Shown here one piece after another: positions 1-64,000 of a DNA stretch of 64,000 nucleotides. Both the position numbers and the translations under genes were made by a program. Every line of letters begins with the position of its first letter. The stretch's first letter is position 1. The notes beneath the pieces are model-generated. The model saw nothing but the letters and a program-made list of their open reading frames with translations, ran no database searches and was not told the origin of the DNA. This stretch comes from Fulvia fulva (Eukaryota; Ascomycota; Dothideomycetes; Mycosphaerellales; Mycosphaerellaceae). The stretch lies in the NCBI RefSeq assembly GCF_020509005.1, contig NC_063018.1, positions 4,526,001-4,590,000 on the forward strand. Direction: 5' to 3'.

Positions 1-430
1 CGGCATCCTCGTCAACTCCTCCTACTCCGGCGGCGACTACACTCTCATCGTCGGCATCGGCCTCAACCTCGATAACGCCGCTCCCACCACTTCCATCAAC
101 CAGCTAGCCGCAAAACAATCCCTCGAGCCCCTAACTCCCGAGCCCCTCCTCGCGTCCATCCTCACGCAGTTCGAAATGCTCTTCGCCAAATTCTGCGTCA
201 ACGGATTCGATCAACGGTTTGAGAGCCAGTACTATGAGAGTTGGCTTCATACCGATCAGCTGGTGACGCTGGAGATGGAGGGAAATGTAAAGGCGAGGAT
301 CAAGGGGATTACGAGTGATTATGGATTACTGGTGGCGGAGGAGGAGGGGGGAGCGGGAAAGAGGTTTATGTTGCAGAGTGATGGTAATAGTTTTGATTTT
401 TTTAGGGGCTTGGTAAGGGTTAAGGGGTAG
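1..430 (+). CDS. BPL1: Biotin--protein ligase, C-terminal part (cut by window edge)
   Basis: The frame is open from base 2 to the TAG at 428-430 and gives about 142 residues, the C-terminal end of a holocarboxylase synthetase/biotin ligase. The enzyme activates biotin with ATP and attaches it to a lysine of carboxylases such as acetyl-CoA and pyruvate carboxylase. The first 30 residues contain the family's conserved strand VGIGLNLDN, followed by N-Q-L and a helical stretch (LLASILTQFEMLF). The last 60 residues form the small C-terminal beta domain (HTDQLVTLEME... GITSDYGLLV), a typical end for eukaryotic biotin ligases. The biotin-binding GRGRxxR motif and the N-terminal domain lie outside the window. 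No intron is seen in this part. The identification is by motif recognition. Confidence 0.88.
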   Translation, partial: GILVNSSYSGGDYTLIVGIGLNLDNAAPTTSINQLAAKQSLEPLTPEPLLASILTQFEMLFAKFCVNGFDQRFESQYYESWLHTDQLVTLEMEGNVKARIKGITSDYGLLVAEEEGGAGKRFMLQSDGNSFDFFRGLVRVKG

Positions 431-685
431 ATGGAGTGGATGGGTTGGGGGTGTGAGGGGATGTGAGGTGCTGAGGGGTGGAGGGTGGTGAATGGCGAGC
501 TGTACGTCCTTGGGTACGGCTACAATGGGTCAACGAACGCCATTCACCTCTTTCACAGATTCCCGTGCTTTGATGTCGACAGAGCACAGACTTCGCACAA
601 ACATTTCTCTGGATGTATTAAGAGGTAACGTACTACATGCCATCACTGAACCGATTTTCTTCTCAAGATCAACATTTCAGTAAAC

Positions 686-1115
686 ATGACGGCTACTAAC
701 AGCAGAGGACGAGGAGCTGGTACTTACAGTCGTGACAAGGAGGTTTACCAGGATCGCTACCGAGGGAACTTTAGCGATCGCGATCACTACCGGTCCTATC
801 GGGTCCTTGACTCGAGAAGTGAAGCCGAAGCAGGGAGCAGACCAAGATCCAGAAGGCACGCACAAAGCCGGGGCACTGGCTCGAGCGCTTCTTCTTCGTC
901 ATGGCGCGGTAAGAGTGAGGACTTGGGGCATGACAGACATGCGCCAAGGGAGAAGGGAATCAATGAGTCAGAGGAAGGAGAGCGAAAGGGAGCGGGAGCG
1001 GAGAGAGAAGAGAGAGAAGAGAGAGAAAAGGAGCAGACTTCTGCGTCGACTTGGGTCAGCCTTCAAGGTCGTTGGGGCATTCTTCATGTTTCTTGGGACG
1101 TGGGATAAAAGGTAG
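686..1115 (+). CDS. Hypothetical RS/RE-rich small protein (frame uncertain)
   Basis: Two overlapping plus-strand frames are open here. The frame starting at the ATG at 686 gives 140 residues rich in R, S, E and D. The frame ending at 1115 gives a C-terminus with repeated R-E-K blocks followed by a hydrophobic amphipathic segment (RRLGSAFKVVGAFFMFLG). The first frame has the more natural N-terminus and the second the more natural C-terminus, so the real product may use a splice or may carry a frameshift near 908-970. I found a GTAAGA donor at 909, but only acceptors too close for a normal fungal intron would join the two frames. I do not recognise a family. The purine-rich tract at 968-1040 alone could keep several frames open by chance. 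Confidence 0.3.
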
Positions 1116-1496
1116 TGGGGCTTGTTGTCACATGCTGAAAGCTCGTAGCGGGAAACGGATGAGCCGGCGTAAAATACTTGCTTTTGCAGCTGGACGTTTC
1201 GGGTATCTACACTTTTGCGCCCTTCTCTCGTGCAACACAACGCTTTCGGCATTTTCTTCCTCGATCCCCGGTCGACTCAGCCTTTGCATTTATTCGAGGG
1301 CAAGTGAGTTGGTACGTGTGCACAGTCTCTGTCACCATTCTTGGGACATACTTCCGAAGTCACGACCATTCTCTTTACAACAACGGTGCAACTTTGCAAC
1401 ACCTGTGCGCTGTCATCACCAACAGAAGAGTACCAACACCAACACCGGCACCGGCACCACCATCACTGTCGCAAATCTCTGCACGGACATCATAGT
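1116..1496. other. Intergenic, with short ACC/GGC-type repeat
   Basis: No supported gene. An imperfect run of ACC, GGCACC and CACC units lies at about 1430-1465 in the 5' region of the next gene. The rest is probably its promoter and leader. Confidence 0.5.
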
Positions 1497-2012
1497 ATGC
1501 TACACAGTCACGCCGTTCCCGGCCTTGCTAACAACACGCAGTCAACCGTGGAGAGTAGTACCACCTCACAGTACGAGCGTGGCTCACAGTCTACCAAGTG
1601 CAATCTTCTCGAGTTAGCAGCCGAGTTGCGTCTCATCATCTACCACGAGCTAGTCGCCGCCATGGTCCTCGACTGGGCTCACATGAGAACCCTCAAGACC
1701 CTGTCGTCTCCAGCTCTTCTCTCGACTTGCAAGACACTCCGCGCCGAGGCCGGCGAAGTGTACTTCGACTGGCTGTATGAAGAGGCCGCTAAGCACAAGA
1801 CTCTCTGCGGTGAGGCCCATGCCAAGAAAGAAGTCAACGAAGAGGACATGGGGCGGCCCACAGGTCCTGATGAAGTGAGTGCGTGGTTGAAAGGCTTGGT
1901 CCTGGAATCAGTGTGTTCTGTACTGGACAAGGATCAGGTCTTGGTTGAGGCACTTATCGGCAAGGCGTTGGATGGGTGGATGGCGGAGGGGCATGAGTAT
2001 ACGAAGAAATGA
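1497..2012 (+). CDS. Protein with F-box-like L-x-AELRxxIY motif, tandem copy 1
   Basis: I place the start at the ATG at 1497, giving 171 residues. An ATG at 1341 is in frame but would add 52 low-complexity His/Thr-rich residues absent from the downstream paralogue. Near residue 37 the protein has LLELAAELRLIIYHEL, the short N-terminal motif shared by a large, expanded set of Dothideomycete proteins often annotated as F-box-like or 2EXR-like. It is followed by LLSTCKTLRAEAGEVYFDWLY, where a conserved 'TCK-LR-EA--YF' helix is recognisable. The C-terminus ends in a charged helix (WMAEGHEYTKK) that matches the end of the next gene's product. The gene is intronless. The two genes are about 320 bp apart in the same orientation and look like a tandem duplication. 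The molecular function is unknown; a role as a protein-interaction adaptor is inference only. Confidence 0.7.
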   Translation: MLHSHAVPGLANNTQSTVESSTTSQYERGSQSTKCNLLELAAELRLIIYHELVAAMVLDWAHMRTLKTLSSPALLSTCKTLRAEAGEVYFDWLYEEAAKHKTLCGEAHAKKEVNEEDMGRPTGPDEVSAWLKGLVLESVCSVLDKDQVLVEALIGKALDGWMAEGHEYTKK

Positions 2013-2332
2013 GACATCTGGTGGCGATGGGATAGTTGCGTGGGTAGTGGACAGGATGGCGGCGGTGACAAACGAGTTCACAGACCGGAAGAGCCTTATC
2101 TCGGATGAGTGTTGCTATGTTCGTTCTCTTGGAGCTTCAGACAAGAGGGAGAAGTGATTTGTTCACTCTGCTAGCACACTACTCACCAGACTCGTTGTGT
2201 TGTACATCAGATCGCATTCACTTCGCACAAACTGGGTCCGTGCTCATGATCAGGCTCGGTTCCATATAATTCAAGTCTCCTTCTCCCAATTCAGACTTTC
2301 GACCACAACATCAGCACAACCAACTCCCGACC
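2013..2332. promoter_or_regulatory. Spacer between tandem paralogues; probable promoter of copy 2
   Basis: 320 bp without a supported gene. The last 60 bp are C/A-rich with a pyrimidine-rich stretch (CTCCTTCTCCC near 2277), as is usual upstream of fungal start codons. The start at 2333 sits in a strong context (GACCATGG). Confidence 0.4.
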
Positions 2333-2821
2333 ATGGAACCACCAAACATGGCCGACACCACCACAGTGGCGCCACAAACAACATCCAGTGCTAAATACCA
2401 CCTCCTCGACCTCCCAGCCGAACTCCGCCTTAACATCTACAACCACGCCTTCGCAACAATGCCCATCGACTTCCTCCAAATCCAAAGACACAGCAGGCTC
2501 CCTACCCACGCTCTCCTCGCCACCTCCAAGACCCTCCGCTTCGATGCCGGCAAGGCCTACTTCGATCGCATGTACGGGGCTGTCGCGAAGCTAAGGAAGC
2601 AGGTCGACGAGGCAGATGTCGAGTACGAGCGTCCGATGGTTGAGAAACGTGAAACTACGAATGAGTTCGGTAAGTACCATCTGCTGCAACTTGTCACAGA
2701 GACGTTCGGAAGGATCCAACATCTGGATAAGAGATGTGTTAGAGTCAAGAGGCTTGTTGATGACGAGTTGAAGAAATGGAGGGAAGAGGGGCTTGAGTAT
2801 GGGAAGAAAATCAGGGGCTGA
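2333..2821 (+). CDS. Protein with F-box-like LPAELRxxIY motif, tandem copy 2
   Basis: A 162-residue intronless ORF starting at an ATG in good context and ending in TGA. Around residue 24 it has LLDLPAELRLNIYNHAF, the canonical LPAELR-IY motif, followed by LLATSKTLRFDAGKAYFDRMY. Both align with copy 1 (LLELAAELRLIIYHEL and LLSTCKTLRAEAGEVYFDWLY). The middle is acidic and variable, and the C-terminus (KKWREEGLEYGKKIRG) matches the end of copy 1. The shared length, motif spacing and C-terminal block support an ancestral tandem duplication. The family is abundant in Dothideomycetes, and its function is not known to me. This copy keeps the consensus Leu-Pro, whereas copy 1 has Leu-Ala. Confidence 0.75.
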   Translation: MEPPNMADTTTVAPQTTSSAKYHLLDLPAELRLNIYNHAFATMPIDFLQIQRHSRLPTHALLATSKTLRFDAGKAYFDRMYGAVAKLRKQVDEADVEYERPMVEKRETTNEFGKYHLLQLVTETFGRIQHLDKRCVRVKRLVDDELKKWREEGLEYGKKIRG

Positions 2822-2993
2822 GTTGAAGTCGAGGTGGGTTGAGGTCATCACCTGCTCATGTCGACTCGCTTTCTTGGGTCACCTACATGACTTAGATACG
2901 GCAGTTGCAACTGGGCCGAACAAGCCTTCCAAGCGACACTCGCAACGCCCAGACTGCCCGAGCTTTTGCCATGCCCAATTCGTCCTACACAGT

Positions 2994-4634
2994 TCAGTGG
3001 CCGAGAGGCACCTGTCCATGACCATTTGCACCATTAGCATCACCACTCGTTGCCACCACATTCGACATCACTCCAGTCATAGCTGGAATCGACGGTGAGA
3101 AGAAGTACTCTCCTCCTCGAGGTACTACGAAGCGGTTGATTCCTGGCAGCTGAAGTTCACGATTGGCATCTTGTGGGAAGAGGCCCTTCATGCCGACGGT
3201 AGGAGAAGTATTGGTCTGGCCCATCACTGCATCGACTCCAGCGCCAGGGAAGCGGAATGTAGTGCTGTTGGCCCAGAACTTCTGGATGAAGTCGAAGCCC
3301 TGGTCAAGATCGCTTTGGTAGCAAGCAAAGAGCAAGCCACGCTCAGCTGAGGGGTCCTGTTCTTGCTCGGGACCATATGGAATGCCTCGGCGAAGGATAC
3401 GGTGAGGGTTGACGTTCTTGCGTGGATCGTCGTTGGGACCGAATTGATCTCCCCGAGGGTTCGTCTTGCGGATGTGGGCACCGATGGGACAGACAAGGCG
3501 CATGCCAGACGTGATGGTGAAATCGTTGTTCTTGTCTAGACCCGGTGGGTCGTACTCGAAAAGATTGTTGCGCATCTTGTCTTTGCCAATGTTGACATCA
3601 TCGAAGTCTGCTTGGAGGTTGATTGGGCAGCCCGACTTCCAGCGACCGATGAGACGAGCACCGAGTTGATCTTTGAAAGTACCGAGGGTGTTGGAAGACT
3701 GTTGCAAGAAGTCGTCCCAATCGGCGACGTTCTGCTTGAGCTGTCGAAAGACTAAGAAGCTGCCGTCGAGCATCCACGGCGGACGGCTTTGGGCTTGAGC
3801 ATCGCCTGGACGGCCGCACAGTATGACGCCCTGGTCAATGATATCCTGCCCGGGTGGAACGAATGATTCTTCTTTGGTCAGGCCCGGCAAGCCTCCAACG
3901 ATAGGCTGTGAGATGCCGTCTTGGTAGCCGAAGCTGGAATCGTCAGCATGGACAGCGTGACATGCGGTTCAACCTGTGGGACTTACTGTTCTTTGCCTCT
4001 CTGGTCGCCAGGACGGACATTGCCGTCAATCTTGAAAGCGATCTTGACAGCTGCTCCGAAGAGTTGCGTGATGCGGTTGAGCTTGTCTTGTACAAGCTGA
4101 GTTGTCTGCCCGGCCACGAGGAGTACACCATCCAACTGGTTGTTCAGCCACTGATCAGTCCAAGCAGGGTCTTGGGTATCCGGCTTGATAGGATCTTGCA
4201 AGCCACTGACGGCGGTTTGCTTCATGCCGCTGCCAAAGCTGCCGCCACTTAGGCTCTGTACATCGAGACCACTCACGACGCGGGAAATCTGTGTGCAAAA
4301 GTTAGCATCTGCAAGAGCAGTGCCGTAAGATTGGATAACAGGTCACCTTCTGCAGACCACTGAAAGTGAAGGAAATGTTTGCCCCGACCGTTGGAACTCT
4401 TGACATTACTGCGCCCAACTGAGGATCGGAACGACAATCTCTGATATCTCGCTTAGTAGACAGAGCGTTTTGAGTTGATGTGATCTCTTCCTGTGCAACA
4501 TTGCGTAGGGCTCGTGCAAAGGCTGCTTCTTGTCCGCTAGGAATGTTGAAAAAGGCAAAGGTCTCCACCTCTTTGTTGAGTCCATCGAGAAGGATGTCTC
4601 CTTGGACGTTGCTGAGATCTGTGATGGAGCCCAT
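2994..4634 (-). CDS. Dye-decolorizing (DyP-type) peroxidase, three exons
   Basis: Exons are 4634-4347, 4288-3987 and 3933-2994. The introns are 58 and 53 bp with GT-AG ends, and reading phase is kept across both, giving about 509 residues, normal for fungal DyP. The start ATG at 4634 gives MGSITDLSNVQGDIL; the NVQGDIL segment is typical of DyP N-termini. The second splice rebuilds E-H-F-G-Y-Q-D-G, containing the family motif GxxDG with the acid-base Asp at about residue 202. The proximal heme-ligand His lies in IGAHIRKTNPR (about residue 350), and the distal Arg is in RILRRGIPYG (about 375). DyPs are heme peroxidases that oxidise dyes, phenolics and lignin-like compounds with H2O2. No secretion signal is visible, so it may be intracellular or exported by another route. 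It is convergent with the gene at 2333-2821. Confidence 0.92.
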
Positions 4635-5743
4635 GATGCTGTGAGTCACTACAATGGCCAAATGCGATGAAGATGGCAGACAAAGTTCGTCCGTCAGAAC
4701 AGCATACCTTTATAGACTTACACCAGTCCACCCTGTATTGCCTTCGCAGGCACGTTCGAGGCCCCAGACCTCACCTCAGAAGAATGCATGGTCTACTCGT
4801 ATAGATGCTACACGTAAGCATGCCACTTCCCGCAGCTGAACTCGCCAGCAATGCGAGCTTTTGACTCGGCGTAAGCCATTGCTCGCTGCAGCTGAGCTGT
4901 ACCTGAGAAACTGCTCTTGCGGGTATTGGAGCTCGTGCTACCATGTAGCATGTCGAAACAGCACGTTGCAGGGCCTAGTGCTTGTTCTGTGGTACTGTCT
5001 ATGCATGTCAGCCAGCCACAGGGGCATTGGACACAAGCGGGACTGGGAACCAGTCGAGGGAGTCTGCAATTGAGTGACCAATTGATACCATGCAAACGTT
5101 GCTGTGGCATGGCCATAAGCTTCAACATGGGTGGTCACAGCTGAGGTCGTGGGACGAGGTGAACGCAAAGGCGTAAGCCACCGTCACGAAGCAATTGGCC
5201 CAGACCTGCTTAGACCAAACAGCAGTTCAAGGACTCTTGTCCAGCATAGAGTGCTCGATCAGGTCTGCACGACTTTCCTTGGCGGCGTAGGAATGCTTTG
5301 AGCAATCAGCCCTGGAGCTGCGCTTCGGAGATCGTTCTCCATTGTGTCACGAGTTTCGCGCAATGTTGTCAGAAGCTGAACAGCTGCAGCGATCATGTCT
5401 GCTCGGCCAAGGCTGCAGAGCCAGTTAGCCAGTCCATTCCCACCACTCCAATGTCATCAGTGGGGTATGGATTGAGCACGAGGCATTTGGAGATTGTGTC
5501 AGACATGTTGTGGTGAATGAAGAAAGCAGAGGTCCACGTCGAAGAGAAATCGCGAGATCCGAGACCGAAGGACGCTAACCATATTCGGACGGATGCGCTT
5601 TTGCCATCAGCAACCAACAAATCATCTGAAGAACGTCATCCTCAGACATACCACTTGCTTTGATCGCATCTGTCCTCCAAATCATAGCCACTGTAGAGCT
5701 CACGTCGAGGGTGAGCCTGGTCACTGACCACATCACAGCCGTT
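4635..5743. other. Intergenic region, no supported gene
   Basis: About 1.1 kb between the divergent DyP and zinc-finger genes. Short ORFs on both strands have no recognisable domain and no consistent frame. It presumably holds both promoters. I see no repeat or RNA gene. Confidence 0.5.
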
Positions 5744-6352
5744 ATGCCTCCTGTAAGTCATCCCGCTCTTCGAACCTCACCAAGTTCTGACACCATCACA
5801 CAGCGAAGTCAACCCCTGCCACAAGCAACAACTGAGTCCGCTCGCGAAGCGCGTAAGGCTTTCTTTTGTGATCTGTGTCAAAAAGGCTACTCCCGCATGC
5901 CCGAATTCGAAGCCCACGAATCCTCATACGACCATCTCCATCGACGCCGCCTAAAAGAAACCCGCCAAATGACCAAAGACCCCGGAGCCGCTGCGAGAGC
6001 CCGTGAAGCCGACTCGCAAAACTCCGGCCTCAAGTCGATTGCGCTTCCCGCCGGCGGAGGAGCGGGCGCGGGACTGAAGAAGAAACCTGTCTTCAAGAGT
6101 ACGCTGCAGCCGCAGAATGCGAGTGTTGTGCCGGCACAACCAATCGATGTGATGGCGGAGGGTAGAGGGGAAGGCTGGGATCTGAATGGAGCTGTGAGGA
6201 ATGGGTGGAAGGAGGATGAGTATGATCCTGGCAATCCGTTGCCGGATGTCAATTGGGACTTCAAGCTTACTGATATCATGACGGAGGACGAGTTGGCGGA
6301 GATGGACGAGGAGATTGCGATGCAGGATGATCCGAGGCTGAGAGCGAGGTGA
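5744..6352 (+). CDS. Small C2H2 zinc-finger protein with a 5' in-frame intron
   Basis: The start ATG at 5744 is followed after MPP by GTAAGT (5753), and a CACACAG acceptor ends at 5803. Removing this 51-bp intron leaves the frame unchanged, so an unspliced reading is also open. Spliced length is about 185 residues. The zinc finger is F-F-C-D-L-C-Q-K-G-Y with C-x2-C-x12-H-x5-H spacing, followed by the basic stretch HRRRLKETRQMTKDP. That arrangement (finger with EFExHxxSYDHxHxxRLKE) is typical of the GPATCH8/ZNF804-like single-finger family linked to RNA processing. The C-terminal half is acidic (MTEDELAEMDEEIAMQDD) with a W-D-F box. A nuclear role in RNA or chromatin biology is inference. It lies 317 bp upstream of the MCP1-like gene in the same orientation. 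Confidence 0.78.
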   Translation: MPPVSHPALRTSPSSDTITQRSQPLPQATTESAREARKAFFCDLCQKGYSRMPEFEAHESSYDHLHRRRLKETRQMTKDPGAAARAREADSQNSGLKSIALPAGGGAGAGLKKKPVFKSTLQPQNASVVPAQPIDVMAEGRGEGWDLNGAVRNGWKEDEYDPGNPLPDVNWDFKLTDIMTEDELAEMDEEIAMQDDPRLRAR

Positions 6353-6669
6353 GGTTGTGGTTGGGGTTTGTGGTGTCATGTTGGATTAGCGAGGCGTTTG
6401 ATGGAGTTTCTGTCGGCCAAGCGAGCTATACTTGGACTCCTAGATGTCCCTCGCATGCGGATCGGTTGTATGCTCGCTCCTCCGTGTCCTGCTGTTCTTC
6501 CAAAGATCTGCCTCCATCTGCGATCTGCTGCGAGATAAGCTCTCGGATCTTTCCGCAAGCTGAGTAAAGCCCGGAATTCTGTTGGCCGACATGTGAAACT
6601 CGCTGTCCGAATCCAGTACATCTTCACGAAGCCCACACCTTCAACTCCCACTGTCTCAGCACCGTCGAG
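6353..6669. promoter_or_regulatory. Spacer with probable promoter of the MCP1-like gene
   Basis: 317 bp without a supported gene, between the TGA of the zinc-finger gene and the ATG at 6670. No clear element stands out. Confidence 0.35.
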
Positions 6670-7599
6670 ATGGCAGACGACCTCTCCGATCTCGAAAAGC
6701 TAGAATCAGGTCTCCACGCCCTCGAGCCGATCCCCACCCACGAAGCCGTCTTCGAACAACAACCTTCCTCCCATGACGATAAACCCTCCCACCCCAAACG
6801 AACGTCAACAACAGGTCTCGGTCTCTCCCAGCACTCCGCGATATGGTACCTCACGCGCGTCCAGAAGTACTCGACCTACGTCTTTTCCGCTTTCGCCGTA
6901 ATGCACATCACCAATACCTCCCTCATCCCTCTCGCCCTGCAATCCGTCCCCGCCAGCGAACCTTACCTCCTCCTCACGCGGCCATACTACCAAGGACCGC
7001 CCGCTGAGCCGTTGGTTGTGATGCTTCCGCTGTACTCGCATATCATCTCGGGCATTGCGTTGAGGGTGCTGCGAAGGAATATTGCAGCGAAGCGGTATGG
7101 CGAAGCACACAGCAAGGAGAACAAAGCTAGCTTCTTCACGCGTTTCTGGCCGAGTGTTAGTGGGATAAGTAAACTGGGATACCTCTTCACACCGCTGGCG
7201 ATTGGACACATGTTCATCAACCGCGCCATCCCGAATCACTTCTACGACAATGCCGATAACGTCAACCTGTCATACGTCAGCCATGCCTCCGCGCGGCATC
7301 CCATCATCTCATATGCGGGCTTCAGCGCCTTGCTTGGTGTAGGATGCTTTCACATTGTATGGGGATGGGCGAAGTGGCTTGGCTGGACGCCGGATCAGAG
7401 TACGGATATGAGTGGACACAGAGCGGTCGGGAAGAAGAGGAGGTGGTATGCGATTAATGTCATTGCGGCTGCAGTGATGGGGCTGTGGATGGCTGGTGCG
7501 TTTGGGGTCGTGGCAAGAGGTGGGGAGGCGATGGGATGGGTCGCGAGGCAGTATGATGAGATGTATAGGATGGTGCCGATTGTGGGAAGGTGGATGTGA
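6670..7599 (+). CDS. MCP1: MCP1-like mitochondrial outer-membrane protein (DUF1691)
   Basis: A 309-residue intronless ORF. The first 50 residues are polar. They are followed by the DUF1691 signature: W-Y-L-T-R-V-Q-K-Y-S-T-Y-V-F-S at about 57-71, then a hydrophobic helix with H-I-T-N-T-S-L-I-P. Further membrane segments occur near residues 115-135, 165-185 (LGYLFTPLAIGHMFINR), 210-235 (GFSALLGVGCFHIVWGWAKW) and 255-280. In yeast, Mcp1 is a mitochondrial outer-membrane protein that suppresses loss of ERMES-linked Mdm10 and works with Vps13 at mitochondria-vacuole contacts in lipid transfer. The pattern of paired histidines within the helices fits the family. The protein is complete and shows no sign of decay. 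The assignment rests on motif and topology recognition. Confidence 0.85.
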   Translation: MADDLSDLEKLESGLHALEPIPTHEAVFEQQPSSHDDKPSHPKRTSTTGLGLSQHSAIWYLTRVQKYSTYVFSAFAVMHITNTSLIPLALQSVPASEPYLLLTRPYYQGPPAEPLVVMLPLYSHIISGIALRVLRRNIAAKRYGEAHSKENKASFFTRFWPSVSGISKLGYLFTPLAIGHMFINRAIPNHFYDNADNVNLSYVSHASARHPIISYAGFSALLGVGCFHIVWGWAKWLGWTPDQSTDMSGHRAVGKKRRWYAINVIAAAVMGLWMAGAFGVVARGGEAMGWVARQYDEMYRMVPIVGRWM

Positions 7600-7910
7600 T
7601 TGTACAGAGAGCAAGAGCATTGGGTGCAATAGCATGGAGTCGTGGGTACAGGATGGCGTCGATGGTGGTGATACATGATACAGAGATACCCTACTGATGC
7701 GTTGATGGAATGTACAGTACGTCGAGCATGCTACATGTCGCTGGTCAAACATGCCGCATGGATACCGCACTCGGTGTGCCGCGCTGAACGCACGGGAGAT
7801 TACTGTCTGCTGCGTCAGCAGCTGCTTTGAACCTGCACTCACGACAGTCGTACAGCATGAGGCTTTTGGTGCGTCACATCGTGCCCGAGTACTTGCCAAG
7901 CAGAAAGTGT
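7600..7910. other. Intergenic region between convergent genes
   Basis: 311 bp of 3' sequence shared by the MCP1-like gene (plus) and the GMC pseudogene (minus). No supported gene. Confidence 0.4.
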
Positions 7911-10031
7911 TCAGCACGGTGTGAGTCGCCCAAGCAGTGTTGATGGCATCGTCGTCTGCTCCAAGGTCAAACGTGATGGGGAAGGACAGACTGATTGTAC
8001 TACAGTGACGCTCGTCCTCCAATTAAGCTTGTTTCTTTCATTCAAAATGTCAGAGGCTCTCTCTGCGATTGCATAGACTGCAGATCCCAGCCGGCTCGCA
8101 GGCGCCATCGGGATGATACTCGCGTCTACAATCGACACCTGCTCAAGACCATGAATCCGTAAGTAGGGATCAACCACGCCTCCAAGCTCAAGTGGCATCA
8201 TGGGGCAGGTCCCCGACGGTCTCGCAATCGAGGCGAACGCCCCACCAGTCTTGATCAGCTGCTGCATGATACCTTCGGCGGTGTGGAACTCAGGGCCAGG
8301 ACTGGAATTTGTCAGCATATCGAGACTGTGTGTTCCTGGTGCATACATGGTTTCAAGCGGCTGCAGCGGGGCCATTGCATTTGTCTGATAAATCTTGCGG
8401 GTAAAGTTCACCATGACACCTAGCATGAGGCTGTCAATGGGATTGGAGAAGGAGTTGAGATCTACTTTGGGCAGGCCCATAGGATCTGCCGGATCAAGCA
8501 GCACGGCCCCACGAGACAGCGGTTTCTGAAGGATTGCGGCGATAAGTTCCCCACCGTCAAACGGCAGCTCGAACATGGAGCTATCAGATCTGTTCAGACG
8601 GGCCTGCAGGATTGTGTACTGCATTTCGTAGCCCCGCCTGGCTTCCGGCCCATATGAAGCAGGCAGATATTCCCCACCATCTTGCGTACGGATGCGAGAT
8701 ACAATGTCGTCTTTGCTGTCTGGTGCAGTGGCTGCAAGACTCAGATATGCCACACTCTGAGGCCGAGCCTTAGCGAGAGGTCCAGTCCGAGTCTGGAGAT
8801 ACTGTGCAGCAACCTGATGCTCATAGGCATTGTCTGGTAAAGTGGCTCCACCATGAGCCACTTGTAAAAGCATATCTAGCGACGATTCGACATCCGCGGC
8901 AAGATTGAAGCGCAAGAGCGCGCCTGGCGCTTCCTGTAGGTTAGTGCCCACTCCTGGAAGTCCGTGCAGGACCTGCACGCCTGCATCCTCGAGGTCCTTT
9001 GGACCAATCCCAGACTTTTGGAGAATGTTTGGGGTGTTGAGAGTCCCTGCCGCGAGGATGGTCTCCTTCTTGGCGTGGATGTAGATAGATTCGTCGTCAC
9101 TATCCTTCACCCTCCGTACCTCAACACCCGTGACTGACTTGCCCTGCAGTGAGAGCTTTGTGACTTGACACCCAGTGAGTAGATCAAGGTTCACTCGACC
9201 GACGATGGGATCATAGTATGCTGGACGTGCAGTGACGGGTGTTTGCGAGCTCGGGTCTTGGGTCGAGGGCATCTGCAAGAAACGTAGGCACACTGTTAGC
9301 CCGTATACTTTAGCTTGACGTTCCTGGGCTGCAGATCCATTGAGAGAAAGCGACTCGGTGGGATATGTAGGCATGGGATATACGAGTCCAAGTGACACCG
9401 ACGCCTGAGAAGGCTTCATCGATCAGGAAACCTAGCTCTGCGGTCGCGTTCAACAGATGAGGCAATTGCGGGTACTGGTTGGTGGAAATGTCAATGTCAC
9501 TGGTCCAGAAGCGCCCCACGCGATCGGATCCACTTTGTGGCCATATTTGGAGATGGCATCAGGATCTGGAGCAACGTACCACGTTGATCTCTCGAAGTAC
9601 GGCTGCAAACTCCCCAGGCTCCAGCCTGGATTGCCAAGTGCTTCCCAAGCAGCGAAATCAGCTGCGCTACCCTTGACATGAACAAGGGCATTGATGGTCG
9701 TGCTACCGCCGACGGTGCCTCCAATCGGAATGCAGTATTGCTCATTGTTGCGGCATAGTCGAAATATTCAACGTGAGGCCCTTATCAAGAATGTGGGAGA
9801 AAAATGGGATTGCATCCTTTCGCGGTCAGCTAGCTGGCCATATTCCACCATCAACACCGAGATGATCGGATCATCTGTCAGTCGATTCGCTGCAGTAAAA
9901 CCTCCTGCACCAGCACCAGCGATCACAAAGTCATACTCTTGCTTGACTTGTCTAGGATCCTCAAGGTGAGCCGCGAAGACGACGGCAGCGTTGACTGAGA
10001 ATGCAACAATGGCGTTGCGTGTCGGAGACAT
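7911..10031 (-). pseudogene. GMC-family FAD oxidoreductase, frameshifted
   Basis: The N-terminus (10031-9825) has a hydrophobic leader and then YDFVIAGAGAGGFTAANRL, the FAD-binding GxGxxG fold. The next conserved blocks (RKDAIPFFSHILDKG; IPIGGTVGGSTTINAL; DISTNQYPQLPHLL; YPMPTYPTES) lie in different frames, so frame changes are needed near 9820, 9748, 9503 and 9388. From 9419 on, one long frame covers the substrate domain and C-terminus (LLTGCQVTKL, GVVDPYLRIHG, IVDASIIPMAPASRLGSAVYAIAERA). A 47-bp intron (GTCAAG donor, GCTAAC branch site, TTGCAG end at about 9270) is possible. In the active-site block, where the family has H-P-x-G-T-C, the sequence reads A-R-P-S-G-T-C, so the catalytic His appears to be Arg. 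Intact relatives oxidise alcohols (aryl-alcohol, glucose, methanol, choline type). Assembly indels could explain the frame changes but not the His change. Confidence 0.82.
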
Positions 10032-11004
10032 TGTTTCGTCGTTTGGAAAGTGGTGTGATCAATGCTGTGGTCGGGTACGCTCTGATGTTTGATTTGCTGT
10101 GCAGCATGGCAGATACTGACCAACACATCACCATCACGCCCGTGCGAGGTCATACCTGTCAATATTGACTCGAGGCACTAGGCGTGACTCCCCAGGACTG
10201 TGCCCGTGGAGACCTACGTCTACTGTCATTGAACTGCACATTTTGTTGACAACGACAGACCTCAACAAGTAAGTTAGTCCGGTATGTTACTCTTGAGGCC
10301 CTGTAACCAGGTTACCTGGTACTGAACTTTGTCGACCAAATTTCAGAGGGATCGAGAGGGGGGGCACAGCTTTTGTCAACCTCGGAGTGAACATCTTTAT
10401 GTTAGTATCCGCGCTGGCCGACTCGCTAGAGTCCAGGGTCTCGCTGGGATTAGACCAACCTGATTAGACAGCCTGCATCACAAGATCAAAAGTGGCTCCG
10501 CTACTAACAGATTCTACGCTCGGCCCACAAGTTCTACCGACTCGTGCCGTTAAATGCCGACATTCGCGAAGTTATTGCGGCGCTTGGAAGGCTTGTTTTT
10601 CGGCACTTCGAGGATGGGTCTAGACCTAGGTAGCTAGAAGCAGCACATGCATAGCTATCCCAACACCTCCAGGGATTATATCGGGCTCTTAGCATTTCGA
10701 TAGCGCGCGGATATATCCTCTCGCGGCAAGTATACATCGCCCGACAAAACGGCGTACTCTTCGACACACTTCCGAGATGCTGAGTGCGGTATGGCCGCTG
10801 GAGATGTCACATGTCTGATGATGCTGAAGCACGGCCGTGCCGCTTTGGGACCCCGAGCGGCTACCCTCATACGCACTGCCGTAGAGGAGGACTGGTGAGG
10901 AGCATGCAGTAGGCGTGGAAAGACGGATGCGCTGCGACACAGAGTGGATTCTTCCGGGAAGCAGGATTTCGAACACACTTTGTGCTCATACAAGCGTTCA
11001 GCGG
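10032..11004. other. Intergenic region, no supported gene
   Basis: About 970 bp between the GMC pseudogene and the DUF3328 fragment. Several minus-strand ORFs of 77-148 codons overlap in different frames without recognisable domains. They may be remnants. A near-palindrome CCAGGTTACCTGG sits at about 10307-10319. Confidence 0.45.
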
Positions 11005-11560
11005 CTACGAAGCTTCTAATCTGCCTTCCCACTCGAGCAAGCTGGGATGATGATGGTCGTCCACCTCTGCATGAGTGTGTATGTGTCGAAACCCTCGGAC
11101 CCATACAAGCCTCGCGTCCCAATTCTTACACGTCTTACGACTGGTACTCATGTCCACCACATTGTCTCCGTTCTTGGTCGTCATCCATGGCCATAACACC
11201 AAGTCACTTTCACACTTGACCATAGCCAGTAAAGTATCGAGACAATGGCTGGAATGTTTGATCGTCATGCCCTCCGAGGCGTTCCACGAGAGGCTGTGTA
11301 TGTCGCAGTAGTAATCGTGGTTGCATCCGAGACCTTGGTGGATGAGATTCTGACAGTGAGTATAGTGAGTCGATGCAACGTCGCTCAAGTAGTAAGTAGA
11401 TGCCTTCAAGAAGGTGGACTGTCTCGTCGTCTGCCTCAAAGACCAGATGTTCTTCGCATCGAAGCCGAAATCAGAAATCCACTTCTCAGGAACAGGTATT
11501 GCTTTGACTATTGTTTTGTCAGCTTTTTCATGGAACGAAGGGTCGTCGTCTAGCGGATTG
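11005..11560 (-). pseudogene. DUF3328 / UstYb-like oxidase, degenerate 5' half
   Basis: The C-terminal half is one clean frame ending at 11005. It contains HSSHCLDTLLAMVKC, the second HxxHC motif of the UstYa/DUF3328 family, then STSRKTCKNWDARLVW, matching the family's conserved 'H/K-x-C-x-N-W/F-D' block. Upstream in the same frame is H-Y-T-H-C, which could be the first HxxHC motif. An alternative frame there (DETVHLLEGIYLL) looks more like family sequence, so a frameshift or an unresolved intron lies near 11390-11430. I cannot find a convincing start codon or the usual N-terminal membrane helix in frame. UstYa/b proteins catalyse oxidative cyclisation in ustiloxin, cyclochlorotine and related RiPP or peptide pathways. 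It is transcribed in the same direction as the adjacent precursor gene. This is probably a broken copy. Confidence 0.7.
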
Positions 11561-11944
11561 AAAGCACACCGTATGAGCTTGCTTTGTTGGCGCTGTTAGT
11601 ACGAACAGCAGTGTTAGAGGAAGGATGGTTCCGATCGTTTATTACTCTGCTCTCCGCTCACTCGGTTCTGTTGGCATGGACAGCATTGGTGGAGGAAGGA
11701 TAGTTTAGTTCCGATCGGCGGCGGACGGTCAGCTCACGAAAGCCACGACGCAACACGGTCGCAAGAGCTCACTTCGGAACGACTGGTAAACGTAGCCTCG
11801 GAAAATGGTTCAATTGGCCAATCATGCTTTCATTTTTCTAAGGCGCACACTCCAAGATCGATCTTAACATAAGTGAACATCCAACTTGTTGAAAGCTTGG
11901 ATGCTCCTGCTGCACATTGCCAAAGCCGCCTTAAGCGGGCACTG
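11561..11944. other. Spacer with a short imperfect direct repeat
   Basis: No supported gene. A segment like GAGGAAGGATGGTTCCGATCG (21-base match split by an insertion in one copy) occurs at about 11618 and again at about 11692, about 74 bp apart. It may be part of the degenerate promoter of the DUF3328 fragment. Confidence 0.4.
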
Positions 11945-12043
11945 TCAGCCCTGCGAGGAGACGACGCCGTGTACTACGAAGTGCTCTTCGAATTTCCCCC
12001 TCTTGACCTGCTCTACTGTCTCTTCTTGCCCCTCCCGTGCAAC

Positions 12044-12137
12044 AGATGGACTGCCAGGAGGCCCGCACAGCCATCGCTTCTCCTTGTCATCGAGGTCCTC
12101 AGATAGATGGAGTGCCAGGAGGTCCGTACAGCCATCG
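12044..12137 (-). repeat. Two 61-bp-spaced copies of the core-peptide repeat
   Basis: The blocks at 12044-12076 and 12105-12137 match at all but three positions over about 32 bases. Both encode W-L-x-G-P-P-G-x-P-S on the minus strand. The spacing of 61 bp is not a multiple of three, so the second unit falls out of frame with the signal peptide. Confidence 0.85.
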
Positions 12138-12302
12138 ATCGGGCGTTTCGGGAGCGGCAACGGCTTCTGGACACTCTATTAGATCTTTTGTGTGTGCACA
12201 GGGATCGAACAGCATACTTCTCTCCACTGGAGTCGCTGTTACCAAGTTGAGTCCTGACGTAGCGACTAGGACGTAGAGAATCGACTTCATGATTCGATAC
12301 AT
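12099..12302 (-). CDS. Small secreted peptide precursor (kexin-processed, RiPP or pheromone-like)
   Basis: A 67-residue ORF with start ATG at 12302 (or in-frame Met 5). Residues 5-23 form a good signal peptide (MKSILYVLVATSGLNLVTA) before T-P-V-E-R-S. The short pro-region has two Cys (DPCAHTKDLIECPE). The protein ends in D-R-W-L-Y-G-P-P-G-T-P-S-I. Immediately downstream, in the +1 frame, a second near-identical unit occurs: K-E-K-R-W-L-C-G-P-P-G-S-P-S, preceded by an acidic linker and a K-R kexin site and followed by a second V-K-R site. Signal peptide, acidic linkers, dibasic sites and repeated cores are hallmarks of kexin-processed peptides, including dikaritin RiPP precursors and alpha-type pheromones. 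The flanking DUF3328 genes favour a RiPP precursor. The core also resembles the W-C-x-x-P-G-Q-P-C pattern of ascomycete pheromones, so that alternative stays open. The frame break suggests decay or a sequencing indel. Confidence 0.55.
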   Translation of the reverse strand: MYRIMKSILYVLVATSGLNLVTATPVERSMLFDPCAHTKDLIECPEAVAAPETPDRWLYGPPGTPSI

Positions 12303-12394
12303 GGCGTACTGTTAAGACAGTGTGACTGAAATGTCGGAATGCTTGATGATTTTACTGTTGTGGAAGGACGTTTGTTGTGGAGTAGCACTTGCAG

Positions 12395-12429
<35 letters not shown>

Positions 12430-13294
12430 GTTGCACCCACTAGTACTTAACTTGGATCACGGCCTGTAACATGTGACTTCCGGGTTCCAGGCCGTAGGGA
12501 GATGTTGGGGATGCGGGGAGAGTTCAGTCACATGCGGAGGCATATTTTGAAGGGGAATGCTTAGGTTACGAACATCCTATACGTGGCAAGACATCATGCG
12601 TACTTCTGGCTTTTCCCGTGTGCGGCAGAATCCTAATGTCTAAAACTTAGGTTGCCACCACCGACTAACTACCGGAGCTACCCCTTCTGTTTATGAAATT
12701 GCGGTCATACCATCTTCATCCCTACCATAAGTTTCCAACAGCTAGGCGGAGACGGCAGAGCCGTACAGTGCTAGCAAGTTGAGGGCTGTGCCAATCGTAG
12801 GCTTTAGGCTTGGAAATACCCCAAAATTAAGCTCAAAGCCAAGTACCCTGCGATGTTAGATGCCTATGAAAGTAAAGCAGACGGTGTGACAACTACTACC
12901 ATCGACTGACATTGCTGCTAACGGCTACCACTACCGCGAACCGGCTTTGTGCTACGACAATAAGGTCGTGCACATTTGGCGTGTCGGAGTAGTATCGTCA
13001 CCAACGAAGTACAAACGAAATATGGCCGACGGTGGCATATTCCGCATTCGTCGTTCACGAGTGCCGTTCGATCTTGGACCAACGCTACGAAGTTTAAATT
13101 GAGTATCGGTGAGCTAACTGGTCAATGAAAACATTGAGCTCACGGGCAGAATAGGAATGGAAAAATTTTGCTGTGCTTCATCTCCATCTCGACTAGAGAG
13201 CTGACGACGACTTCCTTCCTCCAACGGCCAATTTGCACATTATCTTATTAATTTAACTCCTCTCCACATCTGTGACGAACAGCTTCACTACACA
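12303..13294. promoter_or_regulatory. Divergent intergenic region between precursor and DUF3328 gene
   Basis: About 990 bp between two divergently transcribed genes, so both promoters should be here. It has near-normal base composition, with no RIP signature. An inverted repeat ACGGCCTG ... CAGGCCGT (at about 12459 and 12487) has CGG/CCG halves of the kind bound by Zn2Cys6 factors; a link to the regulator downstream is speculative. An AT microsatellite lies at 12395-12423. No other gene is supported. Confidence 0.4.
12395..12423. repeat. (TA)n microsatellite
   Basis: 29 bases of uninterrupted TA dinucleotides, about 90 bp upstream of the precursor start codon. Confidence 0.97.
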
Positions 13295-14331
13295 ATGTCC
13301 TACACGGACAATGGTTTTCACGGACAGCAGAGAGGAGAATATGACCTTCTATCGAACGCCGAAAGGCCAATGTCTGCCAAAAAGGGTTTGTCAATGCGCT
13401 GGATCCTCGTGGCACTTTTGACCACAAATATGATTTCGATCTTGTTGACGAACTCATATACTCGCCGGCAGGACATTGATGCACTTTCACCGGACCTCAA
13501 AGGCAGTAAGTTCTTAGGGGCTTTCCGCTCAACTGCATTGCTGACAGATTTAGCCGAAGCAGTTTACGATGGTGTTGACAGGGAGATGTCCATCAAAGCG
13601 TTTGACCCATTTGACCCTTATGACAACGAAAGCATATACACAGCTACTCCCAGCCAAGACGTCGAACGTGCATGGCGTGAGCTTGGAGCAGAAGTTGGCT
13701 CCTGGCTACTCCCGAAACAGTATGGTCACATCTACGACCTCGACATCAGTCGATATATGTATCAGGACAAGGATTTCGCCCCTGGCGGTGCAGAAGGCTA
13801 CCTCGTACAGTCCTGGGCAACTCACGACCTTCACTGCGTGGTAAGTTCCCATCCGGATGCTGTATTGTGGTTGTCTCGAAGCTAAGTGATTTCTCCAGAA
13901 TTTGCTTCGAAAGAACTTGTACTACAACCACGAGCATTACGCAGGGCGTATGAGCCATGAATTGCAGGAGAATGAATGGTTCAACAAGGCCCACATCAGT
14001 ACGTTCTCTCGCCAAATGTGCGGTTCCCGTGCTCAAGACTTCACTAGATCACTGCGTCAATGCGCTACGCCAGCGCGTGATGTGCACAGCAGACAGCGGA
14101 GTAATCCCCTTCGCTTGGAAAGGACCAGGCGAGAACGACCACAAGCCTGATTTTCGATCTCCACACAAATGCCATGACTATGAGTCTTTACATCGGTGGA
14201 TGACGCAGCAAGAGGCAAAGGTGCATCGTGGCCCGACAGGAATTCCTGTGCCTCCTGGATCAACATTCGATGGAGCAGGGTTTCGTTGGGCCGGACCACT
14301 ATACAACCATGACTCCCAGAGTCATCGTTGA
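13295..14331 (+). CDS. UstYa-like (DUF3328) oxidative cyclase, three exons
   Basis: Exons are 13295-13840, 13899-13998 and 14048-14331. The introns are 58 and 49 bp (GTAAGT...CCAG and GTACGT...CTAG), and phase is kept, giving 309 residues. A short cytosolic N-terminus precedes one membrane helix at about residues 34-53 (MRWILVALLTTNMISILLTN). The lumenal part has the family's Y-T-A-T-P-S-x-D-V-E-R-A-W block. The first HxxHC motif is H-D-L-H-C at the end of exon 1. The second, H-I-N-H-C, is rebuilt across the second splice and followed by V-N-A-L-R-Q-R-V-M-C-T-A-D. The C-terminal P-H-K-C-H-D-Y-E-S-L-H-R-W matches the usual 'H-x-C-R-D/N-W/F' block. UstYa-type proteins catalyse oxidative cyclisation of RiPP or NRPS peptides, probably using a metal held by the two His motifs. 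It is the only fully intact gene of the cluster, divergent from the precursor and convergent with the regulator. Confidence 0.9.
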
Positions 14332-14385
14332 CGGACACTCTTTTTCCATCGTAGATAGTCAGAGGACGATGACGAGCCATCATAG

Positions 14386-15752
14386 TCACCCAAAACATCC
14401 AGCGGTCGTCGTGACTTCGGAGCCAGCGCTCTGGAAGCCGGTATGCGTGCGCTGTCGCTCCACTACGTTTTCGCCGAAGATGCTTATTGTATCCGACTGC
14501 GGCTCTGTGAACGGCCGAGCTGCTGCCAATCGCCAGGTGAGAGACATGTGTGATCCGTTCTCGTGATACAGATTAAAGTCGTGGCCTCGCAAAAGAGGTG
14601 AACAGCGATCGTGAATAGCTCGCCACAGCTCACGCACATGCCGCAACCCTAGACGAATCAAGTTAATAATGAATTTATCTTGCTCTTCACACGTTGCATC
14701 GTACACCACGGGCCCCGCAGCCATTCGCAGTGACGCAAGGCTCCATCGATAGTGAGTGGCAGGATAACTTTTGTTTGCATTCTTCAACATGTGTAGAGGG
14801 GAGCGTAGACATTGTGCAGTGATGAACGGCGTATCTAGCTGGGGAGAGCCCTCACAGCTCCGACATTGTCGAAAGTCTTGGCAGCCATGTAACATCTTCC
14901 GTAGAACTTGGAGAGCTGCTGCTTTTGGAGTTTCGGTAGATGCGCTCTCAATCATTTTGAGCTACTTGAGTAGATTGAGTACCCGAACTAGACATCTGTA
15001 GTACTGGCTTGAAAATTGCGTATGCGTGGCTCCTGGGCGAGATTCCCACGTCAGATCAAGCTGATCTGCAGGGATCGCAGCGAAGATGTATTGGTCGGTA
15101 GTACCAGGTTCAGCAGTAGCCACGCTTTGGAGTTTGGAGGTATATTGCAGCCAGAAGTTGGACTCGCTCAGTTGTACATGATTCAGCATATCAGGGTTTT
15201 GCAGTGACTCCCCCCTCCCATCCTGAGAAGTTTTGTGTCTGCTTCAACATTTGTCAGTGCACTATCATAGCATACCCGGATGTGGCAGTCTAACAGTCGT
15301 CGCAGACGGATACGATGCTACCTCGATTGAAGTTCCGCTGACCAATAGCTGGTCGTCACTGAAGCAGCCCTGTACAATGCCGATGCGTACTGCATGCTGG
15401 ATAGCCGGACTGCCAATGTTTGGTCAGCATATGCATACACGCTTCGCGCATGACATGCTCGATTACTCGGAACGGATCACTCGCTGGCAGCCGCCGTGCT
15501 TGATGTCTCTGGACTGGGATCAATGTCGCTCGGCTGCAAGCGCTCACACAAAGCTTCGTGGTCGTTCATGAGCGACTTTCGCTTCCTTTGTCTCCTGTTC
15601 TCCAGGTTGAAGGATTTTCGCGGTCTGCCTCGAAGGTTCTCGGGACTGAACACGCGAATGTAGTCTGATTTGTGGCACTTGTCGCAAGGAGAGCCACCCA
15701 AACACTTGACATTTGCTCGGTGGCAAATATCACATGCAGGACGTAAGCCCAT
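14386..15752 (-). pseudogene. Zn2Cys6 transcription factor, degenerate
   Basis: The N-terminal ORF (15752-15477) starts MGLRPACDICHRANVKC and continues GGSPCDKCHKSDYIRVFS, then RGRPRK and a basic stretch. This is the fungal binuclear zinc cluster (C-x2-C-x6-C-x5-C-x2-C-x6-C), but the sixth Cys is Arg: codon CGC, one transition from TGC. Further pieces lie in another frame at about 15242-14962 and 14955-14386, which share a frame but are separated by a TAG at 14962-14964. They contain helical segments such as ALQVLRKMLHGC and IINLIRLGLRHVRELW that resemble the middle region of AflR-type cluster regulators. No intron that joins the parts was found. In RiPP clusters such as ustiloxin, a Zn2Cys6 regulator is common, which fits the location. 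I judge it a broken regulator. Confidence 0.68.
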
Positions 15753-16240
15753 GTATGAACCCGGCTGCTCGTACTCGGCTTTGCCTGTGGCTGTTAATCA
15801 CCTCATATGGTACTATACTACAGCAGCTAGACGGATTGAAGAACATTCTCTCGGATTAATAGACAGCTTTTGCAGTCGGTCGTCTCTGCATTCGAGGAGG
15901 CACAGCATGAGGCACAACAAAGTTTACCTGCCCGTTCGGGAAAGCACGGTTTCTGCGTACGAAGACATCTGAAGCGCTTCATGGGACCGCGGCGTTCTTT
16001 GACCTTCATGCATCCCGCAATCGTGAAAGTGTCGTCTTCAACCTGGGTGCTTTCGGATGGGCAAACGCTTTTTCCGTGCACATCTGTGCGAAGGGTGCAC
16101 GGAGGATGGACACCTGGAGCATGCCTCAGCTATGCGCCACTAACTTTCCACGAGGCTTGCATGTACGCGATCAAAGCTATTGGGCTGCTTCAGCTTTGGT
16201 GTAAAGAGCGATAGATGTAGTCTCAGCCAGTCAGAACACC
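15753..16240. other. Last unique sequence before the transposon island
   Basis: About 490 bp of normal composition. A minus-strand ORF at 16081-15827 (84 codons) is rich in Cys, including KLCCASCC, but has no signal peptide and no family I recognise. It overlaps the likely promoter of the regulator, so I do not call it a gene. Confidence 0.45.
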
Positions 16241-16577
16241 TGACCGCCCGTAAGCGGGCTCGCTTAGCCGCCTAATAGGAACAAGTCCTAGCTACTAAGG
16301 CATACGTACAGCTTCGCGCCCGCTTGCGGGCTTGCGTATAAGCTAAGACTACGTAGGCTAAGTACCTAAGCTTATAATAGATAGTAAGAAAGATGTTATA
16401 AGTAGGTATAAGTACGTAGTCGGGTAAGGTATAAGTCGAATAGATGTTCTATCTAAGAGAGGCGCGGAGGGCGCGAGAGTTATATACGGGCGCCAAGCCG
16501 CTAGTCGGACTAGTCAGCGGGCGCGGGGTCTAGGTACGTACCTATAGGTTTAAGTAAATATACGCCGGTACGGTAAT
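16241..16577 (-). repeat. LTR of the left Gypsy fragment
   Basis: It is bounded on the right by a polypurine tract complement and on the left by TGACCGCCCG at the change from unique to RIP-like sequence. It contains inverted CCCG/CGGG motifs. The left end could be off by some tens of bases. Confidence 0.55.
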
Positions 16578-17151
16578 ACTACCCCCCCTCTTAGAGTACG
16601 CTCTAGAGTACTCCCCTCTCCTCTTACGTCTATCGTATCTATTATATCTCTTATTACCTTCGTAAACACCTTGTTATCTATTAGACTACGCGTATTGCTC
16701 TCTTTCTTATAAGCCCGGAGGCCTAGTCCTACCGGTATTAGAGCTATCGCTACTTATACTAGTTAGCGCGCTATACGTATACCTATAGTATTCTTATTTA
16801 GTATCTAGTCTATAGGTAGTTAAAAACTAGGTAGCTTAGTCGCTCTCGGGTAGTTATAGTAAAAGTCGGCTATAGAGGTGGCGGTAGTCTCGATAACCTA
16901 GTCCGTAGCTTTATAGGATAGCTTATTATATCTAATATATTTCACTAAGTATTCCTAATATAGCTACTTACCTCCTACTAGTATTAGTCCTCGCGGCTAT
17001 CTCTTCTTATAGTCTAGAATTTGCTTAACTTCCTATTAATCGGGTTTAGCGGGATTAGCTTCGTATTATTTGTCGTCGATAATTTGGATCGGTAGTAGTA
17101 CGGGTTACATCTATCCTATAACCAGCGGATAAACTAGTATAAGAAGGTATA

Positions 17152-18274
17152 ACGTACTTTACTACCGAGCGGGCTATACTACCGAGCGGGCTACTTTTAC
17201 TAAGAACTATACTACTTCTACTTTACTTACGACGGTATCTTAACACGACGACATCCTATAGAATCGTTACTAGGAGGACAATTCCTCTTTAGATTCTTCG
17301 CTATCTAGCGAGTCTACTTAATAGGTGCGTACGTTATACCCCGACTCGCTATATCGCTTATAGGGTTGTAGCCTTAGTACTAGCCGAACACTATCTAGCG
17401 ACTCTCTACTTACTTCCTACCTCCTAGTATCCTCTAGAGGTATTAATTGCGACGCCTTATCGAAGGTTAGAGACCCTCTAGACTAAATATACTTGCGCTT
17501 TTGTGCTTTCCGCTATATAAGGGCCTCGTTAGACTTACGTAGCTTACTAATCTCGCTTCGTATAAGAGCTATCTAATACGCTATCTCTCTACTCCCTCTC
17601 TATTGCCCTATTAAACGACCTTCCTCTTTCCACTACGCCTTTCTAAACCCGTAACGACGCTCTAAGACGTAATAACACCTATTATAAACCCTATCTCGTC
17701 GAAGTTATAGGTGTCCTAGTTAAGGATGCTATACTTCTCCTTTATATTACGTATAAGTAAGAACTACTTCTCGATAACGTCTAGATCTTCTATTAGGGCT
17801 CGCTAACGATCGTATCTACGTGTTATACGAACCTTTAGCTCACGATACCGCCTAATAAACCTGTCTGTCTAATTAAGACTAGCGGGCTTAAGACCCTTCT
17901 CTTATAGTAATAAATCGGCTATTACTCGTATACTAGCCTTAAATAGCGGGAAACCTCTAAGATCTAGCTCGAGTATATACTTAAGTATTACCCTCTCTTC
18001 TAGCTCTATAAGCTTCTTCAAATTAGGCTCGTAGTCACCCCGAGGAGGTCGTCTATTCAATCGATACCCTAGTATAGTTCGAGACGCGTCGTATACCTTT
18101 ATAGTAAGTCGATTCGTAATTGTCGCGTCGCGTTTCGTAGCCTAGACAGCTAAGGTCAGTTTGGCCTCGTTTGAAGACAATATACGCTATAATAGTGGTT
18201 ATATAACGTACTTTACTACCGAGCGGGCCACTTTTACTAAGAACTATACTACTTCTATAGATATAGCTATATAA
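17152..18274 (-). mobile_element. Fot1/Pogo DNA transposon, internally deleted copy with one end inverted
   Basis: The left end ACGTACTTTACTACCGAGCG follows a TA dinucleotide and matches the complete copy at 54650-56515. The interior is about 740 bp shorter: it jumps from CTCTCTACTCCCT straight to CTCTATTGCCCT (near 17600), removing most of the transposase DDE domain. At the right end the last ~67 bp (18206-18272) are inverted relative to the complete copy, so the two ends form a direct repeat, and only one of the two CCGAGCGGGC units remains. It is non-autonomous and sits inside the Gypsy fragment. Confidence 0.75.
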
Positions 18275-19622
18275 TAGGTATTACCCGGTAGTACCTCCGT
18301 AATTACGTACGGTCTAGACTACTTTACATCTATCTTACGAGAAGGTCTCTCTATCGTCTAGTTCTTAGTACTTACCTATACTTCGTCGCCTTCGGCGTAC
18401 CGTAGTATAGGTTTCCGAGTCTAGTTTATGTACTTAGCTTAGACTACTTATACTAAGGCTATCTACTATTGTAAGTATTAGTATATCTCTTATATCTTAG
18501 CCGTAAACTTGTCCGCGGGCTCGGCGTCTAGTCGCTATTTATATAGTATTAGTAGTATAGGTAAGTCTAAGTTAAACTTAGAGAACCTTAGATTACGCCT
18601 AGTATTAGTATAGAACGGCGAGACGCCTATTATTACGGACACTATATTATTTACTATAAACTTAGCTAATAGAGTCTAATCTAGCTAGTCGTCCTAGGTA
18701 TAGTTAATAAAGATACGTATGTATTGCTCTATTACTTTGTTTATATTCTCCGAATATCTATCTATTTCTAGGTAGAACGACAAAGATAGCTTTCGATTAA
18801 TACTAAGTAGCGCGTATATCCTACGCTAGAATATAGAAACCTATTACGTACTACGATCCGAGATAATAGACTTCGGGAGCCTATGTCTACTAAACACGTA
18901 CTTAAGGAATACTAGTACGTAATGCTCTACTACTATCGAGGTAAGAGGAATAAGATATCGCTCCTTAGTTAGGCGGTATATAACGGTTATAATGTTCTCG
19001 TACGTTTGTCCGTCGACTACGCTTATTCCCTTCGGTAGTTTAACTACGAAGTTAATAGAGATATCCTCTTAAGCGCTAAATAGTACTAGTAGCGGTCTTA
19101 ATAGCCCTAGGTACTAGATATTAGTGTTCTTATTCGTACGGTAAGCGTAGTAGGTACGTATATAGCTCTTAATAAATCGTACGATACCTAGCTAGGTATA
19201 GTTACGAGCTACTAATTTATACGTCTTCTTGTCCCCTAAGTAGCTAGCTACTATATAGTCGTAGAAAGCCTATACAATACGAGTACGTACCGGGATTTTA
19301 CCTTTATCTAGATTATCTTCTAACTCGGGAGGAACGAATAGGCTATAACTACTATATACATTCTTAATATATATTATGCCTCTAACTAGGACTATATAAC
19401 GGTTATCGATACGGTACTTCCTTAGTAAGGTATATAGTTCATCTCGTTCTAGCTATTAAACGGCTTCCTTAGCCTCTAGTTACGTATAGAGTCCTCGAAT
19501 AGCGGTCGTAAGCGGGGTTATAACGTTATTAGAATATACTAATAATACTCTAGTAGACGATAGGTTCAGAATACGACCTAGGCCTAGTAATACCTAATAC
19601 TACTATTAGTTTCGTAGGTTAT

Positions 19623-19806
19623 TATAAGGGCGCGCGTACCGTAGGGTCCGAATAAGAGAGTTTTTATTCTATAAAGCTACGAAAGAGGAGCGCGAGGCGC
19701 GGCGAAGTTATAAAGTAAAGCTAAGCCGCGCTAACCCGATACGGAAGGTCTGCGGTTCACCCGGGCCGACGTAGCTATAGTAAGGGGTCGCGGGCTACCC
19801 GTAATA
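19623..19806 (-). repeat. Gypsy A left (3') LTR
   Basis: 184 bp beginning TATAAGGGCGCGCG and ending CCCGTAATA; co-linear with the right copy and with both LTRs of the younger family member. Confidence 0.92.
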
Positions 19807-22800
19807 GTACTCCCCCTCTTAAAACGCGTCTTAGTCCTCTAAGCGTTATCTATCTTATACGGCCACTTACCCGTACTACTCTATAACCGTACGAAAGTCT
19901 AATTATCCTATAATACCTTATTACTGTCTAGTAATACATCTATATTTAGTCTATCTATAACTAGCCTATCCGCGACCGGCTCCCTTCGAGAAATACTTAG
20001 GGGGACCTAATTAGATAGAGCTACGAAGCCTATAGGCGTAGATAACTCCGGCAGGTTATAGTAAAAGTCTATAATAGCGGCGGCCGCGTATTTAAACATA
20101 TTCTTAGCCGGTTACTAGGTCTTACTATCCTCCTTATTCTAATATCTAAGCTATTTTACCTTATACTAAGTGTCTACTTTACGCTTCTACCCCTTCTTTA
20201 CTTTACCTACTCGCTTACGGGTATATATATCTAAGATCTTCTCTACCTTATATATATATATAGGTATTACGACTATATTAGCGACTATATTAGCTTCGGT
20301 AGTATCGGGCTCGATAGTTATCGGCGGTAGTAGTACTAGATACTAGCCTTCGAGTAGTAGGAAGTCGGGATGATTGGCTTACTAAAGTAACGAGGTATAA
20401 AAGTAGTTATCGAGTCCTACTATAGCGTCCGATAATCTTAGTTTATATAAGAGCTTAGCTAGTATAACTTCTATAATCTAGTACGGGCTAGCGTATCTTC
20501 TATCGAGCTTCTTAGATAGTCAAGTCGTACGGATGTTCTTAGTACTTAGGTATACCTAGTCGCCTACTCTATAGTCTAGCGGGATGCTTCGGTAGCGGTT
20601 TACTACTTTAGCTTAGAGAGCTTATAATATCCGTATATTTTCTTAAAGGTACTTATAAAGGTCGTAAATCCGGCGTACAAAGGCTTTAGCCGATCGCGTA
20701 TCTAGTCGCTAGAGAGTAGTTAGTTCTCCCTCTTTTCTAGCGCTTAGGTCTACGCGCTCTATAAACTAAGGGTTATAGCCTAAAGTAGCGTAGAATAGCA
20801 ATATACTAGTAGTTTCAGAAAGGTAGTTATTAGTCGCAAACTAAGCTAGACAAAGCTATTCTGCCTAGTTATCTTATACCTTGTTAGTAAATATACGGAG
20901 ATACTATTCTATTACTTAGTTAGTACGTTCCGACTATCTATTAGTTTCTAGGTAGTATAAAGAACTTAGCTTACGACTTATACGAAGTATCTTATAAAGT
21001 TTCTTCTAGAAGGTAGTAATCTATTACTTACCGCGGTCTAAAGTAATAGTATTAGGAAATCCGCGTCGGGAGAATATATACTTAAGGAAAAGTCTTACCG
21101 TATTCTATATAGTTATCGCTCCGATTAGAATTAGCTCGACTTCCTTCGTTAGCCTATCTATTACGGTTATAATGTTATTATAGGTCATACTATCGAGGGT
21201 GCTATTAGGAAGTCCGACTACAAAGTCTACCGCGATATACCTTTAAGGTCGGTCCGGTACTAAAAGTAGGTATAATAATCTAGGTAGCTAGGAGTATAGA
21301 GATTTCGTCGTATAGTATATACGGTAATTCGCGGTATATCTACGTACTAATCTTACTAAGCTAGGCTAGTAGAATTCTCGTACTACGAGTTTATAGGTTC
21401 GAGCTCGTCCTAGATATCCTACTACTAGAGCGTTATGATTTATTCTAATAAGCCGAGTCCGTAGGGCCTAGTTATTAGGTACCTATAGGCTCTAACTATC
21501 GTACTAGTTTCGTATATATAATATATTACTATCTACCTTATAGTACGTAGGGTATATCTTCGCCTTCTATAAGAGTAGAGGGATAGTACTATCTTTCCGT
21601 AGTATCTTAATTGCCGCCTTAAGTTCTTAGTCTAGGGCGTAAGTACTCGTTATACGGTACTTAAGTTTAGCTTCGACTTCGGCTTTATTTGTAGTCTATA
21701 CTTCCTAAGCTAGTACTAGCTATATTTATAGTACCTATTCTAGTTCTAGAATAAACTCGATTGCTTTAGGATTTAGAGAAGTCGTCTTTTCTTCTTCGGT
21801 CGTATCTTCGATAGTAGTTCGTATAGAGTCGATCTTAAGGAATCGCTCTAGCGGAAGTAATGTCTAATACTAGTACTAATTTCTCGGATCGTCTACCTCC
21901 TACGGAAGGTTCTAGCTACGTCTCGTTAGGCTATCTAGCTTCGTTCTTTATATACCTAGGCGGTATATAATCTAGAAGTTAAATTATAATAGAAATTCTA
22001 CCTATCGCGCTTATCGGCGATTTAGCTACTTCGTAGTCATAAAATATTCGTGGTTCTTATAGTCTATAAACACTTTGACTAGATCGCCGTCCTCGTCTAC
22101 TTCGTAAGTAAGCTCCGGGCGCTACTCTTCAAATACTTTAATAATCGCGAGGAGTTCCTTATCGTAGATCTCGTAACTATACTCCTAGGGGCTTAGCTTC
22201 TTCGAAAAGAAAGCTATATGATATAATACTCCCTACTTGTTGTATTATAAGAGCATACCTATATTAATAAAGTCTAAGGAGTTAGTCTCGACGACGGTCT
22301 ATCTACCCGGTATATAGTATACTAGTATACCCGCCTTACTAAACGCTACTTTTAACGCCTCGAATGCCCTCTAATAATTATTAGTTTAGTTGATTCTACG
22401 GTTCTTATGATTGCTAGGCCTATCTAACTTCGTTAGGTTAGTTAATAGGGATGTAATACGAGAGAAGGCCTCGATATACCTACGGTAGAAGTTCGTAAAT
22501 CCTAGGAAGGCTTAGATATCCTTAAGATTAGTTAGTGCTTTCTAGGTCTATATACATTCCAATTTCTCCGGGTCTATCTCGATGCCCTAGGGTGTAATAA
22601 TAAGGCCTAGATATTTTATACGTTCCTAGTAGAACTCGGACTTATTGATATTAATAGTAAGCCCGGTATCTTGTAGCTTAATTAATACCTTTCGTACGTA
22701 TTCGACGTATTCCTCTAGAGTGTCGCTAAAGATAAGGATGTTATCTAGATATACTAATATAAAGTTATCTAGATGTTCCTATAGAACCTTATTAATATAT

Positions 22801-23619
22801 AACTAAAAGGTTACGGATCCGTTATAGAGGCCGAACGGTAATACGAGGTATTCGTATATACCGTAGTATATTACGAAAGTTATTAGCTACTCGTACACTT
22901 CCGTAATACGTAACGTATTAAAGGCTACTATAATATCTAGTTTCGTAAAGTACTTCTTTCCGTCTATAGGGTTTAGCGTTTCCTATATTAATAGAATAGG
23001 ATAGCGATTCTTAATAGTAATAGCGTTTAGCCTACGGTAATTAGTATATACTCGTAGCCCTCCTCTAGGCTTTCTTACTACTAATACCGGTGCCGGTGAC
23101 TAGCTTGTTTTCTAACCGGCCTTACGTACCTTACCTTATAAAGGCTATTTGAGTAACTATTCCTTAACGGCTTTATTCTCCTTCTCGACTCGTCCGTATA
23201 GCTTTCGATATAGCGGTTCGTAAGGTCTACCGGATTTAATATAAATCTTGTAGTCGATACCTAGTTAGTAAGGTAGGAGTCCCTCGTAGTCCTTTACTAA
23301 GAAAGTATCTATAATGTCGTAGTATATAGGCGGGAGCTTCTCTTTAGGATTATAGTTAAACTACTTATTTAAGAACTGATCTAGGTTTTTAGCTACTATC
23401 GCGCTTAGTTTAAGGCTATTATCGTTATTATTGTTATCCTCGCGCCCCGTAGGTATAATATAGAAGCACTCGGCCCTAGACCGGTACGCGTATATCTCCT
23501 ATACGCGCTACGAGACTTCCTAGTAATCTACCTCTTTATCTACCTCTAGAGCGGACATATCTAGCTCCATCCTTCCGGCTATAAATCCTACTAATTCGCT
23601 AGTAAAGGGCTTTAGTCTA

Positions 23620-23867
23620 TATTTCGTTCTACTAATACAGTTTAGAGATTATACTATTGTCGATGTCTTGTTATATAGATAGTAATCGAAGTAGTAGTTA
23701 GATCTAAACGCTACCTTGCTAGTTTCCTAGAAGATATTCGGGTTATTTCGTTCTACTAATATAGTTTAGAGATTATACTATTGTCGATATCTTGTTATAT
23801 AGATAGTGACCGAAGTAGTAGTTAGATCTAAACGCCACCTCGCTAGTTTTCTAGAAGATGTTCGGGT
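23620..23867. repeat. 124-bp tandem duplication inside Gypsy A
   Basis: 23620-23743 is repeated at 23744-23867 with scattered, mostly C/T-type differences. The matching part of the younger copy (about 60850-60975) is single. 124 is not a multiple of three, so the duplication also shifts the frame, close to the protease region. Confidence 0.88.
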
Positions 23868-25120
23868 TATACGCGGAGAGCTACGGTAGTCTAAAGACGA
23901 TATTATATTCGAGGTCGGTAACGTAGTATAGTATTTACTCGTAATAACCGTCGATAACTACGTCTATAAGGGCTATATATATGATCTAACGCGCTATAGC
24001 CGATCTATCTTCTAGTATTAATCGTCTATTCTTCGTTAAAGGGATTAAGGGGGTTATATATTTACGTATAAATTTCTAATTAAGAAAGAGAGAGGTAGAG
24101 GTAGAATCTATAAGGCTACGAGCCTTTTTATATTATATTATTACGGGTAATACTATATAAGGGTGTATAGCTAGTTATTGTTTATCTAGTATATATACCG
24201 ATATCTTAAGCTCCTTACTATAGTCCGTCTCTTATATTCTATATCTCTTAATCTTATACTCTTTCTATCTTAGAAAGTTCGGTTACTAACCGCTATCTAC
24301 TACGCTTAGGTAGCGGTCGTGCCATTTCCCTATTACTATAGGTCGGTAGTAAGGGAGCTAAGGTTCGGGTTAGCGTTCGCGTTATTTCGTAGGCGTAGAG
24401 GGCGGTAGTCGCCGTAACAACTATATATCGGGTATTCGGGGTTCGTTAAATACGTACGAGCCTATACGGTAGCGGTAGTACTTACCCTACTTCTTAAGGT
24501 CCTTACGCTACTTACGGTTTAATAAAGGTAGGTTCTATAAGTAAACCGGTAGGTCCTCCTTCTTCTTTATACCTACGTATTATAGTAGTCGCTAGACGAT
24601 TATAGCGGTCGTACTAGTAGCTACGGCGCCTACGGTATTACTACCGCCCTATACGCCGTTATTATACGAATTAGGGTTACTACGTAGGCGCTCCTTCTAT
24701 AGATATAGTCGGTCGGTCTCGTAGAAGCTCTTATCTAATACCGTACATTCCTTAATAACATCCTATATATTGTATAAGCGTCTATCTACTCCCCTATCGC
24801 CGAAAGTCTTAATAAAGTACTTACGGTTTAGGCGGTTACGAAATAGTATTAGCTTAGTCTCGTCGGTCTACTCTATCTAAGTACGTAGCTTTGAGTAGTA
24901 AGCATAGAAGGTAATAAAGGTCTCGCCCTACTCCTACTTATAGGTAGCAATATTAACTATAGCCTTAGTTCCTTCGTCACGGGTACCGTACTAGCGCGTT
25001 ATCTAATCTAGTAGTTCTTTATTAGTCTTAAACTCGTTAAATAATTATTGTCTAGGTACGGGGATCCTCGGCTTAATACTTCTCTAAGGGTCACCCTATA
25101 TCTATCTATATATAAAACGT

Positions 25121-28100
25121 CGTACGTCCACTACGTCCTAGCAATCTAGGAGCTATAGATTAACCCGTAATATAAGAGACTAACAACCTACAAGTCACTA
25201 GGCTACATAACATGCCTACGAGGCGACGGTAGACCCCGTACGTGCTTCTATATTAGTAAGGACATACTAGAATCCGACTAGGAGGTAGTGTACTATATAG
25301 ACAAAGAAGGCGGGGGCGATTCTACCTCCCTCTACGTAGGTAGCACCTAGATACACAACCTATATATACAACCGCTAGCCTCGAGGTCTAGCCGCGACCT
25401 AGGGGTCTATAGACACCTAGACAGTACGCTTAAGAGACAAGGGTGCTACATCGTAGTAGGAGACTTCAACGTACACTACCCTTCCTAGGAAAGCCTTATA
25501 TAGCCGTACCCTATAGCCGACGAAGTACTCGACTTGATAGCGAGCAACGTAATTGCCCTCAATACCCTAAAGGACCTAGGTACCTAGAAGAGAGGGGGAC
25601 TCTAAGGCACGATCGACCTCTCCTAGATCTTAGATAGCCACTACTATATAGTAACCTACTATAGGATCGAATATATACTCGAGGCGTTATTAGACTACAT
25701 ACTAGTCAGGACCTCTATTACGACATAGATACAACGCACACTAGCGAGAACCCCTAAGCTAAACTAGGGAAAGGTCTACTAGGCCAATATCTAGGCGTAC
25801 CTCGATAACTCCGAGAGGCTAGTCTAGATCGCGTAGTAGCAATACATTAGTAAAGACGAGATAGACGAGGCAGTCTAAGGGTTAATAGACGAGATAAGAA
25901 AAGCGACCTTACTTCACGTTCCGCTTACCTAACTAACGACATAGTCTAAACTATACTAGACGCCGAAGTATACTACGGTAGTAAGAGAAGTAAGGAGAGC
26001 CCGCCGGGTATAGACGAGTAGCTATAGCGAGGAGGCCTAGAACGTATATAGGGAGGCATACTAACAGAAGAAAGCTATAATACGGAGGGAGAAAGCAGTC
26101 GGCTAGAGGGCTATAGTAGAAGAAATTGCCGGCAAGCTAGCGAGGATATAGAAGCTAGCAAAATGGGCCCGACAGGACCCTATACAGGGCCCCTGCTTCT
26201 CTATACTAGCGCTATAATCGCCTAGTAGCCCGGTTAGCGACCCCGAGGCCAAGGCGCGTCTACTAGCTAGCAAGTTCTTCCCGCCCCTAGTCGAGGCTGA
26301 TCTAAGCGACATAAACAGCTCTACTCCCCTAGCCCCTAGTATCGCGGTCCGATAGGAGGTGTCCGAGGGAGAAGTTGCCGCTATACTTAGGAAGTTGCCG
26401 GCGAAGAAAGCCCCGGGGCCGGATAGGATCCTAAACGAGCTACTAAAGAAGTGTAGATATCAACTAGCCCTAGTAGTTATAGCGATCTTCAACGCCTGCC
26501 TATAGACTAGATACCACCCGATAGCATTTAAACAATCGACGATAGTAGTCCTACGTAAGCCGTAAAAGGAAGACTATACGTAGGTAAAGTCGTACCGCCT
26601 AATTGCGCTCCTTAATACTCTTAGGAAGGCGCTTAAGAAGCTAGTTATAACGAGACTCTCCGAGGCGGTAGAGGAATACTCCCTACTCCCGGACACCTAG
26701 ATAGGTGCGCGCCTATAGCGATCGACGCTATCCGCGATAGAACTTATTACCTCTTAGGTAAAGGCTATCTAGTATAAGAATAGGGACAAGGTGGCTTCCT
26801 TACTTAGCCTAGACATATTAGGAGCCTTCGACCACGTGTTATACCCGCGGCTACTCTATATCCTAAGATCGAAAGGACTCCCTAAGTAGCTTATTAACTT
26901 TGTACGGTCCTAACTCTAAAACCGTAGCACGTCGATCCTAGTCGGCTAGTATAGAAGCCTATTTTAAGCAGTCTATACTAGAATCCCGTAAGGCTTAACG
27001 CTAGTACCGATTCTGTTCCTCTTCTTTATAGCGACGCTACTCCTAGCCCTAGAATCCTAGAACACCGCTACGAGCGGCTTCGTAGACGATACGAACATCC
27101 TAGCGTAGTCTTCCTCGACTAAGGAGAACTATAGGCTACTAGAAGAGAAGCACAAGATCTACGAGGACTAGGCTAGGAGGTACGGGGCTCGGTTTGCCCT
27201 AGAAAAGTACAATCTAATACACTTTACGTGCCGGCTACGATTCTATAATATATAAGCTTCTATCTAGATATAGGGGCATACGACTAACCCGGTAGATCAG
27301 CTCAGGATCCTTAGACTATAGGTAGACCCGGCGCTATAGTAGAGGAAGCATATATAGGCAATATTACGGAAAGCTAAACAGAATATAGCATTATACTAGA
27401 GGCTCACTACGTCTATATAGGGCGCGGACTTCTAGTAGTTACGACTCCTATATACGGCTATTATACGGCCAGTCCTTACCTATAGTAGCTAAGTGTAGTC
27501 CTTAGGCGAGAGGGCCTGCCTATCGAAGGGACTCGTCGCGCCGCTAGTGAAAATCCAAAACTAATACCTAAGGAAGGTCACCGGGGCATATAAGTCGACG
27601 CTAATAAGGATGCTTAAGTACGAGACCGCTATACCGCCGATCGACCTATATATCTAGGGACTACGGACCTCCTACTTAGGCAAGTCGGCATAGTACCTAG
27701 TATAGAAGGTTATCGCTAGTGTAGTCGTAAGGGCCCGCGAATTAGTACTAGCGTATAAGGGTATTCGACCCGGAAACGAGCCGAACTACTAGGTAAGGGA
27801 CGAATAGCTAGTAACACGGTAGGAAGGTAAGAAGTCGTTTATAGAGCAACTATAGAAAGAGAGGTAGAACAACTAGGGTGTAGGGCATAGTAGACGCCCT
27901 TAGCTAGCGGGACAACCTAAGGAATAGTTAGCTACGAAATCCGCGGTCAAGTACCCCCCGAAGCTTATCTACTACCGCCTACGAGGGTATAGAGTAGTAT
28001 AGCAACCTAACTACGAAGCGAACACATCGGCCTCTAGGGGTACCTAATATAGAGGAAGGTTCTAGGATATATAAATACTAGCTGCCCCTACGGCTATCGC

Positions 28101-28504
28101 TCCTAGAACGTACGGCACGTACTCCTCGTCTGTCCGAGGTGGTCGCTAGGAAGGGGGGAGTGGATAGTAAAGGCGAGGAACCGGACGATTAGGGCACTTC
28201 TTAACAACGCTAAGGACCTACGGCGCATTACGAACTAGATACTAGAGAAGGGCTAGCTAGAACAGTACCGCCTAGTAGGAGCAGTATAGGAAGAGAGGGT
28301 ACGACGTAGCGCGAGAAGACCGGCTAGGAGCGGGGGCTAACGGGGTATTAATATAGACTACGTACGTTTAGGGGGAAAGCTAATCTAGATAAGGAGTAGT
28401 CGGGGGCGGGAAGAGTTTTCACCTATTCGGGTTTCCCTTTATACATAACAATAGATATATACCTATATAGGCCGGATAGGGTCCTAGAACAGGGGAATGA
28501 CAAA
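25121..28504 (+). mobile_element. LINE-type non-LTR retrotransposon 1, RIP-mutated
   Basis: It is inserted in the gag region of Gypsy A. Host sequence TCTATCTATATATAAAACGT (25101-25120) is repeated at its 3' end (about 28505-28526), a target-site duplication of about 18-20 bp. Reading through stops, the 5' part has V-V-G-D-F-N-V-H (endonuclease/exonuclease/phosphatase fold, 25458-25481) and G-T-I-D-L-S. The RT region has K-A-P-G-P-D-R-I-L-N-E (26407-26440), Y-R-L-I-A-L-L-N-T, and G-F-V-D-D-T-N-I-L at about 27075. The layout (EN then RT) fits Tad-like fungal LINEs. There is no upstream ORF1, so it is probably 5'-truncated. The 3' end has AATGACAA and then a TATC-type tail. Confidence 0.82.
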
Positions 28505-29907
28505 TCTATCTATCTATATAAAACGTAGGCCGTCTACCTCGGAGCGGAAAGTAGTTATAGTTAGCTTAAGAAGTACGCTACTATACTAACTATCGAAGTT
28601 AGGGTCGTTATCGTTCTTAAAGTACTTCGGGTTAGGTACGCCCTTACTAACCTCGATACCGCGTATTAGAGTACGGTTAATAGTAAATAGGCGTTCTAAA
28701 AGTTCGGTTAGGGGAGTCTATATACGGGTAGTACGCGCTCGAGAGTCGCGACCGTTATTATTATTAGGTCGTAGACGGTTTCTATTACGTCCTCGGTCGT
28801 TATTACTATTACCGTTATTATTATCGTTACTACCGCCTCCGCCGCCGCCGCCTCTACTAGTAGCTTTACGATACTTACGTATTAGCTACTCGAGTAAAGT
28901 CTCGCGCGGAGGTGAGTAGAAGGGTCGGCGACTAGAGCGACCCCTACCTCTATTCTATATAGTGTCTTTAGTAGCTTAGAGTCGAGTCTTTAGATCGTTA
29001 ACCTCCTTCTATAGAGCCTAGTTCTTAGCTTTGGTATCCTATACCTTCTTCTTCTTCTTTTCGTAAATCTCGCTAAATTGCTTATATAGATTATTAGCCT
29101 CTCTATACTTCTTCTCTACCTCTTATAACTTTACTAGGTTATAATCCTTCTTACTCTTCAGGTCTACGGCCATCTTCTATATTATAGCCCTCTCGCTTTA
29201 TAGCATCTTATAGATACGGTTATACTCGGTATATAGCGTAGTATACTTAGTGTTCTAGAAAATATTAGCTCGCTCTATTATATCGAGTTATATACTATTA
29301 GTAATCGCTATATTTACTACCTATAGTACGAAGTCGTAGGTAGTCTTCGGGTACTAGGATACGAGGGTCGTAAGTTTGTCTAGTATAACATTCTAGTATT
29401 TAGATACGAGAATATACTCTACCTCGTCGAGTAATAGGTATACCTTGTCTAGGTCGCCGCCTAGATTCTCTTCGAGCTTAAACTCGAATAGTTCTTTAAA
29501 GTCAATCTTACTACCTTCTTCTCGCTCGAAGGCTTTCTAGTAAGCTTTATTAATTTCCTATTATGGCGCGACACCGGTATCTACTATAATCCGCCGTTCA
29601 TCGTCCTCTATCTCACTCCGAGGAAAAGAGGAGAGGTCGGGAAAAAGAGATATACGCTACTTACCTTTACCCTTAGGCTTTAGTAGCGGTAGTATACCGC
29701 CGTTTGTCTATAAAGTTATATTATCTAGGTTTAGGGGAGGCGTAACAATACCTATTTCCTAACTATCTACGAGCGCGCGACTACCTACTAATAATATCGC
29801 CGCGTTACATTCTCTAGGTATTTACGTACTATACGCCTTACCGTATTCTATATTCTAATACGACTCTACGCGTTCTTCGAGTTCTATAGTTCTATCTATT
29901 CCTATTA

Positions 29908-32900
29908 GTCGATAATGAGAATCACCTATACGTAGTGTCGGCTACGAACCTCTCGTCTTACTACGAGAGAGCTAAGTATTCTTACGCTAGAGCGTCGTAG
30001 GCGCGACGGGCGCGTAACGTAGGCGAAGCCGCGGCGAATAGAGGACTACTAGTAAAACGGGTATAAAAACTATCCGACGAGCGTATACTCGTATCGGGAG
30101 CGAGTCCCTCTTCTTTCTACGTATAAGAAGGGCGCGGAACCGTGGCCTATACGCTCGATAGGACACCTCTAGTATAAGTATAGAATTTTTATCTCCGGAG
30201 ACCGTAAACCGAGCGGGCTAAGCGACGAATATTAGACGAGCGGACTATAGAACAATAACTAAGCGGACTATACGACGGCGTCGAGCGGACTACGAAACAA
30301 TTTAGTGTTTACTAGCGGGCAATACGGTAGGTAGGTAGACACGCGACGAAGCCTATAAGGGCCTATTAAGTACCCGGTATAGGAACGAGGGTTTTACTTA
30401 AGGTACTACCTATCCCGCTATATAACGTACCTAGCCTAATATAGTAGATTACGACGAGGAAAAGACAATAGCCTAAGCAAGGAAAAGACGGCTATTAGGA
30501 CGGGGAAAAGACGTATAATATAAGTAGATTAGTTCTATAATCGGGGAGGATCGAGGGTAGGGTAATTAGGAACTTTATATTAGTTAGTAGGTAGAAACGT
30601 AAGGAGTACGCTACCCGGCGTAGTCTATGCCCCGAGCAAACCTACGAGGTATAGACGGCCGCTTTCTAGAGATAGGCTACGGTAACGTAAAGGGCGTAAA
30701 AACCTAGGGCGTAGTATATACTAGTAGCGACGGCTAATACTATCTATATAGCCCGAGAGGACGGATACGTATATCGGTCAATAGAGAGTACTAAAGGGCT
30801 TAGGCCTATAGAGGTGGATATTAGCTTAAGGAGTGAATAGGGAGGGAGGGCGTAGAGGGGAGCTTTTACTCCGGGCTAACCTCTCGAAACGAGGCTATAC
30901 GGTAGTACTAGATAAGTAGGAAAGCGCGGTTAAGACTTATTACCTTATCTCGTAGCTAGCTTACTAAATACGATTCCTTCCTTGCCCTAGACATAGATTA
31001 GGAGGTTAGCTCTAATATAGTAATAGGAGTTATAAGTAAGCTAAAAGGACGAAAAGCCCTAGGCCTAGATAGGATACTAAATATACTACTAAAAGAGTAT
31101 AGAGGAGAGATCGCGCCGAGCCTTATAAACCTATTTACCGCGTGCTTCCGGCTAGGATATCACCCGAAGCCGTATAGAGAGTCTATAATAGTAGTACTAC
31201 GTAAGCTATAGAATGAGGACTATACTTAGCCTAAGTCGTATAGACTAATTGTACTTCTAAACACGATAGGGAAAGTCCTAGAAAAGATAGTAGCCTAGAG
31301 ACTTACGTAGCTAGCCGAGGACAACTACGTACTCCTAGTAATATAGATAGGGGGAAGAAGCTAGCGATCGATACTAATAGTAGTAGAGCTAATTACGGAG
31401 CAAATTCAGACCCTCTAGTACTACGGTAGGAACCGAGCGGCGTCCTTACTATCCCCCGACATCGTAGGAGCCTTTAATAACGTCTTATACTAAAGGCTAA
31501 TATATATCCTATAGTAGAAAGGTATCCCCTAGTAGGTAACGACGTTCGTCTACTCCTTTCTCTAGGAACGGACGACATACCTAGTCCTAGGAAGGTATAC
31601 GTCCGACCCGGTAAAGGCAGAGGCTAGAATACCTTAGGGATCTACTCTCTCCCCTATCCTATTCCTAATATTTGTATCTCATCTAATCCCTCTACTTACC
31701 TCTCCGTAAACCTTAGTATCGGGGTTCGTAGACGATATAAAGATCCTAGCCTAGTCAGACTCGACAGAAGAGAACTGTCGCCTCCTTAAAGATAGGTATA
31801 AGAAATGCGAGGAGTAGGTAAAGAAGTATAGTACCCGGTTCGCCCCTAAAAAGTACTAACTTATACACTTTAGTAAAGCGAGAATATACTATAATATAAA
31901 GGCGGCGGTAAGAATCTAAGGCTACGAGACTAAGCTATTAGCGGAGCTACGAGTACTAGGGATCTAGCTCGACCTAAAGCTAAGCTAGAATGTATAGATT
32001 AAGAAAGCCTAGAGTCGAGCGTAAGTTAACGAAGCCTCGATAAAGAGGCTTACGGTATCTATATAGGGAGTAATATTCGATAAGGTAAGAGTAATATATA
32101 AGGCGATCGTTAGACTAGCTATATTATACGGGGTATAGATTTAGAGAATAGGAGGCATAGGTAAGCCGATCCTAAAGCGGATAGAGTAACTCCTAAATAG
32201 GATATAGGTAGGTAATCTTCGTAGGGTACTAGGCGTATATAAGACAACGTTAATAAGTATAGTAGAAATAGAGACAGGAACACTACTAATCGGCTAATAT
32301 ATCCGGGGAATAAGAATTTAATACGCGGTAAAGACGACAGATTACCTAGTATAAACTACGATCTAGGAGGTAAAGAATAAGATAGAAAGCCGCTACCGGA
32401 GAGGGGCCGGACATAGGATAAGCCAAAAAGAGGATGACCTTACTACCCTTACGGCCGTATAGACAAGTACCGAATAGCTAGTACGAAAAGAGGAGGAGCG
32501 TAGGACTTGCTAGGCCGGCGGGAGTAAGGCTAAGACCTAAAGCCTAGCGGAATAGATAGCGAGCTACCTATAGGAGTAGGACTAGAAAAGGAAGCCCCCT
32601 AAGACAATAGGCCCGATAGCGCTCCGAGCCTTCTAGAGACATAATTACTAGCTATATAGGGACCTAATAAGGGCCGAAGCAAGCATAGCAATCCAAATTA
32701 GGTCTAAATATATTAGATTAAGGGCCTACCTATTTAGGAGACGCGTACTAGATATCTATAGCCTAGCCTACTAGTGTAGCTACCTATTGCAAAACCTAGA
32801 ACATATGCTACTACAATGCCCGTAGTAGGCGAGAGGTAGGGGAAATTGGAGGCACTAAGCGGGAAGGAGAGACTATAAGTCAATTATTAGGGACAAAGGT

Positions 32901-33219
32901 AACATTCGCCGAATCTCTCGGTAGATACTATAGTAGGGATACCTCTAGTAGTTTAGCCTCGCTAGCGAGACGGAGGAGTAGATAGATAAGAGGCGGAAGC
33001 TAGGGGGGTTGTAGATAGGGTAGTTATTAGGGCAGGCCTATAATACTAGCGTACCCCTAATAAGAGAAATTTAAGACGACAACTAGGAGGAAAAGATAGG
33101 CGGGAAGGAGGAGGGGTTTTTACTAATACGGTTTCCCCTCTATATATACGAAAATAAGATAGTATAGCTATATAGGCCAAAGGGCACTATAACAGCTTAA
33201 TGAAATATCTATCTATCTA
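29908..33219 (+). mobile_element. LINE-type non-LTR retrotransposon 2, RIP-mutated
   Basis: A 17-bp target duplication TCTATCTATTCCTATTA lies at 29891-29907 and 33220-33236. The matching site in the younger Gypsy (63606 onward) is single and reads TCTGTCTATTCCTATTG, its pre-RIP form. The RT region has K-A-L-G-L-D-R-I-L-N at about 31055 and G-F-V-D-D-I-K-I-L-A at about 31724. Its 3' end, including GGTTTCCCCT and AATGAAA plus (TATC)n, resembles that of LINE 1, so they are the same or sister families. The first ~1 kb (29908-30950) has no recognisable endonuclease but carries several AGCGGACTA-type units at 30209-30330. Confidence 0.82.
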
Positions 33220-33287
33220 TCTATCTATTCCTATTATTACGCGTCCCTTACCTAGATCGCGGATCTAGGTAGGGTAGTAGAACAAAC

Positions 33288-33471
33288 TACAAGGGCGCGC
33301 GTACTATAGAGTCCGAATAAGAGAGTTTTTATTCTATGAAGCTACGAAAGAGGAGCGCGAGGCGCGGCGAAGTTATAAAGTAAAGCTAAGCCGCGCTAAC
33401 CCAATACGGAAGGTCCGCGGTTTACCCGGGCCGACGTAGCTATAGTAAGGGGTCGCGGGCTATCTATAATA
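33288..33471 (-). repeat. Gypsy A right (5') LTR
   Basis: 184 bp starting TACAAGGGCGCGCG. It keeps TACA where the left LTR reads TATA, so CA is probably the original terminal dinucleotide. Confidence 0.92.
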
Positions 33472-36400
33472 ACGCCCTTCGTAAACTCGAGGCTAATTAC
33501 CGCTAAGCTATCCTAGATAGGGCGGCGCTATATTAAGCTAACGAGCTAAATAAAAAGAAGTTCGAGAAAGTATATACCGAACTATAATATACGAAAAAGT
33601 ATAAGTAGGAATAAAAGTAGGACCTAGAACAAGCTAAAAAGGACCTTATAAAAACTAACTAGGACGTTACTAAGTATAGGAAGCAGGCTAATAACTAGTA
33701 TAGCTCTACTAAGAGAGCCGAAAAGGAGGTCGATATATTTAAGGTTAAAGTCGCTAAACTAGAAACACTCGTACTAGACGACTCCGCCCCTACGGCTACC
33801 GACGTAGTAGGGCTATAGTAGACTATCGCTACGCTTAAAGAGGATCTCGAGGAAGCTAAGCGTAGCCGTACTACCGAGAAACCTAAGGAGCGTAGCGCCC
33901 GCTCTCTCTCCGAGTTACGACGTTAACGCGGCGATAGACTAGCTAAAAAGCCCGCTAAATAACCCGCTACAAAGCCTACGCGGAAGTAACGTAAGGAGCG
34001 ATTCGCTCATAACTCCTCCGACCCTAGTTCCTCCGACTCGTCCTTAGACTCTAATTCTAATTTCGAAGAGCGTCCGCGCCGTAAGAGTAAGGGTAAGGAC
34101 AAGAGATCGAGAAAGAGATAAGAGACCGTTATCGTCGACGACGACGACTTCGAGATTATAGATAGTAGCGTATATATCGTACGCTATGACCTAACTATAG
34201 TAGAAGACTTTAAGACGAGTTCCTGTATCAAAGTACCTAAGCCTAAATTCTTAGAAGAGAATATATATAGTAAAGACTCGCCGATACTTAATAAGTAGAC
34301 TACTTAACTCGGTAATAAGCTTACCGCTTCTATCTTTAAGGACGTACTATCCGCCCTACGTTTCGTATAAGAAACTACTATAGGGTTAGTATACTCTATA
34401 CTCCGTAACTATATTCCCTAGAAGATCGTCTTCTCTAAAGTTCCCTCCGCGAGCCGGCTATTTAAGAGCGTAAAGAAATGCCTACTTTTTCTAGATAAGA
34501 ACTTCGGCGACTATAATCCCGAGGGCACCGTACGTAATAATATAGACGCGCTTAAGATAGTAGAGAATAATAAGTTCTCCGAGTTCTATACTAAGTTCTA
34601 ACATAAGCGCGCCTAGCTCCTATAAGGCGCGAGCCGTAAGTACGAGGTTATCGAGCTTAAGAAGAAGCTAAGCTTTAAGTACCGTAATCGACTAGTCGTA
34701 CTACCTAACGCGAAGTTGGTTAAGGAGCTTACTTAGTAATACTACTGCCTAGAGAGCGAGCTAGCTCAACTTAAATATAACCTACTATATACTAAGAACG
34801 ACGAGAAGAAGGACAAGAAGACGACTATACCTAAGGGTAACGGTACGGTATCGGTACCTCCTATAGTAGGGTAGATTATACTACCGGTACTCCCTTTAGA
34901 TAACGGTATACCTCTCGGCCGCTCTCCTTATACTAATTAGCCGCTCCTTCCGTAGAAGGACCACCCTAATTAGTATAAGAACCTTATATAACTTACTTAA
35001 GATTAGCGTACTTAGATTATCGCTAGCGGTAGCTACCTACGCTACCGGAGTACCGGCTACGTCTTAGGCGCCGCCGGCTACCTACTTAACCTATACGAGC
35101 GTCCTAAGAAGAAGGCTAATAAAAACGGCCTTACGGTTACTAAAGTACCGGCGGGAAATGCCTAAGCTATTATTAGAGCGTAATAGATAATAGTCCGCCT
35201 TAGGAAGTTTTATACTAGAACTAATACCCTTACGAACCTTATAAATATATCCGTACTATATAGGCGTTTTCCTTATAAGTCCGAGCGAGCACGCCCTCTT
35301 CTATAGAAGTAGATAAAGGACCTAAAGTCTCGTGTTACTTCATAGTAGAGGGTAGGGCAAATAGAATATATATATATACCTTCCTTAATAATAGTACTAA
35401 CTCTAAACTCGTAAATACTTCCTTTACGTAAAAATATAATTTCCCGCTCTACGATATTAAGCCCTTTACGCTAGGCCTAGGTAATAGCTCCTAAGTACTA
35501 ATAATTATTACTAAAGCTATAAACATTAAACTAAACCTTTAAGGCTATATCGAGACGGTTAAATACCTAGTTACCGCTGCCTACTATAATATAGTCCTTA
35601 GCCTTAGATAGTACGCAAAGTATAGCCCTTATAAAGACTAGAAGTAAAGCGTGCTTACCTTTAACGACGTTGACTATTAGAATCACTCTCTCTATAAGAA
35701 CGTTAGCCTACTAGTAACGTTACCTATCCCCGAGTTACTACTAACGCCGGTACCTAACTACGATAGCCTTAAGCGACCCGATATCTACGATATACCGGTC
35801 TCTTAGCCCCTCGAAGTTAGCGCCAAAAGAGTTAGGGCTAGGTATAGAGACGATATTAAGTAGATTAACTTATACGAACTCCGGAGACTCTATCGTATAA
35901 GAGGTACGGAAGTATATACTATATAGATTAACCTACGCGAGGTATATACGGCTAAGAGCGCGGCCGATCTAGTTATAGTATAAGCGTTAGGGCTTTACGC
36001 TATAATAGTACGAAAGGTTATAGGCGGTAACGCTATATTTACGTACGCTACATATATTAAAGACAGCTACTATAGAACGCTCCGTTATCGATAGGAGTGC
36101 TAGGTAGAAGCCTACGCGATAAACGTAGCTAATTATAACGTATTAATAGAAAAGCTATACCGGAAGTAGAAGGACCCCGACGTAATTGGTAAGCTACCGG
36201 CTATATACTATTATCGGTAAGCTCTATTCTCGAAGGTAGAGTTAGATAAGCTACTACCTTATCGCTCTAGCCTAGATTATAAGATTAAGCTAAAGAAGGA
36301 TACTCGGCTACCGTTTAAGCGGCCCTATCCGATTTTGAACAGAGAGTTAGAAGTAGTAAAAGCTTAGGTAGATAACTAACTTTAGAAAGGTAATATCTAA

Positions 36401-39400
36401 CGTAGTAACTTACCTATAGTATTACCGGTAATTATCGTACGTAAACTAGATAGTAGACTATACGTCTATATTAACTACCGCGCCCTAAACGCTATTACTA
36501 TAAAATCGAGGTACCCTATCCTACTTATTTAAGATACCCTTAACCGGATTAATAGTAAGAAGTACTTTACTAAGCTCGATATAATCGCTACCTTTAATCG
36601 TTTACGTATCGCGGAAGGGGACGAGTAGAAAGCGGTATTTACTACGCGCTACGGTCAATTTAAATGTCTAGTAATGCCCTTTAGTCTCTATAATACACCC
36701 GGTACCTTCTAGTTATATATTAATAACGCGCTCTAAGAGTACCTAGACGATTTTATCTCTACGTACCTCGATAACGTACTTATATTTAGCGACACCCTAG
36801 AGGAGTACATCGTTTACGTCGAGAAGGTTATAGCGAAGCTATAGGAGGTAGGACTTTAACTCGATATCGATAAGTACGAGTTCTACGTCTAAGAGACAAA
36901 GTACCTTAGCTTAATTATAGGCGCGGGCGGTAATAAGATAGATAAGGACAAGATCGCCGTGATCTAAGAATAGGAGACCCCTCGTAACCTAATAGATATT
37001 CTGTCCTTCCTTAGCTTTTATAACTTCTATAGGCAGTTTATTCGTAACTACTTAGGCATCGCCTACCCGATAATATAGCTTACTAGGAAAGACGTCCTAT
37101 AGGTATAGGGTAACGAATATTAGGACGCTTTCGAACGTATAAAATAAGCGTTTACTAAGGACGACATTATACTCGTATATTTCGTACCTAGGCGAGAAAC
37201 GAAGCTCGAAATAGATACGTCGGACTTCGTTACTACTATAGTAATGTCGTAGCGAGGAGAAGACGGTATATAGCGCCTAGTAGCTTTTATATCTAAGAAG
37301 ATGTCGCCGTAAGAATATAACTACGATATCTATAATAAGGAACTACTCGCTATTATAAAAGCCTTTAAGGAATAGAAGCTAGAGCTTATGTCTAGAGATA
37401 TTAATAGAGATAAGGCCGACTTCGAAAACCTTACCGACGAAAGCGGTAAGCTAATCCTAGTATACTCCGATTATAAGAACCTTAAATAGTTTATAAGTAC
37501 TAAGGTCCTAAATAGACGCTAGGTACGTTAGTCCGAGTTCTTATCGTAGTTCTACTTTAAGATTATCTATATTCCTAGTAAGACAAATATTAAACCTAAT
37601 ACTCTAATACGGCGGCTATAGGACGTCCCTATAAACGATAACGACCTATAAAGATAGTATTAAGAACAGACGTTACTACCTAAGTACCGATTCCTTAATA
37701 TCTCGCCGATAGAGGTCCGTCTAGGCCGATAGGACAATAAACTTATAACTAAGATCCGCGTTATATACAGAGAAGCGGAGCTATAGTAAGCGTTACGCTA
37801 GTTAGACGTAGGAGAGCCTTATACGCTACTATACTAGTACCGTATAGATAATAGCGAGGCGGTAGCTATAGGCGGCCTTATCTATATTAAGAATAGATAC
37901 GGCGGCTATAACGTCTTCGTACTAGACGTACCGGGTTTACGCTTTAAGGTCTTCTAAGTATATTATAGTACCCCCTCTACTAGTTACCTAGGTCGTACAA
38001 AGACCTACGAGCTTATTACTTACGACTTCGTCTAGCCCGGCCTTTCGTAGTATATACATAATAAGATCTTTAAGTACTACAAATACCGCTTGTTAAAACC
38101 CTCGTAGATATAATACCTAGGGCTACTAAAACCCCTACTAATCCCGTTTAAACTATAGGACGAAATTGCTATAGATTTCGTAGTAGAACTACTAAAGAGT
38201 ACTAATTACAATAGCGTTATATATACTAATGCCCTTACGATTACTAACTATACGAGTAAAGGATACTATATAATTCTAGTAAAGGAGATAACGGCCGAAT
38301 ATATCGCCGAGGTCGTCGTCTAGACTACTACCGCTTATATAGTACCCCTCTGTCTATCGTTATAGATCGAGGTAGTTAGTAGCTATTAGCTTTTTAGTAA
38401 CGCTTCTACAAACTAGTAGGGATAGTCTATAAGTTATCTATAGCCTTCTATCCTAAGACTAATAGATAGTCTAAGAATATAAATAAGGAGATAGAGAAGT
38501 ACCTCCGTATCTTTATCGACTACGTATAAGGAGATTAGGTATAGTAGCTTCCGCTAGCGGAATTCGTAAAGAATAACTATATTATAGAAGCAATAGGTGT
38601 GTCGCTATTCTTTACTAAACGAGGTCGTAATCCTCGTGCTAGTAACTTTAATAGAGATAGCCTCCCTAAGCGTCTAATACCTACTAAGTAACGCCTATCC
38701 GCCGAAAAGGTAGAGCGTTTTACTTAATAGATAAAGGACTTCTATACGTACCTATATAAATACTTACGTTACGATTAAGCTCTATAAGTAGATAACGCTA
38801 ATATATACTGTACTATACTACCGCAATATAGCCTAGGCGACCGTGTCTATATTAATACTAAGAACTAGAAGTTATTACGCCTAGCTAAGAAGCTTAATAT
38901 CAAATAGTTTAGACCGGTAATAATTACTACCGCGCTCGGTAAGAATACGTATAGTATTGCCCTACTAGAGACGATCCGCGTATATAACTCCTTCTATTTA
39001 AATCTTCTCCGACCGGTAGATCTAGAAGATAACGTACGACCGCGGCCGATCAAGGTTACTAATAAAACTAGTAATACGTTTAAGACCTAGGAGGTTAAAC
39101 GCGTCCTAGATTCTAAGCCGAAGGGTAGAGGCATTACTATACTAGTAAAATAGAAGGGCTATTTAGATAGTAAGTCTACCTAGAAGACCGTAAGCGTAGT
39201 ATATAAGGATATACTAAAGATAGTTGTAGACTTTAAGTATAACAACCTAACTAAGTCTATACTAATCAACTTTTATCCGCTAGAAGATTAGATTCTAAAT
39301 AAGACCTTAGTCGATATAAGGCCGGACGCGAACGTAATAGATCTAGTACCTTAGTTAACCGTAACGGTATAGCCTCTACGTAAAGGTAATAGCCCTATAG

Positions 39401-39974
39401 CTCTAGCTAAGAATAACTACATGCCTAATACTAACGATAGCTATATTAAAAGGGTTTTAGTACCTACTTCTAGTAAGTTATTAGAGCTAATAGATAAAAC
39501 GAATAATATAGAGGATAATAAAGCTTTTGTATTTACGCTAAGGAAGATTTAAGGATATACGCTTCGAGACGAAGGTGTTTTAGAGGGGGGTAGTATTACG
39601 GCCGCTCTGTAAGTGAAGGACTCGAAACTGATCACGTGACCCGGGGTCACGTGACCCAGATGACTAAGCTCGGCCCGATACTAACGCCTAATACCTCGGC
39701 CTTTAAGTATAGGCCTCGTTCTTAGACTCTCTTCTCTCTTTAGCTATCGACTTTATGAATACTATACTCTTATACTCTCGTACTATAGTCTCGTAATAGT
39801 ACTCTTTTCTTAGAAGCCGCCGCTTAAGGCGTAACTTATATTATAGCTAGAGTAAACGGCTATAGCGGCGACGATACTTAACGTATTAGTCGCCTAGCTA
39901 GACTAACTCGAAAGTTAGAACTCTTTACCCGAGCCGACAAATATACGTAGTTAGACGATACGATAGTTAGACTC
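33472..39974 (+). mobile_element. Gypsy element B, 5'-truncated, plus orientation, RIP-mutated
   Basis: It starts in gag without a 5' LTR, directly at the edge of Gypsy A. Reading through TAG stops, gag (to about 35200) includes a coiled-coil region (V-A-K-L-E-T-L-V-L-D-D) and an acidic/serine-rich part. Pol then has protease, RT with Y-L-D-N-V-L-I-F-S-D (36766-36795; catalytic D to N, a G-to-A change), RNase H and integrase with a C-terminal extension to about 39560. A polypurine tract (TTAGAGGGGGG, 39580-39590) is followed by the 3' LTR starting TATTACGGCC at 39594. The LTR keeps CACGTG motifs. Its right end is not clear, because the old Copia begins at 39975. Confidence 0.82.
39594..39974 (+). 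repeat. 3' LTR region of Gypsy element B
   Basis: It follows the polypurine tract. It contains two TCACGTGAC or GTCACGTGAC sites around 39631-39656, separated by a CCGGGG core. The right boundary is uncertain. Confidence 0.6.
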
Positions 39975-40732
39975 TATTAAATAGGTACGAGTTACGTAGT
40001 AGTAGAAGACGGCGGATTATACGAAAGACGAAGAAGGACCTAATAGGATAGCGTATATCTATATATTGTTAGGGCGAGAGCCTAGCCTATAAGATGTAAG
40101 AGTAAAAGCGAGAATATAGGTACGAAGTGCAGATACAAAGGGTATAGTATAATTACTACATAAAACAAAAGACGAAGAAAGTAAGAGAGGCCTAGGGAAG
40201 GCTAGATACTTATACGCGACCCTCGCGAGTGCATGTCCCCGCATCAATAGGGCTAACCCGTACGAAGCCGCGCTTAGTAGCTTTGCTCAAAACCTTATTC
40301 TAACCTGCCCTACGCTCCGAGTCTTCTACGAGCTTCTTCTAGGGTCTAGCGTAGTCGCGGGTACTCGCGGGAGTGCCGTAAGTCACATAGTTACGAGCCG
40401 AAGTGAATCTGTCAAGGGTTAGTAGAGTGGTGAATTTGGAGGGCTAGGTCCCGTAGTGAATACTACGGGGTATATAATTCTTAGCGCTTATATACTAAGC
40501 TAGGCTTTTACTTCTTAACGACTTCTAAGCACTCTAAGGCTCTTCTGTCGCCACCTCCTATACACTCTATAGGGAGACTATAACATATATAGTATCGCTA
40601 GTATTAGTATAGGTAGATACTAGATGTCCGGATGTTTACTAGCCTATAGGCTAGTAAGCCCTAGTTACGTGATCTAGTTATATAATATACCTATACCTAT
40701 ATACTTGACCTACGGCCTATATATTCTTGATA
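39975..40732 (-). repeat. 3' LTR of the old Copia, interrupted by a solo LTR
   Basis: 39975-40066 and 40591-40732 together match the 218-bp LTR of the young Copia in reverse complement, with extensive CA-to-TA change. The start TATTAAATAGG corresponds to TGTTAAACAGG. Confidence 0.85.
40067..40585 (+). mobile_element. Solo LTR (519 bp) of an unidentified family
   Basis: It begins TGTTAGGGCG, ends CTATAACA, and is flanked by a perfect 5-bp duplication TATAT (40062-40066 and 40586-40590). TG...CA ends with TIR-like TGTTA/TAACA and no internal coding region indicate a solo LTR. It retains more CA/TG than its host LTR, so it is younger. The strand is arbitrary. Confidence 0.85.
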
Positions 40733-41157
40733 CTCCTACTTAGGCTATATAGTCTCCTATAATCCCTTTACGTAAGCTAGAGCTACCTTATAAAGCTTTA
40801 GAACTACTAGCTATTAAGGAGCTTTATTAACCTATTAGTAGCTATATCCTTTATATAGTAGTAGTCTACTCTAATCTTCTTCTACTACTAGAGATGTCTA
40901 ATATAGTTATATATAAAATCAATATGTTTTGACCTTTTATATATATAGGCATCTTTAATAAGTGTTAAAGCGGCTTAGTTATTACCTATAAGCTTGACTA
41001 GCCTTAGCTCGTTAATAGTGCCCTTACTTACCCTTATACTCGGCTAGAAAGAGCTTTTTCCTACTAGTTCTAGGCACCCTATTTCCCTAAGGACAGTAGT
41101 AAGAAATTGTAACTACTTTACGGCTACGTTTATAGCTATAAACTCAGCTTCTATTAT

Positions 41158-41391
41158 TATTAAATAGGTACGAGTTACGTAGTAGTAGAAGACGGCGGAT
41201 TATACTAAAGACAAAGAAGGACCTAATAGGATAGCGTATATCTATATATAGTATCGCTAGTGTTAGTATAGGTAGATACTAGGTGTCTGGATGTTTACTA
41301 GCCTATAGGCTAGTAAACCCTAGTTACGTGATCTAGTTATATAACACACCCACACCTATATACTTGTCCTACGGCCTGTATATTCTTAACA
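41158..41391 (-). mobile_element. Solo Copia LTR inside the old Copia
   Basis: 234 bp matching the young Copia LTR in reverse complement, RIP-mutated. It is flanked by a perfect 5-bp duplication ATTAT (41153-41157 and 41392-41396), and lies within the RNase H region of the old Copia, between the codons for T-S-T and E-A-E-F. Confidence 0.88.
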
Positions 41392-42301
41392 ATTATTAAT
41401 GTTATAATAGACTTCTACTTCCTACTTATCTAGGATATAGGTGATCTATAAAGAAACTATACGTATCCTAGAATAAAGACTCTATATACTTTGTCTTAAG
41501 CGTAGTTAGAGTCCTAGTATCCCTAGAGATTGCCCCCTCCCTTTCTATATATAAGACCTAGGTCTAGGTACGACCGTAGGTATCGGGAGAGCTTCTTTAA
41601 AGCCTTTATATACTACTACAAGGGATTTGTAATATATAAGCTAATTCTTCTAAGGGGGAATACTAAGTCTAGCCTTATTATTGTCATTAGCTATATCTAG
41701 GTACCATTATAGCTCTAGTAATCCTGTTTGTTGCACCTCTTATCTATAGGTGCCGTAGGCACTAAATGCTCGTAGCTCTCTATAGGTAAGTAGGTTGGCG
41801 TAGCCTTCTCTCTAGCTATGCTTATCTTAGCTAAGTTAGCGTAGACATAGTGTCCTTGATCAAGCTTCAAAGTGCCTTAGGACCTGTCTCTTATAATCCT
41901 TATTCTAAGGATCTTCGTAGGTTCACCAAGATCTTTAATCTTAAACACTTTTCTAAGCTTAGCCTTAAACCACTAAACATCTAATAGCTTCGGAGCTATA
42001 ATAGGTATGTCATCTATATAGGTAAGGACTATAAGGTCTCTATCCGTATAGATAAGTAGGTATAGATCTACCTAGGACTAGGTAAATCTAATCTTCTCTA
42101 GCTTCGTAACATAGAGCTTATTCTAGTCTCTAGCTGCTTCCTTAAGCCTATAAAGGCTTCGTAGGACCTTAAACACTATGCTTAGAGGTGCTTCAACTCC
42201 TAGGGGTAGGATTATATAGATGTCTTTAAGAAGGCTACTTTAGGTAAAAGTATTATTTATATCTACTAGGTATATCTCGAGATCTCTCTTATATACTTCT
42301 A

Positions 42302-42457
42302 TAACGGTTTATAATCGTGTTAATACAAAGTAGCTAGGTACGTAGGAAAGAGGAGCGCGAGGTACGCCGAGGTTATATATAGCCGAGGCGCGCTAGTGAC
42401 GCGCGGTCACGTGACCTATATACTAGCTGACTATTTACTAGGCCTAGGGCCGTGACA
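42302..42457 (-). repeat. Gypsy C left (3') LTR
   Basis: 156 bp from TAACGGTTTATAAT to GGGCCGTGACA; near-identical to 54362-54517. It contains GGTCACGTGACC. Confidence 0.9.
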
Positions 42458-45400
42458 CTACCCCCCCTTCAAAATCGCTCTCAGTCCCTTAAGCTCGTAT
42501 TATCGCTACTACGAAAGCAGTGTATCCTCTATATCGTCATTTCTATTACTTCTATTATCTATTCTATCCGCTATCGTATCGTTATTACTACCTCGGTCGG
42601 TATTATCGTATCCTCTACGGTAGCTAACCTAGCCTATATAAGTCGTAATTTCGTGCTTACTATAGCGATTTACGAACTCTACGAAAGAGTTCGTTATAGC
42701 TTCTATTACTTATATTAAGGAAGAGCTATAGTACCTATTACTAACTAATATTAGCGGTGTAGCTATAGTTACTTAGTTAAGGGAAGATTACTATTTACGT
42801 TAACGCTTATCTTATACTTACCTACTATTGGTCATCTTTCTTAAAGTAGCCGCCTACGGGTCTTTACTTATACTAGTCTTCGGCTCGTAGCTCTTAACCG
42901 GTAGTAGAGCTATAGGCACCTACGTAATTAGTATACGTAGCCCTCCTATAGTTACTAGGTTAGACGTAGCTATTAACGAAGCGTTTATAGCATCGCTAAT
43001 TATGCCGTCTTCGGGTATATCCTCGTTCGGAATCCACCCTAGTAGTAGTATAAAGCCGGCTAGCCTATCTTTCGTAGGATAGTTATAGTAGAAGTCCGCA
43101 ATAGAGGCGGCGGTAGTATCTATTAACTCCTTAGCGGGCTCCTAAGTAGGCCCACTATGACTAACCTATTGTACTAGATACTCGTATTGTCTCTCCTTTC
43201 TTCTACTACGTAGCGCTAGTCCCGGTAATAGCGTACTCTTTATATCTAGTATCGTATCTAGTAACTAATACGTACTTATATCGCTATTATCGTCTTCTAC
43301 CTCTATAAGTACTAGTAGTAGTTATACTTAGCCTAGTATTGGTTTGTATACCGGTATTAGTAGGTTAGCGTAGAAGCCGTTATATAAGTTACTTAGCGAT
43401 CGCGGTAAATCTAGGCGATACGTATCGTATAGTAGTACTTTAGTAATCGTATAAGGTCCGGTATAGCGGTAGTTAAGTTTCTTTAACGGGCGCTTAGTAC
43501 GCTAGTTACGAGTACTAAGGTATACTATATTACCTACTTCGTATCGTAGTACGATCGTATAGTATTTATTTACGTACTCGACTTACGACGCTTATACTAT
43601 CTCTATCGAGTCTCTTAGTTTATAGCGAAGCTCTATTATACGCTATACGAAGGTATTTACTAATTCCGCGTCTAGGCGTTGTTTGTATAGGAGTAGCTAT
43701 ATAGGTAGGTTAAGCTCTATATCCGCGTATCTCGGATTCTTACTAATGTTAGCTATAAAGGGGCTTATACTAGTCGTTTTAGAGACATAGTCATTAGCTA
43801 TAAATTCTACGAGCGGTAACTAGTCCGGCTAGTCATCTTATATATAGCTAATAAATACGCGTAGATATTGCTCTATTATCTTATTCGTATTCTCGCTCTA
43901 TCTATCGGTCTTAGGATAATATCCGGTAGAGATCTTACGCCTGATCTATAGTAGTTTATAAAGGCGTCCCTAAAAGGCTAAAATCTATTAATGTCCGCGG
44001 TCCGATATAATCGTCTTTAGTAATCCGTAGCGTAAGAAGATGTACTTAATATAGACGTAGGCGATGTATTTAGCTATTATTTCGAGAACTAGAATATAGT
44101 AGCGCTCCTTACCTAGTCTATTAGTCACCGTAAGCGCATTCTTGTACTATTAACCGTCGGCCGTATACTTCGCTCTAGGTAAGTCGATAACGAAGTCTAT
44201 AGCAATATTATCCTAAGTATCGAAGGGGATAGGTAGTAGGGCTCAAAGTCCGTACTATAGTTCGTTAATACTACGGCTATTACGATATATCCGGTAGGCG
44301 CGTACGAAAGATCTAATAAAACGGGTTATCCTTAGCTATATATAATATCGTAATACGAGCCTACTCGTAGTAGTCTTACCTAGGTGTCCGGCTGCCGGTA
44401 TATTGTAAAAGGCTTTAACTATACGTATATAGATAGTGTTCTCCTTATCCTCTATAGCTAGAATAAAGAGGCTATACCCGCTATATCGGTTCTTAATATA
44501 TATTATACCGTCGACTAGTATTACGTACTTATTGTCTATCTTGTTCTTTCGGAGTAGTTTCACTAGTTCTCCTACCGCGAGTTAGGTAGTAGCTTCGACT
44601 ACGTTATCTTGTTTATATAGCTTACTAATGTCTACTACTAGGGCTTTGTCTATAACTACTCCTTCTACTTTGGATACGGATAGTCTTACGATCTAGCTTA
44701 CGCTAACCGATAGGAAGTGTTCTAGTTTTAGTAGTACCCTATCCTATTAAGTATAACGCGGATCTGACTTGTTATATAAGATAGCGTCTTAGGAACGTCG
44801 AGTAAGGCTATCTAGCTTCGCTCCTTATACTCCTAGTCAGTATACAATCTTAAAGAAGAACTGTAATAAGAACTCGGCCTACCTAGCTTAGCGTCTATTT
44901 AGCTACTTAGATATTATAAAGTATTCTAAGTTCTTATAGTCGCTATAGACGAGTATAGGGTAGCCGCTTAGGTCGGTAAAGTTCTTGAAGTCTAGTTTAT
45001 CGATATCGCCGGCTATTAGCTCTAGCTTCTATTCCTTAAACGCCTTAACGATTACGAGTAACTCCTTGTCGTAGATGTCGTAGTTATACTCCTACGGGCT
45101 CATCTTTTTCGATAGGTATACGATAGGGTAGAGGATGTTATCCTCGTTATATTACGATAGGACTACTACGGTTATAAAGTCGCTTACGTTAGTCTATAAG
45201 ACGGTACGTCTCCCGGGGATAACTATCGCTAGTACTGTTCCCTTAGCGTCGGTAAATACTTACTTTAGTCCTTCGAACGTATTCTAACATTCGTTTGTCT
45301 AGTACTAGGGGTTGTCCTTCTTAGTTAGCTTTACTATAGGCAGAACTATCTTGCTATAGTCCTTAATAAAGCGTCGATAGAAGCCTAAGAATCTATTAAA

Positions 45401-46792
45401 CGTAAGGATATCCTTTACGTTAGTAGGAGTCCCCTATTTACATATTGCTTATACCTTAGCTAGGTCTATTAATACGCTATCCTTACCGATAATTAATCCG
45501 AGGTACTTAGTAGATTGAGTATAGAACTCGTATTTAGAGATATCGAGCTAAAGGCCTACCTTACTATACTTACGGAGTACCTTCTTTATATACTCGATAT
45601 GTTCTTCGAGCGTATCGCTAAAGATTAGGATGTCGTCGAGGTACGCGGACGTAAAGTCGTCGAGGAACTCTCTTAGGGTATCGTTAATATACGATTAAAA
45701 TGTCCCGGGTACATTATATAGTCTAAACGGTCTTACTAAGTACTCGAACTAGCTATACCGTACCGTAAACGCCGTAAGCTATTCCGACCCTTCCGCTATA
45801 CGTATACGGTTAAAGGCGGCGATAATATCTAGCTTAGTAAAGTACTTCTTCCCTATAATACCGTTAAGTGTGTCCTATATTAGGGGTATAGGATACCTAG
45901 ATTTTATCGTACGTTTGTTTACCTATCTATAGTCGATATAAACTCTAAGTCCTCCGCTAGGTTTCTTAACGATAAGTATAGGTAAAGATACGTCTACCCT
46001 TCCTTCGTATCTACGGATACCCTTCTAGGCCAATTGTTCTTAGACCTAATAAGCTATTACCTCGTCCTCTTAGTTTGATATACGGTAATGTCGGCTAAAG
46101 GGCGGAGTCGCGCTAGGCTTCAGTTTGATCTTATAGTCGATACCTAGCCTATACGGTAAAACCTCCTTCGTATCTTACTTAGAAAAGACGTATATAAACT
46201 CGTAATAGATAGGTAGGAGGTGATCCTTCGGATCGATTGTCTCCTCCTTTTTCTTTATAAACTTATTAATATCAGACTATACGTATATCTTATAAGCGGA
46301 TAGTGTCGGGCTAGTACGCTACGCTACTAGTACGAGCGCCGCTACTCGAGCATCTAGTCGTTCGATAGTCTTGTTATTAGATAGTATCCTATAGCTAGTA
46401 TCGGGCCTATATACTACTACCTTACGTATATTCCGAGCACTTATAGTATAAGCTATTAAAGGGTCCGTTACGCGGAGATCCCCTAGTTACTATTATTCGT
46501 TCTTATCGAAAATAAATATTATATATACTTTAGCGCCCTTTTACCTAGCTATCCTGTCAATAGCCGCTTTGCTAACTTCCTAGATATCGATATCCGGTAG
46601 TTTCGGTACGGGCGGCGTCTCGGTCGATGTCTCGGGCTTAGGTCGTTACTTTATAATCACGTCGGAAGTTATAGTCTAGACTAGATCTCCTTTATCGTCT
46701 TCTTTAACGGTGGCTTAATATAGTGATCGGGTCTTTAGAGCTACTTCAAAGCTTTGCTTAGTAATTATAGGCTCCTACTTATTGTTAATACT

Positions 46793-47010
46793 TGTTGAGA
46801 ATATGCAGGTCATAGGGTCAACATTGAGTGCTTAGGGGGATTAGTAATCAGGGCTTGCTAGTCAAGTCCTGAGTACAGCTGTCCCTCCTGAAACACCTAC
46901 ACCAACACCGGCGATACTGTATGTAGATACACGCTATCCCATTGGGTCCTTCTTCGTCTTTTGTGTGATCCGCCGTCTTCCACTGCTGCGCAACTCGTAC
47001 CTGTTTAACA
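46793..47010 (+). repeat. Young Copia 5' LTR
   Basis: It begins TGTTGAGAATATGCAGG and ends CTGTTTAACA. No difference from the 3' LTR was seen. Confidence 0.97.
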
Positions 47011-47022
47011 GGTTATGAGCCC
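47011..47022 (+). promoter_or_regulatory. Primer binding site, initiator tRNA-Met anticodon-loop type
   Basis: GGTTATGAGCCC directly follows the 5' LTR. Its complement, GGGCTCATAACC, is the anticodon stem-loop of initiator tRNA-Met. Drosophila copia and yeast Ty5 prime from such an internal site of that tRNA. Confidence 0.8.
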
Positions 47023-47569
47023 GAGTTAGCAACTCGGTGTTTCACCCTCGACAAAGTCGTATTGGAGTTATTCCTCTTCAGAACAAAAGGAAGGCAGACT
47101 GGAGGCCGCACCCGCATTGCACAGGAAGCTACAGCCGCGCTGTAGGTGCATATAAGACGTGAAAGAGCCTAGTGAGGCACTGTCAGACTCCGAGTCAGGG
47201 AGCCTGTGCCAATACCTCAGACAAGTGGGCGAGCTTACTGAGAAGAGTCGCTCTCCGGACATCGCGTTCGCATCGACTAACTGTTCCGTCTGAGGGAGCC
47301 GTAGTGTCTCAGAACACCCTCCCCTGAGAGAGCTACAGACAGTGTCTCAGAAACACGATCCTTACGACCGACTTTCCTCGCTTTCTTGTGGACAGCCATT
47401 CTCTCCACTATCAACCTCGCGTTCGGTTCACCTCCTATCGATCCGATCGCGTACGAACGAATACCTTTCTTCTGTAGGCAGCCATCCTGTCCTATATATA
47501 AAAGCATGGAGGAAACCGGACACAGCACCCTTGGTAGGAGGAGAGCAGCACCTATCCTAACCAAGGACA

Positions 47570-48377
47570 ACTAGAGGACATGGTTCTCATTGATACAAGA
47601 CCATCTTGAAGCTCAAGATGTGCTTTGGGTTGTAGATGGAGGCCATCTATTATCAAGCACACCCAGCTCCTCAACACCATCTGAGTCATCAGATCCCTTA
47701 CCTGGACTTGAAGAGTCAAGATACAGTCCAGTTGGGAGGAAAGCAAATAGATGAGACAAGCTGGAGAGATCTGGCTCAAGATGAGGGCAAAGTACAGCAA
47801 GGTTCATGCTGCATATGCAATGACAGTTGTTCAAGAATTGATCAACTTCAGAATGATAGATGGCATGACCATCAGACAGGCCTGGGTCCACCTTGGCAAT
47901 CTTGTAAGAAGGATTGCTGAAGTTGACCCAGCAGAGGCTCACTACAGAGAGCCTACAAGGAAGCTGAAGCATCTGCTTCAAGCCCTGCCTGAGGTGTATC
48001 TTGGGACCAAGAACACTATCCTGGCCTAGCCAGGACTGTCATATGAAGATTGTCTACAACTGCTTGAGTCACATGAATCCAGGCTGGAAGTTGCATCCAA
48101 GGAAACAGCAATGTTTGTAGGAAGAGGTTTCCAGGGCAAGATCACCTGCCATCTCTGTGATGGTGATCATGTGATCAAGGATTGCCCACACCTCTCTGGA
48201 GCCAAGCATGCTGTCAGGAAGGACAAGCTCAACAGAGGAAACACCTCTGTTGCAAAGAGACAATCATCACCACCGAGAACGAGGTCCCCATCCCCAAGCC
48301 TGAGGGACATCCTAGTGGTGATGAAGGACCTTACAAGGAAGAGCCTGTGCAACCCAGGAAGACTTATCAGACCCTGA
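47570..48377 (+). pseudogene. Young Copia gag (UBN2-type with CCHC knuckle), interrupted
   Basis: It begins around W-F-S-L-I-Q-D-H-L-E-A-Q and needs a frame change near 47745 to continue as R-A-K-Y-S-K-V-H-A-A-Y and onward. A TAG at 48027 interrupts T-I-L-A-[stop]-P-G-L-S-Y-E-D, where Trp would fit. A zinc knuckle C-H-L-C-D-G-D-H-V-I-K-D-C (C-x2-C-x3-H-x4-C) lies at about 48150-48190. The frame ends in TGA at 48375-48377. Gag forms the particle and binds element RNA. Confidence 0.8.
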
Positions 48378-48423
48378 GACACCATCAGAGGATGATGAAG
48401 TTGATGAGGTTGCCCATTCAACT

Positions 48424-49340
48424 GTGGAAGCCAAAAGCAAGTACCCCTCCTCAGAGTGGTTGCTTGACTCTTGTGCTTCATCCCATATGACTGACCAGGA
48501 TTCACTTTTCAGGACCCTGAAACCTCTTCAGAAGAGGAAGTGGATCAAGGTTGGGGGTGGCTACCTACATGCCACACATGAGGGGAGTGCAGTGATGGGT
48601 GGTCCTTCTGGGAAGCAGATTGTCTTGAAGAATGTTTTGTTTGTTCCTGGCCTTGGAGTTAGCCTTGTCTCTTGGAATCAGTTCAGCCAACAGTTTGCTG
48701 TCCAACCGCCCAGTTTCACCCTCAAATCCCTTCCTGGAAAACCTGTTGTCCAGACAAAGCTGAGAGGGGGTGTTCCATTCATTCAAAGTGTTTCAGAGCA
48801 GCTTGAAGCTATGCCTCAAGCATATGCCTCTCTATAGGAGCATGACTTGGATCTGTCCAAGTTAGGTACACATTTTGAGTGTGAATTGGAACAGGCTATG
48901 ACTGCCACTGAGTCCCAGGACCAGTGGGAGCTATAGCATAGAAGATGTGCACACCTTAGCAAGGGACTGCTAAGAAACCTGCATAGAGTCACTGACAAGA
49001 AAGATCCCATTCCTGTTCCTTCTGAACACCAGAACTGCAAGGTCTGCTCCCTTGCAGACATGAGGAAGTTCAAAGGACCTGCCACAGAGAGGAAAGGAGA
49101 GAGGCTGGCCCTCATCTCTATTGACATCTGTGGGCCTTTTCAAGGTGCAGTCTCAAGACTTGGCTTCAAGTACTGGCTTGAGATTGTAGACAACTTCTTG
49201 AGGAAGAAGTGGGTAGTCCCTTTGAAGGCTAGGAGTGATGCTCCTACAGCTCTAAAGGAATGGAAGGTTCAGGTAGAGAACAGCTCAAGGTGTTTTCTAT
49301 CTGCAATCCGTAGTGATGGTGCAAGGGAAATTATTTCCTT
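48424..49340 (+). pseudogene. Young Copia protease and N-terminal integrase, truncated by deletion
   Basis: Protease: W-L-L-D-S-C-A-S-S-H-M-T, where the usual D-S-G reads D-S-C. Integrase: zinc-binding H-R-R-C-A-H-L-S ... C-K-V-C-S-L-A, then the first catalytic Asp in S-I-D-I-C-G-P-F and the second in I-R-S-D-G-A-R-E. After this point the sequence jumps to the linker before RT (V-F-V-Q-L-P-Q-P-P), so the segment with the third catalytic residue (Glu) is missing and the frame changes. In-frame TAG codons lie at 48835 and 48934; the latter replaces Trp in E-L-[stop]-H-R-R. Confidence 0.85.
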
Positions 49341-51260
49341 GCTAAAACAGTGTTTGTGCAACTTCCCCAACCTCCAAAAGACATTAGAGAGTACCAGAAG
49401 ATTGGAGTAGAGGGGACTCCAAGAAAAGAAAAGGAAGAGGAACTTGTTCAGGAGGATCAACCTCAACAGCCACCTCAGCTTGCAGGCAACAAGAGGTCAA
49501 GGGGGGATGAAGATGATGGCTCTGCTGAGCATGAAGCCAAGCATCATAGGGCATTGATTGCTCAGATGTTTCATCTTGATCCAACTATGAGCTGGGTTGA
49601 GGAAATCCTGAATGATGTGGAGGGATATGCATTTGCTGCTGTTAGGCAGGCCATAGCCTACCGGCAGGAAGTGCCAATCCCAAAGTCCTATAAGGAGGCA
49701 GTGGGAGACCCCAATTGGGGACATATGTGGAAAGAGGCAATCCAGAAAGAACTTATTGCCTTAGGAAGCAACAACACCTTGGATCCAGTTGTACTACCAA
49801 GGGGTGCAAACCTGGTTACATCTAAGTGGGTTTTTGATGTGAAAAGAATGATCAGTAGAGCCATTGAAGAGTTCAAGGCAAGACTGGTTGTAAGAGGGTT
49901 TTCACAGAAATATGGTGTTGACTTTGAAAAGACCTTTGCACCTACTGTTAGGCATGATACCCTTAGGGTCTTCATGGCTGTAGTATGTGAGAGAGATCTT
50001 GAGATGCACCAGGTGGATGTGAACAATGCTTTCACCGAAAGCAGCCTTCTTGAAGACATCTACATGATCCCACCCCCAGGTGTCGAAATTCCACCAAATA
50101 TGGTCTTCAAGGTCCTTAGAAGCCTGTATGGACTGAAGCAAGCAGCTAGAGATTAGAACAAGCTCTGTGTTGCCAAGCTAGAACAGATTGGATCCACCTA
50201 GTCCCAGGTGGATCCATGCCTACTCATCCACAGAGGAAGAGACATCATGGTCCTCACCTATGTGGATGACATCCCCATTGCAGCTCCAAAGCTGTCAGAT
50301 GTTCAGTGGTTCAAGGCTGAATTTAGAAGAGTGTTCAAGATCAAAGATCCTGGGGAACCTGAGAAGATCCTTGGAATGAGGATTACAAGAAACAGGTCCC
50401 AAGGTACTGTAAAGCTTGATCAAGGACACTACATCCAAACTAACCTTGCCAAGATGGGCATCTCTCCAGAGAAGGCCACACCCACACTCTCACCTATGGA
50501 CAGCTATGAGGATCTGAGACCTTCAGCTACTATGGATGAGAGGTGCAACAAACAGGAGTACCAGAGTTGCAATGGTACCTGGATGTGGCCAATGACAATG
50601 ACAAGGCCAGACCTTGCTTTCCCCCTTGGAAGAATCAGCTCATATGTTGCTGACCCTTCAAAGCAACATCTTAGAGCCTTGAAGAAACTCTCCAGATATC
50701 TGAGATCATACCCAGACCTGGGCTTGATGTACAGAAGAGGAGGAGGTATTCTCCAGGGATACTCAGATTCTGATTATGCCATAGACAAGGCAGACAGAGT
50801 CTCAATCCTTGGACATGTGTGGTTCCTTTGTGGATCACCTGTGTCCTGGATGAGTAGGAAGCAGAAGTCTGTTACCACATCAACAATGGAGGCTGAGTTC
50901 ATGGCCATGAATGCAGCAGCTAAGTAGTCACAGTTTCTTGCTGCAGTCCTTAGAGAGATGAGGTGTCCTGACCTGGTTGGAGAGTGTTCATTCCAACCTA
51001 GGATGAAGGCAAGCAGTACTGTTGATGAGCTGAGACCCGTGAAGCTTATGGGTGACAACCAAGCAGCTTTGACCTTTGTCAAAAATGCCCATGTCCATGA
51101 CAGGTCAAAGCATATTGATGTGGCATACTACTATGTTAGGAATCTCTAGTGGCAAAAGAAGATTGCAGTGGATTACTGCCACACAAAGGACATAGTTGCT
51201 GATGGGCTGACTAAGCCCCTCAATGGCCAGCAGTTTCAAAACTTTGTGAGGCAGCTCTAG
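49341..51260 (+). pseudogene. Young Copia reverse transcriptase and RNase H
   Basis: One frame from 49350 to beyond 51149, interrupted only by TAG at 50154, 50199, 50925 and 51147. RT blocks: S-K-W-V-F-D-V-K, A-R-L-V-V-R-G-F, Q-V-D-V-N-N-A-F, L-Y-G-L-K-Q-A-A-R-D, and the catalytic Y-V-D-D-I-P-I at about 50260. RNase H: Y-S-D-S-D-Y-A, S-R-K-Q-K-S-V-T-T-S-T-M-E-A-E, S-K-H-I-D-V. The stops sit where Trp (R-D-[W]-N-K) or Gln (T-[Q]-S-Q-V-D-P) is expected. Apart from them the domain is well preserved. Confidence 0.9.
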
Positions 51261-51303
51261 CTTGTATAAGGGATTGTTTGAGACCTTCTGACCTGAGTGG
51301 GAG

Positions 51304-51521
51304 TGTTGAGAATATGCAGGTCATAGGGTCAACATTGAGTGCTTAGGGGGATTAGTAATCAGGGCTTGCTAGTCAAGTCCTGAGTACAGCTGTCCCTCCT
51401 GAAACACCTACACCAACACCGGCGATACTGTATGTAGATACACGCTATCCCATTGGGTCCTTCTTCGTCTTTTGTGTGATCCGCCGTCTTCCACTGCTGC
51501 GCAACTCGTACCTGTTTAACA
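51304..51521 (+). repeat. Young Copia 3' LTR
   Basis: Same length and sequence as the 5' LTR; preceded by CTGAGTGGGAG as a short purine-rich tract. Confidence 0.97.
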
Positions 51522-54361
51522 ATACTCTATACCTAGACTGGCTTGTCGCTCTATAGGCAATGTTCCTTATAGTACTCCAAGTCGAGGGTTATTATACTAG
51601 AGGCAAAGTAGATGCCTAGCTAATGTTTATTATACTAAGGTCTACCTAGTACTATATTATATTCTAGATAAGTAACCTAGAACGTTCTCGTTTCTCTATA
51701 GCTATTACTAAGCGTGAATTCTATAGTTATATAGTGTTCGATCATTTCCGTAGCTATAGATCTATTAGCTAATCCGAGTACTAATAGGTTATTAAGCTTA
51801 GTTAAGGGCAGGTTATGTTTACGCGTATAAGAAGAGTTAATATAATCTAAGTTAGCACCGTTATTAAAGAAAGTCAATATATATTGCCTATTAGCTACGC
51901 CCGGTATTACTAGGTATAAGCTAATAACTAGGTTATGTTCTATTTCTACTATCCTAAGAACATATAATAATAGATTAAGTCCTTCTAGTAGAGGCTCTAC
52001 TAGTAGTACTTCTCTTAATTCTTTATATAACTGTTCTTATTTATATCTACTTGCTTCTACGCTTAAGTAGTAGACTACGTATTTCCCGCCGGTAATTCGA
52101 CGACGTTAGTACCGCTAGCGTTAGTACCTAGACGTGCCGGCATTTCGTACTCGAAGAGCTCGTAGGTACGCTATTATAAGCGGTGACCGGGCTTACGGCA
52201 CTTCTTATAGAGGCTCTCGCGTATATAGCGAGTATTCTCGGCTTCGTCTAAGGTCTTACCGAGACTACTCTTAAAGGGCTTAGGACGGGTCGACTAGGCC
52301 TTACGAGGTAGCTTACCGGGAGCTACGCCTACTAGCTTATCGTCCTTGTCCTTACCGTCCTTCTTATTATTCTTAGGCTTCTTATTACGGGGGTAGAGGC
52401 TGTCTAAGATCTTAAAGTCTTTATTAGCTTAATAAAGGTTATCGACTTCTCGCTAAGAGAGGTTAGCCGATACGTTAGATACTTATTAAGGTAGTAGACT
52501 ATTAGCTTACGTTATAGGTAGTCTATCGCGTCTTTACCCTTTAGGCCTAGGATATTTACGTTCTAGCGTTACTTCGGGTAGAAGGACTAGAAGGTGTCCG
52601 AAGGACTAGAAGGTGTCCTTACCGTCTATCTTTAGAGAGTATATACGCTCGCGGGCTCGGCCGATAGGGTTACGGTCACTATAGCGATTAGCGAGCTCTT
52701 AAATTAGGTCGTTAATACCCTTATATAACTTCTTATTACTCGTAAGGACGCTAGAGATAGTAGGAATCTTAGGTCTGACTAACTCCTACGCGTTGCTAGG
52801 AGAGGTAAGGAGGTTATAGATAAACTTTAATACTACCTTCTTATTACGGAAGACTATATAGTCGACGATAGTCTCTAACTCTAAGAGGAACTTCTTAAGG
52901 GAGGGTCCTAATAGCTTACTATCGATAGTACCGATAAACTTCTCGGGCTTATTAATACCGCGCTAAGTCTTAAAGGGCTAGCTAAGTTCGGTATTGTACT
53001 TGACTAGAGACTTAAAGTCGTATACCTACTTCTTCTTCTTAGAAGAGCGGCAATAAGTACGGGCATCGCTATCCGACTCCGAGTCTTCCTCTAACTCTAA
53101 ACCTTCGAATAACGGGTCCAAGCTGTCATTATCTATCTTACGAGAGTGTTTCTTACCCTTCTTAGTTACTCGTCTACCTGCCGCCTTATTATCCTTACCT
53201 CTTAAAGAGTCTCGACCGTTCTATAGTACGCGGCGTTATAACATTACGCGTGATAGCGACGAGCGTACCCTAGACCTACTACGATCCTCGAGTTACTTCT
53301 TAAGCTCGTCGACCTAGTTTTACTAGGATTAATTCAGCTCCTAGATGTCCTTCTAGTAGGTTTAAGCCTCTGTCTTGTATATATCGAGGTCTAATTCAAG
53401 TGCCCTAATCTTAGAGTCGTTATTATTAAGCTATTATAGTACTTCCTTAGCTTACTTCTTTAGAGACTTGTTTTATACTACGAGTACGGCGCTAGAGGAG
53501 GGTTTAGGTTAAGCCTTTAGGTTGTCGAGTTCCTACTAGACCGTAACAAGCTACTACTTAGCCTAATTCATCTCTACTCGTACTATACCTAAGTCCTTCT
53601 AAAATATATTACGGTACTTAGTAGCTTCCTCCTTCTTAGTCTTCTATATATCGCGGTCCTTAACTAATACGTTATACTCGTTACGTATCCTCTGTTCGTA
53701 GCTCTTCTATTTCCCGAGTTCCTACCCTACCTTACCTAGTTATTTATAAAGGATAGTAGCTATCTATATTATGTTCCTATACTCTTATACGGCGCGGCGT
53801 AGGATAAAGTAAATAGCCGCTACTGTCTCGGGATCTTATATTAGCCTAACGAGCTAGTTAGCATCGAGTTAGAGGAAGTTATTAACTAGGATACGGAGGG
53901 TTTTCGCGACTTGTTATATTTCTTCTCCTTCGCCTTCCTCGGTCGCGCCGTCGTTATCGTAGTCGACTACCGCTATAGCTATACCGTTAACTTCTTAAAT
54001 CTCGTCGTCGGTAAGGAGGTCGTATAAGTTGAACTTAGTAGGTAGGTAGGTAACTAGGCGCTATAAGTTCTCGAGTCTCTACTAGATAGCGTCGTCGGTA
54101 GGCTACTACTATTCTTAAGTTTATCCTTAAGTCTATATATTAAATATAGACTCGCGCCGTACTACTAGGCGTATAGCTAGTAGCGAGCCTCGCTATCCTT
54201 AGGGTCGTACTATATTAGGTGCTACTTAGCCTAAGGTAGTCTCTTATACTACGTCGTACTCTTCTATTGTACGCCGCGATTTCTTATCGCGGTTATTAAT
54301 AATCTACGCTCTTATAGATCCCGTCGTAGCTCTTCTACGTATATAGAGACCTAGCTAAGTG

Positions 54362-54517
54362 TAACGGTTTATAATTGTGTTAATATAAAGTAGCTAGGTA
54401 CGTAGGAAAGAGGAGCGTAAGGTACGCCGAGGTTATATATAGCCGAGGCGCGCTAGTGACGCGTGGTCACGTGACCTATATACTAGCTAAATATTCACTA
54501 GGCCTAGGGCCGTAACA
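54362..54517 (-). repeat. Gypsy C right (5') LTR
   Basis: 156 bp ending CCGTAACA. Differences from the left LTR are mostly C/T or G/A changes. It contains GGTCACGTGACC. Confidence 0.9.
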
Positions 54518-54649
54518 ACTACTACTATAAATACTCGGAGAGTACTATATCTTATAGTAGGTATAAAGGTCTCTTCGAAGTCAACCCTATATTTCTATAA
54601 AAATCCTCTTATAACTAGTCTTCCCTCAAACTTCTTAATAGCTCTACTA

Positions 54650-56515
54650 ACGTACTTTACTACCGAGCGGGCTATACTACCGAGCGGGCCACTTTTACTA
54701 AGAACTATACTACTTCTACTTTGATTACGACGGTATCTTAACACGACGACATCCTATAGAATCGTTACTAGGAGGACAATTCCTCTTTAGATTCTTTGCT
54801 ATCTAGTAAGTCTACTTGATAGGTACGTACGTTATACCCCGACTCGCTATATCGCTTATAGCGTCGTAGCCTTAGTACTAGCCGAATACTATCTAGCGAC
54901 TCTCTACTTACTTCCTACCTCCTAGTATCCTCTAGAGGTATTAATTACGACGCCTTATCGAAGGTTAGAGACCCTCTAGACTGAATATACTTGCGCTTTC
55001 GTGCTTTTCGCTATATAAGGGCCTCGTTAGACTTACGTAGCTTACTAATCTCGCTTCGTATAAGAGCTATCTAATACGCTATCTCTCTACTCCCTTTTAT
55101 AAGCTAATGTACCCCTTCCTATAACGAGTTTAGCGATAAACCTGCCCGGGCACGCATTTTGTTCGTTACTAGTGTCGATTAAGAGTCGAATTCTTTTGTA
55201 GTTCGTAGTGTCTTCGACTCCTAAGGGGTAGAGTCCGGAGCTAGAGGGGTTAGCGTACGTAGCTTAATATTAAGCTTATCTATTACTACCTATAGATTAA
55301 ATAGAACTGAACTAGGGCCTCTAAAGCTCGATAGGATGTTCTCCTGTCTAAATATAGCGTTATAGGCTGCCCGGAAGGCGCGTAGGAACTCTACTTTATC
55401 GATATAAGTAATACGCTAGCGTACTAAGCCCGAGAGCTAAGTACCGTATACCTTCTTTAAAGGCGAATAGCAACCTACATCTAATAGCTAGAGTAAGTAC
55501 GAGGCGTACGATGGTATATATAGGGCCAAGATCTTGTATTTCTTATATAGATTCTAGAATGCCTTCGAGTTATAGCTCTCGTAGCTATTGATAATAAGTA
55601 GTCTCTATACCCTAGTCGTACGAGCTATAGTATACTTCTAGGAATGCTCTAGCTACCGTATACCGAACTTATTGTTAGTCTAGCCGTTCTCTATTAGCCC
55701 GATTGTCTAGTCTAGACCCAAGTTGCCGTCTTAGTACTAGATACTAATATGCTGTTTGCCTATAAGGCTAACGTAGGGTAGGAGCGCTATTCCGTCTATA
55801 TAGATAGTCTTAATCACTATTATCTATTCTCTATTACCCTGTTGAACGACCTTTCTCTTTCTACTACGCCTTTCTAAACCCGTAACGACGCTCTAAGACG
55901 TAATAACACCTATTATAAACCCTGTCTCGTCGAAGTTATAGGTGTCCTAGTTAAGGATGCTATACTTCTCCTTTATATTACGTATAAGTAAGAACTACTT
56001 CTCGATAACGTCTAGATCTTCTATTAGGGCTCGCTAACGATCGTATCTACGTGTTATACGAACCTTTAGCTCACGATGCCGCCTAATAAACCTGTCTGTC
56101 TAATTAAGACTAGCGGGCTTAAGACCCTTCTCTTATAGTAATAAATCGGCTATTACTCGTATACTAGCCTTAAATAGCGGGAAACCTCTAAGATCTAGCT
56201 CGAGTATATACTCAAGTATTACCCTCTCTTCTAGCTCTATAAGCTTCTTCAAATTAGGCTCGTAGTCACCCAGAGGAGGTCGTCTATTCAATCGATACCC
56301 TAGTATAGTTCGAGACGCGTCGTATACCTTTATAGTAAGTCGATTCGTAATTGTCGCGTCGCGTTTCGTAGCCTAGATAGCTAAGGTCAGTTTGACCTCG
56401 TTTAAAGACAATACACGCTATAATAGTAGTTATATAGCTATATCTATAGAAGTGGTATAGTTCTTAGCAAAAGTAGCCCGCTCGGTAGTATAGCCCGCTT
56501 GGTAGTGAAGCACGT
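54650..56515 (-). mobile_element. Fot1/Pogo-type DNA transposon, full length, RIP-mutated
   Basis: 1866 bp, bounded by TA (54648-54649 and 56516-56517), with terminal inverted repeats of about 70 bp starting ACGTACTTTACT / ACGTGCTTCACT. Each TIR contains two CCGAGCGGGC-type units in tandem. On the minus strand, reading through stops, the DDE_1 transposase is clear: N-W-D-T-Y-N-F-D-E-T-G-F (about 55940), R-E-W-I-T-V-I, I-E-N-G-W-T-N, and L-L-I-I-N-S-Y-E-S-Y (second Asp position now Asn). The size matches Fot1-class elements. It is inserted in the RT region of the old Copia. Confidence 0.88.
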
Positions 56516-56634
56516 TAATCATTCTTTTTATATTAAAGACCTACCTAGAAGTCATTAGATTCGTACCCTTTGGCGGTATAACTGCTTCCTAGGTATTGTT
56601 ACTTACTAAGGCAATAAGTTCGTTCTCGATTACC

Positions 56635-56818
56635 TATAAGGGCGCGCGTACCATAGGGTCCGAATGAGATAGTTGTTGTTCTACGAAGCTACGAAAGAGG
56701 AGCGCGAGGCGCGGCGAAGTTATAAAGCAAAGCCAAGCCGCGCTAACCCGATGCAGAAGGTCCGCGGTTCAGCCGGGCCGACGCAGCTACAGTGAGGGGT
56801 CGCGGGCTGCCCGTGACA
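56635..56818 (-). repeat. Gypsy A' left (3') LTR
   Basis: 184 bp, TATAAGGGCGCGCG to CCCGTGACA. Confidence 0.95.
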
Positions 56819-57289
56819 GTACCCCCCCTCCAAAAACACGCCTCAGTCCTCTGAGCGTTATTCACCTTATAAGGCCACTTGCCTGTCGAGCTCCATAATC
56901 GCGCGAACGCCGAATCATCCTCTAGTGCCCTGTCGTCATCCGATAACATCGCATTCGCTCTATTAAGACCATCCTCGACCGGCTTCCTTCGAGAAACATG
57001 TTGCCTAGTTAGCTAGCTTGCCCTAGATCTAAGTCTGTCTTCGGCTCGCACTCGCGTATGATCCTTATGACCAAAGTTGGGTATCATTGCAGGCTCTGTA
57101 GGCTCTACTCGAGTATCGAATATGTGCGGAGCAGATTCTATTAGAGGTAAGGCTCGAGGCGACTCATTCGTGACGGTGTCTTTCGGAATGACCCTGATCG
57201 AGTTAAGCCCGAGTATCTTAGTGGCTAGTAGGGACCAGTCAGATGGAGCTACGAAGCCTATAGGCGTAGACAACTCCGGCCGGTTATAG

Positions 57290-60200
57290 TGAAAGTCTGC
57301 AACAGCGGCGGCTACGTGTTCAAGCATGTCCTCTGCAGGTTGCTAGGTCTTACTATCCTCCTCGTTCTGATATCCAGCCCATTTCACCTTGTACTATGTA
57401 TCTACTTTGCGCTTATGCCCCTTCTTCACCTTGCCTGCCCGCTTACGGGTGTACATGTCAAGGATCTTTTCCACCTCGTACATGTGCGTAGGTACTGCCA
57501 CTACATCGGCTGCTATATTAGCCTCGGTAGTGTCAGGTTCGATAGTTATCGGTGGTAGCGGCGCCAGATGCTGCCCTTCAAGTAGTAGGAAATCGGGGTG
57601 GTCGGCTCGTTGTAGTAGTGAGGTGTGGAAGCAGTTATTAAGTCCTACTAGAGCGTCTAATAGTTTTAGTCGATAAGAGAGTCTGGCCGGCATAACTTCC
57701 GTGATCTGGTAAGGGCCGGCATATCTCCTATCCAGCTTCTTAGATGGTCGAGTCGTGCGGATGTTCTTGGTGCTAAGATACACCCAATCACCCACCTTGT
57801 AGTCTGGAGGAATGCTTCGGTAGCGGTTTGCTGCCTCTGCTTAGAGAGCTTATGACATTCGTATATTCTCTTGAAGGTGTTTATGAAGCTCGCAAATTCG
57901 ACGCACAAAGGTTTCTGCTGATCGCGCGTCCAGTCGCTAGAGAGTAGTCAGTCCTCCCTCCTTTCTAGCGTTCAGGTCAACTCGCTCTATAAACTCAGGG
58001 TTGTATCCTAAGGTGGCGTAGAACGGCGACACACCAGTAGTCTTAGACAGGTGATTGTTGATCGCGAACTAAGCAAGGCACAGCCATTCTGCCTAGTCAT
58101 CCTGTGCCTCGTTAGTGAACATACGGAGATACTGTTCCATCGCCTGGTTAGTGCGTTCTGACTGTCTATCAGTTTCTAGGTGATACGAAGAACTTAGCTT
58201 ACGATTTGTACGGAGCATCTTGCAGAGTTTCTTCTAGAAGGTAGCAACCCACTGCTTGCTACGGTCTGATGTAATAGTGTCAGGAAACCCGCGCCGACAG
58301 AACACATGTTTAAGGAAAAGCCTTGCCGCATTCTGTGCTGTCATTGCGCCAATAGGGATCAGCTCGACTTCCTTAGTAAGCCTGTTAGTGACGGTCATAA
58401 TGTTGTTGTAGACCATGCCGTTAAGAGTACTGTCTAGGAGTCCGACAACGAAGTCGACTGCAATGTGTTTCTAAGGCCGATCTGGAACAGGAAGTGGCTA
58501 TAGTAATCCTAGTGGCTAGGAGTGCAGAGATTTTGTTGTACGGCAGGTGCGGCAATTCGCGGTGTATCTACGCACGGATCTCGCTAATCTAGGCCAGTAG
58601 AATTCACGTGCTACGAGTTCATAAGTGCGAGCTCGTCCTAGATAGCCTACTGCTAGAGCGTTATGGTTTATCTTGATTATCCTAGTCTGTAAAGCTTGGT
58701 CATTTGGTACCTATAAGCTCTAGCCGTCGTATTGGTTTCGAACATATAGCAGGTCGCTATCCACTTTGTAGTGTGCTAGGTGAATCTTCGCTCTCTGTAG
58801 CAGTGTAGGAGTGCGGTCTTTCTACAGGTCCTTAATCGCGGGCTTAAGCTCGTTATCGGTTACGTACGCCGTCGACATTCGATACTCGAGTTCGGCTTCC
58901 CGCTGACTTTCACGCGTCGCCGGTTGTTCAGTAGGCGCATCTCGTTCTATAGGCATAAACTCTTTAGCTTCAGGGTTTAGCGGTACTGGTTCCTCTTCTT
59001 CCGGCGCATCTTCTACTATTGCCTGTAGTGAGGCGATCTTAAGGAATCGCTTAGGAGGCAGCAATGTCTGATACTAATGCTGGTTCCGAGGGTCGTCCAC
59101 CCCCTACGGAAGGTCCTGGCTGCGTCTCGTCAGGCTGTCTGGCTTTGTACCTTGAAGTCCTAGACGGTATATTATCTTGAAGTTGAACTGTGACAAGAAC
59201 TCAGCCCAACGCGCTTGTCGCCGATTTAGCTACTTTGTCGTCATGAAGTATTCCAGGTTCTTGTGGTCGGTGTAAATCTTGACTGGCTGTGAGTCCTCAT
59301 CATCTGCCTCGTAGGCGAGCTCGGGTCTCTATTCCTCAAAAGCCTTGATAATAGCTAACAGTTCCTTATCATAGATTTTATAATTGCACTCCTGTGGACT
59401 CAACTTCTTCGAGTAGAAGGCCATAGGATGTAGCACACCATTCTCGTCATACTGCGAAAGCACGCCGGCGTTCACAAAATCTGAAGAATCTGTCTCTATT
59501 ACTGTTTCCCTGCCTAGCACGTAATGTGCGAGCATGCCGGCTTTGCTGAACGTAGCTTTCAAATTATCAAAGGCTCGTTAGCAATCTAGTGACTATTGAA
59601 TCCTTCTGTTCTTGTGATTGCTTGGTCCGTCCGACTTGGTCAGGTTTGTGAGAGGAGTAGCTATGCGCGAAAATGCTTCGATGAATCGCCTATAGAAGTT
59701 GGCAAATCCAAGGAAGGCCTGGACATTCTTTAGGTTCTTAGGAGCTTCCTATGTCTAAATACATTCGAGTTTCTCGGGGTCCATCTCGATGCCGTCAGGG
59801 GTTATGATTAGCCCAAGATACTTCACCTTCTGTTGGTGGAATTCGCTTTTGTCGATGTCCACTATAAGTCCTGCATCGCGTAGCTTGGTGAGAACCTTCC
59901 GCACGTGTTCAATGTGCTCCTCCAAGGTGTTACTGAAGATAAGTACGTCATCCAGGTAGGCCGACACAAAGTCGTCTAGGTGTTCTTGTAAGACCTTATT
60001 AATGTATAATTAGAACGATGCTGGTCCGTTACACAAGCCGAATGGCAACACTAGACACTCGTAGATGCCGTATCGTGTCGCAAACGCTATCAACCACTCG
60101 TGCCCTTCAGCTATCCGTAACTTGTTGAAGGCTGCTACAATGTCTAGCTTTATGAAGTACTTCTTGCCGTGTATACGGTTAAGCGTCTCTTGTATCAAGG

Positions 60201-61200
60201 GAATCGGATACCGGTTCTTGATAGTGATCGCATTCAATCCTCTGTAGTCGATACAAACACGCAGCCCACCTCCAGGCTTACGTACCACTAGCACTAGTGT
60301 AGGAGACTGGTTCGTCTTTTGCCCTGCTTTCCGCACCTTCCCTTTAGATGTTTACTCGTCTAGCCATTTCTTAACTGCCTCGTTCTCCTTCTCAGCTAGG
60401 CCGTAGGGCTTGCGGTATGGTGGCTCTTATAGACCATCAGGCTTAATGTGAATCTCATGATCTACGCCTAGTCGGTGAGGTGGGAGTCCTTCATGATCCT
60501 TAGCTAAGAAAGCGTCCGTAATATCGTGGTATATTGGCGGCAACTTCTCCTTCGGGTTGTGATTGAACTGCTTGTTCAAGAATTGGTCCAGATCATTAGC
60601 AGCCATTACACTTAGCTTAAGCTCTCCGCCGTCGCTCTCACGCCTAGTGGGCATGATGTAGAAGCACTCAGCCCTAGGCCGGTGCGCGTACATCCCCCAC
60701 GCGCGTTGAGAAACGCCCTGGCAGTCCACTTCTTCATCGTCTATGTCTTCCAGGTCATATAATGAGACATTCAGCTCTGCCCCTCCTGCTGTGAAGCTCG
60801 CTACATCTCTGATGAAGGGCTCTGGTCCGTACCGTACTAGTGCCTGCTTCTTCTTCTCGCGGTAGTTCAGGGATTGCACTATTGTCGGTGTCTTATTCTG
60901 TAGACAGTGACTAAAGCAGTAATCCGACCTGAATGCCACCTCGCCTGTCTCCTAGAAGATGTTTAGGTTGTGCGCTATAAGCCACGGCAGGCCAAAGACG
61001 ATGTCGTATTCGAGGTCGGTGACGTAGCATAACATTTGCTCGTGATAATCGCCTATGACTACGTCTACAGGGGCCGCGTGTGTAATCTGCCGCGCAGTGG
61101 CCGTTCTATCTCCCAGTGTTAGTCGTCGGCTTTGCGTCAAAGGGATCAGGGGTATTGTGTATTTGCGTGTGAATTTCTAGTCAAGAAAGAGAGAGGTGGA
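57290..61200 (-). pseudogene. Gypsy A' pol: protease, RT, RNase H, integrase, chromodomain
   Basis: Order on the minus strand. Protease-like region at 61140-60952 (P-V-D-V-V-I-G-D-Y, D-I-V-F-G-L-P-W-L). A linker ORF at 60939-60427. RT at 60336-59755: [22 protein letters not shown], and an intact Y-L-D-D-V-L-I-F-S. RNase H at about 59562-59329 ([18 protein letters not shown]). Integrase from about 58900, including I-T-S-D-R-S-K-Q-W (58260). The C-terminal ORF 57795-57394 has G-D-W-V-Y-L-S-T-K-N and Y-E-V-E-K-I-L-D, then after one stop Y-K-V-K-W-A-G-Y: a chromodomain, which in chromoviruses targets integration to heterochromatin. The breaks between ORFs are mostly TAG, as expected from CAG or TGG hit by RIP. 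Confidence 0.9.
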
Positions 61201-63560
61201 AACAGAATCTACAAGGCCTCGAGCCTTTCTCTGTTATATCATTACGGGTAACACTATGTGAGGGTACATAGCTAGCTGTTGCTTATCTAGTGCGCATGCC
61301 GATATCTTAAGCTCCTCACTATAGTCTGTTACCGTCTCTTACGTTCCGTGTCTCTCAATCTCATGCTCTTTCTGTCCTAGGAAGTTCGGGTGACCGCTGT
61401 CTACCACGCTTAGGCAGCGGTCGTGCCATTTCCCTGCCGCGGATCGGCGGCTAGGGAACTGAGGTTCGCGTTCGGATTCGGCGTAGTATTGCGTAGACGC
61501 GGTAGGCGATAGTCGCCATCGTACCTATACATTAGGCATTTAGGGTTGGTCGACACGTGAGAACCTGTACGGTAGCGGTAGCACTTACCCTACTTCTTAA
61601 GGTCTTCGCGCTACTCACGGTTGAGCGTAGGCAGGTTCTATAGATGTGTCGGCAGATCCTCCTACTTCTTAGTACTAGCGTACTGTAGTGGGCGCTGTAC
61701 TAAGGCACCTGCTACACCGGCAGCGGCACTAGTAACTACGTTGCCGTTGTTCTGGTTGTTCTGGCCGCCATTGCTGTTCGAGTTGCTATTGCCCCGGGGG
61801 CGCTCCTTCTACGGGTATAGTCGATCTGTCTCGTAGAAACTCTCGTCCAGTGCGGTGCACTCCTCGATAACGTCTTGTATGCTATCTAGGCGGCGGTCGA
61901 CTTCGCGGTCGCCGAAGGTCTTGATGAAGTACTTGCGGTTTAGTCGGTTACGGAACAGCATGAGCTCGGTCTTATCGGTCCATAACATCTAGGCGCGCAA
62001 CTTCGAGTAGCGGGCATAGAAGGCTACAAAGGTTTCGCCTTGTTCTTGCTTGTAGGTAGCAATGTCAACTATAGCCTTGGTTCCCTCATTACGTGTGCTA
62101 TATTGGCGTGTCATCTAGTCTAACAACTCTTCTCTAGTCTTGAACTCGTTGAAGGACTACTGTCTAGGCACAGGGATCCTCGGCTTGATGCTTCGCTAAG
62201 GATCACCTTGTGTCCACCTATACACGAAGCGCAGACTATCTGCCTTAGTACGGAAGGTTGCTACAGTCAGCTTTAGGAGAACACTGCTGTACTAGCTGTC
62301 GAAATTAGGGTCGTCATCGTTCTTGAAGTGCTTAGGGTCGGGCACACCCTTGCCGATCTCTATGCCGCGAGTGAGGGTGCGGTCAATGGTGAAGAGACGT
62401 TCTGGAAGGTCAACCAGTGGTGTCTAGGTGCGGGTGTTACGCATTCTCGAGTCACGACTGTTGTTAGGTCCTAGTCGCGGACGGTCGTTATCACGTCCTC
62501 GGCTATTGTCGCCACGGTCATCGTCGTCTCTATCGTTATCGTTATCACCACCACCGCTACCGCCCCCTCCACTAGCAGCTTCGCGATACCTACGTAACAG
62601 CTGCTCGAGTGAGGTCTCGCGTAGGCGGGAACGAGAGGGTCGGCGGCCTAAGCGGCCCCTGCCTCCGTTCTGTATGGTGTCTCCTGCCTCAAGCCGAGCC
62701 TTCAGGTCATCGACTTCTTGTTGTAGGGCCTGGTTCTTCGCCTTAGCATCTTGTGCCTTCTTCTTCTCCTTCTCGCAGATCTCGCTGAACTGCTTGCATA
62801 GGTTGTTGGCTTCCTTGTATTTCTTCCCTAGCTCTTACAACTTAGCTGGGTCGCAATCCTTCTTACTCTTGAGATCTGCTGCCATTTTCTGTGTGACAAG
62901 CTCTTCACTTCGCAGCATCTTGTAGATGCGGTCGTATTCGGTGTACAGCGTAGTGTACTAGGTGTTCTAGAGGTCGTTGGCTCGCTCCATTACATCGAGT
63001 TGTCTGCCCTTAGTAATTGCCGTGTTGACTGCTTGTAGCACGAAGTCGTGGGTGGTCTTCGGGTGTTGGGATGCAAGGGTCGTGAGGTTGTCTAGGGTGA
63101 CATTCTGGTATTCGGATGCGAGAATGTGTTCTACCTCGTCGAGTGATAGATACACCTCGTCTAGGTCGCCGCCTAGGTTCTCTTCGAGCTTGAACTCGAA
63201 CAGTTCTATAAAGTCAATCTCACCACCTTCTTCTCGCTCGAAGGCCTTCTAGTAAGCTTTATCAATCTCTTGTTGTAGCGCGACACCGGTGTCTACTGTG
63301 ACCCGCCGGTTGTCGTCCTGTGTCTGACTCTGAGGAAAAGAGGAGAGGTTAGGGAAAAGAGATGTGCGCTACTTGCTTTTGCCCTTAGGCTTAGGTGGCG
63401 GTGGCATGCCGCCGTTCGCTGTTTATGAAGTCATGTTGTCTAGGTTCGGGGGAGGCGTGACGGTGCCTGTATCCTGACTGTCTACGAGCGCGCGACCACC
63501 TGCTGATAGTGTCGCCGCGTTGCGTTCTCTAGGCATCTGCGCGCTGTGCGCCTTACCGTG
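61201..63560 (-). pseudogene. Gypsy A' gag, interrupted
   Basis: Reading the minus strand, the N-terminal part includes the ORF 63155-62967 (L-S-L-D-E-V-E-H-I-L) and a coiled-coil, K/E-rich segment at about 62930-62700. A Gly/Asp/Arg-rich stretch follows (62640-62440), then a capsid-like region to about 61850. Near 61590 the line C-Y-R-Y-R-T-G-S-H-V-S-T-N-P-K-C looks like a zinc knuckle whose second Cys is Tyr, a G-to-A change consistent with RIP. No full-length ORF remains. Confidence 0.75.
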
Positions 63561-63672
63561 TTCTGTGTTCTGATGCGGCTCTACGCGTTCTCGAGTTCTA
63601 CGGTTCTGTCTATTCCTATTGTTACGCGTCCCTTACCTAGATCCGCGATCTAGGTAGTAAGGTAGAACAAAC

Positions 63673-63856
63673 TATAAGGGCGCGCGTACTATAGGGTCCG
63701 AATGAGATAGTTGTTGTTCTACGAAGCTACGAAAGAGGAGCGCGAGGCGCGGCGAAGTTATAAAGCAAAGCTAAGCCGCGCTAACCCGATGCAGAAGGTC
63801 CGCGGTTCAGCCGGGCCGACGTAGCTACAGTGAGGGGTCGCGGGCTGCCCGTAACA
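63673..63856 (-). repeat. Gypsy A' right (5') LTR
   Basis: 184 bp, differing from the left LTR at only a few sites, chiefly G/A or C/T (for example CCCGTAACA against CCCGTGACA). Confidence 0.95.
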
Positions 63857-64000
63857 TTACCTCTCTCTATATATGTCCCTATTCGGGGTCTCCTACGGCT
63901 ACCTTATAGGACTTTAGGATTAGCACTTCCTACTAATAGGCTATAGCCTGCCTAATAGTAGCAAATGTATATTCTTCTACGTCGTTTAGAATCTCCTCTA

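What the first reader, a model, noticed from the sequence alone, without database searches (positions are those of the whole stretch)
11005..15752. Candidate decaying RiPP (dikaritin-like) cluster with a new core peptide
A signal-peptide precursor with repeated W-L-[YC]-G-P-P-G-[TS]-P-S cores next to K-R sites lies between two DUF3328 (UstYa/UstYb-type) genes, with a Zn2Cys6 regulator beside them and a broken GMC oxidoreductase upstream. Kexin-processed precursor plus paired DUF3328 genes is the recognised layout of ustiloxin-type fungal RiPP clusters. The proline-rich W/Y core does not match the ustiloxin, phomopsin or asperipin cores I know. The co-location is seen; the pathway is inferred. 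Only one DUF3328 gene looks functional.
Basis: partly seen in the sequence, partly recalled or inferred. Interest (0 to 1): 0.85.

Follow-up and report, generated by a model that had tools for sequence, protein, structure and literature searches.

The report
Decayed fungal cyclic-peptide gene cluster
In the tomato leaf-mould fungus, a short secreted-peptide gene with two out-of-frame copies of a proline-rich core sits between one intact and one apparently truncated gene of a family that ties fungal peptides into rings, which looks like the worn-out remains of a cyclic-peptide pathway of a known kind.

Summary
The window is from Cladosporium fulvum (Fulvia fulva) Race 5 (67,169,167 bases, 14 contigs; 67.17 Mb, 14 chromosomes in PMC9453070). 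A 67-aa ORF with a signal-peptide-like start (12302-12099, minus) ends in DRWLYGPPGTPSI. A second copy, KRWLCGPPGSPSV, lies 61 nt on and so out of frame. Both UstYa/DUF3328 genes pass Pfam: 13295-14331 (plus) is intact, four exons (134 bits); 11595-11005 (minus) scores 50 bits, keeps both HxxHC motifs, but its first Met falls between them. The Zn2Cys6 domain has five of six cysteines; the GMC oxidoreductase is spread over frames. Best reading: remnant of a dikaritin-like RiPP cluster with one intact gene. No relative of the precursor was found in two protein searches or elsewhere in this genome. No other fungal genome could be searched, so synteny is untested. An alpha-pheromone-like origin of the core is a real but less likely rival. 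The same genome holds better-preserved precursor candidates beside UstYa genes on C11 and C9.

The parts
12099..12302 (-). Candidate precursor ORF, 67 aa (63 aa from the second Met at 12290), hydrophobic N-terminus, ends with the first core WLYGPPGTPSI directly before a stop
   Evidence: an identical 67-aa protein is in the protein database with a longest contig of 4,402 b, i.e. not this 4.69-Mb contig
12105..12137 (-). First core repeat (preceded by DR)
12044..12076 (-). Second core repeat (preceded by KR), in another frame than the first
   Evidence: 61-nt spacing
11945..12175 (-). Open stretch that carries the second core, with KR directly before it and another KR 13 residues after it
11005..11595 (-). 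Second UstYa/DUF3328-family ORF, probably truncated: HxxHC motifs at residues 77 and 114, first Met at residue 110, no transmembrane start seen upstream by eye
   Evidence: PF11807 50 bits; frames; positions
13295..14331 (+). Intact UstYa/DUF3328 gene, four exons (13295-13505; 13548 or 13554 to 13840; 13899-13998; 14048-14331), motifs HDLHC and HINHC, one N-terminal hydrophobic stretch
   Evidence: NCBI CLAFUW4_11714, 293 aa, listed on 5 contigs
12303..13294 (.). Intergenic region between the divergent precursor and UstYa gene, with a TA repeat at 12395-12423
   Evidence: a shared promoter is inference
15477..15797 (-). Zn2Cys6 regulator, N-terminal part, five of six expected cysteines
   Evidence: PF00172 22.8 bits; residues; the expected sixth cysteine is recalled knowledge of the family
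14386..14961 (-). Possible C-terminal part of the same regulator, separated by stops and frame changes
   Evidence: no Pfam hit; assignment is inference
7911..10058 (-). GMC oxidoreductase in pieces over different frames, probably broken (introns not modelled)
   Evidence: PF00732 on ORFs 9767-9450 and 9422-7911, PF05199 on 9422-7911; 10058-9768 only below cut-offs; ORF 9558-9310 no hit
16200..26000 (.). RIP-mutated, retroelement-like DNA that bounds the locus on the right
   Evidence: RIP thresholds passed in 10 of 10 1-kb windows from 16001 to 26000 and in 0 of 9 from 7001 to 16000; 12001-13000 comes near (product 1.08, composite 0.04) and holds the TA repeat

Best explanation
This is the remnant of a small ustiloxin-type (dikaritin-like) RiPP cluster in Cladosporium fulvum. 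In its working form a secreted precursor with repeated W-L-[YC]-G-P-P-G-[TS]-P-S cores would enter the secretory pathway, be cut by a Kex2-type protease at KR sites, and have its core side chains cross-linked by UstYa-family oxidases, under a Zn2Cys6 regulator (all inferred from known clusters). What the sequence shows: one UstYa gene is intact; the second has no Met ahead of its second motif; the two cores are out of frame with each other; the regulator lacks a zinc-binding cysteine and is split; the GMC gene lies in pieces over frames. So the pathway as a whole is most likely dead or reduced, with the UstYa gene as its last intact member.
For: Two UstYa-family genes within 3,327 b. Both HxxHC motifs in both; the double motif is given as a mark of RiPP-related DUF3328 proteins in PMC12048977 (passages). 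Precursor ORF with a signal-peptide-like start (hydrophobic score 1.84) and duplicated core, divergent from the UstYa gene across about 1 kb. Such repeats are uncommon in control DNA. Codon score of the precursor ORF (0.060) lies between the 90th (0.038) and 95th (0.073) percentile of 506 ORFs of 60-80 codons; the second-core frame (0.092) above the 95th. First core holds W and Y; Y is reported as mandatory for DUF3328 cyclisation in three known products (PMC7329392 passages). Better-preserved candidates in the same genome: C11 (a unit in three copies with KR, UstYa exons about 2 kb away) and C9 (signal-peptide ORF with KR and a Y-rich stretch about 1.3 kb from a UstYa gene that is the second-best match of the intact one, 36%).
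Against: No relative of the precursor in the protein database or elsewhere in this genome. KR at one core only. Neither frame of the precursor was picked up by my own Kex2-repeat scan, which did find the C11 and C12 candidates. The usual partner genes of the older dikaritin definition (tyrosinase, methyltransferase, peptidase, transporter) were not among the flanking ORFs scanned with Pfam, a chosen subset. DUF3328 proteins also serve non-RiPP pathways (PMC12048977 section 22), and UniRef names the intact one 'Cyclochlorotine biosynthesis protein O'. The signal-peptide call is approximate: the ORF did not pass the full filter (its V-T-A site is not in the cleavage pattern used).
Confidence: 0.6

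Rival explanations
1. The precursor is a decayed alpha-pheromone-like gene, or a paralogue of one: a secreted Kex2-processed peptide without modification, beside UstYa genes by accident.
For: Cores begin with W and contain PG, like many alpha-pheromone repeats of Leotiomycetes (WCGRPGQPC in 31 of 36 Sclerotiniaceae; the vast majority of repeats have GQ or PG; PMC10569646 passages). Pleosporales pheromones share PYG[L/M]P[I/V]G (PMC6339444 section 8), loosely like L-Y-G-P-P-G. The leader stretch PEAVAAPETP resembles XA/XP dipeptide spacers. PMC6339444 names C. fulvum among presumed asexual fungi that keep pheromone genes (passage). DUF3328 genes have been tied to the sexual cycle in some fungi (PMC5006380 passages).
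Against: No GQ, no cysteine pair, no XA/XP spacer directly before the second core. Of 216 putative fungal pheromones only 3 have a DUF3328 gene nearby (PMC7329392). C. fulvum's own pheromone was not identified here: pattern searches gave no Kex2-type pheromone candidate among the places looked at (the long list was not followed up). One fetched place, L078, does carry repeated C-xxx-GQ-x-C, in a long cysteine-rich protein that does not look like a pheromone precursor.
Confidence: 0.17
2. The locus is not fully dead: the 67-aa ORF is a working single-core precursor modified by the intact UstYa enzyme, and the second copy is a leftover.
For: The ORF is open from signal-like start to stop; an identical ORF is in a second database record. 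The UstYa protein is listed on 5 contigs, which fits the five published C. fulvum assemblies (inference; PMC10823647, title and passages). A single-core precursor is considered possible for some clusters (PMC12048977 section 22).
Against: The 67-aa ORF has no KR; its core follows DR. Regulator and GMC gene look broken. The second core keeps KR before it and another KR 13 residues after it, which fits a former multi-core gene better.
Confidence: 0.12
3. The small ORF is a chance ORF in intergenic DNA, and the UstYa genes belong to some other, non-RiPP chemistry.
For: No homologue; short ORF; codon score only just above the bulk of like-sized ORFs; UniRef name of the intact UstYa protein points to a non-RiPP pathway.
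Against: A hydrophobic start, an uncommon 33-nt repeat, a KR site and a position between two UstYa genes coincide. Repeats of this quality number 2 in 108,125 b of control DNA and SP-like ORFs 12 in the same DNA, though that SP filter did not pass this ORF either.
Confidence: 0.11

Closest known systems
Ustiloxin/phomopsin/asperipin-2a (dikaritin) clusters
   Same: Secreted precursor with repeated short cores, a KR site, UstYa-family genes with double HxxHC motifs, a Zn2Cys6 gene near by
   Different: Core is proline-rich W-L-[YC]-G-P-P-G-[TS]-P-S and lacks the EDYXI core that PMC6339444 gives for ustiloxins and phomopsins (section 10); two copies only, out of frame; partner genes broken or not seen
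Kex2-processed repeat proteins (KEPs) in general
   Same: Signal-like start plus repeated peptides near Kex2-type sites
   Different: As it stands the ORF holds one core; my own repeat scan did not pick it up
Ascomycete alpha-pheromone precursors
   Same: W-start core with PG, Kex2-type site
   Different: No GQ, no cysteine pair, UstYa genes adjacent
Cyclochlorotine biosynthesis protein O (UniRef name of the intact UstYa protein)
   Same: UstYa/DUF3328 family
   Different: Cyclochlorotine is a nonribosomal-peptide pathway (recalled; one search lists its DUF3328 chemistry); no synthetase was seen among the flanking ORFs scanned

Membership tests
Dikaritin (ustiloxin-type) RiPP cluster | At least one DUF3328/UstYa protein with two HxxHC motifs | tested here: met
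   PF11807 134.4 bits for CLAFUW4_11714, HDLHC and HINHC; second ORF 50 bits, two motifs
Dikaritin (ustiloxin-type) RiPP cluster | Precursor with signal peptide | tested here: inconclusive
   Hydrophobic score 1.84, full filter not passed; SignalP not available
Dikaritin (ustiloxin-type) RiPP cluster | Repeated cores in one reading frame | tested here: not met
   Two copies, 61 nt apart, in different frames; so it is not filed as a working member, only as a likely remnant
Dikaritin (ustiloxin-type) RiPP cluster | Kex2 (KR) site at each core | tested here: not met
   KR before the second core, DR before the first
Dikaritin (ustiloxin-type) RiPP cluster | Tyrosinase, methyltransferase, peptidase or transporter genes (older five-gene definition) | tested here: inconclusive
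   Not among the flanking ORFs scanned with Pfam, a chosen subset; PMC12048977 notes that working clusters lack some of these
Dikaritin (ustiloxin-type) RiPP cluster | Cross-linked peptide product | not testable with these tools
   Needs mass spectrometry
Alpha-pheromone precursor | Cysteine pair with GQ, or PYGxPxG core | tested here: not met
   Core sequences against motifs
Alpha-pheromone precursor | No DUF3328 gene in the neighbourhood (true of 213 of 216) | tested here: not met
   Two UstYa-family genes flank it; figure
Alpha-pheromone precursor | XA/XP (STE13) dipeptides directly before the core | tested here: inconclusive
   Second core follows KR directly; before the first core stands an XA/XP-like stretch followed by DR

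The most novel reading that the evidence does not exclude
The core descends from an alpha-pheromone-type repeat that was taken over by UstYa enzymes: W start, PG turn and an XA/XP-like leader are kept, while the cysteines gave way to a W/Y pair that the oxidases could cross-link. This would be a trace of the pheromone-to-cyclic-peptide transition proposed for Kex2-repeat proteins in PMC7329392 (passages).
Probability: 0.07. Interest if true: 0.7.

Novelty: new member of a known kind. Interest (0 to 1): 0.4.

Why it matters
It would add a proline-rich W/Y core to the known range of ustiloxin-type peptides and show such a cluster dying gene by gene beside RIP-mutated transposons. In C. fulvum UstYa domains are one of five Pfam domains overrepresented in a set of 391 genes discussed under genome compartments (PMC9453070 passage), and in the related banana pathogen 11 DUF3328 genes are more highly expressed in infected leaves and none in culture (PMC5006380 passages). 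The passages that I saw of the two C. fulvum genome papers say nothing of RiPP precursors. The better-preserved candidates on C11 and C9 of this genome are probably the more useful lead.

Tried and rejected
Search for C. fulvum's own alpha-pheromone by DNA pattern. WC-(gap)-PGQ-[PA]-C: 0 matches. WC-(gap)-GQ-x-C: 74 matches against 44 for the reversed control; 50 of the 74 places were fetched (30, 20), and none of the in-frame ORFs printed looked like a Kex2-repeat precursor by eye. C-xxx-GQ-x-C: 277 matches against 119 for the control, only 100 listed, not followed up. C-xx-PGQ-x-C: 26 matches against 5 for the control; 4 places fetched; one of them, L078, is a long cysteine-rich protein with repeated C-xxx-GQ-x-C, the other three are single matches.

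RIP as the cause of decay: not supported for 7-16 kb, where 0 of 9 1-kb windows pass the thresholds. Sequencing error as the cause of the stop: less likely, since an identical 67-aa ORF is in another record, though that may be the same strain. An intron between the cores: only 28 nt separate the two repeats, too short for an ordinary fungal intron (recalled). Solved structures: no relative of the UstYa protein, best E 0.96. NCBIfam: no hit for four sequences. The core strings WLYGPP, YGPPGTP and WLCGPP are in no paper of the library.

Errors of mine: the codon score of UstYa exon 2 was taken one base out of frame and is discarded; exons 1 and 4 score 0.083 and -0.011, so the codon measure is weak. 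In one search the UstYa start was set one base off; one search has the right one. No structure prediction was run.
Full report
Source. The window lies at G000:C7:4526001-4590000 of a genome of 67,169,167 bases in 14 contigs. Cladosporium fulvum Race 5 is published as 67.17 Mb in 14 chromosomes (PMC9453070, passages), and the intact UstYa protein is the NCBI entry CLAFUW4_11714 of Fulvia fulva. The longest contig listed for that protein, 4,686,795 b, is the length of C7.

Anatomy, left to right. Ordinary genes come first (a Dyp-type peroxidase C-terminal domain at 3968-2994, an MCP1-type membrane protein at 6568-7599). Then GMC oxidoreductase pieces on the minus strand (10058-7911), the second UstYa ORF (11595-11005 minus), the precursor region (12302-11945 minus), about 1 kb of intergenic DNA, the intact UstYa gene (13295-14331 plus) and a regulator read toward it (15797-14386 minus). 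From about 16.2 kb on lies RIP-mutated DNA.

The UstYa genes. The intact gene has four exons; the NCBI model differs in the acceptor of intron 1 and is two residues shorter. It matches PF11807 with 134.4 bits over residues 36-253 and has the motifs HDLHC and HINHC. It is listed on 5 contigs. The database search gave 3 hits at E <= 0.001 out of 343 candidates: this protein, a piece of it, and a partial protein of Cercospora zeae-maydis, 46% identical over 62% of the query. In this genome its best other matches are on C5 (47%) and C9 (36%). The second ORF matches PF11807 with 50 bits and has HxxHC at residues 77 and 114, but its first Met is residue 110, and I see no transmembrane start upstream in any frame. 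An upstream exon is not excluded. Its only other matches in this genome are distant (28-36%, 3 places).

The precursor. ORF 12302-12099 reads MYRIMKSILYVLVATSG... and ends ...TPDRWLYGPPGTPSI-stop. The second copy, KEKRWLCGPPGSPSVAREGQEETVEQVKR, is in another frame. The DNA repeat is 33 nt, 91%, spacing 61. In the two control sets 8 of 8 repeats of like quality (6 in 146,315 b; 2 in 108,125 b) have spacings that are multiples of three. A spacing that is not, with a stop directly after the first core, is what a frame break in a former repeat gene would leave. The same 67-aa ORF is in another database record whose longest contig is 4,402 b, so the stop is not peculiar to this assembly. Codon scores are mildly coding-like for both frames but the measure is weak.

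Is it a RiPP precursor? For: position between two UstYa genes, duplicated core with W and (in the first copy) Y, a KR, a hydrophobic start. In PMC7329392 (abstract and passages) 22.3% of 7878 Kex2-repeat genes lie by DUF3328 genes, at an average distance of 3.09 genes, against 3 of 216 putative pheromone genes. Against: no homologue among 5.77 billion proteins under two length windows (1 candidate, itself; 7 candidates, none at E <= 10), no second copy in the genome, KR at one core only, and neither frame picked up by my own Kex2-repeat scan. That survey says most KEP types are unique at least at genus level, so the missing homologue is weak evidence.

Pheromone rival. The cores begin with W and have PG, as many alpha-pheromones do, and C. 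fulvum is said to keep a pheromone gene (PMC6339444 passage). I did not find that gene by pattern (only part of the matches were looked at), so the comparison is open. The DUF3328 neighbours and the missing GQ and cysteine pair speak against it.

State of the locus. Regulator: CDIC...VKC...SPCDKC, then SDYIRVF where a sixth cysteine would be expected (the expectation is recalled); two later ORFs have no Pfam hit. GMC: PF00732 on two ORFs and PF05199 on one, with the stretch between profile positions 71 and 132 not matched on any ORF tested; introns were not modelled. So four of five members look broken and one intact. RIP did not do it by the published indices, though 12-13 kb comes near the product threshold and holds a TA repeat.

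Wider view. A scan of 24 UstYa-flanking loci plus window 1-16,500 (190,751 b, overlapping in part; not every UstYa place was fetched) for ORFs with two or more KR and a repeated 6-mer gave 7 ORFs. Two look like Kex2-repeat precursors: L072 1766-2086 minus (C11:46765-47085), a unit ANPVYNAPYDSNYGIAGDGLKEAEKDKR in three copies, and L066 7751-8773 minus (C12:1520750-1521772), a 341-aa KR/ER repeat protein between UstYa genes. The other 5 look like ordinary or spurious ORFs. L068 5770-6048 plus (C9:39769-40047) has a signal-peptide ORF with VKRGDDSPYEHYRNPRIF and a 33-nt repeat copy 132 nt on. These show that the layout in question occurs in this genome in better shape, and they make a RiPP origin of the given locus more plausible. 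None of the loci held has another core like W-[LMIV]-x-G-x-P-G.

Print. Library searches: C. fulvum with pheromone precursor (4 papers), Dothideomycete pheromone terms, Fulvia fulva with RiPP, C. fulvum with alpha-pheromone (none), UstYa with precursor, Kex2 and Dothideomycetes, two of C. fulvum, DUF3328, UstY, ustiloxin, dikaritin (44 papers, 20 listed), the core strings (none), Mycosphaerellaceae with RiPP terms. I saw no description of this locus in the listings or passages; most subscription papers and all supplements are outside the search.

Verdict. The most likely story is a decayed dikaritin-like cluster with a core for which I found no match: a new member of a known kind, in ruins. 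Interest 0.4.

Noticed in passing
L072:1766-2086 minus (G000:C11:46765-47085): Kex2-type precursor candidate: unit ANPVYNAPYDSNYGIAGDGLKEAEKDKR in three near-identical copies, with a possible signal-peptide exon upstream in another frame, about 2 kb from UstYa exons (PF11807 62.5 and 49.6 bits) at C11:48958-49684.
   Followed up: partly
L068:5770-6048 plus (G000:C9:39769-40047): Signal-peptide ORF MARLLVVLASLLSVLVSAYPAQEEQVKRGDDSPYEHYRNPRIF... with a 33-nt repeat copy 132 nt on, near a UstYa gene at C9:38066-38494: another candidate RiPP precursor.
   Followed up: partly
L066:7751-8773 minus (G000:C12:1520750-1521772): 341-aa ORF with repeated segments after KR or ER, between UstYa matches at C12:1515630-1516404 and C12:1522860-1523620.
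   Followed up: no
L078 minus (G000:C13:931100-931900): Long cysteine-rich ORF with repeated C-xxx-GQ-x-C units, met while looking for pheromone genes.
   Followed up: no
window 16200-25000 and 48325-50927: Strongly RIP-mutated DNA; retroelement pol-like ORFs at 48325-50927 by eye.
   Followed up: partly
G000, whole genome: 41 PF11807 matches at E <= 0.001 (exon by exon, so fewer genes), several with internal stops.
   Followed up: partly
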